This document shows positions 1 to 64,000 of a stretch of DNA of 64,000 bases, piece by piece. The stretch is from NCBI GenBank assembly GCA_016617855.1, contig JAECUM010005017.1, positions 20,382 through 84,381 on the forward strand. The letters run 5' to 3'. Under the pieces are notes generated by a model that had not been told where the DNA came from, did not search any database, and saw only the letters and a list, made by a program, of their open reading frames with translations. Position 1 is the stretch's first letter, and every line of letters starts with the position of its first letter. The position numbers and the translations under genes were made by a program. The stretch is from Megalonaias nervosa (lineage: Eukaryota; Mollusca; Bivalvia; Unionida; Unionidae).

Positions 1-620
1 TACAATATGAAGTTTGCTTGATCGATCTCCGCGACACGGTAAGGTTTGTACAACGTTCTATTGGTTGCTTGAGGGACAAATGCAGGTCTTTATCTGTCTT
101 CTAGGAGCTGATTTGAAGTTGAAACCTGGCAAATATACGCTCTGTGCAAGAGAGGTACCGTATCTAGGTCATACCATATCAGCTACAGGAGTTGCCAACT
201 ATCCTGTAAAAGTAGATATAGAAATGGAATGGTCCCTCCAAAGATCCTTACTGTGATATGGAGATGCCCTGGGGGTTGATGTTATCATTGACGGTTCGTA
301 TATCACTGTGCTGAAATTGTATCTCCTTTGCACCAACTAACGAAAAACAATGGGGTTTTTTTCACCTGGAAGAACATCTGACAGCATGCAAAGTATTACC
401 TAAAGCGCTTTCCTCAGCAACGGTGTCGGCTTCAGTCGTCCTTTCATACTAGATACAAATAGGAAAGGTCCTTTACTGAGAAAATGAAGATAAAAATGAT
501 GATAGAGTACGCCAGACAAGACGGAACGCCAGTATTGTGTCTTGTCGTGAGCTTTTAACCGTTGTATATTTGATTAGATATTAAAAACATATTTACGGCA
601 ACGTGTCAATTTGATCAGTA
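1..620 (+). pseudogene. Ty3/gypsy reverse transcriptase-RNase H fragment
   Basis: A shifting reading frame carries the end of a gypsy RT (residues like LKLKPGKYTL then YLGHTISATGVA, about 105-210). It is followed by the connection region (AEIVSPLHQLTKNN, about 310-350) and RNase H pieces (FILDTN about 445; CRELLTVVYLI about 545-575). Several frameshifts and stops separate these blocks, so it is a decayed fragment, cut at the left by the window edge. Nothing resembling integrase or an LTR follows; a GA microsatellite begins at 668. Confidence 0.75.
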
Positions 621-663
621 ATGCCAGTTTATGAGCCTGGGAATATAGATGCATTTGGTTCTT

Positions 664-667
<4 letters not shown>

Positions 668-717
<50 letters not shown>
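668..717. repeat. (GA)n microsatellite
   Basis: About 25 perfect AG dinucleotides directly after the gypsy fragment. Confidence 0.95.
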
Positions 718-719
<2 letters not shown>

Positions 720-722
<3 letters not shown>

Positions 723-3700
723 GAATGGTTTGCAAACACAAGCTGAATCAGCAGCGATCGGAAATAGTTAAAGATTATCACAGATAACCAATACACAATT
801 TCAAATAATTCAAACAAAAGAAGTTTTTGTTTTTTCTCTAGGATTTTTTCAGTTGTTCTTTAGCTTTAAAAATATTCAAATGAAAGATTAGTCTATAAGT
901 TTGCAAATGTTGTGAGAAGCCAAACTGGTCTAGCTATCTGTTATTGAAATGCTATGCTCATTTTTCGCCTTTTCGTTTGTCTGCATTCTACAGCTGTACT
1001 GTTCGACTGTGGATTAGGATAGAATATAAGGATCATCTTCTTGGAATCCTAAAAAAGCTAGCCTAGGCCAAAAGTGGGTTTAGAGAGTTTTATTTTGTCG
1101 ACTTTGCGCATGTCGCTGTTGTATCAACCAATACTTTAGTTTTCGAGAGTTCTTACAAAAATTATTCACAATAATCATTCTATGTCAAAACTGTATTTTA
1201 GAAATTACAATGCTTGTATTAAACTTATGCTAGGATCGTTCACGAGTTGCTTATTTCATAATGTTGACTTATATAACTGTTTGAGCACAAAGACAAATGC
1301 CGAAAGTTCCAAGTCCTTTCGGAATGCTCCAGCAAACTTTTGAACATATTACAATTAGTATTACAAAAGGCATTACCAAATTTTGTATAAAACGTTGATA
1401 ATTTAAAACATGATAATTTTAAATGAAAATATCCAGAACAGAAAAATGCAATACCACACATTTACAAACCGCTTCTGACACAAAATCAAACAGGCAAAGA
1501 GCTGGATCAGGTCTAATTATGCAAGTGTGTAAGGATTCTATTAAATGTGGCTTTAAATAAGAGTTCGATAATTTGGCAGTACTGTAAAATTGAAAAGAAG
1601 CACGAGAACTAAGAATTGTCTTATTGAACTAAACTCCGTCCCATGCACTCATTGCAGGGTGATTGTAATGTCCAGTCACTAAGATAACCTCTCTACATCC
1701 GCCATAAAATTTATCCTTTTGTAAAAGCATCACACATTTTTTTCTGAAATACTATTTGCATTAAGCTTATATGTTTTACATTCTATCTCACAGTACATAT
1801 TTTTCCTTCGAGACTTTCTATTAAGGTACAAACACGCTCGTTTGAATGTTGACGATCAATATGGTTCTCTTGACTATTCCATCTCTCAACTGTTGCTCCG
1901 CTTCTATTATTTTTTCATGTTGGTAATATTGATGGTCCATCATAATTTGTCTAATAATAATGTAATCGCGTAGTATTATTGCTCGAATGGAAGATTATGT
2001 TCAGAATTATCACGTACAGGTTCTACAGGTACACGCACTTCTAGCCAGTTATCCCTTTTGCACTGGCACAACTGTTATTCATTTAGACATTCTCACCCAT
2101 GCGACACAGAAATCTTGCTATTTGCTAACCTTACTTTTCTTATCTTAGTCAAGTTGTTTCAGTCTGGTTGTCTCAGCCTGGTTGTCTCAGTCATGGTGTC
2201 CACGCCCTAGGAACAACTTTGCAAGGGGGGAAATCCTTTGTTGTCTTTTTCAGTACCTGATGGAGTTGTTTGCAAATCAAACAACAACAGATATATAACG
2301 AAACGAACATCGCTCATAAAGTATCTTAAGGTCTCTCCAAGTCTGATAATACAAAATACAAATATTTTGAGACAGACAGACATATAGACGCATATGTATT
2401 CGAGCTATCTGGTAGAGCTAATAAATGCAAGCACATAACCGAAAACTCCTAAACCCATCAGAGCTGATCACATAAATAAACTGTTTGAATCCTTCCTGCA
2501 AATTATTTTGAGACAGACACATAATTGGACAGGGTAGGATGTAAAAAACAATGAATGTGAACTAACTCTACCTTTCCAGATAGGCGTCATATATCTAAAA
2601 ATGTTTGGCCCTAAAAAGAAAAGTCTCGGTGATTTTTTGTGTGACCAGACCATACATTCTATCTAGCCCATGTAACTCACGTGGATGCTTCTATACCAAA
2701 TGTACATTGTATTTTTACCGGCATCAGTTGGGGCAAGAAAGCTGAGTACGTTAATGAAAAGAAAAGGCTGTGAACACAGACTGGTTCAAGTTGACTTCTA
2801 AACATATCACAAACTCACCCGAGAGAAAGTAATTGTGATAGAAACTAACAGAAAACACCGTTCCAGAGAAGCGAGATATAAACATCACTGGCTACACAAA
2901 TCTAAACTTTCTCAATAGCTACCGCAAAGTCGGCAGCAATCGGATGTGTGTTATGTCAAACCTGATTTCCTAAAACTTTGTCAAATAGCCCCAATCCGCC
3001 CCAATTGAACGAAACATAATGATGTAATTGCCAATGAAAACTCCTCCAGTTACCAATCAGATCGGTGTATTCGCCAATGCACACGCAATTCCACAAGACG
3101 ATGCTACTGTAGCGTATCATTACTAGCAACACCTGCAGTATTTCGAGGACAGAAAATATAGATTTCCAAGAAAATCATGAATTAGAAATCTCCTCACTGT
3201 CATTACACACGTATACTGTAGAGGTGTGTACTTCTAAGGTACCATTGGCTTTATAACGTTTGATAGTTAAAACTGATGAAAGTTAAACATTATCCTTAAA
3301 AACCATATTAAGTATCTATTGTTAATTTCTTGTTATAGCCAACGATTAAGCGTTATAATACTATAATAATATCAACAGTTTTATATGTTTCTATTTTCTC
3401 ATGCTCAGAACCTGTGTACTTAGGGTCGACCGGTCAACCCACTGCTCTCATTGATATATTCGTATTAATGAGCGTCGTTTACAAACAAAATTACAATTTG
3501 CTCCAAAAGCTTATGGTACAATACTTACAACACGTAACAGTTATAACAGGCTTTTCTATGTTATTTTTATTCTTTTTCTAAGAGCGGCAGATATAGAGAT
3601 ATTATACCGAAATAATTATTTACATTTTCATAAAAAAGTATAAGGCTGTAAGAGTTATGTAATAAACTTGAGGCATTAGTAGCACATGATCAATACTATA

Positions 3701-4100
3701 TGCGTTGAATGCGCTAACTATATTGAAATAATGCAGGGTTATGTTATGTTAAATGGAAAACTGGGTGAGAAAAATAATATATGTTAGTGTTTGTACGGAG
3801 ACAAGAAAATCCCAGTAATGGATTTACCTCTCTTGGTGCACGCCCCAACATAGCATCTATTAATCTCTATCTGAGGAATATTCAAGTCTCCGGCTATTGT
3901 GCGATCTGGTGGCCAAGCATCCCGTTTCATTTAAAGCCATACCGACTGCATCGTTTAATGATGAATTAAACTATTGTTCTCGTCGTCGTCTAATAACTGC
4001 TACATGAACATGTGCTTCCTTGCTGAATAACGGTCGAGATATTTCTTTGTCTCAGCTGAGTTAGTTATGTTTTACATATTCGTTCGAAATGTAACCAGAT
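720..4100. other. Stretch without recognisable genes
   Basis: AT-rich sequence with short random ORFs only. I see no splice-consistent exon set, no transposon domain and no long repeat within the window. Confidence 0.5.
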
Positions 4101-4699
4101 GAGTTCAGCGGTGCATTCCACTTCATTTTTGTGGGAGCTATTACTGAATCATTTTGCACCTAGTGGTCCAGTCAACGATTGGATATTTTCACGTGCTCGT
4201 GCGATGATTCTAACTTGCGCTCAAGTTGGTAAAGATACATCCGAGTGGTTCTTTAACAAGATTACATTTGAGAGTAAAAAAGAGTCGGGCAACATTGTTT
4301 TGAAGCAGATATTCGTGAACATGTGGAATATATTCGTCATCGATGTTAACATCTTTTGTTAGATCATCCAACACCCAATCAGTTAATTCCACTAAAACCG
4401 GCAACGATGAATAAATATGATCCAGACTGGCGCACCTTGATGTGAGGTTCAGATGAATCAAAGCCATCCTGATAGAACTGTGATTTGTTTATTCTCGTAT
4501 TTGTTTTGTAGAAACATATACTTTATCTGAATATTCTTTGATGAATGCAACCGACACGCCAGCTTCTCTGATTCCACCGTTGTCAGTGAAGTCAGTCAGC
4601 ACCTCTCAACTGTGTTAACATTATATGGGATTTCAGCCATTGACGTTTTGTACTTTACCAGTTCGATATTCAAAATAACATGCTCACCTTATTCAACAT

Positions 4700-4810
4700 A
4701 AACAAAACAACTAGTAAATTCGTTCATATCTGCTTTGAAGGCATACCCGCGCATATCCATTCCTTGCCGCGTCGTCGGTCTGAGTAACGGCCATAAATAA
4801 TGATATACAT
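4700..4810 (-). pseudogene. Possible fibre N-terminus remnant (element D)
   Basis: Just after the protease remnant, a minus-strand frame reads YIIIYGRS and then a basic stretch. Element B's fibre also starts with an IYGRS motif immediately after its protease. Only this short motif and the position support the call; the body of the gene is not recognisable. Confidence 0.3.
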
Positions 4811-4825
4811 TTTGTATAAACGTAC

Positions 4826-5230
4826 TTAAACGTAAAATAAATAACTGCGGTGTAGGGGGAGGGGAAACTTTCCCACAAGCGCACGCAACGCTACAGCAAC
4901 AAGATTACCGCATACTGGGGCATCCAACCGAGTTTGCAATGGAAGAGTAGAATAGAACCGTGGCTGTCGTCCACCGTCCCAGGTTAAATAGTTAAGAACT
5001 TCAACTGGTGATACTTTTCCATATGATTCAAACTACAAACGATGTCGAGGTGTCACCACATATGCAACGCAATGAATGCCAGACCCTGTTGTCAAATCCG
5101 GATTGGCAATACCTGTTCAACATGTGCGTATCCCCATCGATGCAAGTTCATTTTGCATAAAGACACAACGAAAATTCTTGAATGATTTTGTCATCGAGAG
5201 TAAATAAAATTGCTTCACGACGTGACCGTC
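4826..5230 (-). pseudogene. Adenain-like cysteine protease remnant (element D)
   Basis: Family role: maturation cleavage of virion proteins in adenovirus-, adintovirus- and Polinton-type viruses. Visible are FKNFRCVFM (B: KNFRGVFMRD), then GSGIHCVAY with the catalytic His retained but the usual Trp changed to Cys. FESYG follows where the acidic residue is expected (Asp to Glu), and LQTRLDAPVCG carries the conserved Gln and nucleophile Cys with eight-residue spacing, as in element B. Stop codons break the frame before the His block and before FESYG. It sits downstream of the pX-like remnant, as in B. Confident as a homolog, certainly not functional. Confidence 0.7.
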
Positions 5231-5369
5231 TGTGTGTTGTACCGGGTAATGAAAGGCCTCCTCCCGATAGTATTCGACTATTTTTTCCTGGTAGTCGAAC
5301 GACATTCTTTTTTCTGAACCTTCCAAGTTATCCATCGATAGCCGTTTTGAAAGCCGTTCAGGACGCTGC

Positions 5370-5556
5370 TCCGTGAGCTCCTAACGCGGCCGCTTTTGCA
5401 AGCCGCTGCTGCTAATGACGCTGGACTCGCTTCAAGGAATGGAAATGTTCCACAATTAGCTTGTAATTTCATCAATTCTGATTTGAATAGAATTAATACC
5501 AATGCGGTGTTCTTGTGTTTGGTCGCATTAGTTTGATCTAGTTTTGTTTGGATCAA
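5370..5556 (-). pseudogene. Hydrophobic pX-like virion protein remnant (element D)
   Basis: A minus-strand frame reads a Lys-rich stretch, then NCGTFPFLEASPASLAAAA. This parallels element B's protein at 53883-54425, where the corresponding block is SGGIFPLLAAIPALIAAAA. Adenovirus pX/mu-like proteins are small, basic, partly hydrophobic core proteins; that function is inferred by analogy only. The C-terminal repeats of the B protein are not recognisable here. It lies between the GSGL protein and the protease, so the pVI-like and capsid genes are missing from this copy. Confidence 0.55.
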
Positions 5557-5579
5557 TTATAAATTTTCAGAAAGGTGCT

Positions 5580-5750
5580 ATGATGACCCTCATTCAACCA
5601 CCCATACCCTCCAACAATTATGCCATTTATGAGCAATCGCTGACAAATTGATGTGGCGTCATTAATGACTTCGGGTGTCTTGTTGCCAGCATGAACTAAT
5701 CCTATGAGTTTTCAATCAATCCGTGTAGTCATTAGGGTCACACAGTCCAC

Positions 5751-5795
<45 letters not shown>

Positions 5796-7030
5796 TTTTG
5801 ATTGTTAATGCATCTTTTAAAAAAATTCAATATCGCTACGATGTCTGCAGTGTGGTACTTTATAGTGATGTCTAACATTGGGGCATCATGCCGCAGACAT
5901 GTGGCATCATGTCCCACCCAGTCACATTATCCTAACACCAGGCAGAGCAGTCCTAACACTAGCCTCTTAATGCTGAATGCCAAGCGAGGCAGCTGCTAGT
6001 ACCATTTTTACAAGTATTTGGTATGACTCGGCCGGGGTTCGAACCCACGACCACCGGCATCCGAGGTGGACGCTCTAACCACCTAGGCAATCGGAGCGGT
6101 CACAGTCCACCAAGACCTCCTCCTTGGTTTTGGTTGTTTTTCAAAATGTTCGTCTTTTTTTCTGGAGTGTACGTGAGCGTCTTTGATATTTTTGTTTATC
6201 TTTTAGAAATTCTTGTTGTTGTTGTTGTCTTCGAAATTCCTCTTCTTCTTCTTGGATATTTTTCTTGTTATGATTGCTAGGGTATTACTGGTTGAGGTAC
6301 GTATAGTGTCAAATGTTCTCTTAAAGGTTTACCTTTTTCAGTTCTTCTGTCTGTAAATGTATCAAGTGTATTTTACAAAATGACTTCACTAATCGCTGGT
6401 AGCTTGTTTCTTTCCAGTACACACGCTAAATACCATTTTAGGCTATTCAATGTTCATATATTTATTATGTGTTTCTGATAGTAATTTTATTACGCACTAT
6501 TCCTAGTTGCCTGATCTGTTAAGAGCGACACTTATAGGATTTGCGAAAATCGCCTGGTGAATTTCTTCTTTTTAAGTTTTGAGGCGATGTTGTCAACTGC
6601 GACTTGTACTCGGATCGAACGTTTGGTATCCTGTCAATTGCCTCTCCAATTCACCGACGTCCTCTTTGATTTCCTCAATAGCCTCTGTAAAGCGCGTAAT
6701 AGTCACTGCTGTTGCTCTTGTTGCTTTCCTAATATCCTTGGAGCATTTAGCTATTTTACAAATTGGACCCGGTTCATCTTCTGTTCCCGTTAGCGCAGCT
6801 GCTTATTCAACGTGTTCTTTGGCTGTCCTTTTAATATCCTATGCACGTACCGTAATTGCTTTGGCTGGTTTAGTCAGCGGCGCAAATATTTGTTCCAAGC
6901 CCGCTGTGCGATCTTCAGGTGTAGTTTGTCGCTACTTTTATATGCCTTTGACACTTTGCCTTTGCGGAATCAGTTCCCGGTGTTCTCCGGGGGGGGGGGG
7001 GACTTTAAAGTCGTATTGCATAGTATTCTA
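5580..7030 (-). pseudogene. GSGL/coiled-coil virion protein remnant (element D), split by a SINE
   Basis: The N-terminal half (about 7030-6560) reads stretches such as LEQIFAPLTKPAKAITVRA and TRFTEAIEEIKEDVGEL. A Gln/Glu-rich charged segment (about 6260-6150) leads to GGGLGGL at about 6115. The C-terminal block (about 5735-5600) reads HAGNKTPEVINDATSICQRL, matching RAGNNSSEIINEAADICKRL in element B. A SINE with a 12 bp target duplication separates GGGLGGL from the C-terminal block, so it inserted inside this gene. Function unknown; the gene is first in the virion block of A and B, which suggests an abundant structural or DNA-associated protein. Confidence 0.6.
5753..6100 (-). mobile_element. 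tRNA-derived SINE with 12 bp target-site duplication
   Basis: On the minus strand the 5' head (6100 to about 6023) is tRNA-like, with an A-box-like TAGGTGGTTAGAGCG and a B box GGTTCGAACCC. The unrelated body ends in a (CA)n tail, seen as (TG)n at 5754-5794. CACAGTCCACCA occurs at both borders (5741-5752 and 6101-6112), a clear target duplication inside the element D structural gene. Confidence 0.85.
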
Positions 7031-7117
7031 TGACCCTGGTGGAAAGGCTGAGCTTTCTCTTTTGATATTTTTATATGATTGTAATGATTGTTAAATTTCG
7101 TGTCCATACGCGCAAGA

Positions 7118-7546
7118 TATTTTGTTCCGATCCATCTATCAAATTAATAATGAGGAAACTATACGAGTCCTTACTGATTCGCGCAAACATGTTACAAACT
7201 TCATTCCACGAGTGTTTGCAGGCACGCTAAGTCCAACGGATATTTGCAAAACTATGTTCATATTCACCACAAAATATCATCAACATGTTACACTTGTCAT
7301 AGATTACTTTAGGCACGTGTGTGTATCGTTGAGTCAAATAGATCGCGTTGGTGTTTTTGTGCCGACCTCGTGAAAATATTTACGCGGGAATGATTCGGTG
7401 TTCAAGAATGATACACTGTACAATACAAGAGTATTTTCACTTGCATCTAAATCTTCAAGGATAGGTGCCTGCGGCGTATCACGTACAACCGATCCCACAT
7501 CAGCTTTCGTAAAATAATATTCAACAAAGGTTGAATTTTTCTTCAT
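7118..7546 (-). pseudogene. Packaging ATPase remnant (element D), C-terminal part
   Basis: FtsK/HerA-type ATPases of Polintons and adintoviruses pump genomes into capsids. On the minus strand the sequence PILEDLDASENTLVLYS occupies the Walker B position (acidic pair lost). VPKVIYDKCNMLMIF follows, aligning with IPKVIRDNCNIFVVF in element A's ATPase, then YSFLIINLIDG, aligning with HGFITINLHDP in A. The Walker A part is not visible. In-frame stops occur at about 7336 and 7231. Unlike A, this ATPase lies directly upstream of the GSGL gene with no terminal repeat between them. Confidence 0.6.
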
Positions 7547-7924
7547 CCAGCAGGGTCAATAATTTGCACGAACTGAGTTTGGAAACAAGAAATTGGTTCA
7601 TTAGCACTATTTTTAACTCACTATAGCACATAGAATTTGTAAACACTACGCGAAAACGATTGGCTATTGCCAAAGGTCATTTCGGTCTACGTGTAGTTTG
7701 AATAAACAATGTTTTATTTTTAAATTTATTTCAGAGTGAGAATTTGGTTCTTAGATAGTTCCGTTCTTGCTACGTGACAAATTTCATATTTTCTATTGCG
7801 TTGTTCAAGTGTTAAGAGACCATGTTACCTATCACGCGAGAACGGGATGATATTTTAGTTGGGTTTAATACCCTTTCTGAGAGCTTTTCAGTCAGTTGTA
7901 TTTTAAAACCTTGAGGGTCGGAGA

Positions 7925-8357
7925 GGTTTCAGTTGTTGAAGCCAGATTATTTTGAAGTTCATTTGTTTTTTGAATTTAATAATTTATTCTCTAGAAAACC
8001 AAACGAGTGTACTTTTTTTATAAAAGTTCTGGGAGAAAGAAATTCAGTGGAAATTTATTCTGGAGTTATACGGAAACATAAACTGTGATTCAATTGAGGA
8101 ATTGTTGCCATTTGTACAACGACCACATCTGAAGACATCGCCTTCCATATTGGAACGTCGTCGAGATTCGAACCTGGATTTTATTAGGACTGTTTAGTGA
8201 TAGGACTTGTATTTTTTCAATCTTAAGATTAAACGTTTGATTATATTCACAAACCGTAAGTCCTATTTACAATTTTTACATTGTTTTCTAGGGAAATAAA
8301 TTATTTTGTTAAAATATACAAAGCTTGCTGGCTTCACTCTTTTCTCTTGTTATTTTT
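7925..8357. repeat. Dispersed repeat, copy 1 (inverted copy at 40.3 kb)
   Basis: This segment aligns over about 400 bp with the reverse complement of 40272-40690. Shared blocks include TCTAGGGAAATAAATTATT, AGGACTTGT, TGTGATTCAA and CTTCACTCTTTTCT. It abuts the LINE fragment. Nature unknown, perhaps the end of a larger transposon. Confidence 0.6.
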
Positions 8358-8745
8358 GTACGAGCCTGCACGTAACACTTGAGAACGGCTGAGTGTATAG
8401 AATGAAGAGAACAGTTCCAAGAACAGACCCCTGTGGACACAATTTCTGTCCTGTTGACCAAGTACGACTTGAACCACAGTAAGGCTGTATCATGAATGCC
8501 AAATACATGCTGGAGATGGTGAAGTAATATATCATGGTCTATTGTGTCAAATGCTGCAGACAAATCAAGGAGGGTGAGGACTGTAATCTTTCCACTATCC
8601 AAAGCAGAGAGGTCATTAACTACTTTCAAAAGGGTAGTTTCAGTACTGTGGCAAGGGCGATATTCAAACTGTACATTGCTAAGAAGACTGTTTGAATTCA
8701 GATGAGATACAAGTTGGGATAGAACAAATTTTTCTAATGTCGATG
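8309..8745 (-). pseudogene. Non-LTR (LINE) reverse transcriptase fragment
   Basis: The minus-strand frame reads LEKFVLSQLVSHLNSNSLLS, then YRPCHSTETTLLKVVNDL, then the RT core LLDLSAAFDTIDHDILLHHL, which is characteristic of Jockey/CR1-type LINEs. The next block, PQGSVLGTVLFILYTQPFS, is in a different frame (8535-8380), so at least one frameshift is present. The catalytic YADD block, endonuclease and 3' end are absent. Confidence 0.8.
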
Positions 8746-9159
8746 AGGATTAATGTGCGGGATCTAACTTGTATATGTGCATGACAGTGTTAAACAAATT
8801 CATCAGCGAATAACAACACATCAATGAGCAGATACAGATAGTGATAATCTCCTATGTTTTCGGCATCCGAAAGCCATCAAACTTTGTCTGCCTCCTCTTA
8901 ATCCTTGGCTGAAATAACTTCACGCGACAGCGACTAATAAAGGGCTTCAACTGGTAACAAGCGACCTTTAGCAAATTTGTCCCAATCGCTCATGTACTTG
9001 TATGGACACCCATTTTCTCGTTAACAGGTTGGTGTAGTTGGCGCCATATTGACTAGTGGTTTTGAAGTTTCAATGACAAATTCAGAAAGTATAAAAACCG
9101 ATGAACTGAACTTGTCAAAATGTAAACGTCATATTTTTCATGTTGTTTGGAATGGCATT

Positions 9160-9960
9160 TATCCGTGCTTTTGACGATGATGTGATTGCTGCATTATTAA
9201 ATGATCATCAGACCGAAGCGAATTTTAAAGTACTACAGGAATTTTTGTTTTGTTTGGGTAAATTAGTAATTGTAGATTGCATTGGATGTGTACGGCTCTT
9301 CAATACGCACCAGTGACGTGATAGACATCACTAACCTTGGAACCGGAATTTCCAGTTCATTCGGTGGAAGTAACAGCTCCTTCACAGATCCAGCAATGAG
9401 TGGGAGCAGAATGCTCACAAATGATTTTATTAGTCATAAATCATGTCTGCGGGTGAATAGAGCTGTTGCCGAATCCATTTCGCTGTAACTTCAAGCGATA
9501 TAAGAAAATCTTCAACCGTGTCCCTGCCATGATACAACACTGGTGACTGGTTTTCCGTCACACCTAACTATTGTATAACAAAGCCAGCATGGGATTCGTT
9601 CAGCAACTTGTGTTGTATTTGTTTCATTTGTCAGGCCCTGATCATTCACTTCAACGTTGAGCCATTCAAAGTAGGCCATAAACGGAACTTTTATGTTTCG
9701 TTGTAATACTGTTAATTTGAGAATATATTTGCTTGTTTGTGGCATCTTTGTCCTCTGCCGTGAGTAGTTTATGGGTGTTAAATGCATGCATGTAACGTGC
9801 GCATAGAATTCGTTTCGTGTGTGCTGACTGTGCCAGTAAAGCTACCGGGCAAGAACCAATCATATCACTCAGGTGTTTGACTGTTGGTCGATCCACAAAA
9901 CGGTTGATATGGGGAAATATGCACTTCAGCTTGTAAACATCGGTCAAAAGTCCATCCTGA
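9160..9960 (-). pseudogene. Polinton-type DNA polymerase B remnant (element D)
   Basis: Protein-primed family-B polymerases replicate Polintons and adintoviruses. Several blocks typical of their N-terminal half are readable in order on the minus strand: HLSDMIGSCP (zinc/pre-exo region), ILKLTVLQRN then KVPFMAYFEW (the position of the Exo I DxE motif, degraded), DTVEDFLISLEV and WIRQQLYSPADMI. THCWICEG, VSDVYHVTG, HIQCNLQL and KIPVVL follow (the CxxC...H...C block and the start of the Exo II region). Frames change and stops occur between blocks. The palm motifs are not found, so the C-terminal half is lost. This polymerase type differs from the replicase in A and B. Confidence 0.7.
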
Positions 9961-10175
9961 TGTTGTTATTGCTCCTCATAACATCTTTGTCGAGTTATGC
10001 ATTCAGTTTCAGACATTGTATTGTCGCTGATTAGTACATCCTTCTTGTAAGAAATTTTAAAATATGTTATAGAAATTACATTTTCATGACAAATTTCAAC
10101 ATGATATGTGCATAAACCTTATACGCTATGGCAATGGGGTATTCGTCTAATATTACTGATTTTGTTTCTCTCCAG

Positions 10176-10702
10176 TGCGCAGAATAAAGAAGTACAAAGA
10201 TTTCTTCAATGTAAGAGTAGAGAAAGCGATTTACAAGAGATGATGCATTCTGTTGTAGAGACTGACGGTAGGTTTTGAGAAGAAACTATTTAGCTTCACA
10301 GTGTTTTATTTGTTTGTGGGTTGTTTTCATGGGATTAGGAATTGTTGAACTGGCAGCACAAACGTAAACATAACAAGTATTTTGGAAAAAAGTGTTTAGT
10401 TTGTTGGGATTTTCAATAATAATTATTTATTTCAATTTTTGTTAGCTCTATTTCTTTTTTCTTTATAATTCTTTTATTCCTTTTTTTTTGCCGGGGCCTG
10501 GGGGTGGGGGAACCTATAGACGGCTCAAACATTACAAAACATTGATAGGCAGAGATTCCAGCTAGGAAATAAAAATGAATGTCTGTGTGTATGGATATTA
10601 GTACATAGGCATTGACTCTAACATCTATTTTTAAGACTTTATGTAGTGTAATGAGGATATGGCAGACATTCTACTAAAACGAAACAGATAAATGCACATT
10701 AC

Positions 10703-10759
<57 letters not shown>

Positions 10760-13410
10760 GTACTTTACCTTGCCTTGCCTGTAAGCTGTAAGCACTGATC
10801 CCTATACCATCTCTATCATGCACACATTACCAAACAATGATGTTACAGAATCAGTTGTATAGGTATCCATGCATAGCAGACACAACCACATGTCGACCTA
10901 GTAAGTAATTCTCGTCCGTACACAGTCATTCAAGATTCCGAACACAGAAATCAACCTATCTAGAAATAATTATATAAGATTGCAAATATACACCAAACAG
11001 AAAGGAAAGTGCTACTCAGGGATTCTTCAGAAGAATGCCTGAAAATACTAAAAATATTTGATATAATTACGAATAAATAACTTTATCATATATTTTAGAG
11101 AATTTCAACTCGAACTTTACAGAGATTCGAACCTGGGTCCGCGTGTATATGGCATCCATTTTATGTATTTGTTTTTGCCAACATTAATTAATTAACAACC
11201 CAAAGGCGTAAAGAACTAAACGTACCCTTACGATGTGTAGATGACATCAACCAAGGTACCGAGGTCAGCATTACAAAAGAGGATTTGGCACAGAAGGACA
11301 GCATGGAGCAGATCTTGGAATCCGTATGGATACCAGGTATGTAAAATATTACCCTACAATCCATGTCCCCAACCACATACATTTTTGATAGTTAAAACTC
11401 TCTAGAGGCAAAGAAAGGCACTCGATGTCACACAAGCTATATGTAAGTATACAGAACACACTTGTTCATTTCCAGCTCAAGTTAAACAGTTTGAACTTGG
11501 AAAGAGGCAATGACACTTGAGGTAACCATACAAATTAAAGCTTCCCCAACTGGGGATGTTGACTTAATACATCCTCAGTCTGTCATAATACATCCTCATA
11601 ATGAGATATAGATTCTGAAAATCAAAGTTGACAATGTTTCATGTATCTATGAAATACATACACATTAAATTTGAGACTCAATCCTATCAATGTCTAAATG
11701 AAAACTTTGAAGAAATCATTCAGGTCTTGTTCTAGCATGAGTCGGGAGGGGCTGAAGATTTCTGACTGACAAACTAAGGTCGCTCAAGGTCAATACAATC
11801 TGGACTTAATGTTAAACAACCGATTTAATTCTCAAGAAGAGTCGCAATTAACAAATTCTTAATGACGCATATGACATTCATATGACATTCATATATGACA
11901 TTCATATGACATTCATATGACATTCAGATCCGATAAAATGTAATTTAATTTAGGTTCAATCTTCACATTATAGTATGCACATCATATTATGGCGGTTGAT
12001 GTATGGGGTATTGAAATTAGGGTATTGCAGTTGTACATTTCATTTAAGCTGGTTTGTATTTTACTTTTGCAGCTGAAAATGATTCAGCTGGTAAATGGGG
12101 TCTTCAATGACCTTCTACCACCTTTCATTATTTCAATACATAATCAACTTGCTATAGCCATAACGAATTGTTCATATATTGGTTGACTGATGACACTCAG
12201 GCAATGATTAGATGGTTTCTTGTCTATAAATCCGACATGGTTTAATGTAGTCGATGAAGAAGATGAAATTTGTGGAGTGTCCTAAGCTGAATAATACCAG
12301 AAAAATATATAACAGTTGAATCAGAAATTTTTCAAAACACCAATCACGTGTGTATAAATTGCATTTCCGGTTCTTTAAATAAATGACTTTATTGTATTAT
12401 CAATCAAATTTGACATACAAGTAACTATAACATGTACTTATATAATAGTACAAGATACAACTTTGAACGTCAACTTTGTTTCAGATGATCCAGTAGATGA
12501 ACAAATATGTCAGGGCGACATGCATAATACAGGTAAAGCGTAACAGGTAAAATTCTTCTCTAAATGATACAAGGACGTTAAAAATATTTTTATTGCAATT
12601 TTGGTTTTAATGTAAACTGTGTTACAATTGTAAATTGTAATGGACTTACACATGAATCATACATATATACATCAACAAGATATGTGTTTACTTTATTAAA
12701 ATGCAAATTTCCTTAAGGAAAGGTATAAGGCATCTTATTACAAATTTAGTCATAATTTCTTCACAGATTACATAGTTAATGAAGAGAAGGTGGAGAAGGA
12801 AAAGCTCAAGTCTAGCATTCTAGAGTTCAACAATGATTTTTACATTCTGTATTGGCCTGACGGTAAGCCCGATTATCAGAAATATGTCAAGTTTGTTTTC
12901 GATTACTTAGCTCTATCCCCCCACCACAAAAAGGCAAATTTTTAAAAAAGTTCAATCAAGTATGCACCTGCTAAAAGATTTTTTGTTTTGGATATGTTAA
13001 ACTTTCTGATTTAAAACATTTTATTAAGAAAACAAATCTAGTAGTGCAAACAATAGCTTGCAAAAGTGAACTAGAATAAGCCATCACATTTGTATTATCG
13101 TCGCAGCCTTCTTAACAAAGCGTAAGTCATGTATAGGTTTGTGTTTCTGTATTTTTATAGGTTTTATAGTGTAGTTTTGTTGGAGGCATTTTCAGTGATG
13201 TTGCAGAAGAAAATATATCCTTCGGAACTAAGTACAAAGATATTAATGATATTGTATGCAGCAAGGAGGCTAGAAAAGTAGTCAAAACTTCTTATTTTAT
13301 TTGAAGGATTTCTTAGCTTAATGGAACATCCACCCACTATCGATACTACTCATACATATATTTATATTTCTATTTTCCTTTTAGAAGATGGCCATCTAGA
13401 CTGGCAGTGA
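10176..13410 (+). CDS. Host spliced gene, 3' part (five exons)
   Basis: Exons 10176-10267, 11214-11336, 12485-12532, 12767-12862 and 13385-13410. Each visible internal boundary has AG/GT signals (GTAGGT, GTATGT, GTAAAG and GTAAGC donors), and all four introns are phase 1. The joined frame is open and ends in TGA at 13408. The encoded sequence is acidic and hydrophilic (for example CVDDINQGTEVSITKEDLAQ and LEFNNDFYILYWPD), with no domain I recognise. The first listed exon's upstream boundary is uncertain (10176 or 10183) and no start codon was found, so 5' exons are missing. This is the only host gene I can support here; the product is unknown. Confidence 0.6.
10704..10757. repeat. (TA)n microsatellite
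   Basis: Perfect TA dinucleotide run inside the first visible intron of the host gene. Confidence 0.95.
11868..11925. repeat. Short tandem repeat, ~10 bp unit
   Basis: About five copies of CATATGACATT-like units in the second visible intron of the host gene. Confidence 0.85.
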
Positions 13411-13436
13411 AACGCGAGAAGACAAAATATTTATCG

Positions 13437-13441
13437 TGTAT

Positions 13442-13484
<43 letters not shown>

Positions 13485-13485
13485 T
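13437..13485. repeat. (TTTA)n microsatellite
   Basis: About twelve TTTA units in the presumed 3' UTR of the host gene. Confidence 0.95.
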
Positions 13486-13531
13486 TGGTTATGCACATTT
13501 TGTTGCACGTTTGACTGGTAATATTTTCAGC

Positions 13532-13537
13532 AATAAA
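13532..13537 (+). promoter_or_regulatory. Candidate polyadenylation signal
   Basis: AATAAA lies 122 bases after the host gene's stop codon and is a reasonable 3' end for that transcript. Position and hexamer are the only support. Confidence 0.4.
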
Positions 13538-13539
13538 AC

Positions 13540-15910
13540 AATCCTCTCAGCTCTAGCTATGATCTTGTGTATGTTTTGCTATATTTTGTATTCGTTTTCA
13601 TCCTTTGCCTAGGTATAGCAAGAATTCTCAAACTGGTACGAGTTTAAACTATGCCATACGTTTCTAGAACTAATGTTATTAGTAAAATCTATGGACATGA
13701 ATTGCAGATTGTATATATGAAACTTTTTATGCATGTTTTGCCATTTCTCATACACTCTGAGATATCTATGTATCTATCTATGGATCGAGAAACACAGACG
13801 TACAGAAATTGAGAAGATAAATAAGTACTGTAATTTAAAACATTTAGTACGGATAATGAATTTTAGCAGGAACTGAAAAGTTATAGCAAAATGATAATTT
13901 GAATGGTTACTTTTGAAAAGAACAGGTGAAGGATGACTTATCTTTTCTTGGATTAATATAAATAATAATGACAACAATAATTGAAGATGATGGCGACTAC
14001 GATGATGAAGATGAAAAATACAAATATTTATGTAAGCTATCACTGCTCGGAAACGTAGTGTATTTGCCAAAAACCCTAAATAGTGGACTATCTACCAACT
14101 GACTTCCTTGCTAGTTAAATCCTTCTCGATAGACCTAATGGCCTGGGGGTGTCATATATATCACTATATATCTGTCTATGTTTGCCTCATTATGCCTTGC
14201 TAAGACTCTGATCATGCATAGAGGCATAAACAGCAGCATCACATGGTGGATATACGATGCGTTTTCGTTCACCTGAGGAGACGTTTTTGAATTAATTATA
14301 GAGAACAGCAACAAAAAAACCCCAACTTAAAACAATTGTTATCTTCACTTTTCACCTACATAAATGAGTGCAACAGCAATAGCGACCACGGATACTTCTT
14401 GGAAGTTCTTTTGGAATACCCTGAAGAAATTAACCGTAATGATTATCCGTTAGCGGAAGAAACGTTGTCAGCACCTAGTCAGTGATTTTCACCTTATTGG
14501 TGAACAATCATGAATGAATCACTGTATAAATTTACTAAATACACCATGGTTGTGCCAAATCTCAGAAACAACCGTGTAGCACACGTAAGAAATCTGTACT
14601 TCTATATGCAGTTAGGAATGCATGTAAGTATATTGTATTGAGTTAGTGGATTTCATCCGCAAATGTGGATGGTCCCATACATTCAAATTAATACTGATTC
14701 GCGCACAGCGGCCAGAAATGATTTTGTAAAAAAAAACAACAAACAATTATTCAAACTCATGAAAATTCCGTATTTGGCAAACTAATGGTGGTTGTATAAA
14801 AATTCACATATGATGGGTACTTAACCATCTTTGCTTGTATTTAGGATGAAATTTATCATTGTATACGTGATGGATTCTGACTACGGTGATGCGGTTACTG
14901 AATTTAGTGACAAATAGATTGATATATGTTTTGCGAGTAACATAATGTGCTTCTTCGATACGCATCCATAACACTGTCACCAGGTAATGTCAAATATAAT
15001 TAATTATTCTTTGTTCGATTGCTTTCGCCTCAGAGTCACTCGATTACGAAGGACCATGGTCCAGTTGTTATGGGGGCGGTCACCAGTTATTATGTACTTT
15101 TGAGAGAGTGACGTATATAAGGTGAAGTTGTTTGCATTTAAAACATACACTGTGGAGAGAATGTTGGCATACTTCTATGCTACTTTGATGTAATGTGGCT
15201 GACATTTCTTTGGATATTGTACTTTTTTGGAAATTGTAAATGATCTTAGCACACTGCTAACTAAAATGACTGCTCCCTTGTGCTCCAAAAATCAGCCTGA
15301 ATTTGTTTGAAGTACACTATCTTTAACAGCTATTAAAATAGGGAAAATGAATTTTGCCAGACTAGACAATACTAGCTTCTGAAAGTGCAATCGATGAATT
15401 ACCAAATACATAAATGTAAAAGAAAAAGTTATGGGCTCTTTTTTCTACAATTTACCTCTAAAGTTCAGGAAGTGAAAATGACCAAGTGGAGCTAGCACAT
15501 TTTTGAAAGGTGCACATCTGGAGTAAGGCCAAGCTGTATACTCTATAGCCCATATTACACCCATCAATCATACCAAAACAAAGGGAATTAAAGGTTCTTT
15601 GAACAATACCTAAGATATACAAGGTCTTTTTTTAAATAGCCAGTATAACCAGTGAGAAAATCCGGGGAAATTATTTTAATTTAAAATTCTAACCTATGCA
15701 AAATACGAAACTGTAGAGAGCCACCTATATGGGAGTGATCTGACGGGTTTGCGATTGACGTTAGTGTGGCTGCCATTGTTGTTGTTATTATTGTCAGTAT
15801 TTTCAGCTAGGGATTGGAAAGAAGATATCCAATACATCTTCTGAGTAAAATAGTCCACAGTTGTTTATCTCCTTCTTGCGAACTCCAGTTTCTAATATGT
15901 ACTCCAATTA
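13540..15910. other. Stretch without recognisable genes
   Basis: AT-rich intergenic sequence up to the left border of element A. The only local structure noted is a nested inverted repeat at about 14480-14524 (CAGTGATT...AATCACTG enclosing TTCACC-ttatt-GGTGAA). Confidence 0.5.
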
Positions 15911-15915
15911 CACGA
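15911..15915. repeat. Target-site duplication CACGA, left copy (element A)
   Basis: CACGA directly precedes the left terminal repeat and recurs directly after the right one (27163-27167). Polintons usually make 6 bp duplications; the sixth base differs here on either side. Confidence 0.75.
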
Positions 15916-16165
15916 AGCAGCAGGGAAGGCGAATCCTACAACTTTTCAATTAGAGATTACGCTGAAAAATAAAGTTTCCTACGGACATGAAAATAACAAA
16001 CGTCAATAACGTCAAACCGAAGCTTCCAACCGACCCGAAACTTTCCTATTTGGGTTAGCTTATTTTTGTTACTTTATTTTTTGACATTTATGTTTTTGTT
16101 TTTTATGGAGTGTTTGTTTATGTACCCGCTCACTCACTTGTTGTCGTCGCCCTCCCTGCTGCTGT
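15916..16165 (+). repeat. Element A left terminal inverted repeat (~250 bp)
   Basis: Reverse-complementary to 26912-27162 over its whole length with about 10% mismatch. The outer end begins with AG, as Polinton ends commonly do. The inner end (GCCCTCCCTGCTGCT) is itself the inverse complement of the outer end (AGCAGCAGGGAAGGC), so the repeat is a foldback unit in its own right. Confidence 0.9.
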
Positions 16166-16193
16166 GTGGGTGTGGCTTAATTAAATCATTATC

Positions 16194-17155
16194 ATGTCAA
16201 TAATGGAATCTCACACAGCTAAACTAGTTCGACAGCGACTAGAGGCAATTAAGAAATATCTCCCCGTCCGTGATTCTGTCAAGCAACAACTACAAGCGCG
16301 TCAGGGGTCTCAGATGGAATGTACAGAGGGTACAGAACAGTTATTTGAACCAATCGTCGAACCGACAAAAAAAAATTGTTTCAGCAGCTGAGGCAACACA
16401 AAAAGCTCTAGAGACATTGCCTATTGATATTGTTGGACGACTTCAAGCAGCTAAAACCCGGGCAACCTCCTCAACCACCACCTGAAGTTCGACCACGACC
16501 TCCGCCAAGAGCCAGAATTAACATCATAGATAAATTCACGCCTGAAGGTAATGCGGCTATCAGAAATCGAACCCAATTACTTGATATTGCCTCGTGTGGA
16601 TATTAAAATAGAAATAATTATGTGAAACCCGAACATGTTAAAAATGTGAGACCTGCCGACTGGATTAAGAATGTCGCCGTTGATATTCCGCAAATCAGAA
16701 CTGAGAAAGATATTAATAATTTTGACATCTTTAACAATGCAGTACGCGAGTATATTGGACAAGCAAGACAAGAAGGAAAACAAAAAGAAGAAGGAATGAA
16801 GTCTAAACTTAAAGAGGTTGAACGAGCAAGGAAACAAAAAGGAAAAGAAGATTCGGAATATGAAGAAATTAGACGAAGGAGCGAATCACGTTCACCAAGT
16901 AAGAAATAAACAACTGGAAGTGGTCTGAGCAATTGGGTCACTCAAGGAAGTGGTCTTATTACTCCATATCCCAATAATATCCTTGCCGATGTTGAAGAAA
17001 TTTTGAATGGCGGAAAACGAGTTGGCAATAATTCCCCAGAAATCATTAATGAAGCAGCTGATATTTGTCTGAGATTATTTACGGGCGGTATTATGTATAT
17101 TAATGTTTATCGGTCCCTCATCGATGAAATAACCGATGATTACCGCAGTGATTGA
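16194..17155 (+). pseudogene. GSGL/coiled-coil virion protein (element A)
   Basis: First gene after the TIR. It begins MSIMESHTAKLVRQRLEAI and matches element B's first gene (shared RLEAIKKYLPVRDSVKQQL). Frame changes occur near 16370 and 16450 and stops near 16605 and 16907. After a Pro-rich middle and a Lys/Glu coiled-coil-like segment, the tail reads GSGLITPYPNNILADVEEIL and ends NVYRSLIDEITDDY. The conserved tail after GSGL also survives in elements B and D. Function unknown; the position at the head of the virion block suggests a structural or DNA-associated role. Confidence 0.65.
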
Positions 17156-17193
17156 TTAAGGGTATGCAATTAGATCAGTGACAAGAAAATAGG

Positions 17194-17709
17194 ATCATCA
17201 TACATAATACTCACCGTGGACCGATCATGGTCAGGGTGATAAATTCGCAATTACCTACATATAAAGAGTTCTACGGAGATGGATTCGGTGATGTTGTTCA
17301 GGGTCTATTTAGAAGGATACCCTGAAAAGCAATGCCATTTGTAAAGCAACTGGGGATGAAAGCTATTGATGCTGTTCGTGATAAAGGTATTGGTGTTGTT
17401 GGTGATGTTGCCGGTAAAGCATTCTCAGCAATCAAGAATAGACTATCACGATTAGTACGACGAAAACCTCAGCCAGTAAAATTACCTAGCACAAAAGTTA
17501 TGCCTGCAAATGTTAGTAAGATAAGAAATCAGGCTGCGAATCAAAAACTAGCGGAGTTGGCTATGCCTGAAAATGTTAGTAAGATAATAAATCAGGCTGC
17601 GAATCAAGAACTAGCGGAGTTGGCTGGTGTACCCCTAACAGGAAAAGAAAGAGAAAAAAATATAGCTGTTAGTCTGATAGCAAGAAGTGGTCTTCGTGTT
17701 AGACGATAA
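17194..17709 (+). pseudogene. pVI-like amphipathic virion protein (element A)
   Basis: Homolog of element B 51975-52456. The first ATG in frame is 17227, but similarity to B extends upstream (HRGPIMVRV versus QRGPTMVRV), so the original start was probably near 17194 and has mutated. YGDGFGDVVQGLFRRI is followed by an in-frame TGA at 17323, then a clean run to 17709. Adenovirus pVI-type proteins have an amphipathic, membrane-active N-terminus; the glycine-rich helix followed by basic sequence suggests that class by inference. A ~20-residue block (NVSKIxNQAANQxLAELA) is tandemly duplicated here, single in B. Confidence 0.6.
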
Positions 17710-17723
17710 CAAATATAATAAAG

Positions 17724-18416
17724 ATGTTCAAACGTGTATCTGATCCCGCATTCGACATGGACGCACCAGTTCTCAAGGATGAATCGGTACGTGATTATCA
17801 GTATTATTCTTATGACGCACGTGTACATGACGAGCGTGGAAGAATCGAATTACAAGTTCAGGATGGAAGCAGATATTTCCTGCCCGCTGAGGCAATTATT
17901 GAGATCGAAAGTAGACTTCTGAAATTAGATAATACAGATTACGGAATTGGTAATCAAGTTGGTTTTGTTAATAATGGCATCATGGCGTTGTTTAAAAGTG
18001 CCACATACATGATTGATGGTTGGGAAATTGAGGTTTGTCATAAGGACATCGACGTTGCCACGACGATACTTGGCCTTGCAAGATACAGCGATGATTATTC
18101 GAGATCAGCTGGTCCATCAATAATGTTTGCAAAGGATACAACTAATCATCCAGAAAATAGAAACGTAACACTAAACGCAGCTGGGGACACAGTTGTATCA
18201 ACGAATGAAAATTTCAACTTGGGATTCGCAACACGTCGACTAATGTTGAACGACGATGAAGAATTTTCATGTGCAATTCCACTATCACATATCTTTGGAT
18301 TTTGTAGAAATGTTAGAAAGGTCATTTTCCGGGCAAAACATACAATCGTCCTTGTGAGAAAAACATATTATGATCTGAATCAGAATAAATATTATTATCA
18401 AAATAAAAATAGATAG
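17724..18416 (+). pseudogene. Double-jelly-roll capsid candidate, 3'-truncated (element A)
   Basis: 230 codons closely matching the first half of element B's 464-residue protein: FDMDAPVLKDESVRDYQYYS, VGFVNNGIMALF, TTILGLAR, DDYSRSAGPS, AIPLSHIFGFCRNVRKVIF. Similarity stops after LVRK, where the sequence runs into TCTGAAT-type simple repeats and the frame ends in low-complexity codons. A deletion therefore removed the second half together with the downstream virion genes. The start is chosen to match B. Confidence 0.75.
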
Positions 18417-18560
18417 TATAATCTGAATCTGTATCAGAATAAAAAAAAAATATTATATAATCTGAATCTGAATCGGAATAAAAAAATGAATATTATATAA
18501 TCTGAATAAATCTGAATCAGAATAGAAATAAATATTATAATCTGAATCTGAATAAGAATA
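18417..18560. repeat. (TCTGAAT/AGAATAAA)n degenerate simple repeat
   Basis: Interspersed CTGAATC and AGAATAAA units at the capsid breakpoint. The same repeat type resumes at 19000-19100 and occurs, reverse-complemented, in element C at about 28615-28800. Confidence 0.85.
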
Positions 18561-18578
18561 AATACACCTTTCACTTTT

Positions 18579-18970
18579 TTAGCCCTCTTGATTTTCGTCA
18601 GTGACTTTGTCAGTGATTTTACAATCGTACAGAAAATTTTTCAGCTGTCGCACGAGTGAACTCATAGTCTTTTTTGTTTCGTATTAACGTGATAATTCTG
18701 ATCTAACTTTCTCAATCGTGTTTGCGAGTGAAACAAATTTTTCAATATCCTCATTATCGACATAAAGCAGAGATTATTTTACGGTCTGTTGAAATAACTT
18801 AATAAATCTATATTCAGCTGCTAGTGTATATCTGCCATCATCTTTCCGTTCCTGTAGCGCTTAAAAATCATTTGTGATTTTATCAGTATCCAATTGTTCA
18901 GATAATTCTATATCATCATCATTTAATTTTTAATCTCAGAAATAATCATATTAATATTTTCGGAATGCTT
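18579..18970 (-). pseudogene. Small conserved protein of unknown function, inverted (element A)
   Basis: The minus strand reads NINMIISEIKN, then RYTLAAEYRFIKLFQQ, then LANTIEKVRSEL and YETKKTMSSLVRQL. These align in order with element B 59285-59705 (NINVIVSAIKK, RFTLSADYKFMKIIQQ, LSNAIDKIKLEL, YEQKKIMNFRIRQL). Frameshifts and stops are present. In B the gene is on the + strand, so this segment is inverted relative to B. I recognise no domain; it looks helical and charged. Confidence 0.6.
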
Positions 18971-18999
18971 TATACAATAAATATTTGTTTAAAATAAAA

Positions 19000-19100
19000 T
19001 TAAATCTGAATCAGAATAAAAATATTTCTGAATCATAATAAAAAAAATAATAATATTTCTAAATCGGAATAAATATTATTATCAGAATAAAATTGAAATA
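19000..19100. repeat. Degenerate simple repeat, second block
   Basis: More CTGAATC/AGAATAAA units, flanking the inverted small gene together with 18417-18560. Confidence 0.8.
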
Positions 19101-19446
19101 AATAGGAACAATGATGAGTGGTTATCATTCCAAGGGTCCCTTCATTTGCCAGTATTTGCCGTTCCATAGGGTCCCCTCATCGATGCCTTTCTTATGGCTT
19201 GTATGGGGGCACCCTTCAAGATTTTCTTTCTGGCGACATTCTTTCTGAATGTCCTTCTGCAGTGTACCCTTCAGTGAAATTGAGAGCTACATCACGCTAC
19301 TGTTTATGTTTGGAGGCTCCAGTTTTCAAACTCGTTCATAGACACACACCCCGGCGAATTCCTAAAAGTGCAAAAAGAAATTTAAGAAATTCATAGGGCT
19401 GTCTATACGTTTTTCAATTTTATTCACACCCCCCAAATCAACCAGC

Positions 19447-19531
19447 GGGTGAGTGAAAAACAACGCTCACCACGTTTTTCGACGTGGTGAAGAGGTGTAC
19501 ATGAAATTCCCTGGGGCTGAAGCCCCCACTT
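19447..19531. other. Cluster of three hairpins
   Basis: Three adjacent inverted repeats within 85 bp: GGGTGAG...CGCTCACC, CACCACGT-tttcg-ACGTGGTG (8 bp perfect stem) and GGGGCT-ga-AGCCCC (6 bp perfect stem). The surrounding ~400 bp (19110-19535) is more GC-rich than the rest of element A. The nature of the segment is unknown. Confidence 0.6.
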
Positions 19532-19569
19532 ATTATGAAAAACTGCGAAATATTCATCAACGTCGACAA

Positions 19570-19650
19570 TATGTCAGTCACGGAATTTGGAACGCTAGAC
19601 CTCGAGTATGAGAATCCGCCATTCTAATACTGCGCCACGGACCCATCCTT
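19570..19650 (-). mobile_element. Degenerate tRNA-like SINE head
   Basis: The minus strand reads GGGTCCGTGGCGCAGTA, tRNA-like with an A-box region, then a weak B-box-like segment (GGTCTAGCGTTCCAAATTCC). No clear target duplication. Confidence 0.4.
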
Positions 19651-19714
19651 ACAAATATATGTTTCAGAAATTATTATGAAGTTACCTGTACTGGATAAAC
19701 AGGCAACCTACATG

Positions 19715-20190
19715 CGATCAGTATACTGAATAAATCATAATTTTTGTAAACTGCAATGTGGATTTGTTTCAATTTCCAAACACTGCATAAAATATCTGCA
19801 TTTAATAATCGCACATACATTTCTGCAAGATGTCATCCGGGAGTTTAAAGTACACGTAGGTCTGGTCTGTACAGCTGTCTTACCTGAAACATCTGAAAGT
19901 AACTTCCCTGGACTGCACACGCAAGCGGTGCGTGACTTACTGACGTTACCTAACGGGCAGTTCCTACAAGTGATCAGTATACTGAATAAATCACAACTGC
20001 TGCAAACTGCAGTGTGTATTTATTTCAAATTTCCAAACATAGGTATAAAATATCCGTATTTAATAATCGCACATACATTTCCTTAGGATGTCATTCGGGA
20101 GTTAAAGTACATGCAGATCTATTACATACTCCTGTACAAATATCTTACCTGTCTAACCTGTAAGAGCTAAAATAACTTACCTGGATAGAA
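19715..20190. repeat. Direct tandem duplication, ~255 bp unit
   Basis: GATCAGTATACTGAATAAAT begins both halves (about 19716 and 19970). Matching blocks AATAATCGCACATACATTTC and GATGTCAT follow at equal spacing. The copies have diverged moderately. Confidence 0.8.
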
Positions 20191-20341
20191 ACAGTAAAAA
20201 AAAATTATCGCTGCAGTCATATAATATTACGCAGTTACAAGCAGGGCAACTGCCTAATTACTCTACCGGAGAAAGCGTTGCTTCATAGAGTTATCTCCCT
20301 TCATCATCTAACACAATCATGAGATACTAAAATGTTATTTT

Positions 20342-20790
20342 TTGTTTATATTTCTTTGAAAACGCCGATTTGGATATATTATTTGCGACATATTGCACCG
20401 AACGCGCGTGAATATCACAATATTTTCCAGCTGCATTCATTGATTGAAATATTATTTCTTCGCCAGTCTCCGCGTTCACAGATTTAACAACCCTGGGAAA
20501 TTAACTATATTTTCCAGTACCCCTTGTGCCGAAATCTGACTCTGTGTTATAGCTTGTAAGTTACATAAAGAATTATCAAGTTTAATGCCGTTAATGTGAT
20601 CGATTGATCCCCAAAAAATTCGTAGATGAACTTAAGAGATAAATATCTTTTTCCCAGCATCAAATCTAAGATAACAAGCTTTATCAACAACACGGACTGG
20701 TTTTTCTAATCGACAGTTCCTGATTACACCATCACGAGATGCCTCATAATTTTCAATGATGGGATGCTTCACAAATTCATGTTGCTCCAT
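20342..20790 (-). pseudogene. NUMOD/HNH endonuclease-like protein (element A)
   Basis: Homolog of element B 60368-60892: the minus-strand start MEQHEFVKHPIIENYEASRD is followed by an HNH core DHINGIKLDNSL. An in-frame stop occurs before the core and further frameshifts after it. Same position as in B, tail-to-head with the zinc protein gene. Confidence 0.7.
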
Positions 20791-20890
20791 TATATAATAA
20801 TATTATTAGTCTAAATTATTTTGTTGCTGGGGTAAAAATCTGGCGAGAGAGTCTTCGGCGTTTTTAATAGGAGAGTCGACTCCATCGGAG

Positions 20891-21122
20891 TTATTTTTTG
20901 TCATAATATCGTTTCAGCTCTCTGTATTTTTTACCACCGCATTGTGCACACAACTGCGTTTCTCCTCTAACCCCAACACCACAGTTCAAGAACATTTTTG
21001 GTCCTAGAATCCCTCTACGAACACTTTGCATGTGACATCCACCGAATTCATTTATGCAAGCCCTGTTACAAGGAACTGAAGAACCAATCATAAGCCAATT
21101 GCATTTATTCTTTGCTTCAATC

Positions 21123-21124
<2 letters not shown>
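20891..21124 (-). pseudogene. Cys-rich zinc-binding protein (element A), C-terminus frameshifted
   Basis: Starting at MIEAKNKCNW (21124), the frame keeps CNRAC, CGVGVRGETQLCAQCGGKKY and RELKRYYDKK, then stops; B continues for another 25 residues. A longer frame reading upstream through the TA/TAA repeat is an artefact of the microsatellite. One Cys pair of B (PCIVCS) is changed here (LNCG). Confidence 0.7.
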
Positions 21125-21323
<199 letters not shown>

Positions 21324-21359
21324 ATCTTCAATTTAAAAATATATTTGCCTTACTTATGA

Positions 21360-24300
21360 TATGGAGGAATTTACGAGATTATCTACAATTAAGCACTCTA
21401 ATGCCTGATTCGACCTCGACAGAATAACCTCTCAATTACCAAGGCGAGTTTTGGTTGACTTAACAAATAAGACTCTAATCAATCGTATCAGTGAAGCCAA
21501 GAGAGAATTACGCGGCGATGGTGCAGCTTATGCGTGGTCAACATTCAGAATTGTATGCGACACCGATGGTGTTGTCAATGCTCCAATGAAAAATAAGCGA
21601 GCAGCAACAATTATTAATTATCTCGACGTTGCACGAAAATATATTTTTCGAATAAAATTTATAGTAGCGACAGAAGATGACGCATGGATTATCTGTGACA
21701 AACGTGATCCTGTTTGCGTGGGATACACTGGAAATATTGTCACGATAAATAAAAATTCAAAACCAGGAATACTGACTGAAATTGATGCACCTTATTATGA
21801 AGGAGCATATCCTGTGAAAGCAATTGTTCATGCGATATATCCGCTGACTGATAAGCCTGACGTCGATAAACTTTTACCAATGAAAATGTCTCGCCTGGAT
21901 TGTGTTGCTGAGAGAGTTACAGAACATTTCACAAACGCGAAATGCGCAAACGGTTTAACGGATCTAAGACGCAAAAAAATAAATGAGTGGGCAGAAACAG
22001 TTAAAGATACTGGAGCGCCTGTCAATGATGTTGCTGAACTGGAAAAAGTTAAGATTTCCAATAAGAGTGAAGACATTAACCTGAGAGATTTTATACAATC
22101 GAAATATAAAAAAATGGAGCTTAGATAGAGATTATTGATCATAACGCACACGCGTGGACTTCCGACATAATAATATTTCCATAAAATCGAACGGTTAAAT
22201 TCATTAACGGTGATATGTATGATTTTATCAGAAATATCAATAAGAGTGACCATGTGGCTGTTTCAGAGTTCATAATCTGTGAACTATGATCAGTTTGTAC
22301 GGCCTAATGAAGAGATTTATCGAACAAAATCTCTCCACGACGAGAGAAATCTCGCGTTGAAATACACAAACGATACTGATGTTATCGAACGATTACTCAG
22401 TAATTGTTTTACCGTTCCGTCAGTTGCTGCCCACGCTGCTCAAAAGTAAAATTCATGGAAACCAAAACGATTGGAATTTCTTGAAGATGTCCAACGCAGT
22501 TGTATCGAGTACGGACACGGCGGATTATGGAGTACTAATATGGTTATGGTTGCATATTATCCTGGAAGTTTTCTTGGATACGGAGAATGTTCTGAGTATT
22601 TCAAACGATTTGGACATCCAACACACGAGATGACCAGAGATCGATAAATGGACCCTTGTCAGATTTTGACCTGACCGGATTCGCGTGTATCGAGTCATTC
22701 GAGTTTGCACCGAAAAACCTTCATCCGATTGTCGCTGTTTGGTTTGGAAGACATTTTTCAGAAAAAAATTGGGTTCTAATAGTTTTATTACGATATATCA
22801 TTGATGTAAAAATATTAATATCGATGGTTGTAAGTGAAGCAATTATATCATATAATCCGCAAAAAAAGTTTGGTTACCACAGCAAAAGAAATATTCCCCT
22901 GATGAAAATTCTGATATAACTGATTTTGAGAATAAATTCGCAAAGGATCTTGGTTGGAAAATAATTGGTAAATTATGACCATAAACGACATTGTTGTAGA
23001 CTAATCATCGAGGAAGCTGAACTCGATTTTATAATTGCTGATACAACAGAGAGAGGCACATTTATAAGTACGAATAATGTTAATTTATCAGACGGAACTA
23101 AATTAGGTACAATTGTGAGTTACACTGAAGGTGACTCGCCACAGTTTACTCATTTAAGATCTTGAATGCTCGTGTATGTTTTGATAAATTTATTATCGAT
23201 GATAAATAGATTTTCTAACACCGCAGTTAGAGTCTCCACAGATCCATTTTAAATCAATAAAAAATACACAGGATTGCAAACACAATTACGTATCGGCGCT
23301 GATGCATTACGGGACGAATAGAGAATAAAACGAGAAATGATTCTTAGTTATTCTGAATCGGCCGACGTTGAATCTAAGGAAATATATTATAAAAATAAAT
23401 AGATGCGGCTCCATCGGCATATGATCCCGTGGCCAGACATAAGATTGTTTATCTCAATGGACCTGGAGGTTCTGGATAAACAACACGTGCGACTGAATTA
23501 TTTTGTCGCAGTACATCGTACTGTGTTGATATGGTTGTTTTGACACCCACACATAGATTTACCAGAGGAATGAACGAACGAGGAGTTAATTCGTGTACGT
23601 ATCACAGCTTCTTTCGATGGAAGTGAGATATATGGACTTCACAACGAATGGGTGAGAAATATATCCCTACGATTATTATTTGGGATGAAATTTGTACAGT
23701 ATCGTTGGAGGTATTAAAAATATTTCTTAATTGGTTACTGACAAAAAATACTGCGATTATCTTGTGTGGTGATCATGGTTAACCACCACAATTTGTTGGA
23801 TCATCTCCACACGAATGGCTGAAAAGTTCGTTGATTATTATGAGGAGATAACTGATGATCATAGAGCTATTGATGAACCACTGAAAGAATTTAAAAGATT
23901 AATCAGACTGCAGCCAGATAATATTCAATGTGAGATAATGCGTGAAGTAACTCCAGAGACTACGATGAATGATTTTTTTTTTAATTTGTGGAAACCTGAT
24001 GATTTGATAGTTGCAAGCCGAAATATAGTTCGTGATACGCTTCAAGAGAAATTATTTCCGTTACATAAACAAAAGTTTTCAGAGTTACCGGTGCCGCTTT
24101 GTTATCGCCCAGCAGATACACGAAAACATAATAATAAGGTTTATATTCCAGAAGCTAATGAGAAACAAAAACTCGTTCTTGATGATGTTGTTGTTGATGT
24201 GAATGCCGTTGAGAGCTCATTAACGATGGACAAATCTCCGTGGACTATACGATACGCTGTAACGAATCACTCGTCACAGGAATAAACTATTTCTGATACA

Positions 24301-24740
24301 AATATCTGGACTGTCGATGATCGGATCGAATGGTCGAATTTAGATTATCTAACAGTGTGGAGAACCAGAAAAATATCTCAGATACGGAGACTTATCATGG
24401 ATCGCGCAATAACCGAAGAAATCACTGATATCAATTGCGATGATGTAGTTAACAACAAAGTTGTCAAGAAACAATTAGCTGGTTATCAGCGATCTGACAA
24501 AAAAAGTAACAGTGACTTTGATCTTGATATTGAAATTATCATGACACTGAAACAACGACAGAATAATAATTGTGCAAGCTGTAATACAGTAATGTTGTGG
24601 CAGTATTCGGATAATAATCCAAGACAATTCACCGTGGATAGAATTAATAGTAATCTCGGTCACACACGCGAAATCTGATATTGACCTCTCTTGAGTGTAA
24701 TCGACGTAGGGTTGCTAGTGTTTTGCTTTTACGGAAGTGA
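21360..24740 (+). pseudogene. Replicase: PolB-like palm + SF1 helicase + HNH (element A)
   Basis: Collinear with element B's replicase, with many frameshifts. A clean stretch at 21451-22128 covers the N-terminal region (ERVTEHFTNA...GLTDLRRKKI). The palm motif A region survives as AYYPGSFLGYGEC, with the aspartate lost. The helicase Walker A at about 23465 is damaged (YLNGPGGSG then a stop), and the Walker B region IIWDEICTVS is readable. 23815-24285 covers the helicase middle, ending IRYAVTNHSSQ, the helicase C-terminal signature. The C-terminus carries an HNH unit: CASC...FTVDRINSNLGHTRE...LECNRRR, ending near 24740. It converges with the integrase gene. Inactive, but it defines the protein's 3' end, which B's copy runs past the window to reach. 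Confidence 0.75.
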
Positions 24741-25699
24741 AAGGCGGCGGTAATTGTGTATCTTCAGGAATTACTTGTCATTGTTCACGTACAAATCCAC
24801 GCTGAGGAGCAGTTGAATCTAGTCTGTAGATTGCAGGTCTACCCGGGGATCTTACTACGCTGGAAATTTTATGGGTAGTCACACTCCAAATGGGATCATT
24901 TGCTCTCTTTCACCACCTTCAAGTTCACCAGGTTCATATAAATATCTTACAGTTACAGGTTGTTTTGAGGAAGAGACGCGTCGTTCTATTGGTATGTTTT
25001 TTGTGATCGCGCTGATGAGTTTCAAAGAAGTTGCACGAGTAATATCATTATTTAATGCAACTATCACACTTGGTAGTCTTGCAACCAATTCACGAGATCT
25101 TTTGTCTTTCTGAATTTTATTCAAGGATATTTCCTGCGCATACTGATATCCAAATAACCGCTCAGCAAGTGCTCGATTAAATCGTTCAACGATTGCCTGA
25201 TCGTGATGAATTGTTGTATGTCCTCGCTTGATTTTGACGATTTGTTTTTTCGTCAGAGATGATATTGCACCAAGAAATTCTTTGCGAGGATCAACCTGTA
25301 GTAGCCCTGGCCATCGCAAAGGTCCTCATTGATACATTCGTTCAAAAGCAGATGCAACTTCAGTTGCCGTCTCTGTTGATAGTGGTTTTGCTTCATTATA
25401 TCTACTTGCAACGTCAACGACAGTTAACGTATATTTGTATGTGCGCCATTGACGTCAACATGTTTTGATAGTATCATGTGGTAAAAAAAAATATCTTCCT
25501 GATGAATTTCATTGGGAGTGCTGACGTCAGAATGTGAATACTAAATTTGTTTAGGTGGTGGTAGATAAATTTGCCATATTGCTTGTCGTGCTAACCAATT
25601 CTCAGCAACAGAACGTGCGACACCTGCTGCATCAGCAAGTTTACTAATCGCTGCTCTACCCCTCTAATATCCTCTTGGGCTATAATAAATCGATTCCAT
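24715..25699 (-). pseudogene. Polinton-type DDE integrase (element A)
   Basis: The minus strand starts MESIYYSPRGY, followed after a frameshift by a helix-turn-helix-like AISKLADAAGVARSVAENWL. The rve-type core follows: TVVDVASRYNEAKPL (first Asp, codon 25413-25415), LLQVDPRKEFLGAI (second Asp, codon 25290-25292) and DQAIVERFNRALAERLFGYQ (Glu, codon 25185-25187), with 34 residues between the last two. A C-terminal region reads RYLYEPGELEGG and then, after another frameshift, RGFVREQ. This retrovirus-like integrase family joins Polinton ends to host DNA. At least three frameshifts or stops make it inactive. Neighbours: replicase converging, PLA2 gene upstream on the same strand. Confidence 0.85.
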
Positions 25700-25711
25700 T
25701 ATAATAGTTAT

Positions 25712-26204
25712 CTATGATTCATTACCGTCCCCTAGTACTAGTTCACCTTTCATCGCAGATTTTACTAGGAAGCTAGCGATTTTTTCTTTGAGAGATTTAT
25801 CTTTTATGGAATTTAACGAGTGAATCAACCTCGCATCTGCAATATGACTTTATTTTCATACGCGACATCTTGAACGTGGCATGCTTGATCAATCGCATTT
25901 ATTGGATACTCTCCGGGTCTTGGTTGGTCTTGTTCGTCAAGTCGGATATCAAGTCAGGTTCCAGGACCACAATAATTATATCCAGGGAGATATTTTTCTC
26001 CTGGGTATTTAGCCCATGGAGTCACTGGTAATTTTTCCAGTAAAGCAGCGATATCACCACCTGTCTTCGTATGAGACGAAATAAATCTTTATTTGTTTGT
26101 ACCACATTTTATACACCTGCCTGTAAGTGCACGCTTTTTATTTTTTGTTATTGTTGGCGTTAATCCACTTGTGGGGTGGATGCTCTGCATCGAACACAAT
26201 ATAA
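25712..26204 (-). pseudogene. Zinc ribbon + phospholipase A2-like protein (element A)
   Basis: The minus strand opens with YCVRCRASTP and, after a frameshift, RALTGRCIKCGTNK: two CxxC knuckles of a small zinc ribbon found on viral proteins (DUF5679-like). After another frameshift come LLEKLPVTPWAKYPGEKYLP and NYCGPGT, the Ca2+-loop signature of the parvovirus-type PLA2 fold, then PINAIDQACHVQDVAY, the active-site helix. A TGA follows GPGT directly, and the catalytic His position of the usual HDxxY reads Gln. Viral PLA2 domains help virions escape endosomes; that role is inferred by family. The initiator codon is lost. Confidence 0.7.
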
Positions 26205-26232
26205 ATTTATATTGTTTATTATATTTACACAA

Positions 26233-26911
26233 TATGGATGCCATTGATTTCTCAGCGACACGAAAGGAAGAGCCAATCAAGCATCATGCAGCGCTTCCAA
26301 ATTCTATCAGAGCAAATATAATAGGTCCATCTGGGTCTGGTAAGACGCAATTGTTGCTTAATCTGATAATGAGATTGCTACAGTGGGATAAGTTATATTT
26401 AGTGGCACCATCCGCAGATGATTAGCGATGCTACGATGTACTTAAAGATTTTAACAAAGAAGCGAAGTCGTTGGATGAAGAGGAAGATGATAATGATATT
26501 ATTGATTTTGTCACCGATATTGATGAAGCTCCATCTGTGGATGATCTCGATGGACGTATTAATAATCTCTTAGTATATGATGATGTGATGCTGTACAAAC
26601 AATCAAATCCAGCTCGGATATATTCCAGAGGTAGACACAAAAATACCGATGTAATATATGTTACTCTTTGATATACACAAATACCTAAAGTGATCAGAGA
26701 TAACTGCAATATTTTTGTTGTATTTAATGGAGTCGGTACACATACTCTGCGAAACATTCATCAGACTTGGTGTTCAGGGGATATGGATATGATTAAATTC
26801 AAAACTTGTACTCAAAAGCGCAAGCTACCACACACGGATTTATCACGATAAATTTACATGATCCTCGTTCGCGATATAGTATTGGTCTCGATAAATCTTT
26901 TGACAGAGAAA
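26233..26911 (+). pseudogene. A32/FtsK-type packaging ATPase (element A)
   Basis: Starts MDAIDFSATRKEEPIKHHAA. Walker A is GPSGSGKT (residues 31-38), followed by LLLNLIMRLLQWDKLYLV. A TAG at 26423 interrupts, and the same frame then continues through an acidic linker to Walker B NLLVYDDVM (about residue 115). A TGA at 26669 precedes IPKVIRDNCNIFVVF, and the last block HGFITINLHDPRSRYSIGL is in another frame. It ends at the edge of the right TIR. This ATPase class translocates DNA into jelly-roll capsids. It is divergently oriented to the PLA2 gene with about 30 bp between them. Confidence 0.8.
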
Positions 26912-27162
26912 CACAGCAGCAGGGAGGGCGACTTCATCGAGTGAGTGAGCGGATACAGAAACAAACAAGCCATAAAAAACAAAAACATAAATGTCAAAAA
27001 ATAAAGTAAGAAAAATAAGCTAACCCAAATAGGAAAGTTTCGGGTCGGTAAGAAGCTTCGGTTTGACGTTATTGACGTCTGTTATTTTCATGTCCGTAGG
27101 AAACTTTATTTTTTAGCTAAATCTCTAATTGAAACGTTCTAGGGTTCGACCTCCCTGCTGCT
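26912..27162 (-). repeat. Element A right terminal inverted repeat (~250 bp)
   Basis: Inverse complement of 15916-16165. It ends CCCTGCTGCT at 27162, followed by CACGA. Confidence 0.9.
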
Positions 27163-27167
27163 CACGA
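27163..27167. repeat. Target-site duplication CACGA, right copy (element A)
   Basis: Matches 15911-15915. Confidence 0.75.
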
Positions 27168-27246
27168 TACGATGACAGAACATATTCTCGACATCACACG
27201 CACTGTTATTGTTGTAACTGTTATTGTAGTTCTTGCATGGCTGGGG

Positions 27247-28021
27247 TTAAGGAGCACTTTCTTTCAATACAATTTTAATACTCTCAATAACTCTGAACAT
27301 GCTTTTGGGTGTCCAAGAAAATTCGCGTGTCTGACCAAGACTACTATTAATTCTATCCGCGGTAAACTGTATTGGATTATTATTCGAATACAGCCACAAC
27401 ATATTACAGTTACAACTTGTACAATGATTATTCTGTCGTTGTTTCAGTGTCATGATAAATTGAACATCGAAATCAAAATTGCGGTTATTTTTTTTGGTCA
27501 GATTGTCGATACCCAGATAATTTTTTCTTGACAATTTCATCGTTGACGATGTCAGCGATTCTATTATCATTGTCTATGATAACCCGGCCCAATTGAGATA
27601 TTCTTCTGACTCGAGATACCGCAAGATAAACTAAATTTGACGATTCGATCCGATCATTAATAATCCAAATATTTGTATCAGAAATAGTTAATCCTTGGGA
27701 TGAATGAATTGTTATAGCGTATCCTAACGTCCATGGAGATTTATCCATCGTTAACGCGCTCGTAACAGCACTTACAGGAACTGCGATAATATCATTAAGT
27801 ACAAGTTTTTGTTTAACATTAGTTCCTGGAATTTCAACTTCGATATTTTGTTTTCGTGTATCTGCTATCGATAACACAATGGTACAGGTAGATTTGAAAA
27901 TCTTTCCTTGTGTAACAGAAATAATTTATCTTGCAGTGTATCTCTGACTATCTTTCTACTTGCAACTATCAAATCAACTGGTCTCCATAAATTCCAAAAA
28001 TCATTCATAGTAGTTGATGAT
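27247..28021 (-). pseudogene. Replicase C-terminal part: SF1 helicase end + HNH (element C)
   Basis: The minus strand reads TTMNDFWNLWRPVDLIVASR, then PLCYR and TRKQNIEVEIPGTNVKQKLV. The helicase signature GYAITIHSSQGLTI is followed by NLVYLAVSRVRRISQLGR, canonical SF1 motifs V/VI that are better preserved here than in A. After a frameshift comes the HNH unit CTSC...FTADRINSSLGQTRE. The N-terminal two-thirds is deleted; the fragment begins exactly where the tandem repeats end (28022). Confidence 0.75.
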
Positions 28022-28409
28022 GAGATATACTTGCGTATGGGTGATTGCAAGATTGTAAAAAAAAAACTAATTCCAGGTGTAATTTGCCTGGCACCCCCGA
28101 GATATACTTGTGTATGGGTGATTGTAAGATTGTAAAAAAAAACTAATTCCAGGTGTAATTTGCCTGGCACCCCCGAGATATACTTGTGTATAGGTGATTG
28201 TAAGATCGTAAAAAAAAAACAAAACTAATTCCAGGTGTAATTTGCCTGGCACCCCCGAGATATACTTGTGTATGGGTGATTGTAAGATTGTTAAAAAAAA
28301 AACTAATTCCAGGTGTAACTTGCCTGGCACCCCCGAGATATACTTGTGCATGGGTGATTGTAAGATTAAAAAAAAACTAATTCCAGGTGTAACTTGCCTG
28401 GCACCCCCG
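28022..28409. repeat. Five tandem copies of a ~78 bp unit
   Basis: GAGATATACTTG starts at 28022, 28099, 28175, 28257 and 28335. Each unit has a poly(A) run and the small inverted repeat CCAGG...CCTGG, and ends GGCACCCCC. The copies are nearly identical, differing mainly in poly(A) length. ORFs read through the array are by-products of the periodicity. Confidence 0.95.
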
Positions 28410-28614
28410 AACCTCAAAACCTCAAAACGACCGGGGTTCGCCGAGGGGATGTTTTTATTACCCCTATCGCGCTTAGCGATCCAATAATTGCAATGAGAAA
28501 GAAATTACAATTACAGTGACAAACAAATATAACGATTACCCCAAAGATATATATCCGACGTCATTCAACCTGCTCGTCAGGTACTCTCTTTTGCTATTTA
28601 TTTATTTATTTATT

Positions 28615-28800
28615 TTTATTCTGATCATAATATATTTACGCAGAATCAGATTGATTCTGATAATAATATAATATTTCTTCTGACACAGATTCAGATTATA
28701 ATATTTATTCTGATTCATGATTATAATATTTATTCTGATTCTGGTTCAAATTCAGATTCAGATTCTGATTCTGAATTAAATTCAGATTCAGATTTATTTT
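28615..28800. repeat. TCTGAAT-type simple repeat (element C)
   Basis: Degenerate ATTCAGATTC/TTTATTCTGA units, the reverse complement of the array at 18417-19100 in element A, in agreement with C's opposite orientation. Confidence 0.8.
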
Positions 28801-29012
28801 TTTGTTTATTCTCCATTAATTCAGAATTTTTTACCATATCGATTTTGTCATCGATAATCTTTTTACGAATTTTGTTTAGACAATAATAACACAGCATCAA
28901 CTGTTGTGCCAGGGTTAGTTTTTAATCTCTGCAATTATTCCCGGTGATTTCGCCATTGATTATATGTATTCGTGTAATTTTATTTCGTTGACGATCTTGG
29001 AGTTCTACGAAC

Positions 29013-30482
29013 TCACGATTTCACATACAAACTTATTGCCAGAACTTCCTGACGTAGGTCAAGCAAGTGTTCGGCCTGGTCAGTAAGTCTAAAATATATC
29101 CGTGACAACAGTGGATTATGACATCGCAGATAAACCGGATTAACGGGTACTGACGCAATTAAAATCCCGGGGGGTACTTCGGGGGTAAATGAATATAAAA
29201 AAATATCCTTGTTGTGCCAGGGTGGATTTTTCAACATCAACGAGATAACTTCCATCGATGGCGTCACACACCAAATTAACTGCGATCGTTGATGTGATGT
29301 TTACAATACCTGGTGATACGTGACGACCACCGCGGTATGCATCATTATCATGTCTGAGAATAATTGCCGGTGGGGATATTTTTCTCCACGCCTCTACGAT
29401 CTTTGGAAAGTATTCATCCATTATATCATTAACTGATTTTTTTAAAATATCAGAGTTATATTCCGCTATTACAAATGTTAGTAACTGTTCTTCGGTTATT
29501 TTAAAATGATCGAGAAAAAACTGCTTTTGATTTATTTTTTGGTATGGATAAACGAGTGGAGTAATTACACTTTTGGTAATCACTGTTTCGACGATGATTT
29601 TATTTAAATATTCAAGGTCTGATGCAACTTGGTTTAAATGGTGCATAGTTTCAATGATCTGCTGCTTTATATCATCATTGTAATATTGCGTTATACTGAA
29701 AAATAAGTTTCGGAGATTATCGCTTTCTCGCTTGTGTTCGGATTTAATATTATTGGAATAAAAGTTATAAATATCATCGTTGAAGACCCAATTTTTATCG
29801 CTGTCAAGAATAAAAATTGGAGTAGTGAATTCAGGAAGTTTTTCACCGGTAGATGCTGTGAAAGCTTTTACTGCACTTGCCGTAAATCCTCTCATCCATG
29901 GAAATCCTCTTCGAAATATTGGAATTTTAAAAATATCTTTTTGTCTGTGATAAAATCAGATCGTTGAGGTTCTGGTGGACCTTCATATGGCGGTGCTACC
30001 TCTGGCCACCCTAATACAGTTCTGATCGATGACTGATATATATCTGCGGAGCAATCCGGCGTTGATATTTCTATCGCAGCTGGTAATGTTGGTTCATGAA
30101 AAGTAATAGAGATTTTAGATTCTTTTCCTGTGATAGATTTAATTCTGCGCTGGAACTCATCATTAATCTGTTCTATTTGATAACTGCCCGTAGGAATTCC
30201 TACAACTTGCCAATCTGGTGTTCCATCAGATTTATTTTTATAAGAATAAACTAATGATAAACTATTTGCGGATAATCCACCAAATGATTTTGATCTAATA
30301 TTTGGCCAACTGTGATATACTCGCAATTGTGCTAATGCGATTTCTTTCGCTGGAATCGCCGTTCAAAAAACAATGTCAAATTCAGGATTAGTTGAACTCG
30401 TTGATATCATTGTCGTGGTTGACGGTGTTGTATTAGCGACGATTTGTTGGAGGAGTTCTTGCGGCGTCGATGACGAAGTCAT
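29013..30482 (-). pseudogene. Penton-like/minor capsid protein (element C)
   Basis: Starts at 30482 with ELLQQIVANTTPS as in B. An in-frame TGA at about 30367 precedes LAQLRVYHSWPNIRSKSFGG. A frame change near 29893 and another near 29160 follow. The tail matches B: GRHVSPGIVNITSTIAVNLV, NPVYLRCHNPLLSRIYF and LTDQAEHLLDLR. The 'LTDQ..LLDLR.E.L.I.L' ending is what I recall from jelly-roll minor capsid proteins of metazoan Polinton-like viruses; the penton assignment is an inference. Confidence 0.6.
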
Positions 30483-30490
30483 TGTTATTA

Positions 30491-31030
30491 TTATTTACTT
30501 AATTTTAAATCAGGAAGTAAATTGACTTTGTTGATGACTTCGTCATCGTCATAGTAAACCTTAATCATTTCTGCGAATTCTTGATCTGATATTACTCCAT
30601 CATTGAGACCTGATGATATCAGTGATGATAATTTGGCGTGTGCGTGTGTTGCCGCCGATAACAATATTTGATATTCATGAAATTTGTTTCCCGTACACGT
30701 AGATATCCTTTTTTGCAATTATATTAAGAATACCAGCAATGCCGGTTATAACTGCGACGGAAATTCCTATCATTGGTGCTATTATATATGTGGCTGATAA
30801 TGATCCGATCATAGTTGCTGTTCCAGCGACGATCGCCGATGCAGAACAAACAATTATATCAGTAACAAAGATACGTCTACGGTATTTTTTTTTTATTGTG
30901 TACTTGTCAATGATGTTTTATAGTTGGGTCTGTAACAAACACGCTTGCTCGTATCTGAATTTGTTTACGATGTTCAGATCTGACGTCGTTGACAATGGCA
31001 AAGCCATCAACATTGACTTTGTCATCGGTG
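30491..31030 (-). pseudogene. Two-TM SLATT-like protein (element C)
   Basis: Homolog of B 55961-56440. The minus strand reads KYTIKKKYRRRIFVTDIIV, then two hydrophobic segments (SASAIVAGTATMIGSLSA and APMIGISVAVITGIAGIL). After a frameshift near 30718 come KRISTCTGNKF and DGVISDQEFAEMI. Same gene order as in B, directly upstream of the penton-like gene. Confidence 0.6.
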
Positions 31031-31059
31031 AAATCAGTATACTTAATGACGTTGTTGAA

Positions 31060-31112
31060 TTAAGTAATCAACTGAGGAGTTTCAGCGACAAATTCCAGAC
31101 ACCACCAGTAAG
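31060..31112 (-). pseudogene. C-terminal stub of the 128-residue protein (element C)
   Basis: YWWCLEFVAETPQLIT then stop, matching the last residues YWWCLEFVCETPQLVI of B 55565-55951. The rest is replaced by gypsy sequence from 31113. Confidence 0.75.
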
Positions 31113-31114
31113 TC

Positions 31115-33740
31115 AAACGCACTGAACGTACACGTGAACTCAAGTTCTACATTGTTAAATGAAAGCACCGCCTATACTTGGTTTACAATCTTCTATGGAG
31201 TTAGGCTTAGTTAAATTTAAAAACTGTGTTCAGACACAGATGTCAAATTTACAATGTAACAAGAAAACTCCCGTCACTAAGGCGGTTGTTCTCAAGGAAT
31301 ATGACGAAGTCTTCAACGGCATAGGTCTTTTCCCAGGGGAATGTACCTTACACATCGATCCCAAGGCTACACCTGTAGTACATCCTCTGCGGCGAGTGGA
31401 AAATGAAAATATCATTGCCCCGGTTACATCACCTACAGCATGGGTAAATTCTATGGTTGTCGTCGAAAAGGAATCGAGTATGTCTAGACCCATAAGATCT
31501 TAACAGAGCAATTTTGCGTCCCCATTACCCTATGCGCACATTAGATGATATCCTACCCCAATTATCAGGTGCAAAATACGTCACCAAACTGGATGCACTG
31601 TCAGTATATTGGGCAATAAAACTGTCACGTGACTCTTCATACCTCACAACTTTCAATACCCCTTACGGCCGTTACTGTTTCTTGCGTCTCCCATTTGGTT
31701 TGAAATCATCTCAAGATGAATTCCAAAGGCAGATCGATGAGAGTTTTGAAGGTTAAGTGGTATCCTTTTGATTTGTGACGATATACTAGTTTTTGGACGC
31801 ACACGCGACAAACATGATACAAATTTGAGAAATATTCTCAACCGTTCCCTCGAAAAAGGAATCCGGCTAAATGAAGAAAAACTAGAAGTTGGTGTCACAG
31901 AAGAACAGTACATCGGGCACATTCTGTCAGCAGAAGGTCTCAAACCCGACCCTGCCAAAGTAGCAGCGGTCAGAGAAATGGAACCCCCTCGTAACCGCGC
32001 GGAGTTAGAAACCATTCTTGGCATGGTTAACTACTAGTCCAGATTTGCCCCAAATTTGGCAGAGGTCACCAGTCCATTAAGACAACTGTTTGTGAAAGAC
32101 GTAGAGTTTTCATGGGACTCTCCTCAAATAGACACATTTCAAAAGGTCAAAGACATAATTACTATAAGCCCGGGACCTGTTCTGTCCTATTTTGACCATA
32201 AGAAACCACTGGCTTTGCAAGTTGACGCGTCAAAATATGGGCTTGGTGCCGCCCTCATGCAAGATGATTAGCCCGTGGCTTATGCATCAAAATCCTTGAC
32301 CACGACTGAAATTAATTATGCTCAGATATAGAAAGAAATGTTCGCTATATTGTTCGGATGCAAACAGTTCCATCAATATGTAAAAGCAAGAAAAGTACAC
32401 ATTCAAACTGACGACCTTCCACTTTTCTCTACAAAGAAAAAGCCCCTCTATGCAGCCCCACCGCGACTACAACGAATGCTTTTGCAACTACAGCGTTATG
32501 ACCTACAGATAAAACATTACCAAGGTAAGAACACACCCGAAGCAGATACTCTCCCGTAAGTTCTTATTTGATACACACCCTATCATATCTGACGGCAAAG
32601 ATATGCATGTACATATGGTGTTATCTGCATTACCTGTATCTGATCGTTAGAAGGAAGAAAAATTCAAGCTCTCGCTGAATAAGACCCCAGCTAGTCATAC
32701 TGAAACAGGTTATGATTGAAGGTTGGCCTGAAAAGAGGTCAAACTGTCAATCAGAGATAACTGACTATTGGAATTATAAAGATACACTTTCAGTTGTAGA
32801 TGGCTTAATCTTGAAAGGTCACAAAATAGTCATACCACAAGCTCTCAGGCAGAAAATGCTAGAAACTGTACATTCAGGACATTTAGGTATTGAAAAGTGT
32901 CTGAAAAGAGCCAGAGATGTTTTGTTTTCGCCAAGAATATCAGTTGACATTTCCGATTTAGTGTCAAAATGCTCCATCTGCTTAGAGCGCAGGCGTTCTA
33001 ACCAAGAGGAACCTCTCATTATCCATGACGTCCCTGAATACCCATGGCAAAAAGTCGCCACAGACCTATTTACATGGGATAATAAAGAGTACATTGTTGT
33101 GGTAGATTATTTCAGTCGCTACTTCGAAGTTAAGGCACTCGCAACCTCAAAAAGTTGCACTGTTATCAATCACACGAAAATCATTTTCGCGCGCTTCGGA
33201 ATCCAGGAAGTCGTTGTCAGCGACAGTAAAACATGCTATTCTTCCCGCGAGTTTGCAAGGTTCACGAACGAATGGGACTATAAACACGTTACATCGAGTC
33301 CCACATACCCTCAGTCAAACTGCCTAGCAGAGAAAACAGTTCAAACTGTAAAGAGAATTCTCTCACAAGCAAAAGCCGAATGCAGAGTACCACTTACATG
33401 CAGATTAGAGCATCGAGTCACTGCTCTTGATATCGGGTTCTCACCAGCAGAATTGTTGATGGGGAGACAGCTCAGATCGATTCCCCCAACAACCCGCAAA
33501 AATTTAATTCCCAAATCATCCATCACCGCTGAGGTCAAAAAGAAAATTACACTTCGTAAGAAGAAAACAGAGAATTATTATGATAAAAGTGCAAAACCAC
33601 TAAAACCACATAAGGAAGAGGAATCAGCCCGAGTTCAATTGAAAGGTCAAAACTGGGAACCTGCCGTTGTAATACGAAAACACAGCGAAAGGTCATACAC
33701 ATTTCGCACCCAAAGATGGTACCATTTGTCGTCTCAATAG
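31115..33740 (+). pseudogene. Gypsy pol polyprotein (RT, RNase H, integrase) with nonsense mutations
   Basis: RT blocks: KYVTKLDALSVYWAIKL, TTFNTPYGRYCFLRLPFGL and CDDILVFGRT (the YxDD site read as CDD), YIGHILSAEGL. RNase H: PLALQVDASKYGLGAALMQ and PVAYASKSLT. Integrase (32712-33740, one open run): zinc finger GHLGIEKC...CSIC, then ATDLF, VVSDS and NCLAEKTVQTVK with the D, D and E. Single stop codons or short frame breaks interrupt RT and RNase H at about 31501, 31754, 32035, 32269 and 32328, so it is not functional. It encodes reverse transcription and integration for the gypsy element only. Confidence 0.85.
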
Positions 33741-34370
33741 ACGTCAGCTCATGAAAACTAATGAAACACACCCAATTCAATGTAACATGAATGCGTCCTT
33801 CTCATATTGAAAGCACGCTGTGTACAGCTGTATCACTCCCCGCAAATACCAGTAAATCAGTTTCAGAATCAAATGAATCTCAATGTTTCAGCCAAAGTAC
33901 GCCTGAGCCTGACGCAACAATCCCACAAGACTGTCAGCAAAGCGGATACTACACACATTCTGGAAAGCTAGTAAAACCAAAGATAATAGTGTCAGTGTAA
34001 TATCAGTTCATAAAATCTGGACATATCCTGGATATGAAACAGTTGTGAAATCCTGCACTCACAGATAAGAGAGACAGCTAATAGAACAGTCACTAGTGTA
34101 GCACAATGCATGGTTTTGTTGATAAAAACACAGACGGTGATTGAAGATAAGGACCAGCGGTATACATTAAGTATCAATCAAACAAGCAACAGGATCTTAA
34201 AAAAATGTACAATGACTTCTCAGTCTGTCTCAGAGATTTATTCGTTGATCATTGCAATCACTGCTATCAAAGACGCGCTTGATTTTGATATATTAGTTAT
34301 AATGGCTCATGATTCATTTAGACAGTTGGTTAAAAGTTTTATTAAAACTTTTTCTTTGTAAAAAGAGAGA

Positions 34371-34563
34371 TGTAACATAATACATGTGTAACTGACCAAT
34401 CAGACCCCTACGTACATGAATCATAGTTCCACTGGTACTATCTACAGGCGTCTGCCTCTTTGATACCATTCTGTGTTAAGACCTCACAGTAGTCACTTGT
34501 ATATATTAAAGTTAGTGATAGAACACGGCGTCTTATCTTGTGTTTTAACGCAATAATACAACA
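34371..34563 (+). repeat. Gypsy 3' LTR
   Basis: Preceded by a polypurine tract (AAAAAGAGAGA); begins TGTAACATAATACATG and ends in AATACA or AATACAACA, about 190 bp. It contains a TATATTAA promoter-like motif. No matching 5' LTR is in the window. Confidence 0.65.
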
Positions 34564-37500
34564 AGCTGAAACAAAATAGAACATATATTACAGTTTTTGT
34601 TTAACGTCTTTAGAATGAGTATCAATACAAACACTAATTCAAGTTTAAACAAGACCCATGTCTTGCATTACGATCAGGATCTGTCTGTTATTCTTGACGA
34701 CAATTAGCCAGCAAGAGGCTAGCTAATATTTTCAAATGCATGACTTCGTCAAATCTGGTTTTAATCTATTGTGCAATTCTTATATGTAACCATGTATTTG
34801 TCCCCAAACCATACCACGCGTATTTCATTCAGATGTGCTTTTAAAGAGACCAGGGAAGAATATGTTAGAAGACCACTACCCACATTGCTAGTGGGCAAGG
34901 TCCTTTTGTAGGTTAAACTGCCATGTCATAGAGACGTGTTGTGGTCGTGAAAAAGAAAACAAAAAACAAAACTCTTCACTTTGTCCAGACCTCTCCCTCA
35001 GAACTGATCGTCATCATATTAGGTTTAAACAACTGTGGGCGATACTTTCACAGCATTTTCCACATGGCATTGGGATGCAGATTAAGCGCGATGAATGTCG
35101 TACGAGGCGAGTAATGGAGGAAACCATGCTGTCCTCTGGATTGCATTCAATTTGATACGGTCTCTTCCTCTCTAAGAGAGTTAAATTTATATCAGAAAGT
35201 TTACTAAGTACTTTAAAGAATGTACCCCTCTTTGTCTTATCTTTGTTTCGAGTTCTTTTTATGTGAGGATGAGGAATTGCTAAATCTACTTAGCAGTCAG
35301 CACAATTTAGGCAGGATTCTGCTGATGTGCCGTTAAAATATGTGCATACATATATTCATACTTACCTACTTATCTACCCACCCACCCTCCCACCCAACTA
35401 ACCACCAGCATACATACATACATTTCCACCAAATGCATTGGTTCGCAGTATTATATTTGATTTGACATTTAACATATAGGGTAAGTTTTTGAACTCATTT
35501 GTGAAAATATATTGCGTATTGTCTTAAAAAACGTTTCAGAAAGGGAACCTAAGAGGTGAAGAAGGGGGCGAAAAAGAACAGTAGTAGTAGTTCTACAGGA
35601 ATAGTACTCACCTTGCATAAAGGTTAAAAAAGACAGAAATATTGATAAATCGATCGATAGACGCACATATTCGGGTTACTGAGTTCAAGTAAATACAAAT
35701 AAGGACATTACTGCAAACATAGGGAAGTTATGTCACAAGCTGATCCCTATTCATTTTTCACTGTTACTCTCTTACCCTGGTTTGATTGAACAGATCGCAA
35801 GAAAGAGGTGAATATATGAATATATCGTTTCAGTTCATTTGAGCTATCTCGAATAGTTTGTCAAGCAAGAGTGTGCAACAACACAAATCTGCAAGGTCAG
35901 TTGAACTAATCGTAACTTAGCTTGTTTGTTACTATATTCCTAAGTCACTACTGTGATTTGATGGTTTGTTTATAGCAACAGAGCTTTACCTGAAGGTGGA
36001 GAAGTACATGTACCTAGTGTCGAGAAATCACATCAGATAATTCGTGCAGTTTACATTGGAATGGATTTATATACATTTTGTAAGTATCAGTGTGCTGTAT
36101 ATGCTTATGAAACTACACGTATGCACATTCAAGATTACATGTGTTGACAATAATGGAAATTTCTAGTATGTCAAGGTATTTTGTAAGTATCAGTCTAACT
36201 GCACACATATACATTCATAATCACCTGCGCTCACACTTGCGGGTATTCCTATCTAGTCAATGTATGAAGTGTTATTGGAATGACCTTACGATTTCTAAGA
36301 AATTTGTTATCCAGTATCGATATAAATGAATAACATGGTAGAGTTCCACATTGACAATAATATATAAATTACCAATCGTTTTGGTAGAAACTCCAGTTTT
36401 TTAGTATTTTACGGCATTTATTCTAAATAAACACTAAAGTAATTAAACGATTTGAAACAAATGGCATTAATTTTTAAGGTTTAACACTTTTGACACCAAA
36501 CTGGGTAAGGGACGCAATTTTTCACTATTTCCAAAGGTCTCAAGTCGTTGTACCATGATGTTAAAGAATGAAGATGCATATCGTGTAATGCTTATAATTC
36601 TACATGCATAACAATGGTTACAACAAATTGCGATTAATAAAAATTTTCTGCTCCATCGGACCGGTTAGGCAAATGTTAAGTAAAAGTTTTCCATCAACTA
36701 AAAAGGAAATCGTTTCCATCGGCATTCTCAAAGTCATCATTTTTCTGTGAGATATATTTCATAGTTAACGATGATATACCATTTCTAATGAATGTGGTGT
36801 AGAACGAATAGCGAATTGAAGTATCTGAAGGTGTACAATGGTCTAATCTTGTCCTTCCTAATAAAAAGTGCCTGATTACGGTTAAAACTTTGATTTTATA
36901 AGGAGTTATTATTATTCCTAAGGCCCAATTATAATACTGACATCAGAGCTGAAATATATCATCTTGCAAGTTTCTAAACATCCGATTGTACATGCGCAAA
37001 ATATGGTCAGTCGCCCTAAGAGGCATAAGAACAATAACTTGTGCACAGCCAGATACCTTTAAGTAGGTAATCATTTGCAATTATGCAAAATTGGAAGAAA
37101 ATCAAATCTGTTTCTTTACTCAGATGAAATTATTGATTAATTATGCCTGAGTTTCCTCTGACCTTTCCAGCCCCATGCTAGATTCAGTAGCTGGAAATAT
37201 ACTTCTGGTCACCCACCTCGTTAGAACATATCATATGTAAGTATCCAACACGAGATCAGAGGAACTCGCTCTAACATAAACTGCACAACTGAACATGGGT
37301 TTTTCCACTTTTGATTGTTTATTGTCATTAGGTACGTTTGCAGCGAATATCATTTGTGAATATCATTTGGCAACTTGTGTGAACTGGGATCTGGAAAAGA
37401 ATGTCGACCATGTTCAAGGTTCTGTTGAAGGAATAAAATGCGTGGCCCTAACATCAATGTAAAATATACATATATCTATGTAAATTACTGTTAATAACCA

Positions 37501-38480
37501 TAAAATATACATGGTTTGTATTGTTTGAAAATTTGATTGGATGGTTGTTAAAATAATGAATGGTCTATTACGGTATGAAATGGCGAATACAGGTCAATGC
37601 CAATAACTTGCTCTGGAAAATAATGTCAAATGTAATAAACTAAGTCCTGCTAAATCAATTGCAATTTATTACAAGCAGCTAGTTGTCATACAACATCCCA
37701 AAAAATTGTTCTTACATTCAACTATTGCAGAAACGTTTGCAGCAGCACCAATATAACAAAAACAAATTTTCTTTGTGTTCTGGTGAAATATCCCTTAATT
37801 GGTATGAAAGTTAGAAATAAAGAACTTTCCAATTTGTTTGTCCTTTTACTAAATCCTAATTCCTGCCTGTTGTTCATGTTATGCATGCACACTAGAATTG
37901 CTCATTTCTTGGTAGGAAGATCTGAACATGTTTTCAACTTAAGTATTCGAAATCTTTCGGTAATAAGTTCTGCATTCTGTAATGTTTGCAAAGGTCTCAA
38001 ATTTGTTTTAGATTTTTCAGTAAGAACCATTAATAGGTTTTAACTGCAGTACAAAATGATTGCGCATTTGACAAAAAAAATAAAAAAAAAATAACAAAAC
38101 AAACTAAAGCTATGTTAACGCAGGTTATCAAACAATTAAATGCTGGTGACAATGTGTACTGTTTGACCTTATATTGTATCTGCAAGAAACAAAGGAGTTG
38201 ACTTAATCCCGATATGGGGAACTTATTTAAATATGTCTTTAGTGCTGATTATTTCACGTCTGAATCTATTTGTCTTGAACTGGATGCACAAGAGTAATTA
38301 GAGAATGAAACTTAATTTAGTTCAATTGTTAGAAACATTTAGCATCATTACGGCTATGGTAGCATGTGATCAATGATCTAATTGTCCTTTGGCAACTTTG
38401 GCATCTGTTTATGGGGATCCCATTGTCGAAATTCTATTCGGTAGTGATATTGAAATGCGCCAAATATCTGCCTAACAGAC
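34564..38480. repeat. ~4 kb dispersed direct repeat, copy 1
   Basis: Collinear with 46190-50630 with roughly 80-85% identity by eye, starting at AACAAAATAGAACATA. Shared landmarks include TGTTTAACGTCTTTAGAATG (34600 and 46230) and CACCTGCGCTCACACTTGCG (36222 and 47480). Copy 1 has an extra ~350 bp near 34885-35230. The short ORFs in both copies have no recognisable domain. The right end of the homology cannot be defined, because copy 2 is interrupted there. Confidence 0.8.
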
Positions 38481-38964
38481 CACCAATAGGTACAATGGGA
38501 TCATATAAGACACGAAATTCTGATTCCAAACAGTCTAAAATATATGGACATTTACTTATGTGGGATATGTAACCAAATGTTTATGGTGTTAGTTAAAAAT
38601 TATTATTAATAATCAATCTTGCATAAAAGAGAATGGTTCATTAGAATGGGATATCATCTTATATCAGCTTATCTTACTTTGTCAATTAATGTCTTAAGCA
38701 AAATGAACAATAAAATGGAATGCATTTTGTGTTCGATTTAATATTGTTGTTTTCTTACGTCCAAGGTAAATACACATGGAGAAAGCACATTGGCATGTTC
38801 CATTCTCTAACAGTTTAAAATGGTGTCGTAGACAATCTAAAGAGGCTCTTCTAATGAGTTTTCATCTCCATCGTTCCATTTAAATTTCATTATAACTATA
38901 CTTATAAACAAGTACTGAAAGCCAAATAAGGAGATGGTGATAGTGTTACGCATATAATCACCCA

Positions 38965-38967
<3 letters not shown>

Positions 38968-39063
<96 letters not shown>

Positions 39064-39066
39064 ATA
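38968..39066. repeat. (TA)n microsatellite
   Basis: Long TA run ending in TAGA/TATAGA variants. Confidence 0.95.
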
Positions 39067-40271
39067 TAAACAGCTCGGACCAATAATAAATATTATAAAT
39101 GGCCTAAATGCACATTATCAACTGGAAAGATGTCTTCAAGTGTTATGAATAAAAAGGCATCATTCTGACATAATTAGAATATTTTACAACTTTTGAACTT
39201 GTATATGGTGTAGTAATACATGCATGATGACAACTTTGAGTATCAACTACGAAGAGACTATACATATAAAGACATTTGCTGAAATGACTTAAATTTATGT
39301 TTTATTATGTCTTTAAGAAACATTTAAAACTGTAATTTTTAAAATTGATAGTTCAATTTACAAATGCAATATACACAAACTTTAATAATAAACTTGGGAT
39401 TTCAATTTAACCTTTAATGGCCAAGTAACTGATATGCGTCAGATCACAATTATTGTTCCTGTAAAGGGAATATAGGTTGCTGCATTTGTATGGGAAAATA
39501 TGAATGACGTTTTCTGAAAAATACTGCAAGACCTTTCGGAGTGGAATATTTTTTATTTAAAAAACAAAACAAAACGAGTTCATATTTTCCTGTGCAAATG
39601 CCGTAACCTTTTTATTATATGCGCAATTTGTTTAACTACCTAAGGATTAATAATAAAAGACATTGCAAGAAATAATGTAATTGATTTTTTGCTTTACTCC
39701 AAAATGAATTCACAGCCGTAGATTCATCAATACACAATAACAATATTATTGTGCACATAGCTCCGCACAGTGACCTTTTAACTTAGTCGCGCACTCTACA
39801 TCAGTTTTAAAAAGAATTATCGATTACGTCTGCTTAAATTTGAAATTTAGAGTCATATTGTGAATGAATGTGTATGGATTTTGTTGTTATGTTGATCCAA
39901 TTCCATTCTGCTTTTCTGGTTATGAGGGATTGGATTATTGAGTTAATTCAGTGCAGTAAGGAAAAAAATGAAAATGAAGTTCAGCTGAAAATGTAGGCTA
40001 CTCGAAATTCCAGTACAGCTTACTTGTGTATCAGGTTTTGCAGGGCATGTCGGTCGGATTTGAAGAATTAAGAAAGTACATTTTGAGGAAATTCAAGATG
40101 CATAACTGTAAGAATATTTATTACCATTTTTATTACCAGCTAAAGAAAACATGCTTATGTCCGGTCACTTGCATCTCGCCGCTGGAGGGACCCCAGCAAT
40201 GACATGTATCATACAGAGTGTATCCTATCGCTAGTCTAACAGTGTATCAAAATATTGTTACGAGTCTATGC

Positions 40272-40690
40272 TCTTAAAAAAAGTAACAGAAAAGAGTGAA
40301 GACAACAAGCTTTGTAAAGTTTAACAAATAATTTATTTCCCTAGAATACAAAGTGAAAAATGAGAACAAAGAACTTACGGTATTGCGAATTGTATCCAAA
40401 AATTAATGACACAAGTCCTAGTTAAAAAAGTCCTGACAGAACCTCAGTTCAAGTCCCGAAGAGATCCAAAATTGAAGGCAATGACGTGTTTTTATGGCCT
40501 GCAAAGTGCTGATGTGTTAACAGTCTCTTGTTGAATCACAGAAATATTATTCCAGGTTTGAATTCAGTATACATCCCAATGAATGTTTTCATCTAAGAAT
40601 TTTGTCAGAGCATTTTTTATTTCCAGAGAAGATAAACACTTGAATTCAATAACTTGAAGAAAATAAAATTCAGCCCAAACAGGTCACAAC
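40272..40690. repeat. Dispersed repeat, inverted copy of 7925-8357
   Basis: Reverse complement aligns block by block with 7925-8357 (see that entry). Confidence 0.6.
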
Positions 40691-40699
40691 ATACTACAA

Positions 40700-43270
40700 C
40701 CTAACGTGCTAGATGTTAAAGCACGACTGGTTAAATCCTCACAATCACAAGATAATACAGTTCTCTGTTTGACCTCAGGTCAAAATTAGTATTTTCTAAA
40801 AACAACGATTACCTACTGGAAATAACCTTCTAGAAGGATCTAATGAGCCTTGTTTATTTACAACACAATAGCCTACATAATTCACTGAGGAATCTCCAAA
40901 AACCCTGACCCTGATCAACATATTTACGCCTTCTTGTTTGCCTGAATAATAATCCTGATAATAAGCTCATACACGTAGAGAATAATGAAGCTATTATTAG
41001 TTGTTTACATAAATTAAATAAAACAAATAAAAAAAAGTCCATCAGGTCAAGCAGAAATGAATTCAGTTTTGGACAAGGTCAAGTCCAGCAAACAATGTTA
41101 CCTTACAATAACATGTAATGAAATAAAAAAAATTGTTAAGAAAGCAGACAAACAATTAAATTAAATATACAGAGCAATAGTTACACGGGAAGCATTGAAA
41201 CTCAGCTGTGCGGTGTGGGAAACAATAGAGACAATCACACAGTAATGTTCATATTCTAAAGAATAAGCAATAACTGATCAATCAATACCAATAAAGCTAT
41301 ATCTATAGCATTCATTACCACCTTAACCTATGAGGAAAAACAATGCTGTAAAAATAGACTTGGACAAAATAGTGGGTACTACACGTGAAATAATAATTGT
41401 TACCTGAGTCCATTCACTGCTGATTTTCTTCGTGAGAGACAGGGACATTATTTGCTTTATAGCATAAATTTGTTTTGCATCAGTCAGAGTGTGAACGGAC
41501 AGTCCAGTTTTGTCGGGCACAAATTCACTGTTCATCGTACGTGAATGGTACACCATTCGGCTACTTACAGAACACAACGCAAGCAGACATGGCACACATG
41601 TTAAAAATATTCATGAACTATATACGACTGCAGTTAATAAATCCAGCATAAGAAATATTGAACGAGACCTGCCACTATTTTATTTGTTTTAATTAACATA
41701 AGAATTTGATTACATCTGGCATTATTTGACACTATAATAAATTAATGTGTGCCAATGCATGGCTTTTGAAAGTTTATAGCAGTTTGGACAACAGTTTGCA
41801 CAACAGTAAGAAGTATGAAAACCATCAGGTCAACACTTGCATCAAGTGATGAACCTATGAGTCAGTGTTTGGATCAAAAGATATACCTTTTAGTCAGTGC
41901 TCGGATCAAATGATATAAATATTGGTCATTGTTTGGATCAAATGATGTACATATTGGTTATTGCTTGGATCAAGTTATGTCGCTGATAGTCATAATATGT
42001 GTCCAATGAGGATCTGTTTAATGTATGAGCAACATTTGTGCAAGGGGAGGGCTAGAGCGGTATGGAATCAAGGGGTGTCATAATGGGCTTTTGAGACTGA
42101 CCAGATAATCACAGTTCCTGATACCTAAACCCCCTCTATATATCATGTGACTTCATTTTAGTCAGGATTTGCGCACACGAGTGTGTGATCATAACCCTCG
42201 TGAGCCCCAATGAGGAGCCTCCGTAGAAAGATCATTACAATGCCATGTGCTCATAGACCTATTAACACATACAAGTAAGTATTAGATACAGGTAGCCTCA
42301 GTGCAATCCGATCAAGAGTGTAACATAAATATATGTGCATTTTTGTGGCAGTTGACTTCAGTAACGTCTCTTGAATAAGTCGTAAAATTTAGGAAATTTC
42401 CTGTTAATGCATGCCTTTAATTCTGATTTTTTTTTTTTTAAAAAAAAAAAAAAGATTTGTTGACTTAAGCAAGAAATGAAGTATTCTGGCGTGCCTATCA
42501 TTTATCAAAGCAAAATCGGGCATTCCTTATCTTTACAAAAATCGATGTGAACAACGACTTAAGTCATTGCTGGTGGAAGTGATAACCAATATTTAGGACA
42601 CAGAATTACCAGTCCGGGACTATGTATGCGATCTTTTATATTTACCATACACTAGAACATGAATAAGATATGAAGATAACAATCCATGGAATGGCAATTC
42701 ACAATGGCACTTTTTATATGAAAAAATATCGAAGAATGAATCACGTTATTTTTCAACAATACTGTTAAGTTAATATAAGAGGGGATTTTTTCTCTTATAC
42801 GTTAAGACCTATCGGTTGCCTACTCGTTTAGCGAGTAATACTTTAATCGATTCATTTCAGTTTCGAATCACACTCGCAGAATATATATTGTTCTTTATTA
42901 ATCCAGTAAACATCAAGCTTAGGTACGTTCACATGACAAAAGAGGCATAGCTTTTAGTCGTAGTCTCGTCTGAAACAAAGCGATAGTACTAGTATGTAGT
43001 TTGGTACATTAGGGACACGACTGTTGTTGCAGATTCAACCCGCCGTAATTGACACTGACCAAACAACTATGTTAACTGCAGTTAATTAGTGTGCAACAGC
43101 TTACAACAGCAGCAGGTTTACAATCTCTCAGAAAATACTTAGCAACATCCACAACCCGAGTGGAGACTGTTTCCTTTGTAGGAAAAAATTGTGTGAAACA
43201 ATTACAGCGGGTATAAGTAACACGTCGAAAGCCTCATCGATTCCTGTGTAAAGAACATATAGTGCAGAAG
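40700..43270. other. Stretch without recognisable genes
   Basis: AT-rich. 41870-41990 has three loose repeats of the phrase TTGGATCAAATGAT/TGGATCAAAAGAT. I cannot assign any gene. Confidence 0.45.
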
Positions 43271-43272
43271 CT

Positions 43273-43274
<2 letters not shown>

Positions 43275-43319
<45 letters not shown>
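43275..43319. repeat. (A)n homopolymer
   Basis: About 45 adenines followed by CAAAA repeats. It could be the tail of a retroposed sequence, but no body was identified. Confidence 0.9.
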
Positions 43320-43320
<1 letters not shown>

Positions 43321-43559
43321 AGGAACAAAACAAAACAAAACAAAACAAAACCAAGAAAGGTGCAACAGGTCTTGAGGAAGAGCGACCACGATCATTTCAA
43401 GCACCAATCAATGAAACAATAACTATAGTTCTTAGTGAACGTGGTCACAGGTCCCAAGAACGCAGTTTCACCAGAGACTTATATATTCCACAGGCAAATA
43501 TAATCTTTGATTGTATTGCAGTTGTACAAGTAAAAAGCTAATTGGGTAGTGTGTGTGCG

Positions 43560-44015
43560 TGTTACACCAGAGAAATGGAAGCTCGTCGAGCTATTATACA
43601 TTGCGATCACATTATTAATAGAAGCATTACGATAGAGCCTCAAAGTTACCGACGCCAGAATATATTAGAAGATCAACAAGAGCTGCATGATGAAGCCGAT
43701 AAGACATCCGTTTTACTCGCCAAATACAAACGCGCGCTTGTGCTGCAAATGTTATTTGCAGAATCACCTCCGCGACCGCCGTTCGCCTGAATGTTGCTTG
43801 CATTGTGACCGTATCAACTATCATAGGTACACCAATCGCATTTGTTGTCAAAACTATGTTGATAGCAACTGTTATGTCTGGCATAAGAATATTTTTCCAA
43901 CCGTTAAATTCGCGAGAACGTGTCTATTCAAAACTTTTCGCAAAGAACAAAGTAGCCTCAATGCAGTCAGTAAACTATACTCTGTAGCTATTCGAGAGTA
44001 AACAATTCGCATTGA
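43560..44015 (+). pseudogene. SLATT-like two-TM protein remnant (possible fifth viral relic)
   Basis: The first frame reads LHDEADKTSVLLAKYKRALV (43680-43740), a charged helix and KYKRA start typical of SLATT-like proteins. After a frame change, hydrophobic segments (ACIVTVSTIIGTPIAFVV and TMLIATVMSGI) and the soluble helix LNSRERVYSKLFAKNKVASM follow. The overall plan equals the SLATT-like genes of B and C, but the sequence is not close to them. No other viral gene is seen within 2 kb. Moderate confidence. Confidence 0.4.
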
Positions 44016-44019
44016 TGAG

Positions 44020-46185
44020 GTCTGGTTCTAATAAAAAACAACCGACGTCTCCACGCTCATAAACTGAACCGGGGCCTTGGCGACTCAAAACAGGTAGCCC
44101 ATTTACAGGCAATAAAAACTGAGTAAATGTTTGCGGTCAAGGAATCATATTATTACATACTTTTGAAAAGCAGAAGAATTGCATTTAAATTTAGTGAATA
44201 TGGCGTTGGAATTAATTACTATGTTTTGAGAACGAAATGTTGAAATATGAGTCAGATATTCATTTTATGTTCGATACAAATACTTTTCGGATTCATCTTT
44301 AGCTATCCTAATATTAAAGCCTCAACACATTTTACTTTATGCCATATCTCTCTACCATAACTCAACAAAACGATAATTGAATTTTGAAACAATACAGTCA
44401 GAGTGATCAAAAGAAGTTCAAAGTTTGAAATTACTTTATTAAAATCTTATAGATACAATGCAAACTTTGCAACACACATGTACATAATGTGTACGAGGTC
44501 TAGGAAAACGATGCAAAAGTTTAAAAGCAATAGTAATAACATACTTTTGTTCTGTTCACTCAAAGATCAATTGTGGCTTATTGGAGGTATATTGTAAGTT
44601 ATTTATATCTTTTTATTTCTTTAGATTAATTAATTTATTTTCCAGAAAAACAATTCTACTGATAGGAAAATGAACCAACCCAAGCTAATACACATTAATT
44701 TTTTTTCAGGCACCAACAATTATGCCTATTATGTTTGCCATCTCTAAAGTTCAGCGCTAATCAGGTGTGTAATCCGACTTGCAGCTCTATACATAGCTCT
44801 GTTGTGTTACAAGGGAGTAGTAGTGCTCACTTCAACTATACTTAATAAAGCCTTGCTAAAAATAACACTAACACGGACTTTATTATCTCTGATCATTTTA
44901 CAACACTGTTTTCAGCTTTGGAAACGTCCATAAATTTCATGATAGCTAAACCCAACTGAGACGAATTTCTTGATTTGTTTATAGTCTAGGTCAACTGATT
45001 AGTGAAGGGTTAAAAATCATGATAGTTAACTGTGAAGGGTTGACACTCCAGTACAAACTCAAGAATCTCTCAGTTCTAAGACAAGCTTGCCAGTAATTTG
45101 TGTTTTACGTCTTTTTGTGCTACCCTTGACCATATTTGCCACCCTCCTTTAGCTTGTCTGCTCTTTGAACATTGTTTTGGCGCAGCTTTATGAAGGCTCA
45201 TTAATGATTTATAATTAGTTTTGGTGATTTCAGCTTTCTCCCCTATTTTTTTAGTTTTAGCTTTGTGAAAGTTTGTACTTAAATCCATATTCATTAGGTT
45301 AACATTGTAAAATCTACTAGATCTGGGATTGATAGCGAGAAGACATGTATCGACTGATTTTGTCGTAATGTGTCCTTATAGAGTATCCAAATGAAGTAGT
45401 AACAACTTGCATTAGAGGCTATTTTTTGTAAATGTATAACACATCGAAGAACGTACCAGCTTTCGACCGAGCCTAAATGTACCTGAAATGCACATCATAA
45501 CAATGACGTAAAAGGAATACATAACGTTAATGATTATTTATCTTTGGACGTTGTCACTTGTTTGATTTGATTGGGCATATAAATTTTAAAATATAAATTT
45601 ATAGGCGAGTATGGTTTCAGCTATTATTCTGGCTTATTGACTTTAACATTAAGAATATCTCGATTTTTAAAGAGGATGTAAAGGACTCATCGTTCGGGTG
45701 ACGCTGTGCTTGATATCTTAGTAGAGATTATAGCCTTAGTAGTTATTCCATTTTGGTATCTGGACTGGGCGATTACGTATTGTCAAACGTCTACTTTTTT
45801 AAACGTAAGCGGGTGGTGGCATAACGTACGGTACTGGTTTTAGGAATAGAAATAAAAATGATGTTATTTTAAGGTTTGAGACAGGATGAATGCGATCTAA
45901 TATAAAATATCTTAGGGGACGGTTTAGAGGTGAAATTAGTTTTACCTCTTTAGGACCGGCGTATATGTGTTCGTTTTTGGAAAGAATGAAAATAGTGTTA
46001 TTTGTTGGTATAACGGACTAGTCAGGATGTATCATGTTAATGCACTACTTGTATGGGTCTCTATAAATCTGACGAGTACATGAATCGGTACTTAAAATTT
46101 AATTTATAAAGGTACACTATCGGGTACCTTTTGGGGAACCTGGGTTGTACATCCTTTGCCAAAATACCATGAAATCGCCCAATCC
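44020..46185. other. Stretch without recognisable genes
   Basis: AT-rich sequence; a short minus-strand ORF at 45076-45294 has no recognisable motif. Confidence 0.45.
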
Positions 46186-46189
46186 TCCA

Positions 46190-49100
46190 AATTTAGCTTG
46201 GACAAAATAGAACATACATTACAATTTTTGTTTAACGTCTTTAGAATGAGTATCAATACAAACACTATTTAAGCTTAAACATGATGCATGTCTTGCATTA
46301 TGATCAGGATCTGTCTGTTATTGTTGACGGCTATTAGCCAGCAAGAGGTTAGCTATTCTTTTCAAATGCATGACCTGGTCAAATCTGGTTTTAATCAATT
46401 GTGCTATTCTTGTATGCAACCAGGTATGTGTCTCCAAACAACACCACGCGTATTTCATTCAGATGTGATCTTAAAGAGACCACGAGAAGAAGATGTTAGA
46501 AGACCAATACCTTTTGTCCTTATCTTTGTTTTGAGTTCCTTTTTATGTTGGGGAGGGGAAATGACTAAACCTACTCGGCAGTCGGCACTGTATAGTCAGG
46601 AATCTGCTGATGTGCGGTTAAAACATGCACATACATACATTTATACCTACCTGCCTACCTACCGAACTACCTACCTACATACATATATACATACATTTCC
46701 ACTAAATTTTTACGGAGCGCAATATTATGTCTGATTTGATGCTTGACATGTCGGTTATTTTTTTTCGCAACTTGTTTGTAAAACTCATTTGTGTAGTGTC
46801 TTTAAAAACGCTTCAAAAAGGGAAACTAAGTGAAGGCGGAAGGTGAAAAGGAACAGTAGCAGTGGTTGCTCTATATAAATATTACTCACCTGGCAAAAAG
46901 ACAAAAAGAAGAAACAATGATTAATAAATCAATCGACAGACGCACAAACTCGGGTTACTGAGTTCAAGTAAATACAACGAAGGGCATGGCTGCAAACACA
47001 GGAAATTGATTATTATTCATTTGTTTCCCTCTTATCTTTTTTACCGTCATTCGTTTGAACAGATTAAAAAAAAGGAGGTGAACACATCGCTTCAATTCAT
47101 TTGAGCTTTCTAGAAATGTCTGTTAGGCAATAAACTGCAACAAAAAGCAGCATGGTCAATTGAACTAATCGTAACTTAGCTTTTTATTGCTATATGCCTA
47201 AGTCACTACTGTGATTTGATGGCTTGAATATAGCAACAGAGCTTTACCTGAAGGTGGAAAAGTACATGTAACTAATGTCGAGAAATCACATCAGATAATA
47301 CGTGAAGTTTACATTGGTTTGGATTTATATACATTTTGTAAGTATCAGTGTGCTGTATATGCATATGAAACTACACGTATACACATTCAAGATTACATGT
47401 GTTGACAATAATGGAAATTTTATAATGTCAAGGTATTTTACAAGTATCAGTCTAACTGCACACATATACATTCATAATCACCTGCGCTCACACTTGCGGG
47501 AATTCCTATCTAGTCAATGTATGAAGTGTTATTGGAATGACCTTACGATTTCTAAGAAATTTGTTATCCAGTATCGAAATGAATAACATGGCAGAGTTCG
47601 ACATTGACAGTAATCTATAAATTACCAATCGTTTTGGTAGGAACTTGAGTTTTGAGTGTTTACGGAATTTATTCTAAAAAGACACTAAAGTAAATAAACG
47701 ATTTGAAACAAATGACAGTCATGTTTAAGATTTAATACTTTTGACACCAAACTGCATAATAAGGTATGGGACGTAATTTTTAATGTTTCTAAAGGTCTCA
47801 AGGTTATTTTGTGACGATATTAAAGAATAAAGATGCATACCGAGTAATTCTTATAATTCTATGTGCATAACAATGGCTATGAAAGCATCTTACGATAGAT
47901 AAAATAATGTTCTGTTCCATTGGACCGGTTAGGCAAATGTTAAGAAAAAGTTTTCCATCAGCTAAAAAGGAAATCGTTTTCATCGGCATTATCAGCGTCA
48001 TTATTCTTATGTGAAACATCTAACATTGTTAGGGATGATATACCATTTATAGTGACTGTGGTGTACGAGTACTAGCGACTTGAAGTAATTGAAGGTATGC
48101 AATGGTCTAATTTTATCCTTAGTAAGAAAATGTGCTGATTACGCTTAAAACTTGCTTTTGTCAGGAGTTATTATTATTCCTCAGCCCCAAACATATCACA
48201 CTTTAATAGAACCGTGTCGTGCATGTAAAAGTCTTCCATTATTTTTTTTGACATCAGGACAAAAAGATTATCTTCTCTCTATCCATAGATGGCATGTAAT
48301 TTGAAATAAGTACTCCAGCTCTTTGTTTCTTTGGTGTATCAACCTTTCCTTAAGTAGGCAGAAACTAACGATGCAATTTTGCAAGTTTCTAAACATCAGA
48401 GGGTACATATATAAAATACCGTCAGTCGTCCTAAGATGCATAAAAATAATAACTTTTGTACAAGTAGATCCTTTAAAGTAGGTAATCATTTTCAATTATG
48501 AATACTGTCAGCAAATCAAACGTGGCTCTTTACTCAGATGAGATTATTAGTGAAAGAATGCATGACTTTAACCGTTTGTATATAGTATTGCCTTGCATTA
48601 ACTTCGATAAATTCCTAAGTCCTATCAATAAACAGTTCAAATTGAAGCTAGTCTGAATCTCAATTCCGTTCCAAGATGGTGGATGATGACGTCAGACGAA
48701 GTTTTTACACAAATGTCCAGAATTTTCACTTTGAATCAAAATTTGTACTGTTCTGTTCCAATCTAGAATTAATTTCACTAAATGTCTTTGTCCAAAGCCA
48801 GTTGTGTTTAGTTCTCCAGGGAAAATAAAATTATTATTTAAAAAGTAGATGAACTATAGCTGTCATCTATACCAATACACATCTCGCTCTACAGACGTGC
48901 AAATGAACAACTCTTTCCAGCACCAGAAAAAGAATACCTTCTTCTCAAGGTATATGAACGACTCTACAAGGTGTTAAAATATGACTCTGCCTGACAGACT
49001 ATTTCACAGATACCTGAATATTTAAACTGAACGAAAGCGTCATTTCATGCACACGCACGAAGAACTCATGGTGATTTCAAAATCTCACCATCGCATCACA

Positions 49101-50630
49101 CGATATAATCATACATGCTTGGCAAATGACTTTGGCCACAACCAATCATCTACCTAGTTTGTTTATCAAGCCAGCAATCTAAAAAATTGCTTACGAAATC
49201 CTAAGAGTCAAATTTACGTTCTAAATAAACACGACGTTTCTTTCAAAATGTCAGACCCTGTGAACATAATCAACATCACAATAATAATTATATTTAATGA
49301 TACAAAAATGAAATAGAAATAATTCAAATTTTAACACACAAGTAATTAAACTACATAGTCGTAACAATATTTTTAGTCACCCGCCTCGTGAGAACATACC
49401 AAACACATATATCTAACAACAGGTCTGAGGACCTCGAGCTAACATAACTTGAACTTGGGGTTTTCTTAACTTTCACTGTCACTAGATATGTTAGCAGCGA
49501 ATATCATTTGAGAATATGTGTGATATGGGATCTGGAAAAGAATGTTGGCCTTTTCGTCATCATGATCAAGGTTATATTGTAACAATAAAATATGTGGCCC
49601 TAACATCAAATGTCAGATATACATATATTTATGTAAATTACTGTTCTACAGATAGGCATAAAATCAACATGGTTCGGTATTGTTTGAACATTTAATTTGG
49701 TGGTTGTTCAAATAACGAAAGGCCTATTACGGTATGAAATGGCGAATATAGGTCAATGTCAATAATTTGCTTTGGTAAACAATGTCAAATGGAATAAACT
49801 AATTCGTGATAAAGCAATTGCAATATATTAAGAGTATGCAGTTGTCATAAAACATCCCAAAATTTTTTTAATTACAATCAACTATTTTAGAAACGCTTAG
49901 AGCAGCACATAAAGAATAAAAAACACTATTTCGTCGTATTCTGGTTGAAATATCCATTATTCTATATCAAAGTTAGAAATATAGAACTTTCCAATAGTTT
50001 CATCCTCTTACTAATCCCAGTTCCTTCCTGTTGTTAATGTTATGCATGCACTCTAGAATTGCTCATTTCTGGGTAGGAAGATATGACCATATTTTTAACT
50101 TAAGTATTCGAAATCTTTCGGTAATAAGTTTTGCATCCTGGAATGTCTGCAAAGTTGGTCTTAAATTTGTTTTAGCTTCTTCAGTAAGAGCCATTATTAG
50201 CGCTTAACTACAGTGAGAAATCATTGCATATATTTACAACAAATAAAGCTATGTTAACGCAGGTTTTCAAACAATTAGATAGTGGCGAAAGCGTAGAATG
50301 TTTGACCCTATTTTGTATCTAAAATGGCCAAATGAGTTGACTTAATTCCGATATGAAGAACTTATTTAAATATGTCTTCATTGATGATTATCTCACATCT
50401 GAATCTGTTTGTTTTGAACTGGATGCACAACATCAATCAGAGAAAGAAACTTAATTTACTTCAATTGTTAGAAACATTTAGAATAATTACGGCAATGGCA
50501 GCATATGATCCATGATCTAATTGTCCTTTGACAACTATGGCAAAAACAAGACATTATCTGGTTTGTGAGGATCCCATTGTCAAAATTCTATTGGGTAGTG
50601 ATAGTGAAATGAGCCAACTATTTGAATTAC
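46190..50630. repeat. ~4 kb dispersed direct repeat, copy 2 (interrupted by element B)
   Basis: Collinear with 34564-38480. It carries about 840 bp absent from copy 1 (about 48545-49375). Its alignment to copy 1 ends exactly where element B starts (50631), so B inserted into this copy. Confidence 0.8.
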
Positions 50631-50812
50631 AGCAGCAGAGAGGGTGGACCCTACAACTTTGTAGAGACCTTATTTTTGAAATTTAAGGGTTCCTACGAAG
50701 ACTGAAAAAAAAGTTTTTGCCTTAATAGTAAAAACTTCTCTAATTGACCAGATTTTTTCTGATTTTTTCACGTGCTGGTCACTACGCGTATGTCGTTCAC
50801 CTTCTCTGCTGC
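50631..50812 (+). repeat. Element B left terminal repeat (~182 bp)
   Basis: Begins AGCAGCAGAGAGGGTGGACC and ends GTTCACCTTCTCTGCTGC, the near-perfect inverse complement of the outer end. Start and layout parallel element A's TIR (AGCAGCAGGGA...CCTACAAC near the outer end, TTCCTACG inside), but the length and most of the interior differ. The partner repeat lies beyond the window. Confidence 0.7.
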
Positions 50813-50847
50813 AATAAATTAAACAGCCATTATAGATATTATCAATA

Positions 50848-51939
50848 ATGAGTATTGGAGAACCACACTCAGCTAAATTAGCTCGAGAGCGACTAGAGGC
50901 AATTAAAAAATATCTACCTGTTCGTGATTCTGTTAAGCAACAACTACAATCGCGTCAGGAATATCAAGTTGAATTTGAGGAGGATACAAAAAAATTATTT
51001 AAACCTATCACTGAGACCACTAAAGGTATTCAACCTGTGTTAGAGAAAACCGCTGAAGAAACTGGAAAAATAGCAAGAAGAACAAAAAAGACAAAATAAA
51101 TTTTACGTGAACTTCCAGAAAAAATAGCTGCTGCGATGCCAGTCCTGGAAATACCTGAAGGCGCTGAAGCACTAGAACCTGAAGGCGCTGAAGCACTAGA
51201 ACCTGAAGGCGCTGAAGCAGAAGGTGATGAAGCCCCCGAACGAAAGAGTCATGCAATAAGTACTGCTGAATTGATAAATAAATTTGATGAAGAAACTATT
51301 AAGACAATTAATAATTTGAACCTATATCAACTAGCTAAGTTTGCTGTGGGTAGTTTTAGTCGAAGAGATAAATTAATGAAACCTGAACACGCAAAATATA
51401 TTAAACCCAGTGAACAATGGCAAAAATATTTATATCGCATGCGCATGAAAGTTGAACAAGCTAGATATGATGATGTATTATATAAGGGTTATGAGAAGGA
51501 AATTGATAATTTAATTCTCTTAAGAAGAGAGGAGAAAGAACAAAAGAAACAAAAACCTCCAAAACAACAACAAGTACTAAAAACGCCACCGAAACCATTT
51601 GAGCAATCACTTCGTGATTATCCAGAATCACCAAAAACACCAATGAAACCAAGTAAAAAGAAATCAAGTAAAGAGAAAGAAGAAGAAGAATTTCAAGACG
51701 CTCCCGAAGCAACTGGAAGTGGTCTAGGAAGTGGCCTTATTACTTGTCCCAATAACGTTCTTGCTGATGTTGATCGACTAGAAATCCTCATTGGAGGAAA
51801 ACGAGCTGGTAATAATTCATCAGAAATCATTAATGAAGCAGCTGATATTTGTAAACGATTATTTACAGGCGGTGTTATGGATATTAATGTATATCGGTCC
51901 CTCATTAATGAAATCGCCGATGATTATCATAGTGACTAA
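50848..51939 (+). pseudogene. GSGL/coiled-coil virion protein, one in-frame TAA (element B)
   Basis: One frame of 364 codons, interrupted by a single TAA at 51097-51099. The first part matches element A (RLEAIKKYLPVRDSVKQQL). The middle has three near-identical nine-residue repeats (EGAEALEPE type) and a Lys/Glu-rich coiled coil. The C-terminus has GSGLGSGLI followed by the conserved tail (RAGNNSSEIINEAADICKRL...YRSLINEIADDY). A reading of two genes (50848-51099 and 51136-51939) is possible, but the homologs in A and D show one continuous protein. Function unknown; first gene after the terminal repeat. Confidence 0.65.
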
Positions 51940-51974
51940 GTATGTAATTAGTTATAAAGTCACTTAATAACAAA

Positions 51975-52456
51975 ATGATTATGCATGGTACTCAACGTGG
52001 ACCTACCATGGTCAGGGTAATAAACTCTCGATTACCGGTATACAAAGCGACCTACGGAGATGGATTAGGTGATATTGTTCAGAGTCTGTTTAGAAGAATA
52101 GCCCCAAAAGCAATACCGATTGCAAAGCAACTAGGAATGAAAGCTATTGATGTTGTTCGTGAAAAAGGTATAGGCGCTGTTGGTAATATTGCTAGCAAAG
52201 CATTCTCAGCAATCAAAGATAGACTATCAAGATTAATACGCAGACCACAAGCGACCGACCTCAACCTGTGAAATTGGCTAGCACTGAAGTGATGCCAGCA
52301 AGTGTAAGTAAAATAATAAATCAAGCCGCTAATCAAAAACTAGCGGAGTTGGCTGATATACCAATGTCAGACAAAGAAAAAAATATAACCGCTAGTCTAA
52401 TAGCAGGAAGTGGTCTCTCTTCGAGGAGTGGTCTTCGTGTTAGACGAAGACGATAA
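51975..52456 (+). pseudogene. pVI-like amphipathic virion protein, one frameshift (element B)
   Basis: Start chosen at 51975 because similarity with A begins before the next ATG (52008). A glycine-rich amphipathic helix (YGDGLGDIVQSLFRRIAPKA) leads into a basic helical region (KAFSAIKDRLSRLIRR). A frameshift near 52255 moves the frame to 52268-52456, ending GSGLSSRSGLRVRRRR. Small basic proteins with such an N-terminal helix resemble the membrane-lytic cement protein class (adenovirus pVI); this is an inference from form and position before the capsid gene. Confidence 0.55.
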
Positions 52457-52464
52457 TAATAAAG

Positions 52465-53859
52465 ATGTTTAAGCGTATATCTGACCCCGCGTTTGACATG
52501 GATGCACCAGTTCTCAAAGATGAGTCTGTGCGCGATTATCAGTATTATTCTTATGACGCACGACTGCCAAATCAGCGTGGACGAATCGAACAACAGGTTC
52601 AGGATACAAGTAGGTATTTCTTGCCCGCTGAAGCATTTATTGAAGTTGAAGGTGAAATTTTAAATAACGTTGTTCCTGCAGTACCAGCACCATATGGAGC
52701 TGATGTTAGGGTTGGTTTTGTTAATAATGGTATTATGGCGTTATTTGATAGCTCTACGTACATGATTGACGGAAAAAATATTGAATCAATCCAGAAAGAC
52801 GTTGATGTTGCTACAACAATACTTGGTCTTGCGAGAGACAGCGACGATTATTCAAGATCAGCTGGTCCATCAATGATGTTTGTCAAGGATACTTCTGACC
52901 ATCCTGATAACAGAAATCAGGTTACTCGACAGCCCAATGATCGAGCTGTTCCTCCTGTTGCTGCTGCTATTGAAGATCTATATTTTCCAAATCCAGAATT
53001 TAACTTAGGATTTGCAGCACGTAAATTAATGTTAAAAGGTGATAGGAGAACATTTTCATGTGCAATTCCACTGTCACATATCTTTGGATTCTGTAGAAAT
53101 GTCAGAAAAGTCATTTTCGGAGCCAAACATACGGTTGTACTTGTGCGAAAAGGCGATGATAATGATGCATTATGGAGACCCATTGGTGATCCTGGTATAG
53201 TAGTACTAACAAAACTTTCCCTGTGGATGCCAGTGATGACTCCGTCAATATCTGAAGAAGACCGGTTGTTATCTTTTATGAGTCAAGGCGGTAAATCAAC
53301 TTTGTCATGGTTGACTATGACCACAGATGCTGTTGATAGCGCTATTAATGGTTTATGTACATGGCAAATAGCTTCTCAGCAAGGTGTTTCTGCACCAAGA
53401 CATATACTTATTGCGTTTCAAAATACTGCACGAGTAAATAGTCAGACACAAAATATTATGGTATTTGATAAACTCGGTGTTTCTCAAGTATCTCTGAGGA
53501 TAAATGGACACCAAGAACCATCCGCGGATATATTACTGAATTTCGATCAAAATCATGTAGCACGTGCATATCATCGTCTTATGTCGTTCATGGGACGTGA
53601 TCAAAACATTGATACTGGTTTACAAATATCGCAGCTAGATTTTACAACGCTGTATCCGATTTATTACTTTTCATTAGAACATTTAGATTTAACCAGACAA
53701 TCTGTTGTAGATATTCATTTTCGAGCTCGTGTTAATAGAGATCTTGGAGCTATCCCTAATTACAGAGCAATCGCCGTTATACTCAGCGATAAATCGATGT
53801 TACTCGAAGGTGTTGGTGGACGAATGAGAGTTATTGATGCCCCAGTAGAAAACATGTAA
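52465..53859 (+). CDS. Major capsid candidate, double-jelly-roll-like domain protein
   Basis: Intact, 464 residues, nine bases after the pVI-like gene. Conserved landmarks with element A: FDMDAPVLKDESVRDYQYYS near the N-terminus, RYFLPAEAFIEVEGEI (about 50-65), VGFVNNGIMALFDSSTYMID, TTILGLAR, DDYSRSAGPS, CAIPLSHIFGFCRNVRKVIF (about 195-215), and LYPIYYFSLEHLDLTRQ late. I associate this pattern with the animal double-jelly-roll-like family (long known only as uncharacterised proteins) from invertebrate Polinton-like viruses. Abundant predicted beta strands and the place within the virion block support a capsid role. The assignment is family-based, not proven here. Confidence 0.7.
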   Translation: MFKRISDPAFDMDAPVLKDESVRDYQYYSYDARLPNQRGRIEQQVQDTSRYFLPAEAFIEVEGEILNNVVPAVPAPYGADVRVGFVNNGIMALFDSSTYMIDGKNIESIQKDVDVATTILGLARDSDDYSRSAGPSMMFVKDTSDHPDNRNQVTRQPNDRAVPPVAAAIEDLYFPNPEFNLGFAARKLMLKGDRRTFSCAIPLSHIFGFCRNVRKVIFGAKHTVVLVRKGDDNDALWRPIGDPGIVVLTKLSLWMPVMTPSISEEDRLLSFMSQGGKSTLSWLTMTTDAVDSAINGLCTWQIASQQGVSAPRHILIAFQNTARVNSQTQNIMVFDKLGVSQVSLRINGHQEPSADILLNFDQNHVARAYHRLMSFMGRDQNIDTGLQISQLDFTTLYPIYYFSLEHLDLTRQSVVDIHFRARVNRDLGAIPNYRAIAVILSDKSMLLEGVGGRMRVIDAPVENM

Positions 53860-53882
53860 TTAGATCGTTCATAATATTATAA

Positions 53883-54425
53883 ATGTCATATCATCACGTT
53901 AGTGTGAGTCTGACTCCTGGTCAGATCAAAAAGCTGCAATCAGCATCAAAAAATAACTGTGGAATAAAAATATCGCTAAAGCGAGAACAAATGACCGGTA
54001 CAAATAAATTATCGTTGACCGAGCGTCAGTTCAAAAACTTCAATGAAGCTAAAAAATCAAATAAAGGCGTCAAACTTAATCTTTCTGCGGGCGCCATCAA
54101 AGACGTTGCTAAATCGGGTGGTATATTTCCACTTCTCGCAGCTATACCAGCATTAATAGCCGCTGCAGCCCCAGCTGTTGCAAAAGCAGCTGCGCTAGGT
54201 GCTGTTGGAACTGCTGCTGGAATGGCATTAAAGAAAGCAACTGGACAAGGAATCAAAAAAAAGGGAAGCGGTTTAAGACTACCAGGAACCCCGTATTCGT
54301 GGTACGGAAAGGGTCTAAGACTACCAGGAACCCCGTATTCGTGGCACGGAAAGGGTCTAAGACTACCAGGAACCCCGTATTCGTGGTACGGAAAGGGTTT
54401 AAGACTTCCCGGGACAGTTTACTAA
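53883..54425 (+). CDS. Hydrophobic pX-like virion protein with C-terminal tandem repeats
   Basis: Intact, 180 residues. The N-terminal half is basic with 'SLTPGQIKKLQSA' and 'LTERQFKNF' helices. The central block GIFPLLAAIPALIAAAAPAV and following Ala-rich sequence (about 80-118) are strongly hydrophobic. The C-terminus has three 14-residue repeats, GLRLPGTPYSWYGK or a close variant, plus a partial fourth (GLRLPGTVY). GLRLPG-like short repeats after a hydrophobic segment recall small adenovirus/adintovirus core or membrane-interacting proteins (pX-like); this is analogy. Element D keeps the hydrophobic core of the same gene. Confidence 0.6.
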   Translation: MSYHHVSVSLTPGQIKKLQSASKNNCGIKISLKREQMTGTNKLSLTERQFKNFNEAKKSNKGVKLNLSAGAIKDVAKSGGIFPLLAAIPALIAAAAPAVAKAAALGAVGTAAGMALKKATGQGIKKKGSGLRLPGTPYSWYGKGLRLPGTPYSWHGKGLRLPGTPYSWYGKGLRLPGTVY

Positions 54426-54433
54426 TATCACCC

Positions 54434-54835
54434 ATGTCCAATTTTGATTTACTTAATGCTGCTAAGCAACTAAAAATAAAAAACTTCAGAGGTGTTTTTA
54501 TGCGCGATCAATTACCAAAAAAACCAAACAATATTGAAACCGGTATCATTATTCTCGATAAAAACTCTGGCCCAGGCACGCACTGGGTCGCATATGCAAT
54601 TGATCCACGTGGAATTATTTATTTCGATTCGTATGGATTAGCGCCACCAAAAGAATTTTTAAAGTAAGTTACCGGCGATATTCCAATCTGGTATTCAATG
54701 CTACCAACACAAAAAATAACTGATCCCCCAATATGCGGTCGTGAAACCCTCGCTGTGCTTGATGCTGTATCAAAATCAACAGCACCACCTCATAAAGTCG
54801 TGCACGCGTTCACTACACTACGTCATAACACTTAA
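54434..54835 (+). pseudogene. Adenain-like cysteine protease, one in-frame TAA (element B)
   Basis: 133 codons. KNFRGVFMRD then GPGTHWVAY with catalytic His50, and IIYFDSYG with Asp65. A TAA at 54665-54667 (codon 78) follows. Beyond it the same frame continues LPTQKITDPPICG, giving Gln93 and nucleophile Cys101, and ends TLRHNT at 54833. All four adenain catalytic positions are thus present but split by one nonsense codon. The family matures virion precursors. At about 133 residues it is shorter than adenovirus protease (about 200). It lies 8 bp after the hydrophobic protein gene and overlaps nothing of the fibre frame that matters. Confidence 0.8.
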
Positions 54836-54860
54836 ACAGATATCAATAAATATAATTGTA

Positions 54861-55547
54861 GATATTTATGGAAGATCCTCAGGTAGAGCTCAGAAAGTCG
54901 ATTTATCTAAATATGCAACTCTTGATCAGCTCAGAAATGAAATCGATGATTTATTAAATATCACAAGTGTGGATCAAAATGAAGTCGTCGTTTTTCAGGA
55001 CAAACAAGGACGATTAAAAACGAGTAACATACAACTACTAGATGTACTTGTACGAATTCCCAACGCGGTTGTTAATAATATCGTTACTTTTACTGATCAA
55101 GGTAAAATACAGGATTCCGGTAAATCGGTTAACGACTATGTTAAGAAAACTGGTGATGTATTTACCGGTGACATTATTATGTCAGGAAGAAAAATTACAT
55201 ATCTTGGAGATCCAATCGCAAATACAGACGCAGCAACAAAAAAATACGTCGATGATCAAGAATCCAAGTACGTGTCAGTGCGCGGTGGTATAATGCGTGC
55301 ATTTCTCGACATGAATAATAATGGTATTAATAATCTCAGAACACCAGAAACAGATTTTGACGCCGCAACGAAGAAATACGTCGACGATAAGGAAATTCCA
55401 ATAACGACTTCGTTAACGACAATCAATGATGGAATTGCTGCATTTAGAACTGATTATATTAATCACGTGCAAACGTTTCTAAATTTCCGTAGAAATGTAA
55501 ACAGATCTATTAACGAATTTTTGGAACTCCACCAGTCGTTGACATAA
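54861..55547 (+). CDS. Fibre/tail-spike-like protein
   Basis: The longest frame opens at 54741, but its first ~40 codons overlap the protease in another frame and look random. The conserved part starts at IYGRSSGRAQ (54861 onwards), where no ATG is present, so the initiator is uncertain or lost. Two repeats typical of trimeric phage-type fibres are visible: GDVFTGDIIMSGRKITYLGD, then ANTDAATKKYVDD, and later MNNNGINNLRTPE, then FDAATKKYVDD. A short helical C-terminus follows. Such proteins project from vertices and bind host surfaces. Located between the protease and the 128-residue protein. Confidence 0.7.
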   Translation, partial: DIYGRSSGRAQKVDLSKYATLDQLRNEIDDLLNITSVDQNEVVVFQDKQGRLKTSNIQLLDVLVRIPNAVVNNIVTFTDQGKIQDSGKSVNDYVKKTGDVFTGDIIMSGRKITYLGDPIANTDAATKKYVDDQESKYVSVRGGIMRAFLDMNNNGINNLRTPETDFDAATKKYVDDKEIPITTSLTTINDGIAAFRTDYINHVQTFLNFRRNVNRSINEFLELHQSLT

Positions 55548-55564
55548 AACTTACCGACATTAAC

Positions 55565-55951
55565 ATGAAAATCAACGATATTGTTAGTGGAATTCCTAAT
55601 ATCATTGAAAAAACGAATCTTATTAAAATTCCTCACAAGCAGATCTTCAACGTAGTATACACAGTAGCATCAGGATTAGGAGTATGGACACTGCAAGATA
55701 ATAATCTCAAACACACCGCAGAAGTCACTGGTGTATACAGACTGTCCGTATTTAGTAGTGCAAAATTCAGTATATTTACTACATTTCCATGGCGTTATTC
55801 AAACGATACTTTTTCTGGAGTTGTATCCGTCATAATAAATAAAGATGCGGAAGAAACATTTCTGCTGGAGGCATCTGATAAAAATTTAACCAGAGCACTA
55901 TACTGGTGGTGCTTGGAATTTGTTTGTGAAACTCCTCAATTAGTTATCTAG
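55565..55951 (+). CDS. 128-residue protein of unknown function
   Basis: Intact, starting 18 bases after the fibre stop. Mostly beta-like and hydrophobic-alternating, with KIPHKQIFNVVYTVASGLGV, YSNDTFSGVVSVIINKD and the tail YWWCLEFVCETPQLVI, which also survives in element C. No family recognised. Its place after the fibre gene allows a fibre head or vertex-associated role, but this is only positional. Confidence 0.55.
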   Translation: MKINDIVSGIPNIIEKTNLIKIPHKQIFNVVYTVASGLGVWTLQDNNLKHTAEVTGVYRLSVFSSAKFSIFTTFPWRYSNDTFSGVVSVIINKDAEETFLLEASDKNLTRALYWWCLEFVCETPQLVI

Positions 55952-55960
55952 ATAAGTATA

Positions 55961-56440
55961 ATGAATCAAGAGTCATTTATCGACGTTCAACGTCACAGAT
56001 ACGCTCAAGTATGTGAGTGTCAAACCAAACTAAAAAATATCATCGACGATTACACGATAAAGGTAAAAAAATATCGGCGACGTATGGTTGTTATTGATAT
56101 AATGGTATACTCGGTTTCTGCTGTTATTGCTGGAACTGGATTATTACTATCAACAATAACGATGACAGCGCCTGCAGTTGTAACAATTATAGTTTCCACG
56201 GCAACAACATGCGCAGGTATTTTCAGTATTATCGCTAAGAAAATATCTACATGTACAAATGATAAACTAAACGAGTACATAATGAAATTGCACACAGCAA
56301 CATCATCTTATTCTAAACTATCATCGTATCTTTCGGCGTACCTCATCGACGGTAAAATATCCGATGAGGAGTTTGCAACGATAATGGAAACTTATCATGA
56401 GGCGTTCAAAGTGGATTCTAATGATAAAGTGAAGGGTTGA
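55961..56440 (+). CDS. Two-TM SLATT-like membrane protein
   Basis: Intact, 159 residues, starting 10 bases after the previous stop. A charged N-terminal helix ends in KVKKYRRRM, then two adjacent hydrophobic segments (IMVYSVSAVIAGTGLLLSTI and PAVVTIIVSTATTCAGIFSI). A soluble helical C-terminus includes LIDGKISDEEFATIMETYHE. This layout (basic helix, TM hairpin, helix ending in a D-G-x-I-S-D-E-E-F motif) matches SLATT-like proteins common in invertebrate virus-like elements. SLATT domains in other contexts are suspected pore or effector proteins; here the role is unknown. Homolog in element C. Confidence 0.6.
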   Translation: MNQESFIDVQRHRYAQVCECQTKLKNIIDDYTIKVKKYRRRMVVIDIMVYSVSAVIAGTGLLLSTITMTAPAVVTIIVSTATTCAGIFSIIAKKISTCTNDKLNEYIMKLHTATSSYSKLSSYLSAYLIDGKISDEEFATIMETYHEAFKVDSNDKVKG

Positions 56441-56487
56441 ATCTCCGCTCTATTAAAATAATAATTAAATACGGAGTATTTTAAATA

Positions 56488-57950
56488 ATGTCATCGTTAG
56501 AATTATTACAGCAGATCGTAGCTAATACAACGCCGTCAAAAACTACTATGATATCATTAAGTTCAACCAATCCTGAATTTAGCGTTAATTTTCCGACTGC
56601 AATTCCAGCAAAGAAAATTGCATTAGCGCAGCTTCGAGTTTATCATAGTTGGCCAAATATCAGGTCAAAACCGTTTGGTGGACAACCAGCAAATAATTCA
56701 CTGGTATTTGCGAATAAGAATAAACCTGATGGAACACCTGATTGGCAAGTTGTTGGAATTTCAACGGGCAGTTATCAAATAGACCAGATTAATGACGAGT
56801 TCCAACGCAGAATTAAATCTATCACAGGGGAAGAATCCAAAATAGCGATTACTGCTTACGAACCAACACTATCAGCGGTGATTGAAATAAATTCTCCTGA
56901 TTACCTCGTAGATATTTATCAAAGTTCAATTAGATCAGTGTTAGGATGGCCTGAAGTCGCACCTATTTATAACGGCGTTTCAGAACAACTAAAAATGAAT
57001 TTAAAACGAGTGAAGAAAAATTCATTAAAGACCCAGAATATCGAAATAAAAATTCATGGGTTTATATATTATTTGGATCAGATCCAAACGACGATACATA
57101 TTACTTTACCGATTTTGACAGTAAAAGGATCCCCAAGATGATTAGATCAGTATTTAATGTTATCAGGACGCCAGAGGGGCGGGAGCGAGCGATTATTGAT
57201 GAAAAATTTTTTAAAGAATTTTTAGATACTCTTAAATCTGAATATGATAAAACGTTTATTGATTTAAGAAGTTTACTTATTTCATTATCTCAACATTATG
57301 ATCATAATATCAAGCAGCAAATAATCGAGTCAATAAAACATTTAAATGGGATGTTACTCGATTTATACATCGCCAATCAAAGTATTATAAATATTGCGAC
57401 TAAACCCGATAGAAATCCTTTCACAGATCTAGAACTTAAGTAATTATTCCTTGATCATTATAAAATAACAGAAAAAGATTTACAAACATTCATTATACCA
57501 GATTTAAATAACGCTGAAATGAAGAAATTACTTGACGATCTTATTGAAGAATATTATCCGAGAATAACTGAATCATGGAGAAAAATAGCCCCACCACCGG
57601 CTATACTAAAACATAATAACAACCCTTTTGGTGCAGGACGTCATATATCGCCAGGCATTGTAAATATAACAACAACAATTGCAGTCAATCTGGTATGCGA
57701 TGTTATTGAAGGTAGCTATCAGGTAGATCTTTCAAAGTCTAACCAGGCCCAGCAAGGGTACATATTATACAGTTTTAGTCCATTAGCCCCACCAGGTTGG
57801 TTAATTGTATCAGAGCCAATTAACCCCGTGTACCTGCGAGTTCATAATCCGTTACTATCAAGGATACACTTTAAACTTACAGACCAAAGCAATCGCATTC
57901 TGGACACAAGAAATGAAGAACTAAATATAAATCTGTATGTGAAATCATAA
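56488..57950 (+). pseudogene. Penton-like/minor capsid protein, one frameshift and one TAA (element B)
   Basis: Starts MSSLELLQQIVANTTPS. Conserved LAQLRVYHSWPNIRSKPFGG (about 50-70) and DINQSSIRSVLGWPEVAP-like sequence follow in frame 1. A frameshift near 57000 moves to the frame that contains MIRSVFNVIR (57138). A TAA at 57441 then interrupts it, where element C has a Gln codon. The same frame resumes to GRHISPGIVNITTTIAVNLV and HNPLLSRIHFKLTDQ...LDTRNEELNINL. Two clean lesions in an otherwise readable gene suggest young decay. The penton/minor capsid role is inferred from the beta-rich ending and pairing with the capsid gene. Confidence 0.6.
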
Positions 57951-58490
57951 TGCGTTTTCATAACAAAAAAAAAAATATCCGGATGCATAGTGTTTGTCTA
58001 TGATACATAATGGTTGGTATACAATACATCATAGCATATACTTGTCAATATAACCTTGCCTGCGGTCTCATTCAATGCTAATCGGCAACTCCCCTATGTG
58101 GCAACCAGTAACTGACAAAATAATAATACTGTATTCTTTGTTTACATAAAATCCGCGCACAGAGTTCTCATATTGCACAATCGAAATCTATTGTCTAGAA
58201 GGCTGCATAATTAGCTCTGTTATTGATTATTCCATAACGGCTGTGTATATGTGGCCGATTACTGCGTAAAGTTATTTTAAGAACATCCGCTATGACTAAA
58301 TCAATTTCCTTGGTAACGGTTTACGCATAGACTCAGTGTTAATGCAGAATTATATATATTTTTCGGAAACTAGAAATATAAAATCCCATTTTACACAGAA
58401 AACTGTGGTTTTTGTTAAGAACACTGTAGTTTTTAGGAAATAGGTTATTTATAAACACATACTAACTTTTTTAGTATGTATTTATAACAA
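57951..58490. other. Non-coding spacer of element B
   Basis: No gene seen. A hairpin (ACATACTAA...TTAGTATGT, about 58457-58479) lies just before the SINE. Confidence 0.5.
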
Positions 58491-58787
58491 GGTCCGATAG
58501 CTCAATTGATAGAGCGTAGAAACTCTCATCCGGAGGGTCATGGTTCGAAACCCGAGAAAGACATATGTCTGCGGGAGGCGATTTTAGGCCAAGATTTATA
58601 ATCTATTGGGGGCTCCAGACCCCCGTCTTCAGAGTACACCAATCCACTACGTCAACACGTGGTGGATTCACTTTTGTGAATCACCCATTGGTTGATCATT
58701 ATGGGTTGGTGTGCTTGAAGACGGCATTTCATCATATCATCATCATCATATCATCATCATATCATCATCATCATATCATCTCATCAA
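58491..58787 (+). mobile_element. tRNA-derived SINE with (ATC)n tail
   Basis: The tRNA-like head GGTCCGATAGCTCAATTGATAGAGC contains an A box, with a B-box-like GGTTCGAAACC at about 58541. The body and an (ATC)n tail (58730-58787) follow. The head cannot fold an acceptor stem with its 3' side, so it is not a functional tRNA. A target duplication was not found. Confidence 0.6.
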
Positions 58788-58788
58788 G

Positions 58789-59246
58789 AATATACAGCGG
58801 GGGGTGATATGAGGTCGTGACCTTGTGACTTCAATAAAGGGGTACCCACACAAGGGCAATACCAAAAGACACAATCGCAAAACTAAAAATAAACCTAATG
58901 AGATTCCAGGTCACAAAGACCAATCAGCCTTTGAGTTTCTAGAGTTTCGGTTACGGATATCTAGGAATTCTTGTAAGGCAATAAACAGAATCTGGTTGGT
59001 CACTAAAATAAGACCTACACGTGTATAAACAACCCTCTGAGTTTCTAGAGTTTCGGTTACGGATATTTAGGAATTCTTTCGGGGGTAAACAAATAACACG
59101 TACAGACAACCCTCTGAGCCTCTAAAGTTTCGGTTTCGGATATTTAGGGGTTTTCTTGGGGGTAAATGTCTAAACAAAGAACCTCATTAGGTTTATCTGA
59201 TACAACTATGGAATGGTAGACCGAATGTCACCCCGCGCTGTATATT
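58789..59246. mobile_element. MITE-like element with 28 bp terminal inverted repeats
   Basis: AATATACAGCG... at 58789 pairs with ...CGCTGTATATT ending at 59246 over about 28 bp with a few mismatches. A subterminal pair (ACCTAATGAGAT near 58895 and CCTCATTAGGT near 59182) is also inverted. The interior has three tandem ~75 bp repeats (GTTTCGGTTACGGATAT type at about 58945, 59050 and 59126). No coding capacity and no obvious target duplication. Confidence 0.55.
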
Positions 59247-59284
59247 TTTGTTTATTATTATATTAAATATACACTTATTATGTA

Positions 59285-59705
59285 ATGAATTTTGAAAATA
59301 TCAATGTCATTGTTTCTGCGATTAAAAAATTACAACATAACGGTATCAATGTATCTGACAATCTTAATGCTGAAAAGATTCTGTGATTTTGACTCATTAC
59401 AACAACGAAAGAACGAGAACAGATTCACGCTATCCGCTGATTATAAATTCATGAAAATTATCCAACAAGGAATGTTAAAGTCACTGGCAACTGTCACTGA
59501 TGATCAGGTAAAGTTATTTGTGCCTCTTTCAAACGCTATTGACAAAATCAAGCTAGAATTATGTCATGGATACGAACAGAAAAAGATTATGAACTTTCGT
59601 ATAAGACAGTTAAGAGAGCATTGTGAAAATACGAGTGAAAATGACAGCGATAATGATGGACCATTGACTGTGATAATAGTTAAACAAAATCCTTGGGAAA
59701 ACTAA
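59285..59705 (+). pseudogene. Small conserved protein of unknown function, one frameshift (element B)
   Basis: The homologous start is MNFENINVIVSAIKKLQHNG at 59285. The frame must change near 59380 to reach RFTLSADYKFMKIIQQGML and the rest (ending NPWEN). The longest ORF (from 59292) therefore has an artificial N-terminus. Element A carries the same protein in opposite orientation. Helical and charged, no known domain. Confidence 0.55.
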
Positions 59706-59821
59706 CATTCTGCTTAGTATAATGCAACCTACACATATTGACAAGTATATTGTATCCCAACCATTATATTTCAGTAGGTATCATAGACAAGTACAATATT
59801 ACCCGTGCTTGTTGTGCAATG

Positions 59822-60082
59822 TTTTTTCGTTGAGTTTGCTAGTTTTCGTTGGGTCAAAATCCCAGGAAGGTTAACGGGAATTAACATTAGGTTTTAAATT
59901 TATCGATGAAAAACTGGTTTTTTCCAGTTCTTTTGCTCGTATTGTGTAGTTTTTTGCTAGCGAATTACGATAAAAATCCGGAAAAAACTAGTATTTGATC
60001 GATAAATTTAAAACCTAATGTTAATTCCCGTTAACCTTCCTGGGGATTTCACCCAACGAAAACGAGCAAACTCAACGAAAAA
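59822..60082. mobile_element. Long foldback (inverted-repeat) element flanked by CAATG
   Basis: The left arm (about 59822-59910: TTTTTCGTTGAGTTTGCT... to TTAAATTTATCGAT) and right arm (about 59999-60082) are inverse complements over about 85 bp with few mismatches. The ~85 bp loop itself contains a partial inverted repeat (AAAAACTGGTTTTTTCC and GGAAAAAACTAG). CAATG directly flanks both sides (59817-59821, 60083-60087). It lies between convergent genes of element B. Confidence 0.8.
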
Positions 60083-60367
60083 CAATGATAAAATCGACTA
60101 AAATACCTGACAAAATCAACAAAATAGCGTAAAAAACGAGAAATTTGATAAAAAAATCGAACAAAATAAAAACTTTATAAAAAATAGTTAAATCTGATTA
60201 AGTAAAGAATGTTTTGTGCCATCGAATACAGTTTATGTATCTTTTGCCTAACCCACTTCTGGAGAACCATCTTGTAATATTTTCTGAATGCCAATTGCAA
60301 GCTAAATAATATCATGTACCTAACATAAGTGCGGATAACTACAATACTAAAAAGTTTTATGCTTGCC

Positions 60368-60892
60368 TCAGTCTCGCTTGATCATCTGATACCAGGTACT
60401 GGAAAATAATATTCTGCCCAAATTTGAAAGAAAAAAAGTAGATCTAATAACACCATCAGCGGAACGTTTCACTGAGGGTGATGCTATGTTAAAGTATTTG
60501 GCAGCAGAATTAATTGATTCAAAACTAATTTCTTCCCCAGTCTCTGTATTTACGGATTTAATAGCTCTCTTTCCGTATAATTTACACCTTCCTGTGTTTC
60601 CGGATTTACAATTTTGACTCTGTGTAGTAATTCGTAGATTTCCAAGTGAATTGTCAAGTTTATCGCCGTTGATGTGGTCAACCACATACCCATCTTTGAT
60701 TAGTCCAAAATAACACTCGTAGGTAAATATGTGTGATAAATAATGTTTATTTCCTTTGGTATTAAACGCAAGATAACCAGTATTGGTAACACTACCGACT
60801 GGTTTTTTCAGCCTGCAATTCCTGATGATGCCATCGCGTGATGCTTCATAATTGGTAAGGATTGGATGTGACACAAACTCATTTTGTTCCAT
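60368..60892 (-). CDS. NUMOD4-HNH-NUMOD1-type endonuclease
   Basis: Intact, 174 residues. The N-terminal 8-50 (HPILTNYEASRDGIIRNCRL) resembles a NUMOD4 segment. The HNH core is VVDHINGDKLDNSLGNLRIT with a following Asn (about 80-102). The C-terminal AIKSVNTETGEEISFESINS and AAKYFNIASPSVKRSADG resemble a NUMOD1 helix-turn-helix. This layout is typical of HNH homing-type endonucleases in large viruses. It is free-standing, downstream of the zinc protein gene on the same strand; the start matches the homolog in element A. The role is unknown: mobility of its own gene, or virus DNA processing. Confidence 0.75.
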   Translation of the reverse strand: MEQNEFVSHPILTNYEASRDGIIRNCRLKKPVGSVTNTGYLAFNTKGNKHYLSHIFTYECYFGLIKDGYVVDHINGDKLDNSLGNLRITTQSQNCKSGNTGRCKLYGKRAIKSVNTETGEEISFESINSAAKYFNIASPSVKRSADGVIRSTFFLSNLGRILFSSTWYQMIKRD

Positions 60893-60907
60893 TTATATAT
60901 ATAATAT

Positions 60908-61213
60908 TTATTTGTCTAACTCATTGTTTTTTGAAAATCTAGCCAGATAAGCTTCTTCGGTTTTTATAGGAGAGTCAGTGTTATATTTTTTATCGTAATA
61001 TCGTTTCAACTCTCTGTACTTTTTACCACCGCATTGCGCACACAGTTGAGTCTTTCCTCGCACTCCAGCACTACACACAATACACGGTTTTGGTCCTAAA
61101 CTCCCGTTCCTGACGCACTGCATATGATAACTACAGTATTCATCCACACATGTTCTGTTACACGGAGATTTATAACCGATTTTTAACCAGTTGCAATGAT
61201 TTGGTTGAATCAT
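60908..61213 (-). CDS. Cys-rich zinc-binding protein
   Basis: 101 residues from MIQPNHCNWLKIGYKSPCNR. An upstream in-frame ATG at 61234 exists, but element A's homolog starts at this Met. Cysteines and histidines follow zinc-finger-like spacing: C-N-W, CNRTC, CSYHMQC, CIVC, then LCAQCGGKKYRELKRYY, a strongly conserved basic C-terminal motif. A nucleic-acid-binding regulator is plausible; no named family. It is divergently transcribed from the replicase with ~50 bp between starts, so the two share a promoter region, and it lies 15 bp upstream of the HNH gene. Confidence 0.65.
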   Translation of the reverse strand: MIQPNHCNWLKIGYKSPCNRTCVDEYCSYHMQCVRNGSLGPKPCIVCSAGVRGKTQLCAQCGGKKYRELKRYYDKKYNTDSPIKTEEAYLARFSKNNELDK

Positions 61214-61263
61214 ATACAAAAGATTAATGTTCAATTAAATATATATTTTTCCCTAATTATAAT
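61214..61263. promoter_or_regulatory. Divergent promoter region, zinc protein / replicase (element B)
   Basis: 50 bp of AT-rich sequence between divergent starts, including AATATATATTTTT. In element A the same interval is expanded to ~235 bp by TA/TAA repeats. Confidence 0.45.
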
Positions 61264-64000
61264 ATGGAACAATTATCCGTGATTGAACCCTACGCAACCA
61301 GATTCGATCTTGACAGACTACCCGAGTATAAATTTAGTATTTCGATGCAAGATCTAGCTTTAACGAATGCGGATATAACTAAACGTATCCGTGAAGCCAA
61401 GAAGGAATTTCGTGACGATGGTGCAGTTCATGCATGGTCAAAATTCAGAGTTGGAAATGTTTCTAATACGATGAATGACAAACGAGGAAGAGTAATCATT
61501 AACCACCTTGATAATCAAAAATATTTTATTTCAATAAAATTTATTGTAAATACAGAAGAAGATATTTGGATTATTCGTGACAAGCGCGATCCCGTCCGCG
61601 TGCAGTCAGGAAATAATATCTTCTTGAGTAATAAATCTAAACCAGGAATACTAACTGGTATAGATAAACCGTATTATGAGCGATCGTATCCAGTGACTGC
61701 GGTTGTCTATGGAATATTTCCGCTGAATAATAAACCTAATGTTGGGGATCTCAAACCGATGAAATTGTCAAGGATAAACTGCGTAGCTGAGCGAGTTACA
61801 GAACACTTTACAAACGCGATACGTGGTAATGGTTTAACAGATTTAAGACTTAAAAAAATAAATGACTGGGCAGAGTCGGTTAAAGATACCGGAGCGTCTA
61901 TCAGCGACGTTGCTGAGCTAGAGAAGAAATTAAGATTCCCAATAGCAGTAAAAACGTTAACCGGAGAGATTTTGTACAAACCGAAATATATAAAAAATGG
62001 AGCTCCGATAGATATTATTGATCATAACGCGCACGCATGGACTGCTGCAGTAACAATATTTCCACGAGATAGAAAGATTAAATTTTATGACGGTGATATC
62101 TTTGATTTTATTAAAAATATTAGTAAAACCGATCCTGTTTCTGTCTGGTTATTTCAGAGTTCGGAATATGATCATTACGATCAATTTGTACGACCTAACG
62201 GTGATATTTATCGTACAGAATCTCTCCATGAGGAAATGGAACATCTTGCACTGAAATATACCTCTGATGATGTCATAGTTAGACAATTACTGAATAACTG
62301 TTTTACTGTTCCGTCAGTCGCTGCTCATTTCGCTCAGGAGAAAAATTCATGGAAAACGACACGATCGGAATTTCTTGAAGATGTCAAGAAAAGTTGTATA
62401 GAATATGGGCACGGTGGATTATGGAACACCAAATACGATTATAGTGATGTTATCTCGGTTGATATGGTAGCGTGTTATCCTGGGAGTTTTCTTGGATATG
62501 GAGCATGTTCTAAATACTTTAAGAGATTCGGACATCCTACACATGACATGACCAGGGTTGCAATAAACGGACCCTTACCAGATTTTGACTTAACAGGATT
62601 TGCTCACGTAGAATCATTCGAGTTTAGAGAAGATCTCCATGTGATTACTTATATTTGGTTCGGAAAACATTTTTCAGAGCGACGTTGGGTTCCGATAGTA
62701 CTATTGCGATATATGCTTGATGCTGGATTTTTAATATCGTTGAGAGTAACTGAAGCGATTATATCATATAGTTCACAGAAGCAAGTTTGGTTACCAGAAC
62801 CGGACAGATTTAATATCGATGATACCAGGAAAGAATTCCCTGATATTGATGAAGATCATGTCATTAAAATAAGTAAATGCAGGAACGAGTATGATGAAAA
62901 ACTTGCAAAAGATCTTGGTAGAAAGATAATCGGTAAGTTTACTCAAGGGGGTTCATACGATTATAAACGATATTGTACAAGATTGATTATGGACGATGCT
63001 GAACTAGATTTTATAATCGCTGATACAACGGAGAAAAACACATTTATAAACCGATGTAATGCTTATTTATCAGATGGAACAAAACTAGGTACCATTGTGA
63101 GCTATCTTGATGGCGACTCACCACAGTTTATTCATTTAAGATCTTCGATGTTAGCTTATGTTTCGATAAATCTATTGTCGATGATAAATAGATTTCCTCG
63201 TTACGCTGTTAGAGTTGCTACGGATTCATTTTATGTACACAAAAAATATAAAGATTTATTAAAACTCGGTAATGGTGAATGGGGGACGTGGAGGATAAAA
63301 CAAGAAAATATATTTAGTTATTCTAAATCTGCCGACGTTGAAATTGCGGAGACATATTACAAAAATAATAATCAAATATCAAAATCATCTGCACCATCTG
63401 TGTATGATCCTGTATCTAGACATAAGACCGTTTATCTTAGTGGGTGTGGAGGTTCAGGTAAAACAACTTGTGCGATTAATTTATTTATGAATAATAACTC
63501 AGATATAATTGTTTTGACACCTACACATAAACTTGCTAGAGAAATAAAGCAACGAGGAGTAAAATCATGTACATACCATAGTTTCTTTAGATGGTGCGGA
63601 GACACGTGGACCCCATCGCGGATGGGTGAAAAGTATATACCTAGGCATATATTATGGGACGAGATATGCACGGTGTCGTTAGAAACACTAAAAACATTTC
63701 TTGATTGGTTGTTATTGAAGAATACTGCTGTGATCATGTGTGGCGATCATGGTCAACCACCACCCTTTGTTGGACAGTCTCCACATGAATGGTTGAAAAC
63801 ATTTGTAGATTATTATGAAGAAATAAATGATGACCATAGAGCTATTGATGAACCGCTGAAAGAACTTAAAAGATTAATCAGACTGCAGCCAGATCAAACA
63901 CAATGCGAGATACTGCGTAAAGTAATTGCAGAAACTTCTATGAATGAATTTTGGATTTTATGGAGACCTGCTGATTTGATAGTCGCAAGTAGAAAGATAG
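61264..64000 (+). CDS. Replicase: divergent family-B polymerase palm fused to SF1 helicase (partial, runs off window)
   Basis: Open from ATG 61264 to the window edge (912 codons). Residues 1-380: a conserved region with no assigned fold (CVAERVTEHFTNA near 175). Palm-like motifs: motif A SVDMVACYPGSFLGYG with Asp400; motif B-like AKDLGRKIIGKF (Lys549 onward); motif C RVATDSFYV with Asp654. The SF1 helicase follows: Walker A GCGGSGKTT (727-735), motif Ia LTPTHKLA, Walker B LWDE (Asp799-Glu800) and motif III GDHGQPPP (827 onward). Homologs in A and C add helicase motifs V/VI and a C-terminal HNH. I infer a one-protein replication machine. No 3'-5' exonuclease motif was found. Confidence 0.75.
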   Translation, partial: MEQLSVIEPYATRFDLDRLPEYKFSISMQDLALTNADITKRIREAKKEFRDDGAVHAWSKFRVGNVSNTMNDKRGRVIINHLDNQKYFISIKFIVNTEEDIWIIRDKRDPVRVQSGNNIFLSNKSKPGILTGIDKPYYERSYPVTAVVYGIFPLNNKPNVGDLKPMKLSRINCVAERVTEHFTNAIRGNGLTDLRLKKINDWAESVKDTGASISDVAELEKKLRFPIAVKTLTGEILYKPKYIKNGAPIDIIDHNAHAWTAAVTIFPRDRKIKFYDGDIFDFIKNISKTDPVSVWLFQSSEYDHYDQFVRPNGDIYRTESLHEEMEHLALKYTSDDVIVRQLLNNCFTVPSVAAHFAQEKNSWKTTRSEFLEDVKKSCIEYGHGGLWNTKYDYSDVISVDMVACYPGSFLGYGACSKYFKRFGHPTHDMTRVAINGPLPDFDLTGFAHVESFEFREDLHVITYIWFGKHFSERRWVPIVLLRYMLDAGFLISLRVTEAIISYSSQKQVWLPEPDRFNIDDTRKEFPDIDEDHVIKISKCRNEYDEKLAKDLGRKIIGKFTQGGSYDYKRYCTRLIMDDAELDFIIADTTEKNTFINRCNAYLSDGTKLGTIVSYLDGDSPQFIHLRSSMLAYVSINLLSMINRFPRYAVRVATDSFYVHKKYKDLLKLGNGEWGTWRIKQENIFSYSKSADVEIAETYYKNNNQISKSSAPSVYDPVSRHKTVYLSGCGGSGKTTCAINLFMNNNSDIIVLTPTHKLAREIKQRGVKSCTYHSFFRWCGDTWTPSRMGEKYIPRHILWDEICTVSLETLKTFLDWLLLKNTAVIMCGDHGQPPPFVGQSPHEWLKTFVDYYEEINDDHRAIDEPLKELKRLIRLQPDQTQCEILRKVIAETSMNEFWILWRPADLIVASRKI

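Follow-up and report, generated by a model that had tools for sequence, protein, structure and literature searches.

A probable Tlr1-like polymerase-helicase fusion in an endogenous polinton-like virus of the bivalve Megalonaias nervosa

We observed that an open frame at the right end of a 64,000-nucleotide stretch of the Megalonaias nervosa assembly GCA_016617855.1 (the window; positions 20382-84381 of contig JAECUM010005017.1) most probably (roughly 0.85) encodes the replication enzyme of an endogenous animal polinton-like virus (PLV), a Tlr1-like fusion of a protein-primed polymerase and an SF1 helicase (pPolB-S1H). The predicted order along the enzyme is an N-terminal domain, an OTU-like protease, a PolB palm without a recognised exonuclease, a PIF1-like SF1 helicase and an HNH-like unit. 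We assigned the protein to the Tlr1-like kind because its clearly testable features fit the description in passages of PMC11071308. The frame starts with an ATG and continues for 912 codons without a stop until it runs out of the window, whose last base is also the end of the contig, so that this copy, copy B, cannot be extended past position 64000. The original prediction had called it intact, which holds for all 912 codons as an open frame that is readable only to the contig end. The palm motifs DMVACYP (residues 400-406), IIGKF (Lys558) and VATDS (Asp654) are followed in the same frame by the helicase motifs GGSGKTT (Lys733), WDE (798-800) and GDHGQ (827-831), all as predicted. The data likewise supported the proposal that one polypeptide joins a palm of PolB type to an SF1 helicase and, at its C-terminus, to an HNH-like unit; the OTU-like domain ahead of the palm, at residues 157-264, had been overlooked.

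The features of an endogenous polinton-like virus were all found: a double-jelly-roll capsid, an A32-type ATPase, an integrase, and inverted repeats with a target duplication (Table 1). The inverted repeats of element A, a decayed copy, are 252 nt long and 92% alike. In the genomic copy L023, an RVE integrase, a phospholipase A2 protein and an A32-type ATPase lie just past the polymerase. The adenain-like fragment of element B carries a GTHWVAY...FDSYG motif, as read by eye.

Table 1. Coordinates of element and fusion-protein features in the window.
Feature	Element	Position	Strand	Evidence or remark
Left target-site duplication CACGA	A	15911..15915	.	right copy 27163-27167 (5 bp)
Element A, decayed copy	A	15916..27162	+	inverted repeats 15916-16167 / 26911-27162
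Major capsid protein fragment	A	17724..18362	+	
Broken fusion pieces	A	21409..24675	+	profile positions 47-1143
RVE integrase remains	A	25080..25699	-	relative in L023: rve 2.9e-9
Phospholipase A2-like protein remains	A	25721..26287	-	L023 relative: PF08398 3.3e-12
A32-type packaging ATPase remains	A	26234..26901	+	L023 relative: PF04665 1.2e-12
Broken helicase C-terminal and HNH-like pieces	C	27250..28224	-	profile positions 895-1143
Left terminal repeat region	B	50631..50812	+	89% to inverted sequence just past ATPase of genomic copy L023
Double-jelly-roll major capsid protein	B	52465..53859	+	PF21738 6e-18
Adenain-like (C5) protease fragment	B	54299..54667	+	Pfam Peptidase_C5 E 0.19, below cut-off
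Fibre protein, phage tail-fibre-like repeats (TKKYVDD)	B	54741..55547	+	PHROG tail families, best 6e-11
pPolB-S1H fusion frame, copy B	B	61264..63999	+	912 aa; truncated by contig end
N-terminal alpha/beta domain (residues 1-125), terminal-protein position	B	61264..61638	+	predicted structure
OTU-like cysteine protease domain (residues 157-264)	B	61732..62055	+	Cys173, His254/His257
Protein-primed PolB-like palm/thumb (residues 346-700)	B	62299..63363	+	predicted structure, conserved motifs, weakly hhalign; motif A Asp400, motif B-like GKF 557-559, motif C ATDS 652-655
PIF1/RecD-like SF1 helicase, N-terminal half	B	63406..63999	+	Walker A Lys733, Walker B Asp799-Glu800, GDHGQ 827-831; remainder beyond contig end

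Several further observations concern the surroundings of these elements. The window holds a second, divergent packaging-ATPase relic at 7134-7563 (-), 43-52% to the element ATPase, and therefore a further element type. Between elements A and B, a frame bearing H2C2 and rve domains (32712-33740, +) is open and probably encodes a retrotransposon integrase. Near element C, remains of element B's 217-aa gene (73%) lie at 29895-30458 (-); element C has probably lost intervening sequence, since these remains are much nearer to the polymerase end than in B. Element B itself contains a large inverted repeat at 59823-60082 (111-nt arms, 91%, 38-nt loop) and a free-standing HNH_3/NUMOD1 homing-endonuclease-like gene at 60368-60892 (-; 6.6e-12), separate from the HNH-like end of the fusion.

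Pfam did not see the palm in the copy B protein, and a search of solved structures with the single sequence P0001 returned only two RNA-binding domains (E 0.46 and 0.97), which we took as chance matches. The palm was found through the predicted structure of the fusion protein; at fold level, this model contains the palm on which the original prediction had staked its claim. No 3'-5' exonuclease (Exo) motif was recognised by eye in the fusion, but in the model its residues from 267 onward still align with phi29 polymerase, where the match begins at residue 52. Direct hhalign comparison with phi29 polymerase matched the motif-C region only (E 0.14, probability 0.4%). The predicted structure places the palm in the protein-primed PolB class, a feature of Tlr1-like helicases, and the resemblance of the preceding domain to OTU proteases likewise comes from predicted models. 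Among the fold matches listed, none was informative for residues 1-125 or 265-345, which says nothing for a new fold.

The fusion is present in many copies. A polymerase search of the 2.19-Gb assembly (54,709 contigs) found at least 50 places, the window's own included, and the other 49 are 93-97% identical. Twenty-six of the 50 scored places were stop-free in the match, and in eight the frame ran for 1,150 codons or more without a stop. A capsid search of the same genome found at least 91 places, including that of element B; among the best matches, to which both searches were confined, 74 of the 91 scored capsid places were stop-free, against the 26 of 50 for a polymerase query twice as long. 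We fetched 20 polymerase loci, with the window's own among them. For the 13 that had open frames of at least 900 codons, a set biased to open frames because seven shorter-frame loci were left out, dN/dS was well below 1, at 0.288 pooled over 78 pairs (median pairwise dS 0.080). By part, the ratio was 0.377 for the N-terminal region, 0.429 for the OTU region, 0.287 for the palm and 0.201 for the helicase. Residues 173, 254, 400, 558, 654, 733, 799, 800, 828 and 831 were kept throughout these 13 loci with two exceptions: L017 has a gap at Cys173, and L020 has Lys in place of Glu800.

These data bear on whether the palm is a dead relic, with the protein acting as a helicase that carries a structural polymerase remnant. 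Motif C reads ATDS, so that the first Asp of DTD is lost while the motif A Asp is retained, and the Asn/Tyr of motif B are missing. An inactivated DNA polymerase is reportedly mentioned in the title of Krupovic et al. 2016, which we take to be the earlier work credited for Tlr1-like fusions. However, every non-gap row of the family alignment A1 keeps Asp400 (23 rows) and Asp654 (25 rows), and the palm has the low dN/dS given above in its own genome. In addition, a passage of PMC11071308 makes the case for activity in polymerases that have lost this Asp, and retracts the view that they are inactivated. We consider a dead palm rather doubtful.

The helicase was the sole part of copy B that Pfam recognised above cut-off (AAA_19 7.6e-11, AAA_30 1.2e-8), and it follows the palm without a change of frame. 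When the family profile was compared with solved chains, the best PIF1 helicase scored E 4.9e-5 and RecD 3.9e-4, while the top row (3.6e-5) was a chain named TPR domain protein, presumably a bacterial Pif1. PHROG matches were to Dda-like helicases (6.1e-9) and exonuclease V (1.3e-7). These matches identify a PIF1/RecD-like SF1 helicase, and PIF1/RecD relatives are 5'-3' helicases. The C-terminal end was read from the broken copies. In element A it is CASCN...VDRINSNLGHTRE (24286-24675, +), which includes GHTRE, and in element C CTSCN...ADRINSSLGQTRE (27250-27573, -), which includes GQTRE. Both elements thus have the helicase C-terminus and end motif that had been predicted for them, and the GHTRE wording applies to A and not to C. 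The pattern CxxC...DR...GH...CxxC is present, but the Pfam HNH score (E 0.10-0.12) falls short of the cut-off, and DR stands where DH is usual, with Arg in place of His. By eye, 22 of 25 aligned family members extend to the C-terminal DR...C..C region; the other three are the window's protein, which is cut before it, P0002, which stops short, and P0077, which lacks the region. Two of the 20 fetched loci, L009 (1,153 codons) and L011 (1,155), run unbroken into ...CLECNRRRG. Between palm and helicase, many of the relatives P0006-P0035 in alignment A1 carry a cysteine-rich insertion (CxC...CxxC) that is absent from the window's protein.

Passages of PMC11071308 describe the Tlr1-like helicases of PLVs and transpovirons as a protein-primed palm with S1H after it, propose the name pPolB-S1H, and credit an earlier paper; these proteins carry vOTU before the palm, have a motif C without the first Asp, and end in HNH or GIY-YIG. 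Likened by this description, the window's protein has the same vOTU-palm-SF1 order in one chain, including an OTU-like domain with Cys and His, the same loss in motif C, a PIF1-like helicase and a putative C-terminal HNH-like unit. The published account led us to reject the idea of an undescribed replication module, which the original prediction had raised, and it contradicts the accompanying statement that PLV fusions use another polymerase type. As far as Tlr1 is described there, the elements also share an RVE integrase, a packaging ATPase and capsid genes. Unlike the Tlr1-like helicases, the window's enzyme has an animal host and a high copy number. Its motif B is also more degenerate, and the TP domain is not recognised, an alpha/beta domain being predicted there.

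Polintons and adintoviruses share with the element the capsid, packaging ATPase, RVE integrase, inverted repeats and protein-primed palm class. Their pPolB stands alone, whereas the window's palm is fused to an SF1 helicase, a difference that the original prediction rightly drew, and the Polinton and adintovirus pPolB keeps its exonuclease. Pfam, which is blind to the fusion palm too, found no stand-alone PolB among the 13 other ORFs of element B. Among other fusions, OmPLV of Oxyrrhis marina, as outlined in PMC12721341, also joins an SF1 helicase and pPolB in one chain, in a fusion presented as independent; there the helicase is N-terminal and the exonuclease is kept, in contrast to the palm-then-helicase order of the window. 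The PolA(TVpol)-S3H and AEP-S3H proteins of virophages and PLVs, by published outlines, also combine polymerase and helicase in one chain, and are different polymerase families with an SF3 helicase. HelPol was rejected as a candidate, being a different polymerase by its description in PMC11071296. In passages of PMC12220804, cryptophyte PLVs are reported to have SF1-GIY-YIG proteins and fibres like those of phages, and PLVs from animals are mentioned without a link to the pPolB-S1H enzyme. The fibre protein of element B resembles the bacteriophage-like fibres described in that paper. By titles and abstract openings, the open literature, which covers few subscription papers, yielded no animal member of the pPolB-S1H kind.

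An alternative origin is that the animal and fungal family joined a polinton-type pPolB to a PIF1-like helicase in a fusion event separate from that of Tlr1, which it would only resemble. The opposite-order fusion published for Oxyrrhis (PMC12721341, in the part on OmPLV) lends this some plausibility. No sequence named as Tlr1, PLV or transpoviron appeared in the protein searches, the profile search among them, where most matches are without a name, or in tblastn of the phage collection; IMG/VR scans with the fusion (two peptide patterns per scan) gave no match, and those with the capsid or ATPase gave no sequence so named. These absences weigh little, given the two patterns per scan and a requirement for shared 5-residue words, and the domain order, OTU position, lost motif-C Asp, helicase type and HNH-like end all match the Tlr1-like descriptions in PMC11071308 as far as these go. 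We regard a separate fusion as unlikely and retain the Tlr1-like assignment.

We searched 5.8 billion proteins, scoring the 7,993 candidates that shared most 5-residue words, and found at least 85 relatives at E<=1e-3. With 85 relatives and 50 scored places in its own genome, the fusion is far beyond chance. Where a host is named, the animals are two sea slugs, Elysia crispata and E. marginata, and the coral Desmophyllum pertusum; named fungal hosts are the arbuscular mycorrhizal Gigaspora margarita, Diversispora epigaea, Cetraspora pellucida and Racocetra persica. A further two relatives carry the label of Thiodiazotropha MAGs, and their DNA probably comes from the host. The sole relative in the genome_contigs collection, L001, lies on a 3.2-kb contig binned as an archaeon and is probably mis-binned. 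Family pieces in MAGs labelled Diapherotrites and Thiodiazotropha (L001, P0039, P0079) are probably host or viral contamination of the bins. Separate palm and helicase phylogenies, an idea from the original prediction, gave a divided answer for the 45 of 70 sequences retained (25 were dropped because one part or the other was covered to no more than 80%). Distances agreed, with a Mantel r of 0.90 that none of 999 permutations reached, while the trees had 10 of 42 splits in common, and 12 pairs of strongly supported splits conflicted (17 strong palm splits, 14 strong helicase splits). Judged from these sequences, palm and helicase appear mostly to have moved together within the family, and domain swaps may have occurred inside it, because few splits are common and strong ones conflict.

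To our knowledge Wnt genes are confined to animals, and the assembly gave 27 Wnt exon matches where none of 14 control genomes (kind not given) matched, so the assembly is an animal's. Where capsid relatives carry a species name, it is that of a freshwater mussel, either Sinanodonta woodiana (55% over 61% of the query) or Potamilus streckersoni (59% over 44%), which hints at a host related to these. A contaminating protist or free virus outside the animal genome is highly improbable: PLVs with this enzyme are published from protists and giant-virus plasmids, and small contigs binned as prokaryotes carry relatives, but the polymerase and capsid places lie on many contigs of this Wnt-bearing 2.19-Gb assembly, some over 100 kb, a decayed copy with its target duplication lies inside the window, and the species-named capsid matches are all from mussels.

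If the enzyme works as the published model has it, the N-terminal domain would prime synthesis with a primer hydroxyl at the inverted repeats terminating a linear genome, and the OTU domain may cut the primer free from the polymerase. The palm would extend and copy the DNA, the fused helicase would open the duplex or displace a strand, and the RVE integrase would insert the product with a 5-bp duplication. The HNH-like unit may be a mobile endonuclease remnant or a processing nuclease. Our main doubts concern the activity of a palm with degenerate motifs B and C, DNA cutting by the HNH-like end, and whether the fusion event was the same as Tlr1's. A bolder proposal, to which we give a low probability, is that a high-copy animal PLV lineage replicates by a pPolB-S1H-HNH enzyme with a palm still active in spite of its degenerate motifs B and C. 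The fusion in this enzyme would perhaps be separate from that of the protist Tlr1 enzymes, or the enzyme may have moved between animals and arbuscular mycorrhizal fungi.

On the favoured Tlr1-like reading, the pPolB-S1H module, which has been described in an element of a ciliate, in algal PLVs and in transpovirons, would now extend to an animal genome and, by its named relatives, reach sea slugs, coral and mycorrhizal fungi. The many copies in one genome form a comparative set for constraint on the polymerase, protease-like and helicase parts, and bear on whether the polymerase part is alive. In conclusion, the finding would illustrate that Polinton-type elements exchange replication modules while the capsid module stays.
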